Shown: positions 1 to 64,000 of the stretch, one piece after another
How the letters are laid out: each line of letters starts with the position of its first letter
Numbering within the stretch: position 1 is the stretch's first letter
Source: Isoetes taiwanensis
Taxonomy: Eukaryota; Streptophyta; Lycopodiopsida; Isoetales; Isoetaceae
Direction of reading: 5' to 3'
DNA length: 64,000 nucleotides
NCBI GenBank assembly: GCA_021234155.1
Contig: JAJEKV010000016.1
Coordinates: forward strand, 20,214,441-20,278,440
Notes under the pieces: model-generated
Database searches by the model: none
The model's input: the letters and a program-made list of their open reading frames with translations, nothing else
What the model was told of the DNA's origin: nothing
Position numbers and translations under genes: made by a program

Positions 1-140
1 GCCACGGTTTTTCCCTCGAAAACCCTTCGGGGCGAGGGTTTTTTTTAATCCGGGCAGTAATGTGACCGCTGCGCATTTTGTATTGGGTCCCATAGGCCGA
101 TTGATCTCCGTGGACGATAGAAACAATTCTATTCTATTCT
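1..140 (+). mobile_element. 3' tail of a LINE (upstream copy, cut by window edge)
   Basis: The window opens inside the 3' untranslated tail of a LINE. It matches the tails at about 4,513-4,651 and 9,034-9,168: a GC-rich hairpin around a CGAAAACCC core, a stretch reading TATTGGGTCCCATAGG, and a terminal ATTCT microsatellite. The array unit begins right after the microsatellite. Its coding part lies outside the window. Confidence 0.7.
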
Positions 141-3100
141 AATTATACTCACGTGGACAACAGCTCGATAAGCTCCCAATTGCATTGCTGCATGACTTGC
201 TCAGGTTACCTAGTCTACTATAATGTAACAGAGTACCAGGATATGCCAAGGGGTTCATAATTTATGCATCACACTCTCTTGAGTGTATTGGGCCATTATG
301 ACTTAACATACTGAAATGAGATCAGGGAATCAATTAATATCATGCTTATATCTACATGTATGCACCATCAGGATTTTTGCAACCTTTCACTGATTTGTAC
401 AACCCATCCATAACCGTTACTAATTCAGCAATAATAAAGGAAGGAAGGAAGGAAGTAACAAATATGATTAAATAGCTTGATGTGTTCACTTTTGCAGTGG
501 TAGATTCTGAAATGTGCAGTCACAGTTCTTCTTGTGCACTACGGCCTTATATTTACAACTAGGCAAAATCTTAAGTGTACATAATGCTATCTTGCGAGCT
601 GCCTATCTTAGATCCGGAACTACACGGTTTATGATTAAACTGTACCCTCGGGTTATTTATCAAAACCAAGACATCCAAATTATGCCTATAAGATCTAGAT
701 TTCATATCAAATGGATCCGCTACATTAGCTATGAAGACAATCATTTCTTACATGTAGAAATAATGATTCAAATACAATTTCAATGCATAAAATCCAAAAA
801 ACTATTATAACAGGAAGTGTAACTTTGTTGTGCTTGAAGTTGAGGGAGAACTCCGCCCTAATGTCCGCATTTTCAACATTAGATTCATCCACAAAATTTT
901 TTGGCCATCATCTGCCGAAGTTGTTCGGTGCCATAGAATTATCAAAAATTGCTTATGAGATGTTTGCGGTAGGTCTTCTTTCGCCCTTCGCCAAAATCCC
1001 GGCAAATACTAATCGTTGCCTATAGATCCGAGAAGAAAGTTGACCATGTACCGTAATCGCAAACATCAAGGATGTCTTTGCATGATCGGCTACAAAGATA
1101 GCTCTCCTTGCATGCCTTTGGCCTTTCGGCAGCCCTGCTTGAATGCTCTTTGCATTTCGGCCTTTATCTGTGAGTTAGGTCGTAGAGCAAGTTTTCACAA
1201 TCCTAATTCGTTGCTTTTCTAAGCCAAGCCATAATTTTCATCAAAAATTAAGTGTAAAATACATCATATAAGTAGAAAAAACTATCTTCTAGGTGCATGT
1301 CATATTTTTCTTTTTTCTTTCAAGCCAATAACTGCAAATCTATACCAGTTTGTAGTTACCTTAGTGGAGACCTCCATATGTGTATTTCCATCTGTCTTGA
1401 GCCTGAACTTCTTTCAGGCCTATCTTTTATTTCATGCCATAAGGCCTTCAAAACTCTTATTTTTTCCAGAACCTCAAGCCTTAGTAAGATCTCAAGGTGT
1501 ATCTGCAGAACTTACCATGTGATGAACATGTAGCTAGTTCAAGGACCTCATTTATTTCAAGTCATAAGCTCGTAAAGGTCTTACATTTCTCTAAAGCCAT
1601 AGAGCAATGAATTGTAGAATCTAAGTTGTAAGCGTGGTCTTCAACATGTGCTGACTTGATCTGTTATACTGCAATAATGCAATTCCATTATCCTTAGATA
1701 TGTTGCCCATTATTCCTATGCACTGGTCAAAAAAATTTCCGGTGAAAGCCAGTGAAGTCAATAAAGGTCACGTCAAAATGCCATGAAACCATAAAATCCC
1801 AACACCATACTCATACCATTACTATGATATCTTGTATTCAAAATTGTTTGATGAACCAGTAAAGGTTTATCCCTGTATCAAATTGTAAAAGCATTCCATC
1901 ATTACTTATAATAAAAAATCCTGCCTCCTACCGTAGGTCAGGGTGGGCCACAGTTTATTATAGAGTTAGCAACAAGGAGAGTAGGACCTTGTTGCCAAAG
2001 CCCTACCCTACCTATATTGCTAACTCTTATTACATAAAAGACAAGTATTATTTTCCTTCAAAAGAGCCAAATGGCAAGCAAGTGGACCAAAAAAGTGGCC
2101 ACTTAGATTTTTCAGAATATCACTTTTGTTATCAAAGTGTAAACAAGATATACCCCTTTGGTAAGAGTACCTAATCCTGGCCAATGCCAAAGGACTGGTT
2201 TGAATCGCCAAAACTCAGTCTATAGTTCAGCTTCAATGTCAAGTTTCATTGGAATAATTTCATAAAAAAGCTGTCATATTACCTTTATTTCTTAATGGAT
2301 TTCCTTTTCTCTGATTTGATTATTCGTATGAAAGTTCTCGTCAAAGCCAATGTCTATGTGTTCATGTCTGGTTATTTGCAACAATGTCTTCATTGCCAGT
2401 CTTTTCCATTTCCTATAAACATATCATTGTTATCAGTAAGAAAGTAAATACACCTGACTGTAAACCACATTAAGGTCCTTAGTATAACTAGAGAACTGAG
2501 TATTTGAAAAAAAACCTTTTAAATCTGTTTCAAACAGACTTTTACCTTTTCATGAACTTTTGCAAAGAACACTTCTAGGTACAATTGGCAGCCCTAAGTT
2601 AATCCAGGTGCATCTTAACTTCGGCCTTAATATGGTTACAATTTGAATTTATCTACAAAAGATTCTCATACTTCTAAAATGTTTGCCAAATCCATATCTT
2701 CCATATCCTAAAAAAATTCCGCCAAAGCTTTATTCGATAACATCCATACTGAAAATGAATTATCCAATATTAAGATTGTACAACAGAATTATGGGATATA
2801 GAAGCACAAGATATATTAGGAATCCCCACCAAGGTATATCGAATTAAACTATGGGAATTAGAAGTACAAACCTTAGCAGATAGCATCCTAAAGATAAAAA
2901 AACTCTTTCCAATATAGGAAGTGTAGAAATTTTGATTTAACATTGAAGTAAAATCATGTTTTAAACTTAAAGCTTATCTTTCCATCATTTGCAATCATGT
3001 CTTGTAGAATTGAAATAACGGGAGGAAGAAATCCCATTACATGTTTCATTGTACGCAGAATTTACATGATATATGCACTTTATTTATCACAACTTCAAAA

Positions 3101-3300
3101 CAAAGAGCAAGAAGTTCGGTTACCTGCAGTAGAACCAAAGGACAGTTAGCCATAAGTGGGTTAAAGCCTAAGCTACTAACAAGTAAGCAATGAACTTCTT
3201 GGGTTTAACACCCTTCACCTTGAACGAAGTTACCCTAGTGAGAAAGATAATCTTAGACTGCAGAACAAAAATCTAAACAAGTGTAGTTATGCAGTCTCAA
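141..3300. repeat. Tandem array unit 1 (~3.16 kb, non-coding)
   Basis: First unit of a head-to-tail array. It is matched almost base for base by unit 2 (4,652-7,832), unit 3 (9,169-12,092) and unit 4 (12,093 onward). It is AT-rich with a GGAA microsatellite near 438. I recognise no gene: the short ORFs on both strands are not kept open between units. A 40-codon minus-strand stretch near 1,365-1,480 looks exon-like, but in unit 2 an extra C breaks its frame. Long stretches such as 2,341-2,700 are identical to unit 2. Confidence 0.9.
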
Positions 3301-4651
3301 CATATCCTCTTAGCTCACACCAGAGGGTATGCAGTCTCACCTAGATGCTCTGGATACATTCTGCCAGGCCACAGACATGAACGTCAATCTGGCTAAGACT
3401 AAAGTAGTCCTAATCTCATCCTCGCGCCATCCAAGGCCCCCTTCATTCACTTATCGAGGGCAACAAGTGAAGGTGACACACACCTACAAGTATCTGGGAC
3501 TGGAGTTTCCTTCTACACTATGCTGGGATACTTCCATAAGATTTCGTGGTAGCAAAACAGTCGAAAGCACTTTATGCAATGAGAACAATAACCACGAGAG
3601 CATAATTATATGATTGGGGACATCGTGCACATCCGTTCAGGGGTATTGGTAGAGCCCGTTCTTTTGTTTGTGGGGTTGAAGTCCGAGAAATGGTGTCCCT
3701 TGCTACTTGGAGTGCCTTAGAACAGGTGCGAAGGCCTTCTTAGCATCGCGGCACTTTCGGAGTGAAATCCACGGTTCCATATCAAATTTTGTTGAGGAGG
3801 CGGGTTTCCGCCACTTCAGATTTGGCGGCCCTTTGATAGATACATCGCCTATTTCCGAAGGTCAGAAATATGGATGATGATCGCCTCACCGCGACTTGGC
3901 TTATGCTGCGGGCAATGGGACTACAACGACTCAAGAACCGTTGGAAGGATAAAAGAGTGCAGTGGCTAACTAGATGGAATGTCAGCGCATTATGTGCATC
4001 CGGTAGAAACAGAGGCGGTCGCGATAGCCTGAGATGTTACCTTGATGCTTGTTTCTCCGGCAAGCTTTGGGATTCGGGGCCACGGAGCAAGTCAAAACAA
4101 AGACATTACAAGCGGCACATAAATCCCACATTAGAACGAGGAGGGAGGCTACCCTACGCTCACATCCGCCATGAAAAAGCGAAAAGGGCATATCGCCTCC
4201 ATTCGCGATGGTGCCCACCATCTCCGGATTGAGACAGTCGATGGATTGGGGAGCCACGTCGGGATAGGGTTTGTCGCTCTTTGCCCGAATCGGAGCTGTT
4301 GAGGATGAGTGTCACACTTTCGAGTTGCCCAAAGATATGATCAGATTCGGACACGCTATGCTTTCGAGTTGATTAGACCTGATGAGCCGCTACACATGAT
4401 CTTGGAGCACGACTTGAAGCTTCACTCGGATCATACATTCGGGAAATCTTGGACTTGAGGGCTCGAGATATGCCCCGATCCAACCATTTAATCGTTGTCG
4501 CCGATCTTATTCTCGCCGGCGTTTTTTTCGAAAACCCGCCGGGCGAGGGTTTTTTAATCGAGGCAAGTAATGTGACCGGCTGCGCATTTTGTATTGGGTC
4601 CCATAGGCGATTGATCTCCGTGGGACGATAGAAACAATTCTATTCTATTCT
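3301..4651 (+). mobile_element. 5'-truncated LINE (non-LTR retrotransposon), copy 1
   Basis: End of a LINE reverse-transcriptase ORF with its 3' tail. At 3,329-3,540 the plus strand reads LDALDTFCQATDMNVNLAKT and then TYKYLGLEF, the thumb-side pattern of LINE reverse transcriptases. Downstream pieces at 3,870-4,330 have the basic, Cys/His-containing LINE C-terminus. The frame is interrupted, but the breaks sit at sites that also differ between copies and may be consensus errors. The tail ends in an ATTCT microsatellite. The boundaries come from comparison with the unit 3/4 junction at 12,093, which reads straight through without the LINE. No long target duplication is visible, at most AA. Confidence 0.82.
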
Positions 4652-7600
4652 AATTATACTCACGTGGACAACAGCTTCGATAAGCTCCCAATTGCATTCT
4701 TTGCATGACTTGCTCGAGGTTACCTAGTCTACTATAATGTAGAAAGTACCGGGATATGCCAAGGGGTTCATAATTTATGCATCACACTCTCTTGAGTGTA
4801 TTGGGCCATTATGACTTAACATACTGAAATGAGATCGGGGAATCAATTAATATCATGCTTATATCTACATGTATGCACCATCGAGGATTTTTGCAACCTT
4901 TCACGATTTTTGTACAACCCATCCATAACCGTTACTAATTCAGCAATAATAAAGGAAGGAAGGAAGGAAGTAACAAATATGATTAAATAGCTTGATGTGT
5001 TCACTTTGCGGTGGTAGATTCTCAAATGTGCGATCCAACAGTTCTTCTTGTGCACTCTGACCTTATATTTACAACTAGGCAAAATCTTAAGTGTACATAA
5101 TGCTATCTTGAAAAAAGAGCTGCCTATCTTAGATTCGGAACGGGAGTTTATGATTAAAAGCTGTACCACTGGTTATTTATCAAAACCAAGACATCCAAAT
5201 TATGCCTATAAGATCTAGATTTCATATCAAATGGATCTGCTACATTAGCTATGAAGACAATCATTTCTTACATGTAGAAATAATGATTCAAATACAATTT
5301 CAATGCATAAAATCCAAAACTATTATAACAGGAAGTGTAACCTGTTGTGCTTGAAGTTGAGGGAGAACTCCAGCCTAATGCTCCGCATTTTCAACATTAG
5401 ATTCATCCACAAAATTTTCGTGGCCATCATGCTGAGTTGTTCCAGTGCCATAGAATTATCAAAAATTGCTTATGAGATGTTTGCAGGTAGGTCTTCTTTC
5501 TGCCACTGCCAAAATCCTGGCAAATACTAATCGTTGCCTATAGATCCAGAAGAAAGTTCAGCCATGTACCAGAATGCAGCATCAAGGATGTCTTTGCATG
5601 ATCGGCTACAAAGATGCTCTCCTTGCATGCCTTTGGCCTTCGGGTGCCCCCTGCTTGAATGCTCTTGCATTTCGGCCTTTATCTGTGAGTTAGGTCGTAG
5701 AGCAAGTTTTCACAACCCTAATTTGTTGCTTATCTAAGCCAAGCCATAATTTTCATCAAAAATTAAGTGTAACATACATCATATAAGTCGAAAAAACTAT
5801 CTTCTAGGTGCATGTCATATTTTTCTTTTTTCTTTCAAGCCAATAACTGCAAATCTATACCAGTTTGTAGTTACCTTAGTGGAGACCTCCATATGTGTAT
5901 TTCCATCTGTCTTGAGCCTGAACTTCTTTCAGGCCTATCTTTTATTTCATGCCATAAGGCCTTCAAAACTCTTATTTTTTCCAGAACCCTCAAGCTTTAG
6001 TAAGATCTCAAGGTGTAATCTGCAGAACTTACCATGTGATGAACATGTAGCTAGTTCAAGGACCTCATTTATTTCAAGTCATAAGCTCGTAAAGGTCTTA
6101 CATTTCTTTAAAGCCATAGAGCAATGAATTGTAGAATCTAAGTTGTAGCGTGGTCTTCAAGATGTCAAAATTTTTTTCGATTTTGATCTCGTTATCTTCG
6201 CAATAATGCAATTCCATTATCCTTAGATATGTTGCCCATTATTCCTATGCACTGGTCAAAAAAATTTCCGGTGAAAGCCAGTGAAGTCAATAAAGGTCAC
6301 GTCAAAATGCCATGAAACCATAAAATCCCAACACCATACTCATACCATTACTATGATATCTTGTATTCAAAATTGTTTGATGAACCAAAGAAAGGTTTAT
6401 CCCCAGTATCAAATTGTAAAAGCATTCCATCATTGACTTATAATAAAAAATCCCGCCTCCCAGTAGGAGGGAGGTGGGCCATGATTTATTATAGAGTTAG
6501 CAACAAGGAGAGTAGGACCTTGTTGCCAAAGCCCTACCCTACCTATATTGCTAACTCTTATTACATAAAAGACAAGTATTATTTTCCTTCAAAAGAGCCA
6601 AATGGCAAGCAAGTGGACCAAAAAAGTGGCCACTTAGATTTTTCAGAATATCACTTTTGTTATCAAAGTGTAAACAAGATATACCCCTTTGGTAAGAGTA
6701 CCTAATCTGGCCAATGCCAAAGGATTGGTTTGAATCGCCAAAACTCGGTCTATAGTTAAACTTCAATGTCAAGTTTCATTGGAATAATTTCATAAAAAGA
6801 GTCTGTCATATTACCTTTATTTCTTAATGGATTTCCTTTTCTCGATTTGATTATTCATTATGAAAGTTCTCGTCAAAGCCAATGTCTATGTGTTCATGTC
6901 TGGTTATTTGCAACAATGTCTTCATTGCCAGTCTTTTCCATTTCCTATAAACATATCATTGTTATCAGTAAGAAAGTAAATACACCTGACTGTAAACCAC
7001 ATTAAGGTCCTTAGTATAACTAGAGAACTGAGTATTTGAAAAAAAACCTTTTAAATCTGTTTCAAACAGACTTTTACCTTTTCATGAACTTTTGCAAAGA
7101 ACACTTCTAGGTACAATTGGCAGCCCTAAGTTAATCCAGGTGCATCTTAACTTCGGCCTTAATATGGTTACAATTTGAATTTATCTACAAAAGATTCTCA
7201 TACTTCTAAAATGTTTGCCAAATCCATATCTTCCATATCCTAAAAAAATTCCGCCAAAGCTTTATTCGATAACATCCATACTGAAAATGAATTATCCAAT
7301 ATTAAGATTGTACAACAGAATTATGGGATATAGAAGCACAAGATATATTAGGAATCCCCACCAAGGTATATCGAATTAAACTATGGGAATTAGAAGTACA
7401 AACCTTAGCAGATAGCATCCCAAAAGATAAAAAACTCTTTCCAATATAGGAAGTGTAGAAATTTTGATTTAACATTGAAGTAAAATCATGTTTTAAACTT
7501 AAAGCTTATCTTTCCATCATTTGCAATCATGTCTTGTAGAATTGAAATAACGGGAGGAAGAAATCCCATTACATGTTTCATTGCACTTGAATTTACATGA

Positions 7601-7832
7601 TATATGCACTTTATTTATCACAACTTCAAAACAAAGAGCAAGAAGTTCTGGTTACCGCAGCAGAGAACCAAAGGATGAGTTAGCCATAAGTGGGTTAAAG
7701 CCTAAGCTACTAACAAGTAAGCAATGAACTTCTTGGGTTTAACACCCTTCACCTTGAACGGTTACCCTAGTGAGAAAGATAATCTTAGACTGCAGAACAA
7801 AAATCTAAACAAGTGTAGTTATGTAGTCTCAA
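4652..7832. repeat. Tandem array unit 2 (~3.18 kb, non-coding)
   Basis: Second head-to-tail copy of the array unit, collinear with unit 1. Differences cluster at CAG/CTG/CCGG-like sites: GATCGGGGAATC near 4,832 against GATCAGGGAATC in unit 1, and CCATCGAGGATTT near 4,878 against CCATCAGGATTT. A short divergent stretch lies near 6,160-6,200. No gene recognised. Confidence 0.9.
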
Positions 7833-9168
7833 CATATCCTCTTAGCTCACACGGAGGGTATGCGGTCTCACCTAGATGCTCGGATACATTCCCGCGGGCC
7901 ACGGACATGAACGTCAACGGCTAAGACTAAAGTAGTCCTAATCTCATCCCAAGGCCATCCAAGGCCCCTTCATTCACTTATCGAGGGCAACAAGTGAAGG
8001 TGACACACACCTACAAGTATCCGGGACTGGAGTTTCCTTCTACACTATCTTGGGACACTTCCATAAGATTTTTCATGTAGCAAAGAAATGGAAAGCACTT
8101 TATGCAATGCGAACAATAACCACGAGCATAATTATATGATTGGGGACATCGCACATCCTGTTCGGGGTATTGGTAGAGCCCGTTCTTTGTGAGGGGTTGA
8201 AGTCCTGGGCCCGATGGTGTCCCTTGCTACTTGGAGTGCCTTAGAACAGTGCGAAGGCCTTCTTAGCACGGCACTCTGAGTGAAATCCACGGTCCCATAT
8301 CAAATTTTGTTGGGAGGAGGCGGGTTTCACGCCACTCGCGGCCGGCCCTTGATAGATACATCGTCTATTTCCGGAAAGGTCGTGAATATGGATGATGATC
8401 GTCTACCGACTTGGCTTATCAAAGTGGCAATGGGACTACAACGACTCAAGAACTGTTGGAAGGATAAAAGAGTCGCGATGGCTAACTAGATGGAATGTCC
8501 AGCACATGTGCATCCAGTAGAAACAGAGGCCCGGTCAGCGATAGCCCGAGATGTTACCTTGATGCTTGTTTCTCCAAAGAAGCTTTGGGATTCCGTGGCC
8601 CTCGAGCAAGTCAAAACAAAGACATTACAAGCGACACATAAATCCCACATTAGAACGAGGCCCACGGCGCTACCTACGTTCACATCGGCCATGAAAAGCG
8701 CAGCATATCGCCTCCATTCCCAAGACAGGTGCCCCACCATCTCCGGATTGAGGCAAAGTCGATGGATTGGGGAGCCACGTCGGGATAGGGTTTGTCGGTC
8801 TTTGCCGGGCGGGAGCAATTGAGGATGAGTGTCACACTTTCCGAGTTGCCCAAAGATATGATCAGATTTCGGACACGCTATGCTCAGTTGATTAGACCCG
8901 ATGAGCCGCTACACATGATATCGGGCACGACTTGATCGCCACCGGATCATACATTCGGGAAGTAATTGGACTTGAGGGCTCGTGATATGCCCCGGTCAAC
9001 CATTTAATCGTTGTCGGCTAGATCTTATTGTCGCCACGGTTTTTTCCTCGAAAACCCCGGGCAGGGTTTTTTAATCCGAGCAAATAATGTGACCCATTGC
9101 GCATTTTGTATTGGGTCCCATAGGCCGATTGATCTCCGTGGACGATAGAAACAATTCTATTCTATTCT
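7833..9168 (+). mobile_element. 5'-truncated LINE, copy 2
   Basis: Same truncation point, same insertion site in the unit and same tail as copy 1, so it is a duplicate of one insertion carried along by array amplification, not an independent insertion. The C-terminal coding region at 8,280-8,900 differs from copy 1 by many small indels. Near 8,820 a GAGGATGAGTGTCACAC stretch falls where LINE C-termini carry an acidic-Cys-His segment. The tail hairpin is at about 9,036-9,080. Confidence 0.82.
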
Positions 9169-12092
9169 AATTATACTCACGTGGACAACAGCTCGATAAG
9201 CTCCCAATTGCATTGCTGCATGACTTGCTCAGGTTACCTAGTCTACTATAATGTAACAGAGTACCAGGATATGCCAAGGGGTTCATAATTTATGCATCAC
9301 ACTCTCTTGAGTGTATTGGGCCATTATGACTTAACATACTGAAATGAGATCAGGGAATCAATTAATATCATGCTTATATCTACATGTATGCACCATCAGG
9401 ATTTTTGCAACCTTTCACTGATTTGTACAACCCATCCATAACCGTTACTAATTCAGCAATAATAAAGGAAGGAAGGAAGGAAGTAACAAATATGATTAAA
9501 TAGCTTGATGTGTTCACTTTTGCAGTGGTAGATTCTGAAATGTGCAGTCACAGTTCTTCTTGTGCACTACAGCCTTATATTTACAACTAGGCAAAATCTT
9601 AAGTGTACATAATGCTATCTTGCAGAGCTGCCTATCTTAGATCTGGAACTACAGTTTATGATTAAACTGTACCACTGGTTATTTATCAAAACCAAGACAT
9701 CCAAATTATGCCTATAAGATCTAGATTTCATATCAAATGGATCTGCTACATTAGCTATGAAGACAATCATTTCTTACATGTAGAAATAATGATTCAAATA
9801 CAATTTCAATGCATAAAATCCAAAACTATTATAACAGGAAGTGTAACCTGTTGTGCTTGAAGTTGAGGGAGAACTCCAGCCTAATGTCCGCATTTTCAAC
9901 ATTAGATTCATCCACAAAATTTTCGTGGCCATCATGCTGAGTTGTTCCAGTGCCATAGAATTATCAAAAATTGCTTATGAGATTCTTTCTGCCACTGCCA
10001 AAATCCTGGCAAATACTAATCGTTGCCTATAGATCCAGAAGAAAGTTCAGCCATGTACCAGAATGCAGCATCAAGGATGTCTTTGCATGATCGGCTACAA
10101 AGATGCTCTCCTTGCATGCCTTTGGCCTTTCGGCAGCCCTGCTTGAATGCTCTTGCATTTCGGCCTTTATCTGTGAGTTAGGTCGTAGAGCAAGTTTTCA
10201 CAACCCTAATTTGTTGCTTATCTAAGCCAAGCCATAATTTTCATCAAAAATTAAGTGTAACATACATCATATAAGTCGAAAAAACTATCTTCTAGGTGCA
10301 TGTCATATTTTTCTTTTTTCTTTCAAGCCAATAACTGCAAATCTATACCAGTTTGTAGTTACCTTAGTGTTGGACCTCCATATGTGTATTTCCATCTGTC
10401 TTGAGCCTGAATTTCTTTCAGGCCTATCTTTTATTTCATGCCGTAAGGCCTTCAAAACTCTTATTTTTTCCAGAACCCTCAAGCTTTAGTAAGATCTCAA
10501 GGTGTAATCTGCAGAACTTACCATGTGATGAACATGTAGCTAGTTCAAGGACCTCATTTATTTCAAGTCATAAGCTCGTAAAGGTCTTACATTTCTTTAA
10601 AGCCATAGAGCAATGAATTGTAGAATCTAAGTTGTAAGCGTGGTCTTCAAGATGTGCTGACTTGATCTGTTATACTGCAATAATGCAATTCCATTATCCT
10701 TAGATATGTTGCCCATTATTCCTATGCACTGGTCAAAAAAATTTCCGGTGAAAGCCAGTGAAGTCAATAAAGGTCACGTCAAAATGCCATGAAACCATAA
10801 AATCCCAACACCATACTCATACCATTACTATGATATCTTGTATTCAAAATTGTTTGATGAACCCAAGAAAGGTTTATCCCGTATCAAATTGTAAAAGCAT
10901 TCCATCATTACTTATAATAAAAATCCCGCCTCCCACCAGGGTCGTGGTGGGCCACAGTTTATTATAGAGTTAGCAACAAGGAGAGTAGGACCTTGTTGCC
11001 AAAGCCCTACCCTACCTGTATTGCTAACTCTTATTACATAAAAGACAAGTATTATTTTCCTTCAAAAGAGCCAAATGGCAAGCAAGTGGACCAAAAAAGT
11101 GGCCACTTAGATTTTTCAGAATATCACTTTTGTTATCAAAGTGTAAACAAGATATACCCCTTTGGTAAGAGTACCTAATCCTGGCCAATGCCAAAGGATT
11201 TGGTTTGAATCGCCAAAAAAGTCTATAGTTCAGCTTCAATGTCAAGTTTCATTGGAATAATTTCATAAAAAAGAGCTGTCATATTACCTTTATTTCTTAA
11301 TGGATTTCCTTTTCTCTGATTTGATTATTCGTATGAAAGTTCTCGTCAAAGCCAATGTCTATGTGTCCATGTCTGGTTATTTGCAACAATGTCTTCATTG
11401 CCAGTCTTTTCCATTTCCTATAAACATATCATTGTTATCAGTAAGAAAGTAAATACACCTGACTGTAAACCACATTAAGGTCCTTAGTATAACTAGAGAA
11501 CTGAGTATTTGAAAAAAAACCTTTTAAATCTGTTTCAAACAGACTTTTACCTTTTCATGAACTTTTGCAAAGAACACTTCTAGGTACAATTGGCAGCCCT
11601 AAGTTAATCCAGGTGCATCTTAACTTCGGCCTTAATATGGTTACAATTTGAATTTATCTACAAAAGATTCTCATACTTCAAAAATGTTTGCCAAAACCAA
11701 ATCTTATATAGGAAGTGTAGAAATTTTGATTTAACATTGAAGTAAAATCATGTTTTAAACTTAAAGCTTATCTTTCCATCATTTGCAATCATGTCTTGTA
11801 GAATTGAAATAATGGGAGGAAGAAATCCCATTACATGTTTCATTGTACGCAGAATTTACATGATATACGCACTTTATTTATCACAACTTCAAACCAAAGA
11901 GCAAGAAGTTCGGTTACCTGCAGTAGAACCAAAGGACAGTTAGCCATAAGTGGGTAAAAGCCTAAGCTACTAACAGGTAAGCAATGAACTTCTTGGGTTT
12001 AACACCCTTCACCTTGAACGAAGTTACCCTATTGGGAAAGATAATATTAGACTGCAGAACAAAAATCTAAACAAGTGTAGTTATGCAGTCTC
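9169..12092. repeat. Tandem array unit 3 (2.92 kb, internal deletion, no LINE)
   Basis: Third array unit. It follows units 1 and 2 closely but lacks about 210 bp, equivalent to roughly 2,702-2,915 of unit 1; the junction is near 11,700. It runs directly into unit 4 at 12,093 with no LINE, preserving the pre-insertion arrangement. No gene recognised. Confidence 0.88.
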
Positions 12093-12379
12093 AATTATAC
12101 TCATGTGGACAACAGCTCGATGGATTAGCTCCCAATTGCATTGCTGCATGACTTGCTCAGTTTACCTAGTCCACTATAATGTAACAGAGTACCAGGATAT
12201 GCCAAGGGGTTCATAATTTATGCATCACACTCTCTTGAGTGTATTGGGCCATTATGACTTAACATACTGAAATGAGATCAGGGAATCAATTAATATGATG
12301 CTTATATCTACATGTATGCACCATCAGGATTTTTGCAACCTTTCACTGAGCAATAATAAAGGAAGGAAGGAAGGAAGGA
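12093..12379. repeat. Array unit 4, left part (before the retrotransposon)
   Basis: Start of the fourth unit, from the empty LINE site to the GGAA microsatellite. It is interrupted at 12,380 by the LTR retrotransposon; 12,375-12,379 (AAGGA) is the left target-site duplication. Confidence 0.9.
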
Positions 12380-13972
12380 TGTGACGCTCCCAGAACATAT
12401 ACGACCCTCGGACGTATACATACGGGGACTTTCCCCTCCCATGGCGTCGGCTCACCATGAGCGAGGGCCCTCAAGTGCGTGTTCGGGCCATCTATGAAAT
12501 GAGGCCGAAGAAGGACACGAAAGGGGTCATTTCGCCCACGCCTTCAATGGGACTCCTACGTGGCGGAAGCATGAATACAAGGGTTAGCACCGCCTGCGAA
12601 TATACATAAATAGCCACCACGAAGGGTGGCGATCCATCCAAAATACCAACGGCATAGAATATGCATCTAATCCTAAGAAAACGCCCAAAACCCGGGTTCT
12701 ACCCCTCGGAGACTCTAGTGAGGGATCGACTGACGGCTGGGCCTCAAGAGATCCGGCGGACCGAGTCTTGGCATGGCGTCGGGTGGCATAGAACATCGGC
12801 TAGGGTTGTCCACTCCATCCACCCCTCACATTGCACACTGCAGATGGGTCAATTCATGCTATGGCCCGGCTATAGCCTTCCTAGACGCAGTTCAAGGGAT
12901 CACCCTTTTGAGCCTACTCGGGTTCATGGCTTTTGGTCCGATGAGGCAGGCCTGGGAAGCGTCCCCTTCGGAATCCGGTGGTTCCATGGGTGAGCTAGAG
13001 AATACGTTTTTTCGGCTGACCCCGCATCCGTACCCGACTTACTCACCTAAATCTACTCAAAGTGCAAGGTGCTCCATACGGATCACACCTCTACACCCGA
13101 GGGAGTGTCGGACCCATACCCGGCCCTCGTGGCCAGGCCATCGGGCCTAGCCCCTTGTAGGAGTCTCGGGGAGCCTTGTATGCTGCGTGCAAGACCCCAC
13201 CCCTCATGTCACCACTGTGTTCCTTGTCTGGTGCTAAGCCGGACCATAGCATCTAGGACCGGTGGGCTCTTGTGCCACAGCCGCAAATAATGGGACTCTA
13301 CGTAGCTATCTAGGAGCATACTACAATACGGTTACCAGAGGTCTCTACCCCCGTAATCCCCGTTTGAGTCGATTAAACAAAGAACTAACAATCCATCCCT
13401 TTGAGTAAGAACCGAATTGAATATAAAGAGAACTTGCTTGTACAATCAAGGGTTAGTTTCTATGATTGAATCACAAAGAGAACAGAGAAAGCGGACACAA
13501 CCAAGCGTTATCTAGAATCCACATAGCCACCCACGAGATTCTCGGGGACTCGTTTCCATGGGGCCTCCATCTCACGGGAGTTGAGAATTCAGCTATTGAT
13601 TCAGGGACGACCGGTATGGTGGCTCTCTGCAGGTGTATCTTTGGCGCTGACTCTGGCCTTCCTTGGTCGATCTTGAGGGAGTCAATCACGAGGGGATAGG
13701 GGGTCAAGTTGGCATCCTAACTTGGCAACCCCATGTTGCCTAATCGATTGGGGCGGTGGCCTTCCCAAACGAAGAATTAGCCTAATTAAGTTATTATCTT
13801 TAATGTATTAAATTAGCATAGCTAATTTAATCCTTTTAAAGTAACCCCTAGGTTACAATTAAGTTCCCATACCCCCATGGTGGCGTGCCTTTAGGGGGGT
13901 GGCGTGCTTGTATTTGTACATGTCAGATGAATATCGTGGCGTAGGCAGGTATAAATACATTGGAACGTCACA
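12380..13972 (-). repeat. 3' LTR of the chromovirus (left LTR)
   Basis: 1,593 bp, starting TGTGACGCTCCC and ending GGAACGTCACA. It matches 30,494-32,079 throughout and its distal half also matches 19,836-20,675. The TG...CA ends and the five-base target duplication define it. ORFs in it are not conserved between the two LTRs. Confidence 0.93.
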
Positions 13973-13984
13973 TTCTCCCTCCTT
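13973..13984 (-). other. Polypurine tract, internal copy 1
   Basis: Directly inside the 3' LTR the minus strand reads AAGGAGGGAGAA up to the LTR's TGTGACG. This is the expected position and composition of the plus-strand DNA primer of an LTR element, and it fixes the minus-strand polarity. Confidence 0.8.
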
Positions 13985-14639
13985 AAAAATAATGTCTGTC
14001 CTCGACATTGGGGTTAGTTGTCGAATACATATAAATAAAGCACTCAATTAGAAAATGGAGTTAAGAAGATAACATTAATACGTTGAAATTATAGTATTTG
14101 GACAAAGAATACATTGAAGTTGAAAATATTAAAGTACAAGCACCAAGGTGCCTTATACAAACTTATCATCAAGAGAGTGTAGGACCAAAGTTCGATTTAA
14201 AACATCCGGACAACAAAAAATCACACATGTAGACAAAACCAATACGGGAAAAATTTGGGTCATCGGCAACCCTCTATACAAGGCGGTGGACGATCTGTTC
14301 AGCGGCACGCACACATCAATATACCGTAGGTTAATAATATGATTAAATTGTGGTTGAAGGGACCACCCTATAAATACAAGGAAAAGTATCTAGAAGGGAA
14401 CCTATCATGTCTACGACTTGCAATTCATTGTGGCATAAGGAATGGTTCAGTTCCAGTATAGCGGAATGAACGCTAGTCTATTTACTAGATGCTTTTTAAG
14501 CAATTCACGGTCATGTCAACATCAACAATACATCACGTCCTAGAGAACGAAGGTGATCTCATCATTGGTTATTATTATAATATACGATGCATCTACCCTC
14601 TAGAATATGATTCTCGGCAAATCAAGCCTTCAAGCTTAG

Positions 14640-16060
14640 TCACGGGGCGGGGTTGATAGCATCGTTGATGGTGTGACCACGAGATTCCCGCATGAAGTCG
14701 GGATAGTGCTTCTCAAGGTCTATCTTCATCACCCGGGTAGCATCTTCAAGCGGTAAGTGCTTCCACTTGACCAAGTATTGCAGCATTTGAGTCCGCCGGT
14801 CTGTTTGTAAGCTTCGATCAAGAAGAGCTTGGGGCACTATTTCCATTTGCTCTTGGTCATTTCTAGGAGAGTTGGGGTATCAAGACCTCCTGGGATCGGG
14901 GTGTGTTGCTTGAAGACTCACGTGAAAGACCTTGTGGATCTTCAAGCGGGTGGCAAGTCCAAGCGATATGCTGTTCTCCCGTTGCGTTCGGTAATCTGAG
15001 CGGCTTAGCCCCATCGGGTGCCAACTTCTTACGATTACCAATTTTAAGCTTGGTTTGTTTTACTTTAATCTTAAATGGCCCGATTCAGCCCACGGAAGAT
15101 TAGGTGGGGTTGGGTGCTTATCCGCTAGACTCTTCCGGCGATGGCGATGCGGCCAATAAGTAACCCGAACTTCCTCCACCAAGGCCTGCATTTCTAAAAG
15201 GAGTTGTTGAGAGACCTCCACTTTAGAAACGGGGGTTATGCCATTAATGCGGAGTAAAGACATTGGTAGCCATAATTTACCATGAAGGGGAGACATCTTT
15301 GAAGACTCCTCGCCGTCTTTGTTATGGCCGAACTCTACGGATAAATATAATCCGCCCATTGTATTTGTTTACTCCATACATAGCCGTAGCATGTCTTGAT
15401 ATCCCCGATTTACGTTACGTTTGACCATGCAATGCGAGGATGGTAAAGTACATCTTGATGGCAAGCTTGGTTTTGGATGGTGGCGAAGAAATCCTTCGAG
15501 AATGCACCGACAAACTTAGGATCCCTATCGATACAATTACTCTCGGCATCCCGTGCAACGAAAATTTCTTTTGCAAAGAAGCGGTGTTAAGGCGAAGGCG
15601 GTGGTGGTGCGACATGGCGGGAAGTGAGCCATCTTTGATAATTTGTCGACCCCCGACCATTAATGCATCATATCCACGGAGAGTGCGTGGAAGGCCCACA
15701 ATGAAATCCATGGTTATGACTTCCCACTTGGCATTGGGCACATCAAAGGTTGCAACTCCACGGAACTCTTAATTGCTTTCGGCCTTGGTTTTGGCGACAA
15801 ACGACCTTCGCTTGATGTACCTAGCAATATCCTTCTTCATCGAAGGCCAAAAATAGCTGGGCCGGATCTTAAAGTAAGTTTTCATAAAACGCATGTCCGC
15901 TATAGGGTCATTGTTGTGTGTCATGGAGAATCGGCTTTCGCACCCCCGAAGTCATTTGGAACACACAACTTATCTTTGTGATATAACAAATTGCCCTCTT
16001 TTCTTATATGAGCGGAATGCTTCACGTTCTTTATTGAGTACAGGCTTCCTTACCCAAACT
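14640..16060 (-). pseudogene. Integrase with C-terminal chromodomain, internal copy 1
   Basis: Ty3-type integrase, which inserts the element DNA into the genome, read on the minus strand in several frames. The core at 15,415-15,745 shows ITMDFIVGLPRT and HGMPRVIVS, matching the first catalytic-Asp block and the stretch leading to the second. At 15,060-15,360 the post-catalytic region reads LLLEMQALVEEV. At 14,640-14,846 the segment LQYLVKWKHLPLEDATR is a chromodomain, the mark of chromoviruses, which in the family can guide integration to modified histone tails. The frame is broken many times; comparison with copy 2 puts many breaks at CHG-type sites, so they may be consensus errors. Confidence 0.85.
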
Positions 16061-16229
16061 TTCCCAAATATTACAAAATTAGGGATGCGTGGCGAGGGGT
16101 ATGTTCTATCTGCTTCCCAAACTGGTGAGTGTGGAAATGGCGTTACAATGGGTCCGGGTTATGAAGGGATGACGTGACAAAGCATCCCAACCACATTGTG
16201 CTTTCGGCTTGTATACAATCTCGAAGTCA

Positions 16230-18010
16230 TATTCCTCGAGGAATTCCATCCATCTTCCGATTGTGGAGATTTAGATTTGTTTGGGTGGATAGATAGCGGA
16301 GACTCGATGATCCTAGATCGAGCTGAAACCTTCTACCAAGAAGGTAGTGTCTCCAAAACTGGGAGAGCACGAACAACTGCCGGCAACTCGATCATGGGTA
16401 GGGTGCCGCTGCTCTGCGTCATTCATCTTCTTTGAATCGTAGGCAACAACTCTCCCCCTCACGCATTAACACTCACCCCGGTAGCTATCTTACTAGCATC
16501 GGTGGCCCCACTTATCCTTTTCGGGGATCGGGCAAAGTGAGGACTGGTGCGGATGTTAAAAGCATCCTTTAGTTTACGGAAGCCGACTTGGACTTTTTTG
16601 TTTTCCAATGTTCCATCCAATCCTTCACTTTCTCATGCTTTGTGAGATTAGTAAGAGGTCGCGGCAATTGTTGCAAAATCCTTAACAAATTTTTAGATAA
16701 TATCTGCGAGTCCCAAGAAACTCCGAACTTATGAAACATTATTTGGAATGGGCCAATCCTTTTTTGCTTCTATCTTACTTTGGATCAGTAGCAATTCCCT
16801 CTGCTGAAATAATATGCCCCAAATAGTCGACCCCTGAAATTGGCGAACTTGCATTTAGAAAACTTGGCAAAAGGCGATGGCGTCTTAGCTTACGCAAAAG
16901 CCAATCGAAGATGTTGTTCATGTTGCTGCAAGGTTTTACTATAGATGAGAATGTCATCAAAGAAAATGACAACAAAGTCATCCAAGTATTGGCGGAAGAT
17001 GTCATTCATCAACCGCATAAGCGTTAGGGGGCATTGGTCAATCAAAAGGCATGGCGGTAAATTCATAATGCCCATATGCGGTCGAAAGCGGACTTATGAA
17101 TGTCCTCCTCCTTTATCCTTATTTGATGGTACCGGGCGTAAATCAATCTTTGAAAATATTTTGCTCCTTTATGGCTGGTCCATAAGATCATCTGCCCTAG
17201 GCAAAGCATAGCGATTCTTGATGGTATGCTTATTGATTTGCCTATAATCAATACACATTCTTAAGGAGCCATCTTTCTTCTTGACAAAAAGAATAGGGGC
17301 GTAAATGGTGAAACACTAGGCGAATAAACCCCGGGTTCATTAACTCTTGTAGTTGTTTCTTAAGCTCCGCTAACTCTGGAGGGCTCATTCGTGCGGGCCT
17401 TGCTGGTAGGCTTAGTACCGGTTCAAAGTTAATTCACATTCTACCCCTCCGAAAGGAGGAAGCTTGTGGATCTCATCTGGAAAAAGATCGCTAAATTCGA
17501 AGAAGGGTAGCAATAATGCGGTGCTAAGGCGTCGATTACTTTTTACGTTTTGAGTCGACTCAATGGAGGCAAGTTTAATGAGGCAAAGGAGTTCATTCTG
17601 GCGTATAGCTTTTTCTAACTTGTTTATTGACATCGGCGATATGGAGTGGAATGAATCACCTTTTTATAGTCACCGTGCTCCATTGGCGGCGTTGAAGGTG
17701 ACCTCCGTTTCTCCACGATCTATGTTGGCCTTGGCGGATGCTAAAAACTCCATTCCAACAATAAGATCATATTTGCCAATGTCCATTAACTCAGCACCTA
17801 AGGCAAGCGTGCACTGGCTGCAATCCCCATCTTGGTTATACGGCGACCATGAGTGTGTGCGATCTTACCAGCGGCTAATGTGATTGGCTTAGGTCGGGAT
17901 CTCAACGTTTCCGGTGCAGTTTTGGGCCATTCTAGGAGAAGCAAAATTATGCGTACTACCGTGTCCATCAAAATTACGAAAGGGCTTACCGTCTACTTGG
18001 CCTATTGTAG
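16230..18010 (-). pseudogene. Protease, reverse transcriptase and RNase H, internal copy 1
   Basis: Central pol domains on the minus strand. RNase H lies near 16,240-16,520. RT is at about 16,560-17,400: [18 protein letters not shown] at 16,945-17,075 carries the catalytic DD pair, and DYLGHIISAEGIAT near 16,800-16,850 is the conserved connection segment. A protease-like region is near 17,700-17,980: it holds an Asp-Thr pair followed by VV where DTG is usual, and downstream a YDLIVGMEF stretch typical of Ty3 proteases. Domain order is that of Ty3/gypsy. Frames are fragmented. Confidence 0.85.
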
Positions 18011-19361
18011 AAATAAGGTATAGTGACTTTCGGCGTTACTGTTTCTATGGCGGCAAGAATATGAGACACACCGTGAATGTACTTTCGGAGCCTCGTCCTC
18101 AGCGAGGAGATTGGACTCGGATCTTCCCAATCAAAGGTCGGCCATGGCGGTAGGCGTCTAGCGTGGCGGGTACTGGGCAGTGCATGAAGTGTCCGGGCCT
18201 CATACACCTGTAGATATGCCTTATCGGTGGGCTGTTCTCGGCCTCTTTAGGGATGGATCTTAAGAGGCCCCGAACCTCCTTTCCGGCAGATATTACGCTT
18301 GCTCGGGCGTGCTAAAGGCGACTTTCTCTCGCCGTAAGAATTTGTCTTGAAGGGCCCGGACTTGGCGAAGCGGGGTTTGTAAAGCGTGGGCCAGGCGTGG
18401 TTACTTGGCGAATAAGGAGCGTGTCGCGGATCTTGGTTCCTTGGCGTGTCCTCCTCGAGGCTTAATGCCTTAGCTTCGCCTCTGCTCGCGATTTTGGGTC
18501 TATGGCCTTGACCATGCGTTTAATGGATGGGGCCAACCCTTCAATGTAGCCCTCGCCCTTTTTCGTTCATCACGGTACATACAACCTCAAAGCATAAATT
18601 CATCCGATTGTAGGCACGAGCGGACATGCCCTTACGTTTCCAGCTTTGTAGAAGGTCTGAATACATTGGCATTTGTATGAGCCGCATAATGCGATTTGAA
18701 AGCCTTAGCGAACTTCTTGAACTTACCTGCTCTGTCGGGTGCTTAGCTCTGGCATAACCCTTCCACCAAATCACGGGCAGCTCCGGTAAGGTTGGTGGTG
18801 GCAACCTTCCACTGTATCCTTCTCGTCATTCCATAGGACTTCCCAAACTCCTTCATTTAGATCAACCAAGATTCCGCATTCAAGCCTCCTACGGATTTCC
18901 CATCAAAGCGAGCCAACTTCGGTTCTTCCATATACTAGTTATGGCTGTATCAGCGGTTTTCGGTATTCCTTATCCTTACGCCTCGAATGGTCAGCATGCG
19001 ATAGCGATGACCGGAGAAGACACGAAGTGGTTGAATGTGAGAGCGGCGCTATCCTTAGAGGAACCCGATGGCGCTTAGCATGAGTCCTCCTTTATGCAGG
19101 TGGGGCTAGCTCTGGGAGGAGATGGCATTTGTGCGAGGTGGACTCAAGGGTGTGAGGTAATTCGATCCGTCCTCCGAGTGCATTGCGGTGGATTGGTATG
19201 CAACACATAGACACAGTAATTAGCCGGAGTTGCCTTTTCATTAACATCAATTCTGTTGGGGGTGGAGCCTTCTTGGCGTTGGAGGGTGTTTGCCAAGCGG
19301 CATTGCGTGACATGTAGGGAGCATTCATGAATATATAAAGTAGATTTACATTAATGTACAA
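18011..19361 (-). pseudogene. Gag (capsid/nucleocapsid), internal copy 1
   Basis: Minus-strand gag. Near 18,870-18,930 the strand encodes a PKLARFDGK-type stretch followed by a Trp-containing helix, and near 18,541-18,804 VIWWKGYARAKHPTEQVSS; both fit the Retrotrans_gag capsid core. A Cys/His-rich stretch near 18,180-18,215 may be a zinc knuckle, but spacing is uncertain because copy 2 differs there by an indel. The N-terminus is probably near 19,330. The frame is broken in both copies, at different places. Confidence 0.7.
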
Positions 19362-19835
19362 TCCCTTTAAAATAATCGAGACAAAAGAATTTATACAAAA
19401 GAAGACAATATTTTTATTTCATTCAAGTTGAGTACAACAACAAGTTGATTGGTACATGGGTTAAGACAAAAGTAGGTATGATCTGATGGAAACTTTTAAA
19501 GTTCTAGTCGCTGCGTAACGGCAACAAAAAAACATAAGCGGAAGAATCAGGCCTAGGGGGGTTGGCGAAAGTGCAGGATCGTGGCGAGGTACTCTCCGAT
19601 ACCGGCTTCGGGCGAGTTTATAAGCGTGCCGGGGCGGACAATGATTGCTTAGTATTCCCATGTTGGGCTGATAATGAAAGTTTAAAAAGCCGCGCATAGC
19701 ATAAAGTTGCAAAAGGTGGTGGATTGCGTCCTCGAAAGCCTTCGTGCCTGCTCATATTCCGGTAGTCCAGATGCGACCGCGGGGGTCATCTTAGTCTTGA
19801 GCTTCGGTCCCTAAGGATGTTAACTATCTCCAGTA
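19362..19835 (-). other. Gag-upstream region, internal copy 1, ending at a recombination junction
   Basis: Continues collinear with copy 2 (about 26,020-26,488) until AACTATCTC at 19,822-19,830, then switches after about five unmatched bases to the middle of an LTR. Copy 1 therefore lacks the ~4 kb present upstream of gag in copy 2. Confidence 0.75.
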
Positions 19836-20675
19836 CCTCTACACACCCGGTGTCGGACCCATACCGGCCTCATTGGCCAGAGCTGTCGGACCCTAGCCAG
19901 CTGTGGGGTCTGGGGGAGCCTTGCCCGTACTTCGTGCAGACCCACCCTCATGTCACCAGCGTGTTGCATGCGTTGCGGACCATAGCATCGGACGGTGGGC
20001 TCTTGTGCAGGCATAAATAATGCAGGACTCTCACGAGGTATCTGGGAGCATACTACATTACCACGGTTGAGAGGTCTACCCCATCCCCGTTCAGGAGTCA
20101 GATTAAACAAAACTAACAATCCATCCTTGATTAAAGCCAGGGTGAATATAAAGAAATTTGCTTGTACAATCCAGGGGTTAGTTTCTATGATTGAATCACA
20201 AAGAAACGGACTGGCGTTAATAAGTTACATAACCACCTACCCACGGTCGGCTGGACTGGATTTCATAGAGCCTCCATCTCGGGAGTTGACGATTCAGGTA
20301 TAGATTCAGCTCTCGGCCCGGTAAATATGGTATATCTTCGACTCCACGGCTTCCTTGGGCCGATCTTGGGAGTCCGATCCCGCGGGGATAGGGGTCAAGT
20401 TGGCATCACTGGCAACCCCCATGCTGCCAATCGATTGGGCGGGGTAAGCCCTTCCCAAGCGATAATTAGCCTAATTGGTTATTATCTTTGTGTAGAATTA
20501 GCATGTTTAATCGCCTTTAGGTTACAATTAAGTTCCCATATACCCCATGGTGGCATACCTTTAGGGGGGTGGCGTGCTATATTTTTGGGGACCTTTTAGG
20601 GGGATGGTGCTTGTGTTTGTACATGTCAGGTATGAATACGTGGCGTGAACCGTGTATAAATCATTGGGCGTCACA
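19836..20675 (-). repeat. Partial internal LTR of the chromovirus
   Basis: Matches the distal part of the LTRs (about 13,087-13,972 of the left LTR), from CCTCTACAC to the GTCACA end. The first ~700 bp are missing, replaced by the copy 1 gag-upstream junction. A purine tract follows at 20,676-20,688, so this was once the 3' LTR of the copy 2 element. Confidence 0.88.
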
Positions 20676-21319
20676 TTCTCCCCTCCTTAAAATAATCTTT
20701 GTCGGCATTGGGGTTAGTTAATGAATACATATAAATAAAAGCACTCAATTAGAAAATGGAGTTAAGAAGATAACATTATACGTTGAAATTATAGTATTTG
20801 GACGATAATACATTGAAGTTGAAAATATTAAAGTACAAGCACCAAGGTGCCTTATACAAACTTATCATCAAGAGTGTAGGACCAAAGTTCGATTTAAAAC
20901 ATCCGGACAACAAAAAATCACATGTAGACAAAACCAATACGGAAAAATTGGGTCATCGACAACCCTCTATACAAGGCGGTGGCGATCATTCCAACGGCTT
21001 TGCACACATCAATATACCCGTAGGTTAATAATATGATTAAATTGTGGTTGAAGGACCACCCTATAAATACAAGAAGGAAAAGTATCTAGAAGGGAACCTA
21101 TCATGTCTGACTTGCAATTCATTGTGGCATAAGGAATGGTTCGGTTCCCGTATAGAGGAATGGTCTATTTACTAGATGCTTTTAAGCAATTCACGGTCAT
21201 GTCAACATCAACAATACATCACGTCCTAGAGAACGAAGGTGATCTCATCATTGGTTATTATAATATCGATGCATCTACCCCTCTAGAATATGATTCTCGA
21301 CAAATCAAGCCTTCAAGCT

Positions 21320-22740
21320 TACCGCCGGGGAGGGGTTGATAGCATCGTTGATAATCTTGACCCGAGATTCCCCATGAAGTAGGATAGTGCTTCTCAAGGT
21401 CTATCTTCATCACCCGGGTAGCATCTTCAAGCTGGTAAGTGCTTCCACTTGACCAAGTATTGCGACATTTGAGTCCTTACAGTACGTTTGTAAAGCTTTC
21501 GATCAAGAAGAGCTTGGGCACCTATTTCATTGCTCTTGTCATTTCTAGGAGTTGGGGTATCAAGACCTCCTCCCGGATCGGGTGTGTTGCCGAAGACTCC
21601 GTGAAAGACCTTGTGTGGATCTTCAAAAGCGGGGGTGGCAAGTCAAGCGATATGCTTGTTCTCCCGCAGCGTTCGGTAATCTGAGCAGCCCACCCATTTG
21701 GGTGCCAACTTCTTCTGATTACCAATTTTAAGCTTGGTTTTGTTTTACTTTAATCTTAAGCCAAACTGATTAAGCCCACCGGAAGATTCGTGGGGTTGGG
21801 GTGCTTATCAGCTAGACTCTTCGGCATTTGCGTCGCGGCCAATAAGTAACCCGGGGAACTTCCTCCACCAAGGCTGCATTTCTAAAAGGAGTTGTTGAGA
21901 GACCTCCACTTTAAGCTTGGGGGTTATGCTGCGATGTGCGGAGTAAGACATTGGTAGCCATAATTTACCATGAAGGGGAGACATCTTTGAAGACTCACGC
22001 CCGTCTTGTTATAGGCGAACTCTACGGATAAATATAATCCGCCCATTGTATTTATTTTACTCCATACATAGCCGTAGCATGTCTTCCGATAATACGATTG
22101 ACCGTTTCTGTTTGACCATCAATACGAGGATGGTATGGTGGTACATCTTGATGGCAAGCTTGGTTTGGATGGTGGCGAAGAAATCCTTCGAGAATGCTGC
22201 GACAAACTTAGGATCCCTATCGATACAATTACTCTCGGCATCGTGCAACCTGAAAATTTCTTTTGCAAAGAGCAAAGGCGGTGTCGAAGGCGGTGTCCGT
22301 GGTGCGACATGGCAGGAAGTGAGCCATCTTTGATAATTTGTCGACCGACCATTAATGCATCATATCCACGGAGTGCGTGGAAGGCCCACAATGAAATCCA
22401 TGGTTATGACTTCCCACTTGGCATTGGGCACATCAAAGGTTGCAACTCCCCTGGAACTCTTAATTGCTCGGCCTTGGTTTTGCGACAAACAAACAACGCT
22501 TGATGTACCTAGCAATATCCTTCTTCATCGAAGGCCAAAAATAGCTGGGGCGGATCTTAAAGTAAGTTTTCATAAAACCCATGTCCCGCTATAGGGCTGT
22601 TGTGTGTGTCATGGAGAATCAGCTTTCGCACCCACAGTGTTGGAACACACAACTTATCTTTGTGATATAACAAATTGCCCTCTTTCTTATATGAGCGGAA
22701 TGCTTCACGTTCTTTATTGATGCAGGCTTCCTTACCCAAA
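21320..22740 (-). pseudogene. Integrase with chromodomain, internal copy 2
   Basis: Same domains as copy 1. The core at 22,057-22,391 includes RGYDALMV and ESNCIDRDPKFVAAFSKDFF, where the second catalytic Asp context is better preserved than in copy 1. At 22,557-22,739 the zinc-binding N-terminal part reads GNLLYHKDKLCVPT and then HDTHNSPIAGH. The chromodomain region lies at 21,330-21,540. Frames are interrupted at sites that differ from copy 1. Confidence 0.85.
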
Positions 22741-22929
22741 CTTTCCCAAATATTACAAAATTAGGGATGCGTGGCGAGTGCATTTCTCACGCTTCCCAAA
22801 CTGGTGGTGGTGTGGAAATGGCGTTACAATGGGTCCGGGTTATGAAGGGATGGCGTGACAAAGCATCCATAACCACATTGTGCTTTCTGGCTTGTATACA
22901 ATCTCGAAGTCATATTCCTCGAGGAATTC

Positions 22930-24680
22930 CATCCATCTTATTTGAGGAGATTTAGATTTGGCTGGGTGGATAGATAGCGGAGACTCGATGATCCGTGTCG
23001 GTGAAACCTTCTACCAAGAAGGTAGTGTCTCCAAATCACGAGAAACACGAACAAGCTGCCGGCAACTCGATCATGGGTAGGGTATGTTGCTCTGCGTCAT
23101 TCATCTTCTTTGAATCGTAGGCAACAACTCTCCCCTCTGCATTAACCTCCGCCGGTAGCTATCTTACTAGCATCGGTGGCCACCGGCTTATCCTTTTGAG
23201 GATCGGGCAAAGTGAGGACAGTGCGGATGTTAAAGCATCCTTTAGTTTCTGGAAGCCGACTTGGACTTTTGTTTTCCAATGTTCCATCCAATCCTTCACT
23301 TTCTCATGCTTTGTGAGATTAGTAAGAGGTGCGGCAATTGTTGCAAAATCCTTAACAAATTTTCGATAATATCCTGCGAGTCCCAAGAAACTCCAGAACT
23401 TATGAAACATTAGGCTGGAATGGGCCAATCCTTTCTTTGCTTCTATCTTGGCTGGATGCGTAGCAATTCCCTCTGCTGAAATAATATGCCCCAAATAGTC
23501 GACCCTCGGAGTGGCGAACTTGCATTTAGAAAACTTGGCAAAGAGCTGATGGCGTCTTAGCTTCTGCAAAGCCAATCGAAGATGTTGTTCATGTTGCTGC
23601 AAGGTTTTACTATAGATGAGAATGTCATCAAAGAAAATGACAACAAAGTCATCAAGTATTGGCGGAAGATGTCATTCATCAACGCGCATAAAGCGTTGCG
23701 AGGGGCATTGGTCAATCAAAAAGGCATGACGGTAAATTCATAATGCCCATATCGGTGCGGCGGACTTATGAATGTCCTCCTCCTTTATCCTTATTTGATG
23801 GTACGGGGATAAATCAATCTTTGAAAAATATTTTGCTCCTTATGGCGGTCCATAAGATCATACTGCCCTAGGCAAAGCATAGCGATTCTTGATGGTATGC
23901 TTATTGATTTACCTATAATCAATACACATTCTTAAGGAGCCATCTTTCTTCTTGACAAAAGAATAGGGCGCCAAATGGTGAAACACTAGGCGAATAAACC
24001 CAGGTTCGGTAACTCTTGTAGTTGTTTCTTAAGCTCGCTAACTCGGAGGAGGCTCATTGGTGCGGGCCTTGCTGGTAGGCTTAGTACCCGGTTCAAGGAA
24101 GTTAATTCACATTCTACCCCTCTGAAGGAGGAAGCTTGTGGATCTCATCTGGAAAAAGATCGCTAAATTCTCGAAGAAGGGTAGCAATGTGCGGTGCTAA
24201 GGCGTCGATTACTTACGCTTGGAGTGGGACTCAATGGAGCAAGTTTAATGAGCAAAGGAGTTCATTCCTGCGTATAGCTTTTTCTAACTTGTTTATTGAC
24301 ATGTCTGCATAGCGGGTGGAATGAATCACCTTTTATAGTCACCGTGCTCCATTGGCGTTGAAGGTGACCTCCCGTTTTCTCCACAGTCTATGTTGGCCTT
24401 GGCGGATGCTAAAAACTCCATTCCAACAATAAGATCATATTTGCCAATGTCCATTAACTTTCGGCACCTAAGGCAGCTGGTGCACAGCACATCTTAAGGT
24501 TAATCTGGCGTGACCATGAGTGTGTACGATCTTACTTGGCTAATGTGATTGGCTTAGGTCGGGATCTCAGCGTTTCAGCTGCGATGCACAGGCCATTCTA
24601 GGAGAAGCAAAATTATCGCGTACTACCGTGTCCATCAAAATTATGAAGGGCTTACTGTCTACTTGGCCTATTGTAGAAAT
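22930..24680 (-). pseudogene. Protease, reverse transcriptase and RNase H, internal copy 2
   Basis: Contains the longest open pol stretch of the window, 147 codons at 23,159-23,602. It covers the end of RT and the connection region: [35 protein letters not shown] and FLGLAGYYRKFVKDFA, all hallmark Ty3/gypsy segments. RNase H follows at about 22,950-23,170 with an Asp-Ala-Ser stretch and a YDSKKMNDAEQ-type segment. The protease region is near 24,400-24,640. It is the same element family as copy 1. Confidence 0.88.
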
Positions 24681-24699
24681 AACGAAGGCTGACTTTCAG

Positions 24700-26000
24700 C
24701 GTTACTTTGTTTCTATAGCGGCAAGAATATGAGACACCCGTGAAACCTTTCGGGAGCCTCGTCCTCCTTGAGATTGGACTCGGATCTTCCCAATCAAGGT
24801 CGACCATGGCCAGCTAGGCGTCTGCGTGGCTGGCGGGCAGTGCATGAAGTGTCGGGCCTCATACACACTGTAGCATGCCTTATCCGTGGACTGTTCTCGG
24901 CCTCTTTAGGGATGGGTGTAAGAGGCCCGAACCTCCTTTAGGCATTGTTACGCTTATCGGCGTGCTAAAGGCGACTTTTTCTCGAGGCGGCCGTAGAATT
25001 GTCTTTGAGAGGGCCCGGACTTGGCGAGCGGGGTTTTGTAAAGGCGTGGGCCAGGCGTGGTTGCGAATAAGGGCGGTCGCGGATCTTGGTTCCTTGGCGT
25101 GTCCTCCTCGAGGGCTTAATGCCTTAGCTTCCGCCTCTGCTACTGATTTTGGGTCTATGGCCTTGACCATGCGTTTAATGGATGGGGCCAACCCTTCAAT
25201 GTAACCCTCTTTGCCCTTTTTCATTCATTCACTGGTACATACAACCTCAAGCGCATAAATTCATCGGTGTAGGCCTGAGCGGACATGCCCATACGTTTCC
25301 AACTTTGTAGAAGGTGCGAATCTGTTGGCATTTATTGCGCCCGAGGCGCGTAATGCGATTTGAAAGCCTTAGCGAACTTCTTGAAACTTGCTCGTCCGGT
25401 GCTTAGCTCTGGCATAACCGTTCCACCAAATACAGGCGGCTCGGTAAGGTTGGTGGTGGCAACCTTCCACATGTATCCTTCTCGGAGTCATTCCATAGGA
25501 CTTCCCAAACTCCTTCATTTAGTCCAACCAAGATTCGCATTCAAGCCTCCTCTGGATTTCCCATCAAAGCCCGAGCCAACTTCGGTTCTTCCATATACTA
25601 GTTTATTGTATCAGCGGTTTTGGTATTCCTTATCCTTCGCCTCGAATGGTCCTTTGTCGATAGCGATGACCGGAAGACACGAAGTGGTTGAATGTGAGGA
25701 AGCGGCTATCATAGAGGAACCGATGGGCTTAGCATGAGTCCTCCTTTATGCAGTGAGGGCTAGCTCACGGGAGGAGATGGGCTGTTGTGCGAGTGGACTC
25801 AAGGGTGGGTGAGGTAATTCCGGTCCGTCCTCGAGTTTGTTGCGGTGGATTGGTATGCAACACATAGGCACTGTAATTGTAGAGTTGCCTTTTCATTAAC
25901 ATCAATTCTGTTCGGTGAGCCTCTTGGCGTTGGAGGGTGTTTGCCAAAGCGGCGTTCGTACACCGTCTATAGGGAGCATTCATGAATATATAAGTAGATT
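24700..26000 (-). pseudogene. Gag, internal copy 2
   Basis: Minus-strand gag. The open stretch at 24,880-25,224 reads YIEGLAPSIKRMVKAIDPKS, typical of the C-terminal half of a gag capsid. Upstream at 25,250-25,600 are a GFDGKS-like stretch and a KVATTNLT segment matching copy 1. The N-terminus is likely near 25,983. Where one copy is broken the other is often open. Confidence 0.72.
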
Positions 26001-26919
26001 TACATTAATGTACAATCCCTTTAAAATAATCGAGACAAAAAGAATTATACAAACAGAAGACAATATTTTTATTTCATTCAAGTTGAGTACAACAACAAGT
26101 TGATTGGTACATGGGTTAAGACAAAAGTAGGTATGATACAATGGAAACTTTTAAAGTTCTACTCGCTGCAGTATGCTTGACAACAAAAAAACATAACGGA
26201 AGAGATCGGGGGCCTAGGGGTTGGCGAAGGGAGTACGGGATCGTGGCAGAGGTACTCTCCGTCGGCTTCGGACGAGTTTATAGCGTGCCCAGGCTTGGAC
26301 AATGATTGGTTGGTATTCCCATGTTGGGCTGATAATGAGAAGGTTAAAAAGCCTTCGCATAGCATAAAAGAGTTGCCAAAGGTGGTCGTTGGCGTCCTCG
26401 AAAGCCTCGTGCTGCTCATATTCGGTAGTCCAGTGCGACCGGGGGGTCATCTTCGGGTCCCGAGAGCTCGGTCCCTAAGGATGTTAACTATCTCGGCCCT
26501 TTGTCGGGGTCGTAGGGTTCTCTCACGGTGGCGGTGGTTCGATCTCATAGCCTTCCTCCCTACGGATATTCACCATATCTCTGGCCATAGTCTTGATCCG
26601 GTGGTCCGGGATCGTCTCTCCTAACCATATCGGTGATTCTCTCCTCATATTCCCAAATGGTTTCCTCTGCAACATAGTTGAAATGAATAGAGAACATTTT
26701 GTAATTCCACTATATTCTAAACTTTAATGCTTTTAAAGAGGATGTCATAAAAGAAATAATTGATTATACTCATCAAAGAGAACTTTGTATTTAATAATTA
26801 AATAAGGTACACCATTTTTTTCAATATGGTCCAAAGCGGTTGCCAATCCAAAATCTCATAAAAAACATTATATATATATATATATATATATAAAAACAAA
26901 ATTTGTATAGCACCATTAG
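26001..26919 (-). other. Spacer upstream of gag with (AT)n run
   Basis: Between gag and the extra ORFs. 26,159-26,640 has minus-strand open pieces collinear with copy 1 that may be the gag N-terminus or leader; I cannot assign them. 26,650-26,900 is AT-rich with an (AT)n microsatellite at about 26,872-26,892, unlike the GC-richer flanks. Confidence 0.5.
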
Positions 26920-28340
26920 TCTAGGAACTAGGCCCTGCCTCTTTATCCACGGCCCTAGGGGTGGTGGAAGCGGTCGGTGTCAGCGGCGTGAGTTACCCGG
27001 GGTCTCTTTGTGGCGGCCGCAGATGCAACCTCAGGTGGATATGCAGCGGCCAATGGGGCTGCTTAGTGAGGAACTTCATTCCCATCAAGGCACAATATCG
27101 ACCCAAGGCCGTCGAGGCGAGATCCGTCGTGCAGTACATAAGTAAGCGTCACGATGGGGAAGCTTCTTGTGGCGGCCGGTGTAGAAAGTGCGGAGGGCCC
27201 ACCATGAAGCCGACCTCGGCCCTAGATCTCGGGCTATGAAGAGGACTTGCGGTGTCGGAAGGCCGACAAAAAAGCGGGTAAGGTGGTTACCCGGCACCTT
27301 CCCTTGCGGGTCTCGAATCTTTGCCACTTCCTTATCCATGGGGACTTCTTCCTCCTTAAGCTCTGTTGCTCCTCCTTCTTTGTGCGGGGTTATGATATAA
27401 ATCTTCACCCTCATCATACGAGTCGGAGGAACCTCAACCATATTGATGTTTGGAGCGTGAGGTCCCCATAGCGTGAAGGCATCACAGTGCGGGGTTCGCG
27501 GCGGTTTCTGCATCACGAAAGTCTCAAAGGTGTAATAGAGTCTCCGGTAGGCTCTATGGTCTCTGGCGGGGCTGGCGGTGGTGCACCTCAGAAGCTTCGG
27601 TAGAAGTGAAATCGATAAAATCATCCATACAATACTCCCGCCAAGCTCGTAAAGTACATGGTCTTCGCGCTTTGCGTCCGAAATCCGACCACCATATGAT
27701 ACGTCCGGATAATATCATCCAAGAGAAGGTACTCTTGCCCTTGGTGATAGATAAGCGGAAAGGCCGTCTAACCACGACAAGCCTATAGCTTGTTCACTGC
27801 GGCGGTGGTAACTCCTCGCTAGCTCTTTCCAGCGGGCAAAAGTCGCCCATACCTATATGCTCATCATCCCCTCCTTGGAGGACTCGAGGCGGTTGCCCTT
27901 TCTCTGAGCAAGGTTTCATCCTCAAGCGTATTGGTCCATGAGGATGGCTGGGCTAAAGTAGCTTCCGGATATTGCATACGATCTTGGACCAGCGGCGGTG
28001 TTTACCCCATCAGACTTCCCTTCAAGACATCATAAGCATGGGTGTCTCCGCCTAACATCTGCGGACTATCTCTCGCTCCAAATACTGATTGGGGAGGATC
28101 CCGAGAGGAATACACAGAGGAAGCATTTCCTCCATGTAGAAATCAAGGAATCCGGCGTAATCCGGGTGCGGTGCATACTAATGAGGAGGTCTATCGTTGG
28201 CATAGCAAAGGTTGCAAACAGGTCGGAAGGGAACTTGTGGATCCCATTTCTCTCCATCATGGTACCAGGCGGCAAGGTGGTGGCGACCATATGGCTAGAA
28301 GGGAGGAGAGAGGAAAAGAAACGTTTGAAATAACCCTTAA
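26920..28340 (-). CDS. Extra ORF region X upstream of gag, unknown protein
   Basis: I do not recognise this protein. It lies between gag and the H3-bearing ORF, on the same strand. The best open piece is 179 codons (27,085-27,624), with VMQKPPRTPHCDAFTLWGPH and a KVPGNHLTRFFVGLPTPQV stretch; it looks like ordinary globular coding sequence, not Gag or Pol. Further upstream at 27,620-27,760 it reads LDDIIRTYHMVV, and at 28,050-28,170 another frame reads FLDFYMEEMLPLCIPLG. The pieces appear to belong to one protein broken by frameshifts. Start and stop are not defined. There is no counterpart in copy 1, which is truncated before this point. Confidence 0.5.
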
Positions 28341-28500
28341 AAGTCCCCTTTTAAACCCTTTTTTAAAAGCTGACGTCAGCACATTAGTTTACTAATAACA
28401 TAAAAACCATTAAACTTTTTAATTCAAAATACAAGTCTCTTTATTAAATATTACAAAAAAATATTTACAAATGCGGACTCCATAAAATAAAGCTAAAGGT
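28341..28500. other. AT-rich spacer between extra ORFs
   Basis: Low-complexity AT-rich DNA with no convincing open frame, separating the H3-bearing ORF from ORF X. The 3' end of the H3-bearing frame may extend into it. Confidence 0.4.
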
Positions 28501-29930
28501 TGCTTTGGGTATCCTACAGGCGAGGGGGCTAGATCCTTAGGCATTATGGTGACCCTCTTTGCGTGGATAGCGCGCAAAGATTGGCGTCACCAAAAAGTGC
28601 CACCAAGTAGGCCTCGGCTGACCTCTTGGGCGTAAAAATTGCAAAGGTTTGGAAACGGAGGTCGGTCTTGAACTGCTGTGCGATCTCCCGTACCAGCCTC
28701 TGAAAAGGTAGCTTCCTGATCAGAAGCTCTGTAGACTTCTGAAATTTGCGGATTTCCGCCAAGGCCCGCGATACGGTCGGGCACCTATGAGGCTTCCTCG
28801 TGCCCGGGCTTTCTGGTGACCCCGGTCGATCTTTGGCAGATCTTAACCCGGCCGGTCGGGGAGCTATCCACGGCTGCTGCCTCGTCGGCTTTTCGTCTTC
28901 TTCCCAAAAGCCCCGCCAGGTCCTTAGTTTCTCTTTATGCTTGGCTGCTGCCGGCCTTATGGGCTACACCCTTCTTAGGTGCTTCCCTTGATGCGGTGCA
29001 TCGGGGTTGGGCCGACCCACTCCCAGATGCTCCTCCATCTTCTGATCCCTTCTGGTCTTGTCGGTCCGTTCCTCCTCCTGCTCAAGCTTCTCCCGTTCCT
29101 CGGGCTCTCCTCAAATCTTCTTGAATCTGAGCAAAAGGGCTGGGAACCGCGGCGATTAAGTTCGACTTGAGTACCCGTTGTGACATGAGACCCATATCTA
29201 TTTGAATGGTGGTCGGATAGTCTAAGGCTGATATCGGGGATTTCTCCCCATATAAAAGCTGCTTTGGAACCCTCATGTCACCCGGTATGGGGAACCTCAA
29301 TGGCCCTGCCATCAATGGCCGACAAAGCCGTCCCAGGTACTGTATTCCCTTCCACGGGACGCCCGTATCCGCCCTTTCGATCTCCCTATGATCTTCCTCT
29401 GGCCAAACCCGATCACGGTGCCCTCTGCATACGATATCTTCCTCTAAGGTGTGGCCTTCCTGCTTTCGGGAGGATAGAATTTAATGAGCATCATGACCAT
29501 GTCGGGTTGCTCAACAATGGTATAGGAAGGTGGCGAAGGTTCAGTAGGATCAAGAATGGCTCGAGAAGTGATAGATAGGAAATGGAATCTATCGTTGTTC
29601 TCAAACCTATTTACCAGCTCATCCAGCAATTATATCAATAAGGTAGGATTCGGTGCCATGTGCTTGGCAATCATAAGCGTAGATGCACTATGCTTAGGGT
29701 CCTTGGGTCTATGGTGCTCTTGGTATTGGCCATAGGCGTGGTACTAAGGCCCTCTCTAGAATCGGGAGCGGTGGCGCTTGTGACCGAGGAGGCGGCAAAA
29801 GAGCTAAGGTTCACAAAGGCACAAAGAGCGCGAGGAGCAAGGTTGATGCAGTGGCGATGGCGGACCGGCGGCTCAAGCGGTTGGAGGGCGGGAAGCAAAA
29901 AGCAAATGACAAAAATGGTTTGTTAAACGG
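28501..29930 (-). CDS. Extra ORF Y: unknown N-terminal region fused to a histone H3 fold
   Basis: Minus-strand coding region right after the element's leader. The N-terminal part is unknown: 29,444-29,629 reads [20 protein letters not shown] and 29,082-29,315 reads [20 protein letters not shown], then a charged stretch likely to be helical or disordered. The C-terminal part (28,533-28,804) is a histone H3 core, annotated separately. Apparent frameshifts lie between the parts, so one fused protein is inferred rather than shown. It has the same orientation as gag-pol and lies inside the LTRs, so it is cargo of the retroelement. The start is not decided; nothing upstream of about 29,930 looks coding. 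Confidence 0.6.
28533..28804 (-). CDS. Histone H3 core domain inside the retrotransposon
   Basis: The minus strand reads TRKPHR, then [53 protein letters not shown] and, after a small frameshift at 28,570-28,575, [13 protein letters not shown]. These match histone H3 from the end of its N-terminal tail (KKPHR) through alpha-N, alpha-1, loop 1, alpha-2 and the start of alpha-3. It follows canonical H3 rather than centromeric CENH3: FKTDLRF is kept and loop 1 is not lengthened. The start of alpha-2 is divergent ([10 protein letters not shown]). The end after MPKD does not match the H3 C-terminus. The N-tail with modifiable lysines is not clearly preserved. No introns are seen, as expected for a retro-captured gene. 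Confidence 0.93.
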
Positions 29931-30493
29931 CCACTTAACTTTTAAAATTTCAAATTTTTTTCCTTATTAACCGAAATTTTCTTATTAAAAATTATATACG
30001 GCGGAAATCACAGCCAACCTACGCCGGGCCGATATTTTGCATTATTCCGCTTCGACTCGGAGGCGTCGTCGAAGGCAAGCGGCGCCGAGTTGACCTGGCG
30101 GGCCAGCGTTGACTTCGAATGCGGCCAGATGCCGGCGCCGGCTGACATTCGCCGCACGCCTTGACTACAAATCTACAAAGGCAGCGGCGAGTTTGTTTTT
30201 GGGCTGCCCTTGACCATTTTAAGCCTAGAGTTGTTGTTCTAGGATAATTGAGTCGCGCCCGATCAATGGAACCATCATCTTAGTCATTTGAGCTCCCCAC
30301 GACACCTGTTAGGCCTCCAATCTTGGGCCCTCCACTTCAAAGCTACAATTTCCTAACCCAACCTAACACCAAGCCAAACAACAAAGAGAACTAGCGACAC
30401 ATTGACTTAGCCTCCTCCTAACTACCGGGTGCTACGTTAGTGTTTGGCGGTGCTATGATTTCGAGCAACCGAAATCACGGCTCTGACTACTGC
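29931..30493 (-). other. 5' leader of the chromovirus with probable primer-binding site
   Basis: Untranslated leader between the 5' LTR and ORF Y. Next to the LTR the minus strand reads GTAGTCAGAGC, resembling the initiator-Met tRNA primer site TGGTATCAGAGC, with the mismatches next to a CAG where consensus errors are common here. No other gene seen. Confidence 0.55.
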
Positions 30494-32079
30494 TGTGGCG
30501 GCTCGGAACATATCACGACCCTCGGACGTATACATGCGGGGACTTTTCCCTCCCATGGCGATCGACTCACCATGAGCGGGGCCCTCCGATGCATGTTCGG
30601 GCCATCTATGAAATGAGGCCGAAGAAGGACCTGAAAGGGTCATTCGCCCACGCCTTCAATGGGACTCCCTCGTCGTGGAAGCATGAATACAAAGGGTTAG
30701 CACCGCAAGACGCGAATATACATAAATAGCCACCACGAAGGGTGGCGCATCCATCAAAATACCAGCGGCATAGAATATGCATCTAATCCTAAGAAAACGC
30801 CCAAAACCGGGTTCTACCCCGGCTCGGACTCTAGTGAGGATCGGCGGACGGGCCTCAAGAGATCAGCGGGGCAGAGTCTTGGCATGGCGTCGGTGGCATA
30901 GAACATCGGCTAGGGTTGTCCACTCCATCCGCCCCTCCATTGCACACTTTGCGGATGGGTCAATTCATGCTATGGCCGCTATAGCCTTGGAAAGCAGAGT
31001 TCAAGGGATCACCCTTTTGAGCCTACTCCAGGTTCATGGCGCCTGGTCCGATGAGGCAGGTGGGGAAGCGTCCCCTTCCGAATCCACGGTGGTTCCATGG
31101 GTGAGCTAGAGAATGCGTGCCGCATCAGCGACCCCGCATCCGTGCACCCTTACTCACCCTAAATCTACTCAAAGTGCAAAGGTGCTCCATCACGGATCAC
31201 ACCTCTACACCCGGGGAGTGTCGGACCCATACCCGGCCCTCGTGACCGGCTATCGGGCCTAGCCCATTGTAGAAGTCTCGGGGAGCCTTGTATGCTCGTG
31301 CAAGACCCTACCCCTCATGTCTGCTTGTGTTCCTTGTGCAGTGCTAAGCGGACCATAGCATCTAGGACCGGTGGGCTCTTGTGCCTGAGCCGCAAATAAT
31401 GGGACTCTACAGTGGCTATCTAGGAGCATACTACAATACGGTTCAGAGGTCTCTACCCCCGTAATCCCCGTTTGGTCAGATTAAACAAAGAAATAATAAT
31501 CCATCCCTTGGTAAGAACCGAATTGAATATAAAGAGAACTTGCTTGTACAATCAAGGGTTAGTTTCTATGATTGAATCACAAAGAAACAGAGAAAGCGGA
31601 CACAACCAAGCGTTATCTAGAATCCACATAGCCACCCACCGAATTTACGGCTGGACTCGTTTCCATGGGGCGCCTCCATCTCACGGGAGTTGAGAATTCA
31701 GCTATTGATTCACCGAGGGACGGTATGGTGGCTCTCTGCCCGGTGTATGATGGCTTCGGCTCACGGCCTTCCTTGGTCGATCTTGAGGAGTCAATCGCGG
31801 GGATAGGGGTCAAGTTGGCATCCTAACTTGGCAACCCCATCTGCCCAATCGATTGGGGCGGTGGCGCCTTCCCAAACAGTAATTAGCCTAATTAAGTTAT
31901 TATCTTTAATGTATTAAATTAGCATAGCTAATTTAATCCTTTTAAGAGTAACCCCCTAGGTTACAATTAAGTTCCCATACCCCCATGGTGGCGTACCTTT
32001 AGGGGGGTGACGTGCTTGTATTTGTACATGTCCCGTATGAATACGTGACGTAGACTGTATAAATACGTGGAACGTCACA
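30494..32079 (-). repeat. 5' LTR of the chromovirus (right LTR)
   Basis: 1,586 bp, collinear with the left LTR over its whole length. It begins TGTGGCGGCTCGG where the left LTR has TGTGACGCTCCCAG, and ends GGAACGTCACA, followed by the AAGGA duplication at 32,080-32,084. Most differences from the left LTR are one- to four-base indels, so a simple divergence date would mislead. Confidence 0.93.
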
Positions 32080-32141
32080 AAGGAAGTAACAAATATGATT
32101 AAATAACTTGATGTGTTCACTTTTGCAGTGGTAGATTCTGA
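32080..32141. repeat. Array unit 4, middle part
   Basis: Resumes the array unit from the right AAGGA target duplication to GTAGATTCTGA, then is interrupted by the insertion at 32,142. Confidence 0.88.
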
Positions 32142-33196
32142 GATCCCGTCGATCCGAGACATCGGATCGACATTCTAGGATGGGGCGAGCATGCATGTCT
32201 TGCATGCATGCATGCGGCGCATGCCCTTCCTGGTTGGGGTTTCGCTATTTTAGGCGCGCTTCGGCTTCAACGTCTCATCGGCGCTTCCTCTTCTCTTAGC
32301 AGTACCTTATTCTCTTTGAATTGTTTCCAGGCAGGGGAGGGGCTTCTTCCTACTTGGTTTGGCCAATTTGGCGTTTCTTTCTTGTTGTCCTTTCCGGCCT
32401 TTAGCCTTCGTCCTGTGACCTTCGTCCTCGATTCTAGTTTGTTAAGGAAGTTCTCTGGTATTCGGGCGGTTTGTTGGTTTCATACGAGCCCCCATCCTAG
32501 AATCCCGTCGATCCAAGAGACATCGGATCGACATTCTAGAATATAGGCGGAAGCATGCATATCATGCATGCATGCGGCGCATGCCCTTCCCGGTTGGGGT
32601 TTTCGCTATTTTAGGCGCCGCCGGCTTCAAGCGTCTCATCGGCTTCCTCTTCTCTCGTGATGCCTTATTCTCTTTGAACCCACCCTCCCCCCCTTCTTTA
32701 TTGTATTGTGCACAAATTTACATTATCATGTTTTTCTTCCACCCGCTGGGTGATGCTTTTTTCCACCCCCTGGGTGATGCTATCCTCTGGTATGTTTGTG
32801 TTGTCTCGTTTGTTGTGTTGGTGATGTGCAGGTACAGGGGCGAGCGGCATCTGTTTCGACTTCTCCATGCGGGGGTTTTTTGGGAGCGATTTCTATGCCT
32901 TACGTTTGTCCAAACCCCTTGCCGAAGGCTTATCACTAGGGTTTTTCCTCGAAAACCCGAAAGGGCGGGGTTTTTTAATCCCGGTGATAAGCTTTCGGCA
33001 GGTACATCAGCCACTCATCTATTAGCATTGTATTTTTTGGGGTCCAAATGATATAATTGGATTTTCCCTTTATTTTTCGTGGGTAGTTCGCATGTGTGCG
33101 GCTACTCACTGTCCACCATTGTAGAAAATCTGCTGAGATGAATGAGAAGCCTATCTATTCGGGCAGTTTGTTGGTTTCATGCGAGCTCCATCCTAG
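32142..33196. mobile_element. Insertion made of two related ~0.36/0.70 kb repeats
   Basis: Interrupts array unit 4; the unit resumes at 33,197. Copy a (32,142-32,500) and copy b (32,501-33,196) share their beginnings (an ATCCCGTCGATCC hairpin, then clustered CATGCATG palindromes and CGCATGCCCTTCC) and ends (TTTGTTGGTTTCAT, CATCCTAG). The centre of copy b is replaced by about 470 bp containing a duplicated CTGGGTGATGC stretch and the hairpin at 32,930-33,001. The 110-160 codon ORFs here are not conserved between the copies, so I do not call genes. The class is unknown; a terminal-repeat non-autonomous element is one possibility. Confidence 0.65.
32930..33001. repeat. Hairpin mini-element sharing the LINE-tail motif
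   Basis: Inverted arms TTGCCGAAGGCTTATCAC and GTGATAAGCTTTCGGCA enclose the same GTTTTTCCTCGAAAACCC / GGGTTTTTTAATC hairpin found in the LINE tails at about 1-50, 4,524-4,556 and 9,038-9,083. Confidence 0.7.
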
Positions 33197-34582
33197 AATG
33201 TGCAGTTCTTGTGCACTATAACCTTATATTTACAACTAGGCAAAATCTTAAGTGTACATAATGCTATCTTGCTTTGTGATGTGAGCTGCCTATCTCATAT
33301 CACGGAACTACAACATGTAGGACTTTATGATTAAAAGCGTACCATTATGGTTATTTATCAAAACCAAGACATCCAAATTATGCCTATAAGATCTAGATTT
33401 CATGTCAAATGGATCTGCTACATTAGCTATGAAGACAATCATTTCTTACATGTAGAAATAATGATTCAAATACAATTTCAATGCATAAAATCCAAAACTA
33501 TTATAACAGGAAGTGTAACCTGTTGTGCTTGAAGTTGAGGGAGAACTCCAGCCTAATGTTCGCATTTTCAACATTAGATTCATCCACAAAATTTTCGTGG
33601 CCATCATGCTGAGTTGTTCCAGTGCCATAGAATTATCAAAAATTGCTTATGAGATGTTTGCAGACAGGTCTTCTTTCTGCCACCGCCAAAATCCTGGCAA
33701 ATACTAATCGTTGCCTATAGATCCAGAAGAAAGTTCAGCCGTGTACTAGAATGCAGCATCAAGGATGTCTTTGCATGATCGGCTACAAAGATAGCTCTCC
33801 TTGCACGTTTTTGGCCTTTCGGCAACCCTGCTTGAATGCTCTTGCATTTCGGCCTTTATCTGTGAGTTAGGTCGTAGAGCAAGTTTTCACAACCCTAATT
33901 TGTTTCTTATCTAAGCCAAGCCATAATTTTCATCAAAAATGAAGTGTAACATACATCATATAAGTCGAAAAAACTATCTTCTAGGTGCATGTCATATTTT
34001 TCTTTTTTCTTTCAAGCCAATAACTGCAAATCTATACCAGTTTGTAGTTACATTAGTGTTGGACCTCCATATGTGTATTTCCATCTGTCTTGAGCCTGAA
34101 CTTCTTTCATGCCTATCTTTTATTTCATGCCGTAAGGCCTTCAAAACTCTTATTTTTTCTAGAACCCTCAAGCTTTAGTAAGATCTCAAGGTGTATCTGC
34201 AGAACTTACCATGTGATGAACATGTAGCTAGTTCAAGGACCTCATTTATTTCAAGTCATACGCTCGTAAAGGTCTTACATTTCTCTAAAGCCATAGAGCA
34301 ATGAATTGTAGAATCTAAGTTGTAAGCGTGGTCTTCAACATGTGCTGACTTGATCTGTTATACTGCAATAATGCAATTCCATTATCCTTAGATATGTTGC
34401 CCATTATTCCTATGCACTGGTCAAAAAATTTTCCAGTGAAAGCCAGTGAAGTCAATAAAGGTCACGCCAAAATGCCATGAAACCATAAAATCCCAATACC
34501 ATACTCATACCATTACTATGATATCTTGTATTCAAAATTGTTTGATGAACCAGTAAAGGTTTATCCCTGTATCAAATTGTAA
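33197..34582. repeat. Array unit 4, right part (truncated)
   Basis: Collinear with about 512-1,890 of unit 1 and ends abruptly after ATCAAATTGTAA. This is the right boundary of the array. No gene recognised. Confidence 0.88.
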
Positions 34583-35700
34583 TTGAGATGATGAGAATCA
34601 CAAGCACATACCTTCAAAAGACAACTGGAGAAGACCTACATCAACAGTATTGCTGTGTGTGTCCAATTGATAGGAGAATATTTGGAGAAAAACTCCAACA
34701 GTATTGCTATGAGTGTCCAACCGACAGGAGAATCTTTGGAGACGAATGGATCAAATAACTCTAGCTAAGACGAGCTTGGATTGGGGAAGGGAGGAATATA
34801 TTGAGCAAGATGAGGAGGCCAACCCGGTGCAAGGTGAAAGAGAGCAGGGAGGAAGGTTTGCCCAATGTTACTATACTGCAATGAGAAGAACACCGAATGA
34901 GCAAAAACACGAAAAGACCGAATATATATCGCTCGCCCTCTCACGAGAATCTTGATCCTACTGTGTGGATCGATCTCCATAAAATCTCAAAGAATAATAA
35001 ATACTATTTGCCTAGGCATAAGAGTGCACACAAAAATATACATAAAGATCAAATGCCTTTTGGGAGGAGGAAGCAAAAAAAACAATGATAGGACTAACAA
35101 TGATTGCAAAGGAGATTATAGCTGGAAGAAAAAAGTGATAGCAAAGAAGGTTGGAGGTTGGCATAGATAGAAATGATGAATGTTTGAAACAGTTATATGC
35201 CTTAACAATGATGGCAAAGGAGGTTGGAGGTCGGCATCTGAGTTATTTTAAGATTGAAATGATGATGCCTTCTAATGTATATTGCAATGTGAACTATGAG
35301 CTATTCAAAAAAGCCAAAATCTCCTTGAGTAACATTATTGTGTACTTGATCGACCATCTTAATAACATTACCAATATTAGATCCATGTATACAATATAGT
35401 TCCATATGTCATTGATGAGATATAATAATTGTGTCTCCTACTACGAGGATAAGGTGTATTAGGTAAAACATTAGTAACGTCTTCATACAAGGAAGAAAAC
35501 AGGTGTGTCTAATATCCTTCTCACTTTTTAATACCAAATTAATTTATGACACGTGGTATAAATTAGTATGTTTGACGTTTGATTTTATAGGTGTGCACCC
35601 CACATGTTAAGTCAAGAATTGTGCCAAACTATGAATCATTTGTCAATACCCATTTTTGAATAAATTGTCATCTCTATTATTGTCTAGGTTGAAGACTGTT
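34583..35700. other. Intergenic region with a short tandem duplication
   Basis: No recognised gene. About 34,646-34,750 holds two copies of a ~53 bp segment (ACAGTATTGCT...GAGAAT...TTTGGAGA). ORFs of up to 82 codons show no family I know. The end should contain the promoter of the Hint-domain gene. Confidence 0.6.
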
Positions 35701-35712
35701 CCAATACTATCC

Positions 35713-35720
35713 TATTTAAG
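35713..35720 (+). promoter_or_regulatory. TATA-like box of the Hint-domain gene
   Basis: TATTTAAG lies 38 bases before the ATG at 35,758, in a short pyrimidine/A-rich leader. Its position suits a compact plant core promoter. Confidence 0.5.
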
Positions 35721-35757
35721 AAGCCCCCCTTGCACATAATCCCACAAATCCTCAACA

Positions 35758-36903
35758 ATGGCGCGGGCTATAGCATTATGCTTCTCCTTGTTCATCTCTT
35801 TCATGTTAACCCATGGCTTGCTCAAGTCACCTCCTCCACCTAACTCTCCTCCTCCTCCACCACCACGACTCTCCTCCTCCTCCTCCACCACGACTCTCCT
35901 CCTCCCCCACCCATCGGTCCCCCTCCACCACCTCCCCAGATTCCCCTCCTCCGCCTTCTACTATTCCTCCACCTCCTCCACCTTCTAATATTCCTCCACC
36001 TCCTCCCCCACTCACTACTTCCCCTCCTCCACCTTCTCCTCCCCCCACCACCTCCTAGTAAAAAGTTTGTTTTCAGGTGAGCATATAAATGATGTTTCCT
36101 TTGATAAAGTCTCAGTTAGGATGTTACTAATACACTTGTCCAAAATCTAGGTGATGCTTTGGTGCAAATGATGAATGGTGGGAAGAAAGCAATGAGAGAT
36201 CTTGAAGTTGGTGATAAGGTATCTAACAATTATGATAATATAAAGGCACATTCTTACTAATATCTTTCGTTTAGGTGGTTTGTATTCATTTGAGGATGGA
36301 AAGATTCTCTATGGTGATATTTATGCATTTGGCCATAAGGATCCAAATACCTTTAGTGAATTTTTAAGGATAAGCCTTAAAAGTCGTAACATATCTTCTA
36401 CTTATTATGCCATTGAGCTCACAACTCTTCATTTTGTGCCAATTATGGAAGGTATCCATTGTTCCAACTTATTATCTTTCATAATATTACCTATCTCATG
36501 GTGTTTGTAAAAAAATAGATGTGCATCAAGGTCTTAAAGATAAGTGTGCACAAGATATTAGGATCGGTGATACTATGTGGAATATGGAAAACTCATCCTT
36601 GGAAGTCATCGGTAAACTCTTGGCTTGAAAACATTGTTAAGTTGTTGCTGACATTGATAGTGTCATGTTCTTGCAGGCATATCTAGAGTGTGGAAGCAAG
36701 GGTTATATAATCCCCTCACAATGGATGGAACCATAATGGTGAATGATGTCCTAGCATCTGTTCATAGTGAATGGTTCCTCGATCATATATTTGATGCATT
36801 TGGTATAACCTCATTGCTTCCAGTTGCATATCAAGTAATTCTAACTCCTCTACGTGCTTTTGTATTGCGTCCTTGGCAAGGACAACTATGTGTCTATCTA
36901 TAA
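35758..36903 (+). CDS. Secreted proline-rich protein with Hint (Hedgehog/intein) domain, five exons
   Basis: Exons by GT-AG sites: 35,758-36,076; 36,151-36,218; 36,275-36,451; 36,519-36,611; 36,677-36,903. Exon 1 starts with a signal peptide (MARAIALCFSLFISFMLTHG), then a proline-rich, extensin-like stretch. Exon 2 gives GDALVQMMNGGKKAMRDLEV, the first Hint block. Exon 3 gives FEDGKILY, then FGHKDP and ELTTLHFVPI, with the T-x-x-H autoprocessing motif. Exon 4 has CAQDIRIGDTMW; exon 5 has GLYNPLTMDGTIMVNDVLAS and ends in a stop. Hint domains cut their own polypeptide at an N-terminal Cys. Here the codon two before the Ser-Gly-Asp reads Leu, and exons 1 and 3 are each out of frame by one base in T or C runs: homopolymer errors or a recent pseudogene. 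AATAAA at 37,021 may be the poly(A) signal. Confidence 0.8.
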
Positions 36904-37772
36904 TAGGGTGGATTTGATGTTGGATGTGGCCAGCTTTGGCACTAGATATGGAGGGACCATGGCCATTGCCCTTTGCCCTTTATTGCGGGTTTTGTGTCTA
37001 CGTTTATGATCTCTAACTACAATAAACGTGAATAGGTCATTCTATAATTATTCAATCATTATATCCACCAAAGGTTGCCTTGATTGTTAGCGACCATAAT
37101 GGTTGGAATAATTAAGAATACATTATTGTGTAATATCGCCCCTAATGGTTATGATTTTTTTTCTTCTCTCTTTTATAAAGGTATCAAATAACCCCCTCCC
37201 CCCCGGGGCGTGCATCAATCCTTTTCTATTCTTTTTTTTTTATCTTTCCTCGTATACGATGAGAGATGGATTTTATATGTATAGGTATGAGATATAAGGG
37301 GAGATTATAACCTCTCGTATGCTAACTAACCCCATTAATTAGCTCAATTTTCTTCTTTGCTATGACATGTTTTTTGTAGTGAGCATTTTATAAACAATAG
37401 TATCAAACCATGAAATCCACATTCAATCCTTGTATCAAGCATTTTATAAACAATAGTATCAAACCATGAAATACACATTAAATCCTTGTATCAAGCATCA
37501 GAGAAAGATCTATCATAAGGGTAGATGCATGTTATGGACGAAAATGGCCAAAGCTATAGCGATGGCAGGGTCTTTTGAACTTTCTTTGATTTAGTTTAAA
37601 TAAAAAAAAATTATTCTCCATATGGACTTCTGAGGGGAAGCAATGTTTGAGCAAATGCTCTTGAATGGATGCCGTAGCTGCGAAGAAAAGCAATCAGCGA
37701 GAAAATATTTTACAGGATCAAATTTCCTTTTTGTTTTTGGTACTCCCGTAACAATCAAATAGAAATGAAAAA
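36904..37772. other. Spacer between the Hint gene and its partial copy
   Basis: Includes the likely 3' UTR of the Hint gene (AATAAA at 37,021-37,026) and a ~58 bp tandem duplication near 37,377-37,500 (GCATTTTATAAACAATAGTA twice). No gene seen. Confidence 0.6.
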
Positions 37773-38172
37773 GCCTTAAAAGTCGTAACCTATCTTCTAT
37801 TTATTATGCCATTGAGCTCATGACTCTTCATTTTGTGACAATTATGGAAGGTATCCGTTGTTCCAGCTTATTATCTTTCATAATATTACCTATCTCATGG
37901 TGTTTGTAAAAAAATAGATGTGCATCAAGGTCTTAAAGATAAGTGTGCACAAGATATTAGGATCGGTGATACTATGTGGAATATGGAAAACTCATCCTTG
38001 GAAGTCATCGGTAAACTCTTGGCTTGAAAACATTGTTAAGTTGTTGCTGACATTGATAGTGTCATGTTCTTGCAGGCATATCTAGAGTGTGGAAGCAAGG
38101 GTTATATAATCCCCTCACAATGGATGGAACCATAATGGTGAATGATATCCTAGCATATGTGGTTCCTCGATC
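37773..38172 (+). pseudogene. Partial duplicate of the Hint-domain gene
   Basis: A near-identical copy of 36,374 to about 36,785: the end of exon 3, intron 3, exon 4 with CAQDIRIGDTMW, intron 4 and the start of exon 5. It lacks the promoter, signal peptide, proline-rich part and first Hint block. In the T-x-x-H motif the first Thr codon is now Met (ATG). Exon 5 breaks off after WFLDH-equivalent bases into a T run. Not functional as a Hint protein. Confidence 0.88.
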
Positions 38173-38267
38173 ATTTTTTTTTATATATAACAACCGATTC
38201 AATTGTTTTAGGGATATATGGTCTATGGTTTCAGGAATTGTTATTTTTACATCCATATCAAATCCCC

Positions 38268-38850
38268 CTGGAACCCCCTGTTATTTTGCTACATATTTAT
38301 ATAAATGTTGTTATATGCCAATTGTGAGATCATTTTGTGGCAGTTAGGCTATGCTTGCTCGCCTTTTTCTGACAAGAGCTTTACATTTTGTTGTTAGCTT
38401 AATATTACTAGTGCTAAGTTGCCCTAGAAACTATAGCCATTATGCTTGCTTGCAATTCTTTAGTAGGAACTTTATATTTGATTGTTAACAATGTATAATG
38501 GTACGAGTGCCAAGTTGTTGCCCTCATGCTTCAAAATCATGCACCCACAAATAAAGAATAGATTCAATTACACCTATGTGCTTCAATAAGGAGAAATGCC
38601 ACAAATAAGGAGATGTTAATATCTAGCATTATAACAGGGGGTTCCTTTTGTATTTTTGTACGCTTTTGCATATGGTTTTGCTATGATTTCATCGCGTATG
38701 CAATTAGATGTACTAATGCGTACATCTAGAGTGCGCATACGGGTGCACTAATTCTGGATTAATTTTATTGATATTTTCCAATGGTACCTCCACGATTTTC
38801 AAATCGTGGCATGCAAGACCTCGAGAGTTCTACTTTAGGGTTGGATTTTG
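38268..38850. repeat. Dispersed repeat with TAGCAAAATAACAGGGGG end, with inverted end
   Basis: At 38,268-38,300 the minus-strand sense reads TAGCAAAATAACAGGGGGTT; at about 38,627-38,653 the plus strand reads TAGCATTATAACAGGGGGTT. They face each other as ~22 bp inverted ends about 385 bp apart. The sequence after the second end, up to about 38,850, is shared with 45,598-45,745 and 52,213-52,440. Confidence 0.65.
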
Positions 38851-39583
38851 GAACTCCACTTTAGGGTTCTATTCGCGGTTGATCCGGAAGTTATGGCTAT
38901 GGCTTGAGGAGTTCGATGGCAATGGAGTGGCGGTTTTAGGGCTCCGGATTGTAGTTCACGCTTTAGGGATTTTAATGCATCCCACGCACCTTTGTCCACG
39001 GTTGTAGCATATGCAATAGTTTCGGAACTATATTTTCTGCGTTGGATATTTCGGACACCTTGCTTTTTGTTACGTGGTTTTACCGGGCGCATCATTATTT
39101 TTACTCGAGACATCCTCATCTTTACGTTGAGTAACTTTATCTTGTACAATACGTTGTTTACCTAGAGTAAAACACGTGGGTTTAGGGCCAAAGATCGGAT
39201 CGTCTTCTGGCTCCTTAGTTTCTCCGTATACTCACAACTGTTTGGGTGAATCCTCCGTGCGATTTTGACTCTTCTTCAAGGCTTTTGGAAGAATTGGCGA
39301 TTCAAAATTGAACGCGTTTCTCAATAGTGTCGATAGATTTGGAAGATTCCACAATATTAGCCTTTTCTTGCTCGACAATCTGCAAAGGAAATGAATTTGA
39401 AGTACGATGAGATAAAAATTTGAGGTGGATAGTAAGCAAGGGCTTTTATATTTGCCCTCTTCTAGCAAAAAGCATGTAACCGCAATGGCGTAGATTCACG
39501 CCATAATGTTTTGGCGAAGGGCGTGGCCGATGCTGCGGCGGGAGAACTTAACTTGTTCAAGAACCTCGGGTTTCTCCTTTTTC
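38851..39583. other. Unassigned region left of the palindrome
   Basis: No recognised gene. Minus-strand ORFs of 78 and 104 codons (39,232-39,468; 38,835-39,149) have exon-like composition but match nothing I know. Confidence 0.45.
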
Positions 39584-42500
39584 TAATCTTATTTTCTCTT
39601 GGATTGCAAGCTTCTCTTCCTCTTGTAGTGTTAAAAGCTTCGGCTTCGCTTTCTCCTCATCTCCAACTTGATTTTCTTCTCGACTTCATTTTCGAGCACA
39701 CTTCGTTGTTTTGCACTCTTTTCCTATTAAGGTAACCAATAGTTTCTTGTATTTGAGTATGTGCCATGTGCCTTTAAGTCGCGGACCCATGGATTTTACA
39801 TGGGCTTCAAAACTAGTCTGTTGTGGAAAATGTGGCATCTAGAAGAATGATATTTTTTTTGAAGATATAGCGAGCACTCTTGCTTTTGTTCCAGCTTGAT
39901 GGTAGGAAGCTACCGGGGCAAAATAAAGGCACAACTTAGATATGGCTAAGTAAAACTTTATACGCTACCATGTTGGTCGACAAAATGCTCTCATAGATCA
40001 GATATGGTATGCAATTTTGGTATCGAGGTCATGGCGTCGATTCGACTTGGAAGCATTTCCATATGTTGTTTTAGATGGAACAAAACATTCATAGATGAGG
40101 TACACAAATTTCTTGAATGTTATGTATTTCAAATCGATTATTTTTTGAACCAAACAATTGTTGTATCCATTTTGCGGTTTCAAATGCACACTTTCAAATG
40201 CACACGGGCAGCTAATCTCTTCATCCGTAGAGTCCTAGAGTGATTTCATTTGCCTTGATCTAGCTTTTATTTAATACTTTCATCAAGTGGATTGAATTGC
40301 TTTAAATTGGACCACAGGAGATGCTATAGTATACCTATTGTTAGCAAAATCGCTATGCTCTGACCGGGGGCATGCGGTAATAGATGTTAGCAAATCGCTA
40401 TGCTACAGCGGGCATGTTAGTAATAGATGCAGGCCATGCGAGTAATAAATGCAATGTAATTGAGGGATGCTATAAATTAATAAGGTTTCATGCATAAACA
40501 TTTTCATGAATAGATGTTAAATGCTCTAGGTATTTCGTGCATAGAGATTTTCATGAATACTATGCTAAAATTTTATTGGCTTTGGCATCTTGTGCTAGAT
40601 ATTGAAATCTAATTATGACTTTGGTTTCTTGTGTTGCATTAGAATCCTGTAGGTACATATTTTATGAATGTGGTCATAAATATATTTTATGCTTAAGCTA
40701 CCAACGAAACATTTAAGCTTCTCACCATGTGTTCTTATGCCATTCCTTAGTCAAGTTGCAACTAAATCAAAGTTTCCTTTCAACTATGTTTTAATCACTT
40801 AAGTTACTCCAGGTTCGATTCTCGGAGATCTTTACTGCTTGTATGATATTTGTAAATGTGTATAAGAGGTGCTTGTATCATACTGTAAATGTGTTCAAGA
40901 GGTCCTAGGATACAAACCATGTTGTGTATGCCAACGACTTGGTTTATAATAAGCAACCAAGACCCAATTTTTTTTTAAAATAAATACAGTTCATTACATT
41001 CAAACCCTTCGGTTTGTTGAAGGACCCGAAGGGGCCAAAAATTTTTAGGTATAACACAAACCATTACATTCCACACTTAAAAATAAAATTCCCCCTTAAA
41101 CCCCCTTTGGTTTGGGTGCATATTCACACGGGGGGTGACGTAGGGCAGCGAGAGCCCATAAAATCATATTATACATGTACAAAATCAACATCATATAGTA
41201 TATGGCCTCAAATCTTATAGTATTTTACAAACTGTGTTATACAGTATACCAAAACTTGTACATGTATACCCCATAAATGAGGATCTCTATGTACGGGCTA
41301 GATCGAGGAATAAAGGGCATATATGCTTATCCAAATGCAGCTCGATGCCCTGAGTCACCCCGTGCGGTGAATATGCACCCAAACCAAAGGGGTTTAAGGG
41401 GAATTTTATTTTTAAGTGTGGAATGTAATGGTTTGTGTTATACCTAAAATTTTGGCCCCTTCGGTCCTTCAACAAACCAAGGGTTTGAATGTAATGAATC
41501 AGATTTATTTTAAAAAAAAATTGGGTCTTGTTGCTTATTATAAACCAAGTCGTTGGTATACACAACATGGTTTGTATCCTAGGACCTCTTGAACACATTT
41601 AAGATGATACAAGCACCTCTTTATACACATTTACAAATATCATACAAGCAAGAAAGATCTCCAGAATCGAACCTCGAGTAACTTAAGTGATTAAAACATA
41701 GTTGAAAGGAAACTTTGATTTAGTTGCAACTTGACTAAGGAATGGCATAAGAACACATGGTGAGAAGCTTAAATGTTTCGTTGGTAGCTTAAGCATAAAA
41801 TATATTTATGACCACATTCATAAAATATGTACCTACTGTGATTCTAATGCAACACAAGAAACCAAAGTCATAATTAGATTTCAATATCTAGCACAAGATG
41901 CCAAAGCCAATAAAATTTTAGCATAGTATTCATGAAAATCTCTATGCACGAAATACCTAGAGCATTTAACATCTATTCATGAAAATGTTTATGCATGAAA
42001 CCTTATTAATTTACAAAGATCCCTCAATTACATTGCATTTATTACTCGCATGGCTCGTGATCTATTACTAACATGCCCCTGCCAGAAGCATAGCGATTTG
42101 CTAACATCTATTCTTGGCATGCCCCGGCCAGAAAGCATAGCGATTTGCTAACAATAGGTATACTATAGCATCTCCAGGGTCCAATTTAAAGCAATTCAAT
42201 CCACTTGATGAAAGTATTAAATAAAAGCTAGATCAAGGCAAATGAAATCACTCTAGGACTCTGCCTGGATGAAGAGATTAGTCATCGTGTGCATTTGAAA
42301 GTGTGCATTTGAAACTGCAAATGGATACAACAATTGTTTGGTTCAAAAAATAATCGATTTGAAATACATAACAACATTCAAGAAATTTGTGTACCTCATC
42401 TATGAATGTTTTTGTTCCATCTAAAACAACATATGGAAATGCTTCCAAGTCGTGAATCGTGACGCCATGACCCTCGGATACCAAAAATTGCATACCATAT

Positions 42501-42920
42501 CCTGCAGATCTATGAGAGCATTTTGCTGACTCAACATGGTAGCAGAAGCGCCTTTTTACTTAGCCATATCTAAGTTGTGCCTTATTTTGCCCCGAAGTAG
42601 CTTCCCAGTCACTGTTTCTCGTCCCAAGAGTGCCTGCTACATCTTCAAAAGTATCATTCTTCTAGATGCCACATTTTTCCACAACAGACTAGTTTTGAAG
42701 CAGATGTGTTTTCATGGGTCTGCACTTCTATACACATGGCACATACTCAAATACAAGAAAGTATTGGTTACCTTAATAGGAAAGGAGTGCAAAACAACGA
42801 AGTGTGCGTGAAAATGAAGCTGAGAAGAAAATCAAGTTGGAGATGAGGAGAAAGCGAGAAGCTGAGCTTTTAACACTACAAGAGGAAGAGAAGCTTGCAA
42901 TCCAAGAGAAAATAAGATTA
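39584..42920. repeat. 3.3 kb palindrome with MITE at its centre
   Basis: The left arm (39,584 to about 41,150) and right arm (about 41,335-42,920) are reverse complements over ~1.55 kb, nearly identical except at CAG/CTG-type sites. For example CTTCTCGACTTC on the left against CTTCTCAGCTTC on the right arm's complement. The ~185 bp spacer is the inside of a foldback MITE whose own terminal repeats form the innermost part of the arms. Outer limits are sharp at TAATCTTATTTTCTCTTGG on both sides. Confidence 0.92.
41088..41404. mobile_element. Foldback MITE, family 1, copy A (palindrome centre)
   Basis: Terminal inverted repeats ATTCCCCCTTAAACCCCC and GGTTTGGGTGCATATTCAC, with an AT-rich core holding ATAGTAT and CTTATAGTATTTT stretches shared with copies B and C. 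No coding capacity. Confidence 0.85.
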
Positions 42921-42930
42921 CAAATAAGTA
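42780..42930 (+). pseudogene. Coiled-coil exon fragment (right arm of the palindrome)
   Basis: From a TTAATAG acceptor the plus strand stays open with a strongly charged Lys/Glu heptad-like sequence: ENEAEKKIKLEMRRKREAEL and EEEKLAIQEKIRLQ, up to a GTTTGA boundary. It is probably one exon of a coiled-coil protein; I cannot name the gene and see no neighbouring exons that join it. The reverse copy in the left arm (39,584-39,722, minus strand) is disrupted at CAG-type sites. Confidence 0.5.
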
Positions 42931-45597
42931 AGGTTTGACAAATTTAAATGCCATAACATGCAACCCATAAAGGCATTGTACCATAGTTTGTCACAAATCT
43001 ATTGTTTAAATTTGGTTTTTCCGGCAAGTGGGAAACTTTTTGGATTTTTTTTTCTGGTTAATTTTTAAAGGTTGTGGAGTTTTCTGAGATGGAAATTTTT
43101 TCCGATTGTCTAAAAATCGACAAGTTTCTTTCGCCATGATTTTGATGAGAGATATTTGGTTGATAAAAATGGGGCATAGAGGTTTCATGCCCATGCGTAT
43201 ATGCGTCTGGCGGCATCTCCAAGTGCATCCGAAATTACATGCAGATGTATTACTTTCAATAATCTGTAGTTTCTCAGCTCTTGCCAGAATATGAACTTGC
43301 AAATACGTATTTGAAACAACTGATTAAGGAAAACTGATTTGCGCCGTTGGTGAGTTTGCTCTGGTTTTATAGCAAAGGCTTGATCTTACATTATCTTCTT
43401 CTTCTTTGATTGATTGATATCATCGAATCTATAAGCTATGGCCAATAAAATAGCTCACAACAACAAGAGTTACATCGGCTTCCAGGTTAACTAATGGCAT
43501 TTCCTTCTTCTGCCACGACTGTATGTTTTTTAGGGTTTCCTTCTATGTTTTTCTTGAAGAGTCATGCATAGCCTTTGGATTTAAAAATTCTTTTTGTGCA
43601 CAGATTACGTCTTCTTTGTTGATTGTTCTGTGGCACGGCAAGAGAGGTGTCTCTGCAATCATTAAACTCCTGGGTTTCAACCTTGATGTGCAGATGAAAT
43701 GAAAGGTACTGCATTTGGCCCATTTTCAATCCGGTACTTGATCTGGATTCGAAAGGTATATTTGATTAAGTAAGCTGCTCATGTCGTTCCAGCAAAATAA
43801 TTTATTGATTAAGCTCGATTTTACTGTAGGAACGGTGAATGCTGGGTTTTGGGCAATGTTCTTGAATTGTATAGGCTAGGCACGATTCTTTGCTATATCT
43901 TCTTCGAAAGATTTCGTAGCTTTCCAAGGTGAAGCTTCTAGCAAATAGCAATAAATAGTGCCAGATTTTCTACATCGAAGGTTGACAGAAACTTAGCCAG
44001 CATATTGGGATTGGCAAGCATGAAGGTCGTTCAGAATCTTGAGCTTAGAAAGTCCATTATTGTAGGCTATGTGAAGCACAAAGCTTGCAGAAGGAAGGAG
44101 GCAGAAGCAGGAAGTAAGTCGGTATGTTCTTTTTCTCTTCCACCATTGTAACTTAATATTCTTTTCTGTACTTAAGAAGAGACAAATATCAGTGTTAAAG
44201 GGAAATATTGGAGGAATTATCTAAATTTTTATGTCTATTCTTTTCTCTTTAATCAACAAGAGAGAATATCAGTGGTAAGGAGTAATTAAGCAAAGAATAT
44301 AAAGGAACTGGATGCTAGGATTGTATGTAGATGGGATCGCTTTGGGGCAATCATGATTGTGGATTTGCAATATTGCATCAAATTAATCAACTCATATGAT
44401 ATGGTACTACATCTTGACAGTTTATACAGCATATACAAAGCATTCTTTAAGTTCCATGGTGATTGTTTTGGTGGAGCCAAAGATTTGTGCATTTTACATC
44501 GTTGCAACAACCTTACCCATTTAAGCTATTAGAGACGAGCTGGGACGACAGCCATCAGCATGTAAGTTCCTTCTATGATTTATTTTCTGCTGTTTTAAAC
44601 TTTGAATTTGTAGTTTATTTTCTCCCTCATTTGTGCATTTTTAGTTGGGGTAATGCGAACCCATTTGGCACCCTCTAATTTAATATGGTGCTTCTAGCGT
44701 TCATTAATTCTTTGATGCCATCATTTTGGATTGGGATTTCCACATATGGAAAACAATATTCTCTATTTTAACACTCATGTTTTTAGGCATAGGTAACTTG
44801 GTAAAAGATTAATACATTATTATGCTCTATTCTCATTTGATGGTTTTATTCGCACGAGGATGTTTATGTTGGGAGAGCATCTAGGTAGAGTTTTCCTCCA
44901 TACCCTCTATTTTCAAATTCATTTTGCCATTTGAATTTGAAGCATGTGTGTGTGGCAGCATGTTATAGAGGTGGAGATGTCACATAGTTTATTGTGGGGT
45001 ATATGGGCATGCAACACTTGCAAATGAAGCTCATAATTAATCATCTATTATTGCCACATAGCATATCACCATTACACGTGGATTTGAAAGCATCCATATC
45101 AGTAATGAATTATCTGTGTCATCACGACCGCCTAGAAAATACCTGGTAAGAATGATAAGAAGATGCCTGGCAGTTGCAAATATGCGATTCTCTATTAGAA
45201 AAGATAAGTTCCGTTGGTTGATTTACTTTGAGTCATTACTTGCATGTTATGTTGCTTTATTTTGAGTCATTATCTTTCTCTACTCTCTGTTTCTTTCTGT
45301 AAAGCTTATTTTGCAGGCACCAACACAGCAAATGGGAATATATACTCCTTTTGTGTTAAGACTGCACATGCAGAAATAGGATTACGGAAACTTATGCCAT
45401 ATCAATCTTGGCTCTCTTAAGTTTTTGTTCTTTTCTCTATGGTTCTTTTTGCAAGTTGTTGCTACTCGGGGAAACGACTACATCTTTTGCTGCCTTTTGG
45501 AGGTGCTTTATGTTCAGCTATGGTTAGATCTACACTCTGATAATGATTAGCTATTGCAAATATGTTTTGATAAGTACATTTTTAGGTCTAAGGCATG
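42931..45597. other. Gene-poor region
   Basis: No recognised complete gene. A possible exon lies near 44,035-44,120 (LELRKSIIVGYVKHKACRRK, followed by GGTATGT), but nothing upstream or downstream joins it convincingly. Long T/A-rich stretches look intronic. Confidence 0.5.
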
Positions 45598-45745
45598 AAT
45601 ATGTAGCATAATAACAGGGGGTTTTCTTTGTGTTTTTGTACGCTTTTCACTAAGGTTTTCCTATGATTTCGTGATGTATTCAAATGGATGTACTAATGCG
45701 CATACATCCAGAGTGCACCATTTCGAGCCATTGATTTTAGCCTTT
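45598..45745 (+). repeat. Dispersed repeat (AACAGGGGG family), copy 2
   Basis: Shares TAGCATAATAACAGGGGGTT, TTTTTGTACGCTTTT and ATGTACTAATGCGCATACAT with the copies at about 38,627 and 52,213. Non-coding. Confidence 0.75.
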
Positions 45746-45756
45746 TTTTTTTTTCC

Positions 45757-45930
45757 AATGGTCAACAACCAATGGCTCACAACAAAAGCCCTTTTTTGTG
45801 CGTGTGGGTGCATAATGGTCAACAACCAATGGCTCACAACAAAAGCTTTTTTGTGTGTGTGGTGCATAATGGTCAACAACCAATGGCTCACAACAAAAGT
45901 CCTCTTTTTTGTGTGTGTGGTGCATAATGG
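45757..45930. repeat. Minisatellite, three ~56 bp units
   Basis: AATGGTCAACAACCAATGGC recurs at 45,757, 45,814 and 45,868, with a partial fourth start at 45,926. Units contain TTTTTTGTGTGTGTGG. The ~100-codon ORFs on both strands here only reflect the repeat. Confidence 0.93.
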
Positions 45931-45945
45931 GCACATGAAGGGCGC

Positions 45946-46560
45946 ATGTAGTGCGGTTTCCCTTCCTAAGCAACACATTTCTTATCATAACTTTTGATCC
46001 GAGCCCTGTTTGAGATGATTTTTATTATGTTGGAAAGCTCTCTCCGAGATCTTTTGATAGTGTATGATATGGATATGTTTGGTTAAGTTATCTATGCTAA
46101 AACAGCAATTTTCCGGCCGGGTTTGGTAGGCTTTTTACATCCTACGGTGATTAATCTGAGGATTGTGCTATTGGATATTGTTTTATGGCTCATTCAATGA
46201 AGCTAAAAAAAAAAAAAAAAAATTACCATGCATTTTTAGATTTTGAGGCTTCTAGATCCTTGTGCTAACAAGCGTAAAAAGTTTCCCACTTTGGTTTCTC
46301 ACCACAAGAATCCATGGAGGCCAAAGGTTCTTTGTTAACTTCCAGGTTGCAAAATGTTTGTGTATGGGTGTTGCAAACTTTATGACTTTCTTAATAATGG
46401 GATCAATCGCTCTATCTTTATGGTAACTTTTACTTATGTTCTATTTGTTTTATTGTGATGAAATTCAAAAGCTACTGTGTGATGAAAGCCTCAAACGAAA
46501 TCTAGTTTTTTTCGGTTTGAATTCTAAAATTTTTGTCTCCCGGGGGGGGGGGGTCATGGG
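45946..46560. other. Non-coding stretch with poly(A) and poly(G) runs
   Basis: Contains an A run at about 46,206-46,222, possibly the tail of a retroposed sequence, and a G run near 46,543-46,553. No gene recognised. Confidence 0.5.
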
Positions 46561-47035
46561 CGTCCTTAAGGCCCGAAGAAGGCCAAAAAAATTTTTTGCA
46601 ACACAAACCATTAACATCCAACATATAAAAAATTAAACCCCCAACACATAACAACCATTGACATTAACAACCAACACATAACTACCATTGACATTAATTA
46701 ACACAACCATTTGGTCCAACACATTTAAAAAAAAATTCCCCTTAAACCCCCTTTGGTTTGGGTGCATATTCACACGGGTGACGTGAGGGCAGAGCGAGAG
46801 CCCTCATAATTGTATTTTGCACGTATGAAATCAACACCATATAGTATTCTGCTTGAAATCTTATAGTATTTTGCGAATCTTGTTATACAGTATAGCAAAT
46901 TTTGTACTTGCATACCCCACAAACGAGGAACTTTACGTACGGTGTAGATTAAGGAATAAGGGGTGAATATGCCTATCCAACAGCTCTCGTTGCCCGGAGT
47001 CACCCCCCGTGTGAATATGCACCCCCCGTGTGAAT
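46561..47035. mobile_element. Foldback MITE, family 1, copy B (right end truncated)
   Basis: Core from about 46,735: ATTCCCCTTAAACCCCCTTT and GGTTTGGGTGCATATTCAC, the same AT-rich centre, and a right end degraded to a doubled GTGTGAATATGCACCC. A left extension (CCAAAAAAATTTT, ACACAAACCATT) is also seen left of copies A and C, plus a local CAACACATAAC duplication. Confidence 0.8.
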
Positions 47036-49797
47036 ATTAATCAGACTCTTAGGAGTCAAGACACGCATGCCAGTATAGTTTCATCATGGCATACTCCTTT
47101 TCAATTGCTAGATATGCAGGCAGAACCATATGCACACCTTATAGGTTTAATCTAGCTGATTCCTTAAAGTGCAATAGAGTTATTGTCTGTTTCTATGAAG
47201 TTTAATCTCAGCTTGCTCTTTTTTACATGGAACTGTGTAAGATGTTCATTTACCTAAAATGTGGTTTTCAGTCACTTTTCTTTGTGGCGAACAGTAATAT
47301 GTGAATAGATCCGGTTCGTAGGGAAACCTAAAAGCTCTTAATATTTGTTTGTTTAAGATCTTTGCATTTCACGTATGGTCTTATCAAGGTATATCATGGA
47401 ACCTCTAGAATAAACACTATTGTGGTCACTATGGTTGCCCGTGCAACTGTGTTTGATACTTCAAATTTGATAGGGAGTGAGTAATATTTTCTAGCTTAGA
47501 GGTTACAGGAACACAGGATCTTTGGCTACATTTGAGGATGAAGTACCAATCTTATTTGCATGTGCAGTTGTTTTAAGAATCAAACTTCTGTCTGTATTCT
47601 GAATATATGATAACGGCCTTCCTTCCTTGGTACAAGATGAATCATCTCATGCCAACATGTAGGCATCTTAGTTTCAGAATAGATGGCTTTTTTCTAAATT
47701 TTGTTTGCATGCAGGGACACATTAACTTCTTCTGACTTTATTGATATAAGCAACATTTCATTGCAATGCTTCTTTGAGCAATTGCACACCATCTATGTCT
47801 CTAGGTAAGCATCTCAGCTTTCTGTCCATTGCTTTCCATTTTATGCAAATAAAAGCTTAAGGTTGCACTGCCATGGGATTCTATTCCACAGTTGCATAAA
47901 GAGTTACCGTTTAGTAGATTGCATTGTCCAGGGCTAATGCTTTCTCTATTTCTTGGTTCCAGCTTATCAGAAAAGGGCAAATTTCTTTAGAATGCTATAA
48001 GTGGATCGTGTCTGTACATCTTCTTTATTCTACATCAAGTCGAGGGCTAACATATTAATTGATTGTAGGCCTATTGTCAGCAAGGAGCAGGTTGCTGCAA
48101 AATGCTATAAGTTGTTGTGATATCTTTTGTAACTACACTGAACCCACAAGATTCTCATTACATCTAAAATATAGAACCAACTGGAGAGCTCACAGTGTGC
48201 TTGAGGTTTATGCCAAGTCGTATAGGCATTGCAAATGAAATGTTTTCTGCTTTTGTTATTTGTCCCGTCCACAAAGAAAATCAAGAAGGAAATCCCATTA
48301 TTCTAGATTGGAGCAACGATTTTTCCTTGACTATAACGAAGAAAATCCCATTGTCCAATTACTAATAGGCCAAGTGTAATTGAATGATGTTAATATTTCT
48401 AAAGCAATAGTATTTCCTTATGACTCTGCCAATGTGCCCCCAAGCTGGAGATACTACAAACAAATTTACAAATGCGAAAGCTGACAATCATTGATTACCG
48501 AGTACTTATAATAGTTTTGCGCTCATATTCAAATTGTTGTAAACCCATAGGTACAAAGATGGCGTGCAATTCATTGCACCTTGAATTGCACCTTTGAGAT
48601 CCGTTATAGATCAAAATTAAGCCTGTCAAAATCTTGCATGTATCTCTCCCTAGATACGAATCATTCGTTTGACTCCACAATTTCCTGTAAGAGACCAAGG
48701 ATTGATTACATATATTCTCAACGTATTGAATGCATACGCATACTAAAGCACAACCTTATAGAAGTGGGAAAGAAATAAACACAATGACATTCATTTAAAA
48801 ACTCTTGCCGCTAAGTGGCGTTCCATAGTCATGCCTGCAAAGTAGATTAGATCAAGAAGTGAATGATAAATATTCAGTATTGCCTTCAAATATGCTTTGA
48901 ATGGGGATGAACATAATTGGATTTCATAAGCCAAATTAGTAAGCAACATGATTGGGTGGACATGTATATTGTTTGGATAAATTCATGGACAGCACATATG
49001 TAGAGGATGTGGCAGATGCTTTTGAAGAAGCTTTGACATCTTTCTAAACGCAACTTATAGGACAGCAAAAGCTATTGTTTGACTACAAACAGTTCGTATG
49101 CAAGAAATGTTGCATTTTAGTGGTTGCCTGTCTGGTGGCTTAACACAAATGGTCACCGATACGATTTTGTTTTCACTGACATAATGTAAAACGATGGTGT
49201 CAGTCAGACCTGAGCATTTCAGATAGTTCAACTAATGGTAAACGTGTCGCCTTACGACTTGGCACAAACCTCAAGCACATGATTGCCAACTTCGTTAAGG
49301 CGTTAAAAAATGAAAGATGACGAACAATTGCTAAAGTATGGTCAAACATGATGCAATTAATGATTCCCAAGAGGTTGATTTATCTACAACTTCAAACACT
49401 CACAAGTCTTTATCAAATTCCCACAACTCTTTGTTATCTTTTGTCTTCTTGCCTCCCTTTCATCGTTGTACATCTTAGTTGTCTAAAATAGAAATGTGCT
49501 ACCGAAAGAACAACCTCAAATCCAAACAGGACAAACACTTGAGGAACCCCAACTAATCAAGCTCAGGAACATCTCAAATTTTCTTATATACCGGCCCTTC
49601 AATAAATGGTACATCCATGCCCACATAATGTGTTGTAGCTACCATAAAAACCAAAATCTATATAGGTCAACATACCAACCTCTTTGACATTTTGTTGATC
49701 CATACACCTAGATTTGTTGATGAACCTTTATTATCTACACTTCGTTACATTTCTAATTTTCACCACAATTTCTAGAGTTTATCACAAATTGTATTTA
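47036..49797. other. Unassigned region left of a Helitron-type end
   Basis: No recognised gene. Some stretches look like small exons with GT/AG borders, such as 47,715-47,804 (DFIDISNISLQCFFEQLHTI, then GTAAGC), but no family is evident. If the Helitron-type end at 49,828 is real, part of this may be inside that element. Confidence 0.45.
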
Positions 49798-49828
49798 TGC
49801 CCGGCAATGCCGGGCACCCGTTACTAGT
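49798..49828 (+). mobile_element. Helitron-type 3' terminus
   Basis: A perfect 9-bp hairpin, TGCCCGGCA-A-TGCCGGGCA (49,798-49,816), then seven bases and CTAG followed by T. Helitrons end in a hairpin a few bases before CTRR and insert 5' of a T. The 5' end (TC...) is not identified; TCTATATAGG near 49,656 is one candidate for a very short non-autonomous element. Confidence 0.7.
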
Positions 49829-50222
49829 ACTTTATCATTCCATAATCTTTTTGGAACTTTTATAGTGGATGCCAAGTCACTTGCCTTCTACACTTACTTG
49901 CCACATCATAGTACTATTAGAAACAAACCAGGTTTCTTCTCATTGGATACGATTAAAAGATGACGTGTACCAGAAAAAGATGAAGTGGCCCAGAAAAAGA
50001 TATTGACAGCCTACGAGTGTTCTGGAACGCATCTGGATTCAGTATCTTCAAATTGATTCTTATCATTAGTCTCCTATTCTGGAGTGAGTACATTGTGCTC
50101 CAGGCTCGTGCTCCTGTGGCATCTCTGTGTGCTTACACAGTTAGATGAGACATGTAAATTTTGTACTTTTTCTCTGATTAATAAACTTCTTGGCTTTCGT
50201 CCTTCAAAAAAAAAAAAAAATT
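49829..50222 (+). mobile_element. Retroposon-like 3' end with poly(A)
   Basis: Ends TTAATAAACTTCTTGGCTTT, CGTCCTTC and an A run at about 50,206-50,220. A second A-tailed end with the same TCCTTC-A(n) junction is at 52,100-52,123. It is probably a LINE- or SINE-type 3' tail; no reverse transcriptase is seen. Confidence 0.5.
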
Positions 50223-52212
50223 ATAAAACAAAATCACAGAATATGTGAAAAAACCAAGAAGTCCAAAGAGTACTGATTGCCTAGGATTAAAAAGAACAAT
50301 TTTGAGAAGCTCTACAAAGGAGGGGGATCATGGTCAATGACACAAACATAATAATGTCAAGAAGGAAAGAAGGACAAGTGCAATGAAAGCAACTTTAACC
50401 TTAAGGAGAGTATGAAAGGAAAAACCAAATGAAGTGAATTGGGTAAACGAATTTACAAGGATAACTAGAATAGAAAACAAAGAAGATGATAAACATGCAG
50501 CAACAAAACACCAAGCAAGGATTAAACTGCTTATAATTTACTAGAGGTGGAATATGAGATTAAGATGGCAATATGCAGAGTGGCAAAATCAAGGAATGTA
50601 AATATGCTACTTAATAAAACCCAGACCATTGGAAGAAGAGTTGACCAAGCATGGATTGATGCTAATGATTGAGTATGAGACAAAATAAGGACATTGCAGG
50701 AGGGATGGAGTTTCTTGGCGCACGATACGTCGCCTGCGGCTAGGGCAACACTGGAGAAGGGAGACTGCCCTCCTTCTCTCCTGATTTGGCACTGCTGCTG
50801 TGTTTCTTGTATCATTTCGATCACTTATCGGAGCTAGCCAAGATCTCGTGCCATAGTTTATTGGATCTGCACGTTTCAAAATTGCTAGATTATCCATTTC
50901 TTGAAGCTTTCTTCAGGGCGGCGTACTTTAGGGCTTGCAGCTAATCCACTAACGTGTTTCTGCTCTAATGCTTTAAAGAAGCATTGTGATTCTTGCACGC
51001 ACGGAAGATCTTGGCAAGAATTGTTTCATTCTTTCTGAGTAAGTAAGAATACACCAAAAAGGCACATGGTTTATAAGGTGGAGCAGATTTCTGTACAGCC
51101 TTAGAGAAAAGGGAGTTTCAATTTTGTTGATTTTCTACAGTCTATAATTTACTCCAGGTTCCTAAAACGGATGTTTGATTCCCTCCCTGTTGCTCTTTCT
51201 TGCTAGCAGAAAGATATGGGGATGACTCCTTGAAAAGAACATAGTAGTTTGATTCTAATTTACAGATTCCTCAACCGGATATGGAATAATATATGGAATT
51301 GTCAAAAATTGCCAAGCTAGGAATTTTCTCGGCGGGATGACGCTTATAGATTTCGAGCCAGGCACTAAACAGGTTGTATATTAGATTGGCAAATATTTGA
51401 AATTTCCTAGCACCTTGTTTGGTTTTTCAATTAGCTATGATTGAAGAAGCCTTTCAAGTTCTGAAGCTTGAATATAATTTGGTACTGATGCCAAAATTTT
51501 CTTCATACCAATCCACTGGATATGGTTTGCTCAAATACTGCTATATTTGAGTTGTGTGCTAAGATCAGGCACTGATGCCTGAATTCCATTTTATTTGGCT
51601 GCTCCCATATAGAAGAGGTGGTGTCTGGTGGTTGGGCTAAGTTATCTAACCAATTTAGGTTGACTGCTACATATTCTGGCAATGCAGCACTTCTTATGGA
51701 TTTCATATATTATTCTATGTACTGGCCGGTCAATTTGTAGGATTGGTCAAGTTTCAGGAGTAGTGGCAGCTTCTTTGTGCAGTGTGACAGATTGCACATT
51801 TTACTATGTATTTCCTTTTCTCTTCATCTCTATTTTGGCAACAGGTGTTTATGATCATTCAAGGATTTAACTGCAGCTTTTGGAAATTATGTTCTTGACT
51901 TCTATAGTATTCTGGATAGTTGAGAAGATGTTGATTTTAATCCTATAGTATCAACTGGACAGAAAAAGAAGTTGAGTGAGGCTTATAGGTACAGAAATTT
52001 AGTTATGATATCTGATCCATGTGGGATCTTTTAAAGGTTTATATTTATCTGATTCAAGCTTCATGATGTAATATTTCCTACTTGATAAATACACAATCTT
52101 TCCTTCAAAAAAAAAAAAAAAATTTGAGTGTGAGACCTGTCAAAAACATTTTATAGATATGCAGCATGCAGATGTAGCAAAAAGTGTATATGGTCAAGCA
52201 TCCAAATAGAGA
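50223..52212. other. Unassigned region with a second poly(A) end
   Basis: Minus-strand ORFs of about 96 codons (50,531-50,897) are not recognisable. A second TCCTTC-poly(A) end is at 52,100-52,123. Nothing else supported. Confidence 0.45.
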
Positions 52213-52440
52213 ATATGTAGCAAAATAACAGGGGGTTTCTTTTGTATTTTTATACTTTTTTTTCCTTAAGGTTTTTATATGATTTGATGACGGTATTCCA
52301 TGAGACGTACTAATCGGTACATCTAGAGTGCACATACGCTGGCATTGATTTTGATGCCAATTTCCAATGGTTCACCTATGAATTTCGAAAGCTGAAGCAT
52401 GCAGGCCTCGACCTAATCCATTTTAGGGTTCTATGTTTTC
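52213..52440 (+). repeat. Dispersed repeat (AACAGGGGG family), copy 3
   Basis: Shares TAGCAAAATAACAGGGGG, GTACATCTAGAGTGCACATA and CATTTTAGGGTTCTATG with the 38.6 kb copy, including the segment after the GTGCA block. Non-coding. Confidence 0.75.
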
Positions 52441-52509
52441 GTGCAAAATTTCTTTACTAAAGCAAGATCCAAGAAGGCCAAGGAACTTTGCATACAGGTT
52501 TTTCTTTGA

Positions 52510-52700
52510 TTTGTGTAGCCGAATGCAGAGCCGAAGAGCCGAAGAAGCAGAGCCAAAGGATGGGCCCTTAAAAAACAGTGAATTCATGCAAGGTTGTGGC
52601 AGATCGCTTTCCTCTGACTTGTGTAGCCGGATGCGAGTCAAGAAGCGAGAAGTAGCAGAGGCCAAGAAGAAGCAGAGCCGAAGGATGTGCTCTATTCTTT
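52510..52700. repeat. ~110 bp direct duplication
   Basis: TTTGTGTAGCCGAATGC...AGAAGCAGAGCC at 52,508-52,560 recurs as CTTGTGTAGCCGGATGC...AAGAAGCAGAGCCGAAGGAT at 52,619-52,686. The 97-codon ORF across it is explained by the duplication. Confidence 0.7.
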
Positions 52701-53157
52701 TTTTCTTCTGCCTTGAAGGTTATTGATGCGCAAAGCATGTAGCAAGGCCTTATATGCCCTTGTCATCCTCGGTTCTGCACGATTTTGTCTACTCTTTCAT
52801 TTCTATGGATCATTGATTGGAAGAACATGAATGGATTAGTTACCTTTTCACACACATCCATTGTAATCCAATGGCAAAGAAGTGTGGGGCCATCCATGGA
52901 GCAATATTTCTTTTCAAAATCTGCAAGTGAGTGCTTGGTACATTTCGTGCACAGTACATTTCGTGCCTTTGTTTTATGCACCGGATGAAAGCCTCAGTTG
53001 TCAGGTATGTTGAATCAAATGGCAGGTTAACTGAAACTGTATATAGTGGTGGGCAAAAGTATGCTAGTGGGTAGCAAATAAACGCGACCCAAAGACTCCA
53101 AAGACCCAAAGCACCAAAGACTTTCCAAAGACTTTCCAAAGACTTTTTTTTTTTTTT
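52701..53157. other. Non-coding stretch
   Basis: No recognised gene. It ends in a short CCAAAGACTTT array and a T run (53,095-53,157) leading into the 172-bp repeats. Confidence 0.5.
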
Positions 53158-53665
53158 CATAATCGGCCATGCAATTCGATCATACATGCAAAATTTCGTG
53201 GCCTAATTTGGGATATTGAGTGAGCAATTAGAGAAAACCCATTTTCAAGCAGCAATTTTGGTAAAACAGTAACAAAATTTCTTAATTCAGCCCAAATTAA
53301 GCTAAATCGATGGGGCTTTTTCAGATTTTCATAATCGGGCCATGCACCCATATCCTACTTCTGCAAAATTTCGTAACCTAATTTGGGATATTGTGTGAGC
53401 AATTAGAGAAAACCATTGCCGCAGCTAGCTTTGCTACAAATGAAGAATTTTTAATTCAGCCCAAATTAAGCTAAATCATTTGGGGCTTTTCGTGATTTTT
53501 TCATAATCGGCCATGCACACATATCCTACGTGCAAAATTTCAGAACCTAATTTGGGATATTGAGTGAAAAATAAAAGAAAACCATTTTTGCAACGGTGTT
53601 TTGTAAAACAGTTGAGAAATCTCTTAAGTCACCCCCAATTTAAGCAAAATTAGATGGGGCTTTTA
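53158..53665. repeat. 172-bp tandem repeat, three units
   Basis: CATAATCGGCCATGC starts at 53,158, 53,330 and 53,502, two periods of 172 bp. Each unit contains GCAAAATTTCG, CTAATTTGGGATATTG and CCAAATTAAGC...GGGGC. The third unit is more diverged. Confidence 0.93.
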
Positions 53666-54272
53666 GGCTGAATATGGTCGAAATGACAATCCTACCTTGG
53701 TGGATAAGTTTTATGAAAAGATATGATGGATTGAGCAACTAATTGGAGATTCACATGCCAATTTGGAGTTTGGGTCATTTCTGCGCACTAGTCAGACTCC
53801 AATCTAATGAAATCGATGCTAATTTGATGAAAAATTCGAGCAATGTGGAACGATTCTTGGCTGAAGAATCCTCTTAACAAATGAAGAGTGTAAAAAAACG
53901 AACCCACGAGCACCCACCAAAGACAAAAAGTAGAGGCGGGGGGTGCTAAAGCATGCGGCCCCGGACGTGCTTTTTTAACCCCACCGAAAGATACTTTGCC
54001 CCTGGTGGCTCTTCTATCAAGTTTGCTGGCAACTTAAATAGCTTCTAAGAGGAGAAAAGGCTTCAGATTCTCCATACTTTTTTGTTTCATTAGCTTATGA
54101 AACAGATAATGTTCCCAACAGTGAGTTAGCAAACTTTGTGTATCCATCAAAAGTAAACAGCAGGCTTTCCCATCATAACATCTTCTTTCCTTGCCTCGCA
54201 AATCCGACAGTACAGCAGTTTTTCTTTTTCTGAGGTGGGTTCTCTGCCTTAATGCTTATTCCGGTTGGTTTT
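53666..54272. other. Spacer before the GT47 fragment
   Basis: No gene recognised. 53,666-54,000 continues AT-rich; a short GC-rich patch (GGGGGGTGCTAAAGC...CCCCACCGAAAG) lies near 53,938-53,985. Confidence 0.5.
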
Positions 54273-54905
54273 CTTGAGGTGAAAATTCATCAACTACTGC
54301 TTCAGTCCAGGTTCCGTGTAATGAGTAAACATGAAGCACAATTTTTCTTTGTTCCAGCTTATGTAAAATGTGTCCGCATGAAAGGCGGCCTTACAGATAA
54401 GGAGATAAACCAAAAGTATATTCAGGTGAGAGTTTATTCTGAGTAGCTATATGTATCTGAGTTCTCATCTCATGTTTGATATCATCTTTTCAGATTATCA
54501 ATTATCAAGCAAATGCCCCATTTTCGCCGCTCTGGAGGGCGAGATCATATTTTCGTGTTTCCTAGGTATTTTAGATAGGCTACATTTGATGGGTTCAAGA
54601 GTTCACATTGTCCATGCTTTGCCCATTGTAAATGCTTTGCCCATTGTAAATAATGTCTCAACCGCAAAGATTTCTTGATGAGGACTTGCAAAGTGGAGTC
54701 AAAAGACTTATTTAGAGATTGGGCTACTCATCCCAACAGATCAATTTTTCTCACTTAAGTAGTTTTGTTGCTTGATATAAGAATATAGATAGGCACTACT
54801 TTTCTTACATCTACTTGTTTTACTACTGTGGGATCGTGATTGACAAAACGAAATACTAGTGCATTTGACACTTGGAAGGACATTATTATTCCTGGGAATA
54901 TTGAC
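54273..54905 (+). pseudogene. Exostosin/GT47-family glycosyltransferase, broken fragment
   Basis: Three exon-like blocks match plant GT47 proteins, Golgi type II membrane enzymes of cell-wall polysaccharide synthesis. Block A (54,273-54,425) reads EVKIHQLLLQSRFR, then FFFVPAYVKCVRMKGGLTDK and ends at a GT donor. Block B (54,494-54,565), after a CAG acceptor, reads IKQMPHFRRSGGRDHIFVFP. Block C (about 54,826-54,903) reads TKRNTSAFDTWKDIIIPGN. Order and spacing fit the family. Joining A to B is off by one base, the segment between B and C (usually with a Trp-Ala-Thr-Tyr core) is missing, and neither the N-terminus nor the rest of the catalytic domain is present. Confidence 0.88.
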
Positions 54906-55560
54906 AATGGAATACCGTACAAGCATGGAATATTTGATATGTAAGATAACGACTTGAAGAACTTTTTATATTTGCTGGTAACCATGATCAGTCTTTCATT
55001 TTTTGCAGCCTTTCTTCAAACTCACAGTTATGTTATGTTTTACTAAGAGGTGATGCACTTTTGATGGGCCAATCTTGCTACCATATATTGGCAATACATG
55101 TACTTACAAAATTACATTTCAGAATAAGATGTTTGGTTGCACACCTCTTTCTTTTTCTTATTGTGTCTGCTTACTTAGTATCATTGTGATTTGATTAGTG
55201 ACTTAAACAAACAGTGACATCCTTTATGGCTCCATTTCCTAAACACATGTTCTAACATGTCTAGCATATGGAATTCTACTACCTAGGGATATTGTAAGTG
55301 GTTTACATCATAAATGCATTCTCTTTAGCATTATTTTTTTCATCAATATTGTAGAGTTTCCTTTTGTATTCCAATATGTAGAATGGAGACCCTCATAATG
55401 ATATAAATTTTTTGGCCTACTTGCTTATTACAAATATATATTATAGAAATTTTGCAAACAAGAATCTGTAAGTGGTCTTCAAGGCCACAATCGCCTTAGG
55501 CACAAGAACCTATAGCGATGTACACAACATTCATACACAATTTTCATTGCCCCAAGGCAA
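54906..55560. other. Non-coding AT-rich stretch
   Basis: No further GT47 exon and no other gene recognised. Confidence 0.5.
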
Positions 55561-55613
55561 AATTTTTTTTTAACCTATAACACAAACCATTACATTACAC
55601 GCATTAAAATTAG

Positions 55614-55931
55614 ATTCCCCCTTACACCCCCTTTTGTTTGGGTGCATATTCACACGGGGGCGACGTGCACGGCAAATAGAGCCCTTATAATTATGTTTTG
55701 CATGTACAAAATTAACACCATATAGTATATTGCCTGAAATCTTATAGTATTTTGCAAATCTTGTTATACAGTATCACAATTTCTATACATCCATACCCCA
55801 CAAACGAGGAATTTTGTGTGCGGTGTAGATTAAGGAATAAGGGGTGAATATGCCTATCTAACACCTCTCGTTGCCCGGAGTCACCCCCCGTGTGAATATG
55901 CACCCAAACAAAAGGGGGTGTAAGGGGGAAT
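55614..55931. mobile_element. Foldback MITE, family 1, copy C (most complete)
   Basis: 318 bp with ~47 bp inverted ends: ATTCCCCCTTACACCCCC, TTTTGTTTGGGTGCATATTC on the left, and the reverse complement ending GGTGTAAGGGGGAAT on the right. It defines the limits of the family. No coding capacity; a target duplication is not clear. Confidence 0.92.
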
Positions 55932-57713
55932 ATGTCCTATTAGATCCACATTACCATATATACGGTTCCCTAAAAAATAAAAAAGACAAACATAAATATT
56001 TGAAATAGAAGAGACCAAACACAAGGGGTTGCACAAGGATCAGGACTAGAAAGATTTGACCAAAAAGATCGGAAGTAGAAGCGTTATCAAGATTGAAAGC
56101 AGATTTGGGAGCAATAGGTATGATTCCGCTAAAAATCATACAACTTTGCATGATTGATGCCTGTTTCAGAAGCAACAACTTAGAGAAGACAACCTCGCAA
56201 AAAGAACATGTCCCGAAGATGGAATTCACTAGAAAATATTTATGAAACAATGGTTAGGCGAATAGAATGGCAAGCATAGTATGCAACAAGAAAAATAGAA
56301 AGGGAAAGAAGGTACTCATATAATGGGTGGATTTATAGAAATAAAGCGTCCTGGTCTCAACTTGAAGTATTCAGGTTCTGACTTGAATACAAAATGATTC
56401 TCAAGTATTTATGATGAACTCCCAGGTTTTGGACCTGGCAATCTATTTTCAGGTCGGCAATCTCATTTCTAAACATCTAAAACCTGGCAATCTATTTTCA
56501 GGTGGGCAATCTTATGGGATCACTTCCAAACCCGGAATCACTTTCTCATTGTTTTATCCTTAGGCCTATATGTCAGACTACTTTTAGGAGGGACATAAGC
56601 CTTTCTCTGGAAAGATCGTATCTCTTTCACGGCTCTTAAAAAGTCCAGCGTGGGAAAAAGGATTTTAATTAGCAGAGATGTGATATCGGAAGTGCCAGGT
56701 GCCATTCTTTCCTTCAACTTCTTGAATCCGAGCTATTGCGGACTCCATTACAGAGGGCGTCGTATCAAAGATCGTAGCCAATGAAGCTACTCAAGACCTG
56801 GCCGCTTGTTGACTCTGTACTGGATTAAAACACAGCCTATATTAGGTTTTATTTATGCATCTATGCATTTTTATGTACTAGGAAAACTACGGTTCGAGAA
56901 AATTCCACGAGGAATTTCCCCGAAAGGCGTCCCGCCAGACGCAGGCGGCACCCAGCGGCTTGGCCAAAGACCGCCGAAGTCAGGGGTCGCCGAGGAATAT
57001 TCGAGGAATCTTCGAGATAAGTGGTTTCCCACGTAATAAACAATGGGCTGAAATTACGAACAAGGTAGCTATCGGTTTTTGGCCACAGCCACATATTTGC
57101 GAAAGAAAAACGCAAGATCATTTACATTCCTTAGCACTTGGTTCACCGTGTTTCACAGTGAGATAGCATCTCGGCCGTTGAACCGATGTTATTTACCACC
57201 AAGTAACATTCCACGAGCTTCGAAATTTCTACTCTCCTTCACTCTGTTTCTTGTAACATCCTAGGGTGTTACAGCAATTCTTTATAACATCCTTGGGTGT
57301 TATTGCAGATCGATGGTCTTCAGAAGCTTCTGGAGTAGGAAGCTTGACATTCGAGCCAGCTATGGCAGTTTCGTTCCAAGGCTGGCGATGCCACGGCAAC
57401 GGAAGAGGCTTAGGCTACGCTTTCGATTGCCCACGCCCGGTAGCTTCTTCCGGCGCCCACAGCGGCGCCCGCATTTTCTCCTACTTCATTCGCCTTGATT
57501 TCTTTGCAGACAATCTTCATTCCCATTCACGTGCCCCCTCGCTCCTAATCCCCAAAATAGCACAAAAATTTTACCTCCAAATCGTTGTGGAGTGTAAGGA
57601 TGTGGAAATTCCTTCAAACTCCCATTCCGGTGCCCCTGCTTCCGGCGCCAAGCTCCTCTAAATAGCAAACCCTCGAACCCGGTCGTTAAGGGCATAACAC
57701 CACTGCTTGAAGA
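55932..57713. other. Region without recognised genes
   Basis: A ~70 bp imperfect direct duplication (CCTGGCAATCTATTTTCAGG) lies at about 56,437-56,518, and a duplicated near-palindrome (AACATCC-AGGGTGTT) at about 57,256-57,300. ORFs of up to 131 codons near 57,266-57,661 are in GC-richer DNA, but competing frames are open and I see no family. Confidence 0.45.
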
Positions 57714-57815
57714 TTATCGGAAAAAATTGAGGGCCATCAAAATGGCTCAATTTTTTTTTCCGATAACGCCCACACCCTCGCCATTTTGATGGCCCTCAAT
57801 TTTTTTTTCCGATAA
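57714..57815. mobile_element. Tiny foldback MITE
   Basis: Arms TTATCGGAAAAAATTGAGGG...AAAATGGC (57,714-57,746) and the reverse complement (57,780-57,815). The outer half of the right arm also recurs directly inside the loop (57,747-57,770). Confidence 0.85.
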
Positions 57816-58225
57816 CGCCGGTATGCTATCTACTCCATATCCGCTAAGAAAACGCAAGAAACCTGCCTCTCAAGAAAGAAACCGGCTATGGCTTCCGTAG
57901 CTCCCCCGCGATGTCCGTAAGGCGAATCGCTCGGGGCCTTCGGATAGGGCCATACCTGGCCCGAAGGAACATGCAACAGGTAGGAATGGCGAATAACATG
58001 CTTAGGAATAGCGGGCTCGGAACGGGGGCTCGAACAGGAACAGGGCTCGGAGCGAGGGGCAAAAGGAAGAAGGAAGAAGCCCGCTCAGTTTAGCCGGCGG
58101 AGACTATTGCGTGAAATAAAAAACGCGAAATTTGACAGTAATTTCGCCCTATCGTTTATTACGTACTCATGAAATTTTCTTCTCTGTTCTCGAGTTGTTG
58201 ATGGAGGTTTTAGAATTTAAACGGG
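57816..58225. other. GC-richer stretch, possible short basic ORF
   Basis: A 60-codon plus-strand ORF (57,911-58,093) is rich in Arg, Gly and Lys (RTGTGLGARGKRKKEEARS). No known family; low confidence that it is a gene. Confidence 0.3.
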
Positions 58226-58606
58226 GGAAAAACTCTGAAATACCCTTATGTTTTGCTAAAATTAACAAAACGCCCCTAGTTTTGGGGGTATTTTAATGGA
58301 ACTGATCATAACTTTTTTTTTTGATGATCCAAATGAGAAAATCACAAGTTATGCTATTTTTAATACACAAGAAAATTGTAGAAATTTCAGAGGGATTTAC
58401 AAGACTATAACTTGAGATTTCGGAATCCGATTCAGAAGATGTTAACTTTCATGGAAAGATCTCAAGTTCTTCTACAATATATCTGAAAGATTCATTCTCA
58501 TTTGGATCATCAAAAAAAAGTTATGATCATTTCCATTAAAATACCCCTAAAACTAGGGGCGTTTTGTTAATTTTAGCAAAACATAAGGGTATTTCAGAGT
58601 TTTTCC
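58226..58606. mobile_element. 381-bp foldback MITE, family 2
   Basis: Inverted arms of ~113 bp (58,226-58,338 and 58,494-58,606), only a few mismatches, beginning GGAAAAACTCTGAAATACCC. TTTAAA flanks both sides (58,216-58,221 and 58,607-58,612) and may be the target duplication. Non-coding. Confidence 0.92.
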
Positions 58607-58908
58607 TTTAAAGGGCTAGTGTAAGTTTGTTCTTTTTCGTTGATGATTTGGAAGAATATGTAGAGTTCGTTCATGTTGTGAGCACATAGTGTCACAAGCA
58701 ACGAATTATTTTGAAACTCCAATCAGCAAGCTTCAAGCACTTAATCCAAGGTATTTGCAGTTGTTAGGTATCAAAATCGTCGTCATGATGGGGTTTTGTT
58801 TTCTTGCTCTTATCAGGTTGAGTGTTCTGCAGTAAGAAAGAGAAGGATATTCATTTGACAGAGTTAGCCTCAGAAAACAATTAGTTGAGATTGATGAGAC
58901 TGAAGGAT
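58607..58908. other. Region upstream of the kinesin pseudogene
   Basis: No recognised exon. Probably the remains of the gene's 5' part. Confidence 0.4.
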
Positions 58909-59448
58909 TGCCATTTCACTTTTGATGCTGCTTTCCTTGAAAATGCCGGCCAAGAAGAAGTTTACACACAAGGTTAGATTCTTTTTCTTATGAAATTTTT
59001 TCCTTGGGTGTAAAGGAAAGACCTGTTCTCATGCGGCTCCATCTTATCAGTGCTGCAAAACTGGTTGATGATGTTTTCCAAGGCAGGAAAACATATACAA
59101 TGCTTGGAACTGTCCAGAGTGCTGGTGTGATGGTCCTAGCTCCGAGATCTTCTTAGAAGCTTTAACTGGAGAGCAGGAATGACGATTATGTTGGTTGTAT
59201 TGTCATACCTCAAGGTCTACAATGAAACAGTAAGAGATCTTCTGTCATCAGGTCCTCTTGTCTTAAGAAAAGACAAGCAGGTACTTTTGAGTACATCAAA
59301 TCATCAGCAGCAACTGTCTAAGTATATGCCGACATAATAATCACACTGGCAGGGTATTGTTAGCTGCATGGCTAACACAATACGATGTTTATTTTGCTGA
59401 TGAGGTGATTTGTAATTGCTTTCACCTTGACTATGGTCATAACATTGT

Positions 59449-59875
59449 AGGGTTATGGCATTGCTTCATTGCTTCAGAAAGACAATTAGAATAGGCTAAC
59501 AGAGCCCATTAAAGTTAATGACACCTCCTCAGATCTCATACTATTTTACAAGTAAGGATTATTTAGTACATGGAGATTGCTTATGCAAGTTCAGGTCTTA
59601 TCCTGATTGATCTTTTTGAGTATAAACTCAGCCAAGGGGAGAGCTGTAGGAATGTGGGAATAATTAGGTTATGGCTTTGCTTCATGGTTCAGAAAGGCAA
59701 TCAGAATAGCAACGAGGGTTAATAAAACCTCCTCCAGGTCTTATGCTATATACAAGTAGGTATTATTTAGTACAGGGAGAATGCTTATGCAAGTTCAGGT
59801 CTTATCCTGATTGATCTTCTCAGGTGGTAGAAGAGTATAAGTTCAGCCAAGGGGTGAGCTGTGTGACTAGAGTAG
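59449..59875. repeat. ~215 bp direct duplication inside the kinesin pseudogene
   Basis: 59,449-59,650 and 59,668-59,875 are diverged copies: both hold GCTTATGCAAGTTCAGGTCT, TATCCTGATTGATCTT and AGTATAA-TTCAGCCAAGGGG. They carry the switch-I exon and the start of the next exon. Confidence 0.85.
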
Positions 59876-60284
59876 GAAAATTGTCATTAGTAGATCTTGC
59901 TGGTTCTGATGAGCTCTTGCGACTGACTACGGACATTGAGGTCATTAGATCACTCTTGGCTTTAAGCAGTTGAACAATTGCACTAGTTGAAGGGACAAAA
60001 GCATATTCTGTTAAAGGTACTTTCTGGTTTCGTACAACAGTCTTAACAATTTCAGATGCTAATGTGAAGGAAAGTTGCAGGATTTGCTTGTGTTGGAAAT
60101 ACAACCCTCCAACTCAGCATATACTATGATATGGCATCCATGTAGGCAAAGAGTCATGTCTGTTATGAAGAGTCGTGTCTGAATCTATAAGCTACGGTGG
60201 GAAGCTTGTTCCCAACCAGTTTTCTATTCTATTCAATATATTGTGCATTCTAGTTGTTCTCTCCCTGGATTCCTAAACTTATCA

Positions 60285-60296
60285 TGGTATCAGAGC
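60285..60296 (+). other. Primer-binding site (initiator Met tRNA)
   Basis: TGGTATCAGAGC starts immediately after the left LTR's terminal CA, the standard minus-strand priming site of plant LTR elements. Confidence 0.95.
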
Positions 60297-60300
60297 GGAT

Positions 60301-61964
60301 GTGTTAATCCGATCTTGGGAAACAGAAATTATGAAGGAGGAAGTGGGAGAGCCGCCTCCCCAATTCAAGAAATCCAGAAAGGGGCTTAATAGATTGAAGA
60401 AAGGCTTGAAGAAATTTCAAGCCAAAGTGAAAGCAAAATTTATTGCATGCATCTGTATTCCGGCAAGCATTGATGGGGAAGATAATAGGGCAGTGACCTC
60501 AGGAACGGATGAAGCCCCACCGATAATTGTCCAAGAAGTGGCGGCTGTGGATGAAATTCTTGCGCAGCCAGCAAGCAAGAAATCCGTCAAGAAAGATGGG
60601 GCCAAAGTAAACCCAGACTGCCTGGCCGTTAAGGAATTTGATGGGTTGAAGGATGTTGGAGTTTGCCTTGCCGTTGAAGATCCTCCATATGACGATGGAG
60701 TTGAGATTGACGTGACAGAGTTTGCCGTCATAGCCGCAGCGTGCAAGGTGTTAGTTCCAGATGGGGTTATGGAAGACCCATTGCCTGGCAAGGCTTCTAA
60801 TACAGAGATTGAAGGTCCCAACTCCTTTTCAAAAGCAGATTATGGAAACCTGAAGACGCACCAAGCAATTGCAGATGAAGTTGGAGTGGTTTTTGATGCT
60901 GCTCCAGAACTCTTGATGGCTCAACAAAACAAATCTGATGCAGATCCAAAAGTTCCCTCTGCCGCAGAGACAAGAGAAGAGGTCGAACTTGCCAAAGAAA
61001 AAACAGGATTGATGCCTCTAGCTTCAAAATTCAGGAAGGCAAAGGTCCTGCAGAAGACCCAATCCTTGAGAAGGACTCAGAGGAGGTCGGATTTGAAGCC
61101 CACATCGCCCAGATTGCAGTAGAAAATGCCATTGGAGATGGCCAGAAGGATGCTGTTACCCTGCCAGTACCTGCCGGTAAGAAGGATATGGTGGAGACGG
61201 GTTTGTGGTTTGTGCCAGGGGCAGTTGATGCAGCCAAGGAAGATAGTGTTGCTGCAGAAACAGAGCCTGATAGGCCTGATATGGATCAGACAGAAGTCGT
61301 GCAAATGCACCCTATTGCCGTGGTGCATGGTCTGATCACCCATCCAACAGATTTCGCCACTGAGGCAGAAGATCAGAGAATTATTGCAGACAATGGAGTT
61401 AAGATAGTAACTCCAAATTATTGTTCTGCTCAAAATTGGATGAACATGACTGCAGTGGGTGCCATAAGTGATTACCGGCAGGGCGTATTCCTGGAAGAAA
61501 ACAAAGAAGTAGTGACTGGGGTTCGGTGTGCCAGAGCTATTGCTCTACAGGAACTTGCATACACTGATACAAGAAATTTGGAAAAACAATTCGTTGTTGC
61601 AGAAGAGATGTTGATGCCCACCACAGACTGGATAGGGATTGCTGCGCTGAAGGAAACCCATGCCCATATCAAGGGAGGGTCCAAGATTGCAAGAGAAACT
61701 AAAGCTCCTCCCAATTTTATAGCCGCTGCTAATGTAAATTCTGCAACAAACCAGAGAATGGAAGCAATGGAAAAAGTTTATGCTTGTTCAACAGGTATGA
61801 ATTTGATTTCTAAAAGAACTATAAGCTCTTACTCTTGCTGCTCAAGGGAGGGAGTAATAATTATGAGCAGCATAGAGAATGAGCAGCTAGCAAATGCTTA
61901 TGATGTGGTCGAAAAAGAAGCTTACAGAAGTACAAAGAAATGTTGGAGATGCAAATTTATTTGA
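60301..61964 (+). CDS. Unknown acidic protein encoded by the short LTR element
   Basis: I do not recognise it. Open piece 1 (60,301-61,122, 273 codons) begins five bases after the primer site. Its N-terminus is Lys-rich (FKKSRKGLNRLKKGLKKFQA); the rest is acidic and Val/Ala-rich (VEDPPYDDGVEIDVTEFAVI). Near 61,020 the same composition continues in another frame (ILEKDSEEVGFEAHIAQIAV) into piece 2 (61,188-61,964, 258 codons, KEDSVAAETEPDRPDMDQTE). One protein of about 550 residues with a single frameshift is the simplest reading. A Cys cluster (SSYSCCSREG, KKCWRCKF) lies near the end. No zinc knuckle, protease or RT motif. The start could be the ATG at 60,301 or at 60,331. Confidence 0.65.
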
Positions 61965-62298
61965 ACTACAGACAGATGCCAACACAGATGCCAACAGAAA
62001 AGCCATGAAGATCTTGGATGGTAGATCTATGGCTCAAGCATATATTAATCACACAATATGGCAAGCATGGGCTGTTATATGCATAACAGTTCTAATGACT
62101 AGTATTGAGATGCTTGATTTATTAGTGAGCTCCATAAATAAGCACATGCCAATTTGGAGGAGAGCAGAAAAGCAAAGAATGATATTCTTTATACAAGTCT
62201 CAGAAATTATGACGTGCCAGTCAGATGTAAGGCATGAACGAAGATGTTTAAGGAAGGATAAAATCCTTCGGTACCAAGCTGATTCTGATCATGGCTGA
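61894..62298 (+). CDS. Second ORF of the short LTR element, unknown
   Basis: 134 codons in the frame of piece 1, overlapping the end of piece 2 and stopping ten bases before the purine tract. It has a hydrophobic stretch AWAVICITVLMTSIEMLDLL that could span a membrane, then a basic C-terminus. No known family; it could be the end of the same protein after a second frameshift. Confidence 0.4.
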   Translation: MLMMWSKKKLTEVQRNVGDANLFELQTDANTDANRKAMKILDGRSMAQAYINHTIWQAWAVICITVLMTSIEMLDLLVSSINKHMPIWRRAEKQRMIFFIQVSEIMTCQSDVRHERRCLRKDKILRYQADSDHG

Positions 62299-63345
62299 GT
62301 TGCAAGATTGAGGGAGGGTGTTGGAAATACAACCCTCCAACTCAGCATATACTATGATATGGCATCCATGTAGGCAAAGAGTCATGTCTGTTATGAAGAG
62401 TCGTGTCTGAATCTATAAGCTACGGTGGGAAGCTTGTTCCCAACCAGTTTTCTATTCTATTCAATATATTGTGCATTCTAGTTGTTCTCTCCCTGGATTC
62501 CTAAACTTATCAGCTTGGGGGAGCCTGGGGTTGAAAATGTATGCCTTGGCAACTTCTCATTTGGCGAAACACAGAACCCGCATCATTGGGCAGAGATGGC
62601 AAAAGAAATTCGGACAGACTTAACTATGTTTCTTTCATATTATTTTTAATTCCCATGATTGCCTTTATTTATTAGTACTAGATGTGCACAAAGGAGTTGC
62701 AAATGCTATCCCTGAATGTTACCAGTAACAAACAGAGTCGTTATTGCAAATGCATGAGGAGAATCAGGAATTAAAAGTGCATCTTACAAAGCTACGTCAG
62801 AAATATTTGAGCTCTTCTCTATCTGACCTGTTTTCAAATGCGCTACAGAAGATGCCATTCGTCTATCTGCTCCTGCATTCATAGTGCCAGCGCCCACATT
62901 TTCAGACCATTCTAAGGATCTATGTCAGTCTTCAGTTGATGTTGACGATCCCAAAAAATAATTAAAGGATAAACATGATGACAGTGTTGTAGCTGGATAT
63001 ACTAAAAAGATCGAATCAGGTCTGTGTGGATCGTTTACGTTCCAACTCTTCGATTGGCACCAGATCCACAGCAGAGGAGGGCATTTCCACCTTCCAAAAG
63101 GACAAGACCCTTGCTACACCAAGAGTAAAGGAAAAGATTACAACTGTTCTAGGTGCTGGCAAAGGTTTTCCAAAAATGTCAGAGCAAAGAATAGGCTAAG
63201 GAGACCCACCTGCAATACAGATACCCTTAAAGATGCAGGCTCTTGGGACTTCTGTTTTGGATTGCATGAAGTCTTCTTGAAAGAAACGGAAATATTAACT
63301 GGTTGACATCACCAGCAACACTGAGAGATGCATTGGACGTAATAC

Positions 63346-63669
63346 CTCCACTCCTTCCATGCTCTTACAAGTAAGCTTGTGCCTCCTCTCTTTTACAGCT
63401 TCTCCAGTCACAAGAATAATCAATTGTTTTAATCACATTATGCAACATAATAAAGAGAATTATTAGCAACTTAATATATAACTTTGGCGGCTACATTTAA
63501 CTGTTGGCACGTCTGGCCTTAACCATGTTTTGCTTTCTTGCAACACTTGATGGGAAGCATTAGCATAAAAATCGCTAAGTTCGTCTAGTAATGTGAAAAA
63601 GAATGGGCTACAAGAGGCCCATAAAATATCCACATAATCAAGCTAATTGAAGATGCTAGAGAAGTTATG
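63346..63669. other. Non-coding stretch after the kinesin remnant
   Basis: Nothing recognised. 63,260-63,345 still has an exon-like TLRDALDVIPPLLPCSYK stretch whose gene I cannot name. Confidence 0.4.
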
Positions 63670-63783
63670 TGGAACGAGAAGGGGGAAGCCATTCTTGATC
63701 TGCAGAATCCGGGAGCGTCATGTAGGCGCGACCGGATTCTGCAGGTCAGGGGAAGCAAGAATGGCTGACCCCTTCTTGTTCCA
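63670..63783. mobile_element. Small foldback element
   Basis: Arms TGGAACGAGAAGGGGG...CTGCAGAATCCGG (63,670-63,712) and the imperfect reverse complement CCGGATTCTGCAGG...CTTCTTGTTCCA (63,732-63,783). Non-coding MITE-like hairpin. Confidence 0.75.
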
Positions 63784-64000
63784 TGACGTCAAGGCAAGCT
63801 TAACCTGATTCTACAGGTTTTGCATAGCGATTTGCTATTCTTGATATGAATGGATTGAAAATCTTCCGGAAGGCAGACCCACTTGCCTTACGTATTAGAA
63901 TTGGAAAATCTAGCATCACAATTCTTTATCAATCCACCATGATTAAAAAGGAATATGCCTAAACTCGTGTTTAATCACAAGTAGATAGGCAGATAGGATG
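63784..64000. other. Right end of window
   Basis: No feature recognised. Confidence 0.4.

Follow-up and report, generated by a model that had tools for sequence, protein, structure and literature searches.

A chromovirus-type retrotransposon family of Isoetes taiwanensis carries a histone H3 core at the end of its first gene

Results

Architecture of the element in the window

The stretch of Isoetes taiwanensis DNA analysed here (64,000 nucleotides; hereafter the window, whose positions are used throughout) contains a chromovirus-type LTR element on the minus strand, spanning 12380..32079 from LTR to LTR and including an internal duplication. In element orientation, the 5′ LTR lies at 30494..32079 and the 3′ LTR at 12380..13972, both on the minus strand; LTR1 and LTR3 are 89.5% identical and the same repeat is found on either side of the element. 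The target site duplication (TSD), AAGGA, however, sits within a GGAA run. A partial third LTR (19835..20675, minus strand) shows, for most of its extent, approximately 73% identity with the outer LTRs. Comparison of 19835-26494 with 13087-19830 identified this LTR together with a second internal part, and the complex structure of the element perhaps arose from recombination or template switching.

Between the 5′ LTR and gag-pol lie extra genes, all on the minus strand and all broken in this copy. The first, ORF-A (28490..29733, end approximate), is composed of an N-domain, a linker, a basic region and a C-terminal histone H3 core, and was recognised by tblastn with two parts of a sibling copy, L020, the N-domain matching at E 3e-21 and the H3 core at E 3e-37. 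The H3 core occupies 28527..28798, with a frame break near 28590. ORF-B (27000..28291, ends approximate) and ORF-C (26217..26670) belong to no known family; the former was delimited by tblastn with ORF-B of L013 over 28276-27602 (E 1e-9) and for the remainder by eye against siblings, and the latter by tblastn with ORF-C of L026 (E 7e-39). These are followed by a broken gag (25120..25997; tblastn with gag of L013, E 1e-36) and a reverse transcriptase (RT) region (23162..23935; RVT_1 E 2.9e-11, tblastn E 4e-69), each with a second copy in the duplicated part, and by a partial chromodomain match under the Pfam cut-off (21430..21642; Chromo E 0.0016), likewise on the minus strand.

The surroundings of the element are also repetitive. 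A tandem unit of approximately 4.5 kb fills 1-11705 in copies that are 94-96% identical, part of it recurs at 33206-34582, and the chromovirus inserted into sequence related to this unit. Further along the window, we identified a 3.3-kb inverted repeat at 39580-42924 with arms approximately 91% identical and, at 60277-61961, a pair of open frames that overlap, 281 and 341 aa long, neither with a Pfam match.

The LTR pairs of the window element and of three siblings (L009, L010 and L014) are unusually rich in indels relative to substitutions, the indels being mostly of 1-2 bases where measured, and transitions are about as frequent as transversions in the same pairs. According to the available part of the genome paper (PMC8566536), racon and pilon were used to polish the Nanopore contigs of the assembly, which totals 1658.30 Mb (204 scaffolds and 909 contigs). 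The indel excess may reflect residual Nanopore assembly error in repeats. The indel-rich repeat pairs and the Nanopore-based assembly together suggest that the frame breaks of the window copy may be mostly sequencing errors, against which stands the presence of open-frame copies in the same assembly.

The histone H3 core of the window copy

The first-pass annotation had described a minus-strand H3 core inside an element bounded by LTRs and a target duplication, and this description was borne out by the LTR pair, the AAGGA duplication and three kinds of protein match. The Pfam Histone family matched 28547-28963 on the minus strand (E 1.6e-21), the best PDB matches of this piece were H3 chains (E 3.4e-32), and tblastn against the window aligned H3 residues 27-117 at 64% identity (E 5e-34), with residues 94-125 in a second frame (E 3e-5). 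The motif FKTDLRF and a further 13-residue H3 piece were located in different frames, surrounded by indels and stops; a forced end-to-end alignment of the copy to H3 required at least 51-53 substitutions and 14 indels.

Aligned to ordinary H3 alone, the tail (residues 1-36) and the last residues (124-136) of the window H3 were matched as well by 52 and 48 of 200 shuffles, respectively; against the wider stretch, 7 of 60 shuffles did as well as the tail. Because neither end scored better than shuffled sequence, only the H3 core is provable from the window. We rejected the idea that the window H3 is a decayed full-length gene complete with its tail and that the larger ORF arose by chance, given the failed shuffle test of the tail and the existence of siblings with a single frame. 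Window positions 26211-31473 are collinear with sibling L020 in a single alignment of 5473 columns at 75% identity. The window ORF-A shares the N-domain type of L020, designated type C, and its H3 core is also closest to that copy (77% over 81 aa).

A genome-wide family with H3 as cargo

Profile searches covered the whole genome (1,658,258,908 bases in 1110 sequences). With the histone model, 8705 first-look candidates yielded 150 scored matches, consisting of 15 full-length H3-like and 135 core-type matches. The full-length matches span model positions 2-122, and the eight retrieved as loci are ordinary H3 genes. The core-type matches start at model positions 4-25 and end at 122; 55 of the 135 are located in open frames of at least 300 aa and 21 in frames of at least 451 aa. 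We retrieved 20 of these 21 (L009-L028), leaving out one of 453 aa. Every one of the 20 encodes an ORF-A of 411-464 aa from the first methionine with the H3 core at its end, followed in L024 by 22 further residues. In all eight ORF-A proteins scanned, Pfam Histone was matched at E 1e-36 to 1e-43 and no further family rose above cut-off. The earlier proposal that H3 forms the C-terminal part of a larger ORF is thus upheld in the siblings, which encode the whole in one frame; in the window itself that frame is broken.

An independent sample was chosen by RT. Working down the list of the 150 best RT matches, we selected ten copies manually and read 4.5 kb upstream of each. They came from 20 initially picked, from which two copies already retrieved and one beside an H3 match were excluded, so that the sample is biased against H3. 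An H3 core was found upstream in seven of the ten (L029, L030, L031, L032, L034, L037 and L038) and was not found within the sampled 4.5 kb of the other three. Among the latter, L035 has LTR-like sequence close to ORF-C, with neither ORF-A nor ORF-B; L036 carries, before ORF-C, sequence unrelated to the retrieved copies; and L033 showed nothing related in the sampled 4.5 kb. These three copies indicate that an element may do without H3 or obtain it in trans.

Flanking pieces were examined for eight of the retrieved copies. Long LTR pairs were present in six (K2P 0.022-0.052), whereas L020 gave only a 140-bp match and L012 none. By eye, exact 5-bp TSDs flank L009, L010, L013 and L021, and that of L014 has one mismatch; the ends of L026 were not reached. 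The LTR pairs and 5-bp TSDs show that the copies inserted independently.

A private insertion in the window, that is, an H3 pseudogene nested in this single element or an assembly error, would agree with the broken frames and with the high indel rate between the window repeats. Against it are the many copies elsewhere that share the layout and the collinearity with L020, and a search around the window H3 yielded neither terminal inverted repeats nor Helitron-like ends; we give this explanation next to no probability. The multi-copy result rules out both the nested pseudogene and the assembly artefact. Cargo of a DNA transposon or Helitron was likewise rejected on the lack of such ends around the window H3. 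As for Pack-type or hAT transduplication, terminal inverted repeats were sought around the window H3 and none was found, and the siblings sit in LTR elements. The search for further copies, named in advance as a check, turned up many H3 copies with a common element layout. Several of them have LTR pairs and TSDs of their own, and seven of the ten copies chosen by RT bear H3, which supports the view that a host H3 was captured by the chromovirus and travels as its cargo; the uses suggested for it in the first-pass annotation, namely packaging, targeting or a decoy, are conjectural. This multi-copy Ty3/gypsy chromovirus-type family includes the window copy as a broken member.

The gag-pol backbone

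The two gag-pol ORFs of L021, scanned apart, encode capsid, protease, RT, RNase H, integrase and a C-terminal chromodomain in this order. The chromodomain was above cut-off (Chromo E 6.3e-8) and the integrase core rve just under it (29.6 bits against 32.6). The primer site reads TGGTATCAGAGC, which we take to be of the tRNA-Met type. The features of a Ty3/gypsy chromovirus were all found, namely an LTR pair with TG..CA ends, a 5-bp TSD, the order gag-PR-RT-RH-INT and a chromodomain. Chromoviral chromodomains can read H3 tails, according to the first-pass annotation, and that of this element may do so. Chromodomains of plant retrotransposons are of two types, both present in the lycophyte Selaginella; in type II, the methyl-lysine cage is incomplete, as described in the accessible portions of two papers (PMC6317226, PMC3350952).

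ORF-A and ORF-B as an exchangeable cassette

ORF-A consists of an N-domain of approximately 200 aa, a charged or glutamine-rich linker, a basic region, a heavily altered H3 tail and an H3 core that is almost intact. The 20 retrieved copies comprise 7 of type A, 12 of type B and 1 of type C. Between ORF-A and gag, at about 4450-6700 in the sense orientation of L009-L028, are ORF-B, of up to approximately 460 aa, and ORF-C, of approximately 150 aa. Among five loci listed, ORF-B measures 470 aa (L013), 460 aa (L026) and 335 aa (L018) from stop to stop and is in pieces in L010, whereas L021 has no such frame ahead of gag; L010, L018 and L026 have an open ORF-C (125-172 aa). A genome search with ORF-B gave 147 scored matches from 4855 candidates.

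No family was identified for the N-domain or ORF-B in Pfam, NCBIfam or PDB, nor for ORF-C in Pfam; three N-domains and one each of ORF-B and ORF-C were compared with Pfam. With a profile built from ten N-domains, PDB entries were matched only at E 0.2 and worse. Scans of viral contigs with the window H3 piece, an RT piece and the N-domain alignment yielded no relatives. In two protein-database searches with window-based queries, the best 120 of 7990 and of 4024 matches were proteins matching via H3, and guessed window frames of ORF-A and ORF-B found nothing in the protein database at E 10 or better.

ORF-B diverges along with ORF-A, and ORF-C along with gag-pol. In a comparison of L014 (type B) with L010 (type A), identity is 79-97% across the LTR and leader, to position 2400; over the following 3.6 kb, which contain ORF-A and ORF-B, the two are unalignable or 71-80% identical in short pieces, and identity returns to 77-95% from ORF-C onward, whereas L014 and L026, both of type B, are 83-97% alike throughout. 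The protease-RT piece was found in 16 of the 20 loci and was long enough in 14; its identity is 87.5% between types A and B (48 pairs), 87.9% within A (15 pairs) and 89.1% within B (28 pairs). N-domains, in contrast, are 45% identical between types A and B and 78-82% within them. Since protease-RT is alike and the N-domain divergent between types, the ORF-A/ORF-B types predate the backbone they share and have been exchanged. From these alignments, ORF-A and ORF-B form an exchangeable cassette on similar LTR/gag-pol backbones. The LTRs may have been exchanged too; L010 and L012, both of type A, have no alignable sequence where L010 has its LTR.

Grouping of the H3 gene with the other extra genes before gag-pol, its exchange as a cassette and the basic region that precedes the core would suit a packaging protein, with ORF-A and host H4 condensing cDNA in the particle or at nuclear entry in the manner of virion histones. 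Such a role would need host H4 in the particle; the window has no H4 match, and the ORF-B and ORF-C scanned gave no Pfam match. We consider packaging distinctly unlikely.

Selection on ORF-A

The H3 core is under strong purifying selection, the strongest in any part of ORF-A. For the 20 copies, which were picked among the best histone scores for long open frames and thus favour a conserved H3, core omega was 0.023 (95% 0.007-0.05) in type A and 0.042 (0.023-0.068) in type B. The corresponding values for types A and B were 0.126 and 0.088 in the N-domain, 0.13 and 0.26 in the linker, and 0.156 and 0.135 in the basic region and tail. Mean dS of the core was 0.53 in type A (21 pairs) and 0.79 in type B (66 pairs), and between-type core dS was saturated in 83 of 84, 7 of 7 and 9 of 12 pairs. 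LTR divergence of 0.02-0.05 is low in comparison with a within-type mean dS of 0.5-1.1, which indicates selection across many rounds of transposition. The dN/dS comparison across element copies proposed in the first-pass annotation is thus in favour of long-term use of the H3.

Six of the RT-chosen copies have near full-length H3 cores. Compared with their type reference, three have ratios of at most 0.05, namely L031 (0.05), L038 (0.03, at dS 1.9) and L032 (0 nonsynonymous and 17 synonymous changes). The other three range from 0.41 to 0.80, contain 1-4 stops and look decayed (L029, 0.68; L037, 0.41; L030, 0.80). The H3 of L034 is partial and its dS undefined. This mix of constrained and decayed copies is the pattern of living lineages with dead copies.

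Decay in the window copy and in three of the six testable RT-chosen copies, together with the LTR-like sequence adjoining ORF-C and the missing ORF-A of L035, would also be expected of a captured H3 that is carried by chance and has no function. Opposed to such a passenger are the core omega of approximately 0.02-0.04 at dS 0.5-0.8, the retention of 97 core aa across three types whose N-domains differ at more than half of their nucleotides, and the equal constraint in three RT-chosen copies picked regardless of H3 quality. Chance carriage is very unlikely.

H3 core residues, tail and origin

At 65 of the 97 core positions, all 20 copies are identical to host H3. These positions include R40, R49, R69, R72, R83 and R116, which we take to be DNA contacts, and C110, H113, D123, L126 and R129, presumably H3-H3 contacts involved in tetramer formation. 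T107A is present in 20 of 20 copies, and E105, S86 and S87 also differ from host H3 in all 20; changes at these four positions could alter contacts with H4 or chaperones. Loop 1 and helix 1 of the element H3 are mostly canonical, in a 19-residue stretch, unlike CENH3, for which a divergent loop 1 and centromere placement are characteristic.

The fold core of H3 is thus retained, and a free N-terminal tail with K4, K9 and K27 is absent. In the alignment of the 20 ORF-A proteins, inspected by eye, every copy has a shorter, remodelled tail, with the K4, K9 and K27 contexts gone; a K14-like GK remains, and the K36 position is arginine in 19 of 20. Type B tails keep TGGK or a similar motif and RKPHR, and type A tails keep less. 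A tail in which the K9 position and K27 segment are gone from all 20 copies while the core stays intact could belong to an anti-silencing histone, with ORF-A replacing host H3 on element DNA; without K9 and K27, that chromatin would be unable to carry repressive methyl marks. However, the tail may instead have eroded through lack of function, and omega of 0.13-0.16 in the basic region and tail denotes constraint of an unspecified kind. We regard this explanation as unlikely, albeit less so than packaging; both are still serious alternatives.

In an unrooted tree of 97 columns and 33 rows, with no CENH3 row, a branch with support 98/96 separates the 20 element H3s from 2 host and 11 other H3s. 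Their grouping fits one capture, and the phylogeny suggested at the outset is in this respect consistent with a single origin. Most simply, the H3 would have been captured once from a canonical-type H3.

Discussion

In our best overall explanation, to which we give about an even chance, ORF-A encodes a variant of H3 that forms pairs with host H4 and tethers the N-domain to chromatin. A chromovirus lineage would have captured a canonical-type H3 and joined it to its own first gene as the C-terminal part of the product. H3 cores fold with H4, and constraint in ORF-A is strongest on the core; we infer on these grounds that the ORF-A core would pair with host H4, giving (H3-H4)2 tetramers or nucleosomes. 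The N-domain would thereby be displayed on chromatin, where it could serve nuclear retention, targeting or integration, or shield new copies from tail-based silencing. A more specific version is tentative and falls somewhat short of even chances. It holds that the elements possess their own nucleosomal H3 variant, chimeric and without the K4/K9/K27 tail, that would be built into host or element chromatin, with diversified N-domains swapped as cassettes as in a chromatin-level arms race against host silencing.

The family shares with plant chromoviruses (Ty3/gypsy, Metaviridae) the LTRs, the primer site and the order capsid-protease-RT-RNase H-integrase-chromodomain, and differs from them in the extra genes that precede gag-pol, the first of which ends in an H3 core. 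H3 variants including CENH3 resemble ORF-A in combining a histone fold with a changed N-terminal part, whereas here the protein is element-encoded and approximately 310-370 aa stand ahead of H3. The consulted portions of a survey of plant LTR elements mention no additional or extra ORFs and no captured genes, and their sole histone passage concerns chromodomain binding (PMC6317226). The word "histone" is absent from the available text of the Isoetes genome paper (PMC8566536).

Two kinds of precedent were identified. In the fungus Pyrenophora tritici-repentis, many copies of a hAT transposon carry an H3-like gene together with an ORF whose function is unknown, according to the sections available (PMC3538342); as in Isoetes, a transposon family thus has an H3-like gene in many copies. 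The fungal element, as described there, is a DNA transposon with terminal inverted repeats, in which H3L is an ORF of its own and 26 copies are very similar (PMC3538342), whereas the Isoetes family is an LTR retrotransposon whose H3 has diversified under selection and is fused to the end of a larger protein. Plant LTR retrotransposons are known to capture genes, as in maize Bs1 and in 672 rice and 1343 sorghum genes, and there too host sequence lies inside an LTR element and is partly under purifying selection, as far as the excerpts of the two reports extend; the word "histone" occurs in neither report (PMC13317346, PMC3726574). In contrast to those cases, a single captured domain is here a diversified gene of a whole lineage. 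We found no LTR retrotransposon with its own histone in the open-licence literature, and as far as found such an element appears new there.

The family also brings a gene cassette without known relatives in the libraries searched (Pfam, NCBIfam and PDB). Few host proteins are as constrained as histones, and transposon silencing works largely through H3 marks. Judging from their sequences, the elements appear to produce and employ a version of a host DNA-packaging protein that is their own. If this is true, an H3 core kept under strong selection by a retrotransposon with rewritten tail sites would offer a direct handle on the competition between mobile elements and chromatin, and would show in a natural setting what such a core is capable of when a large foreign domain is attached to it.
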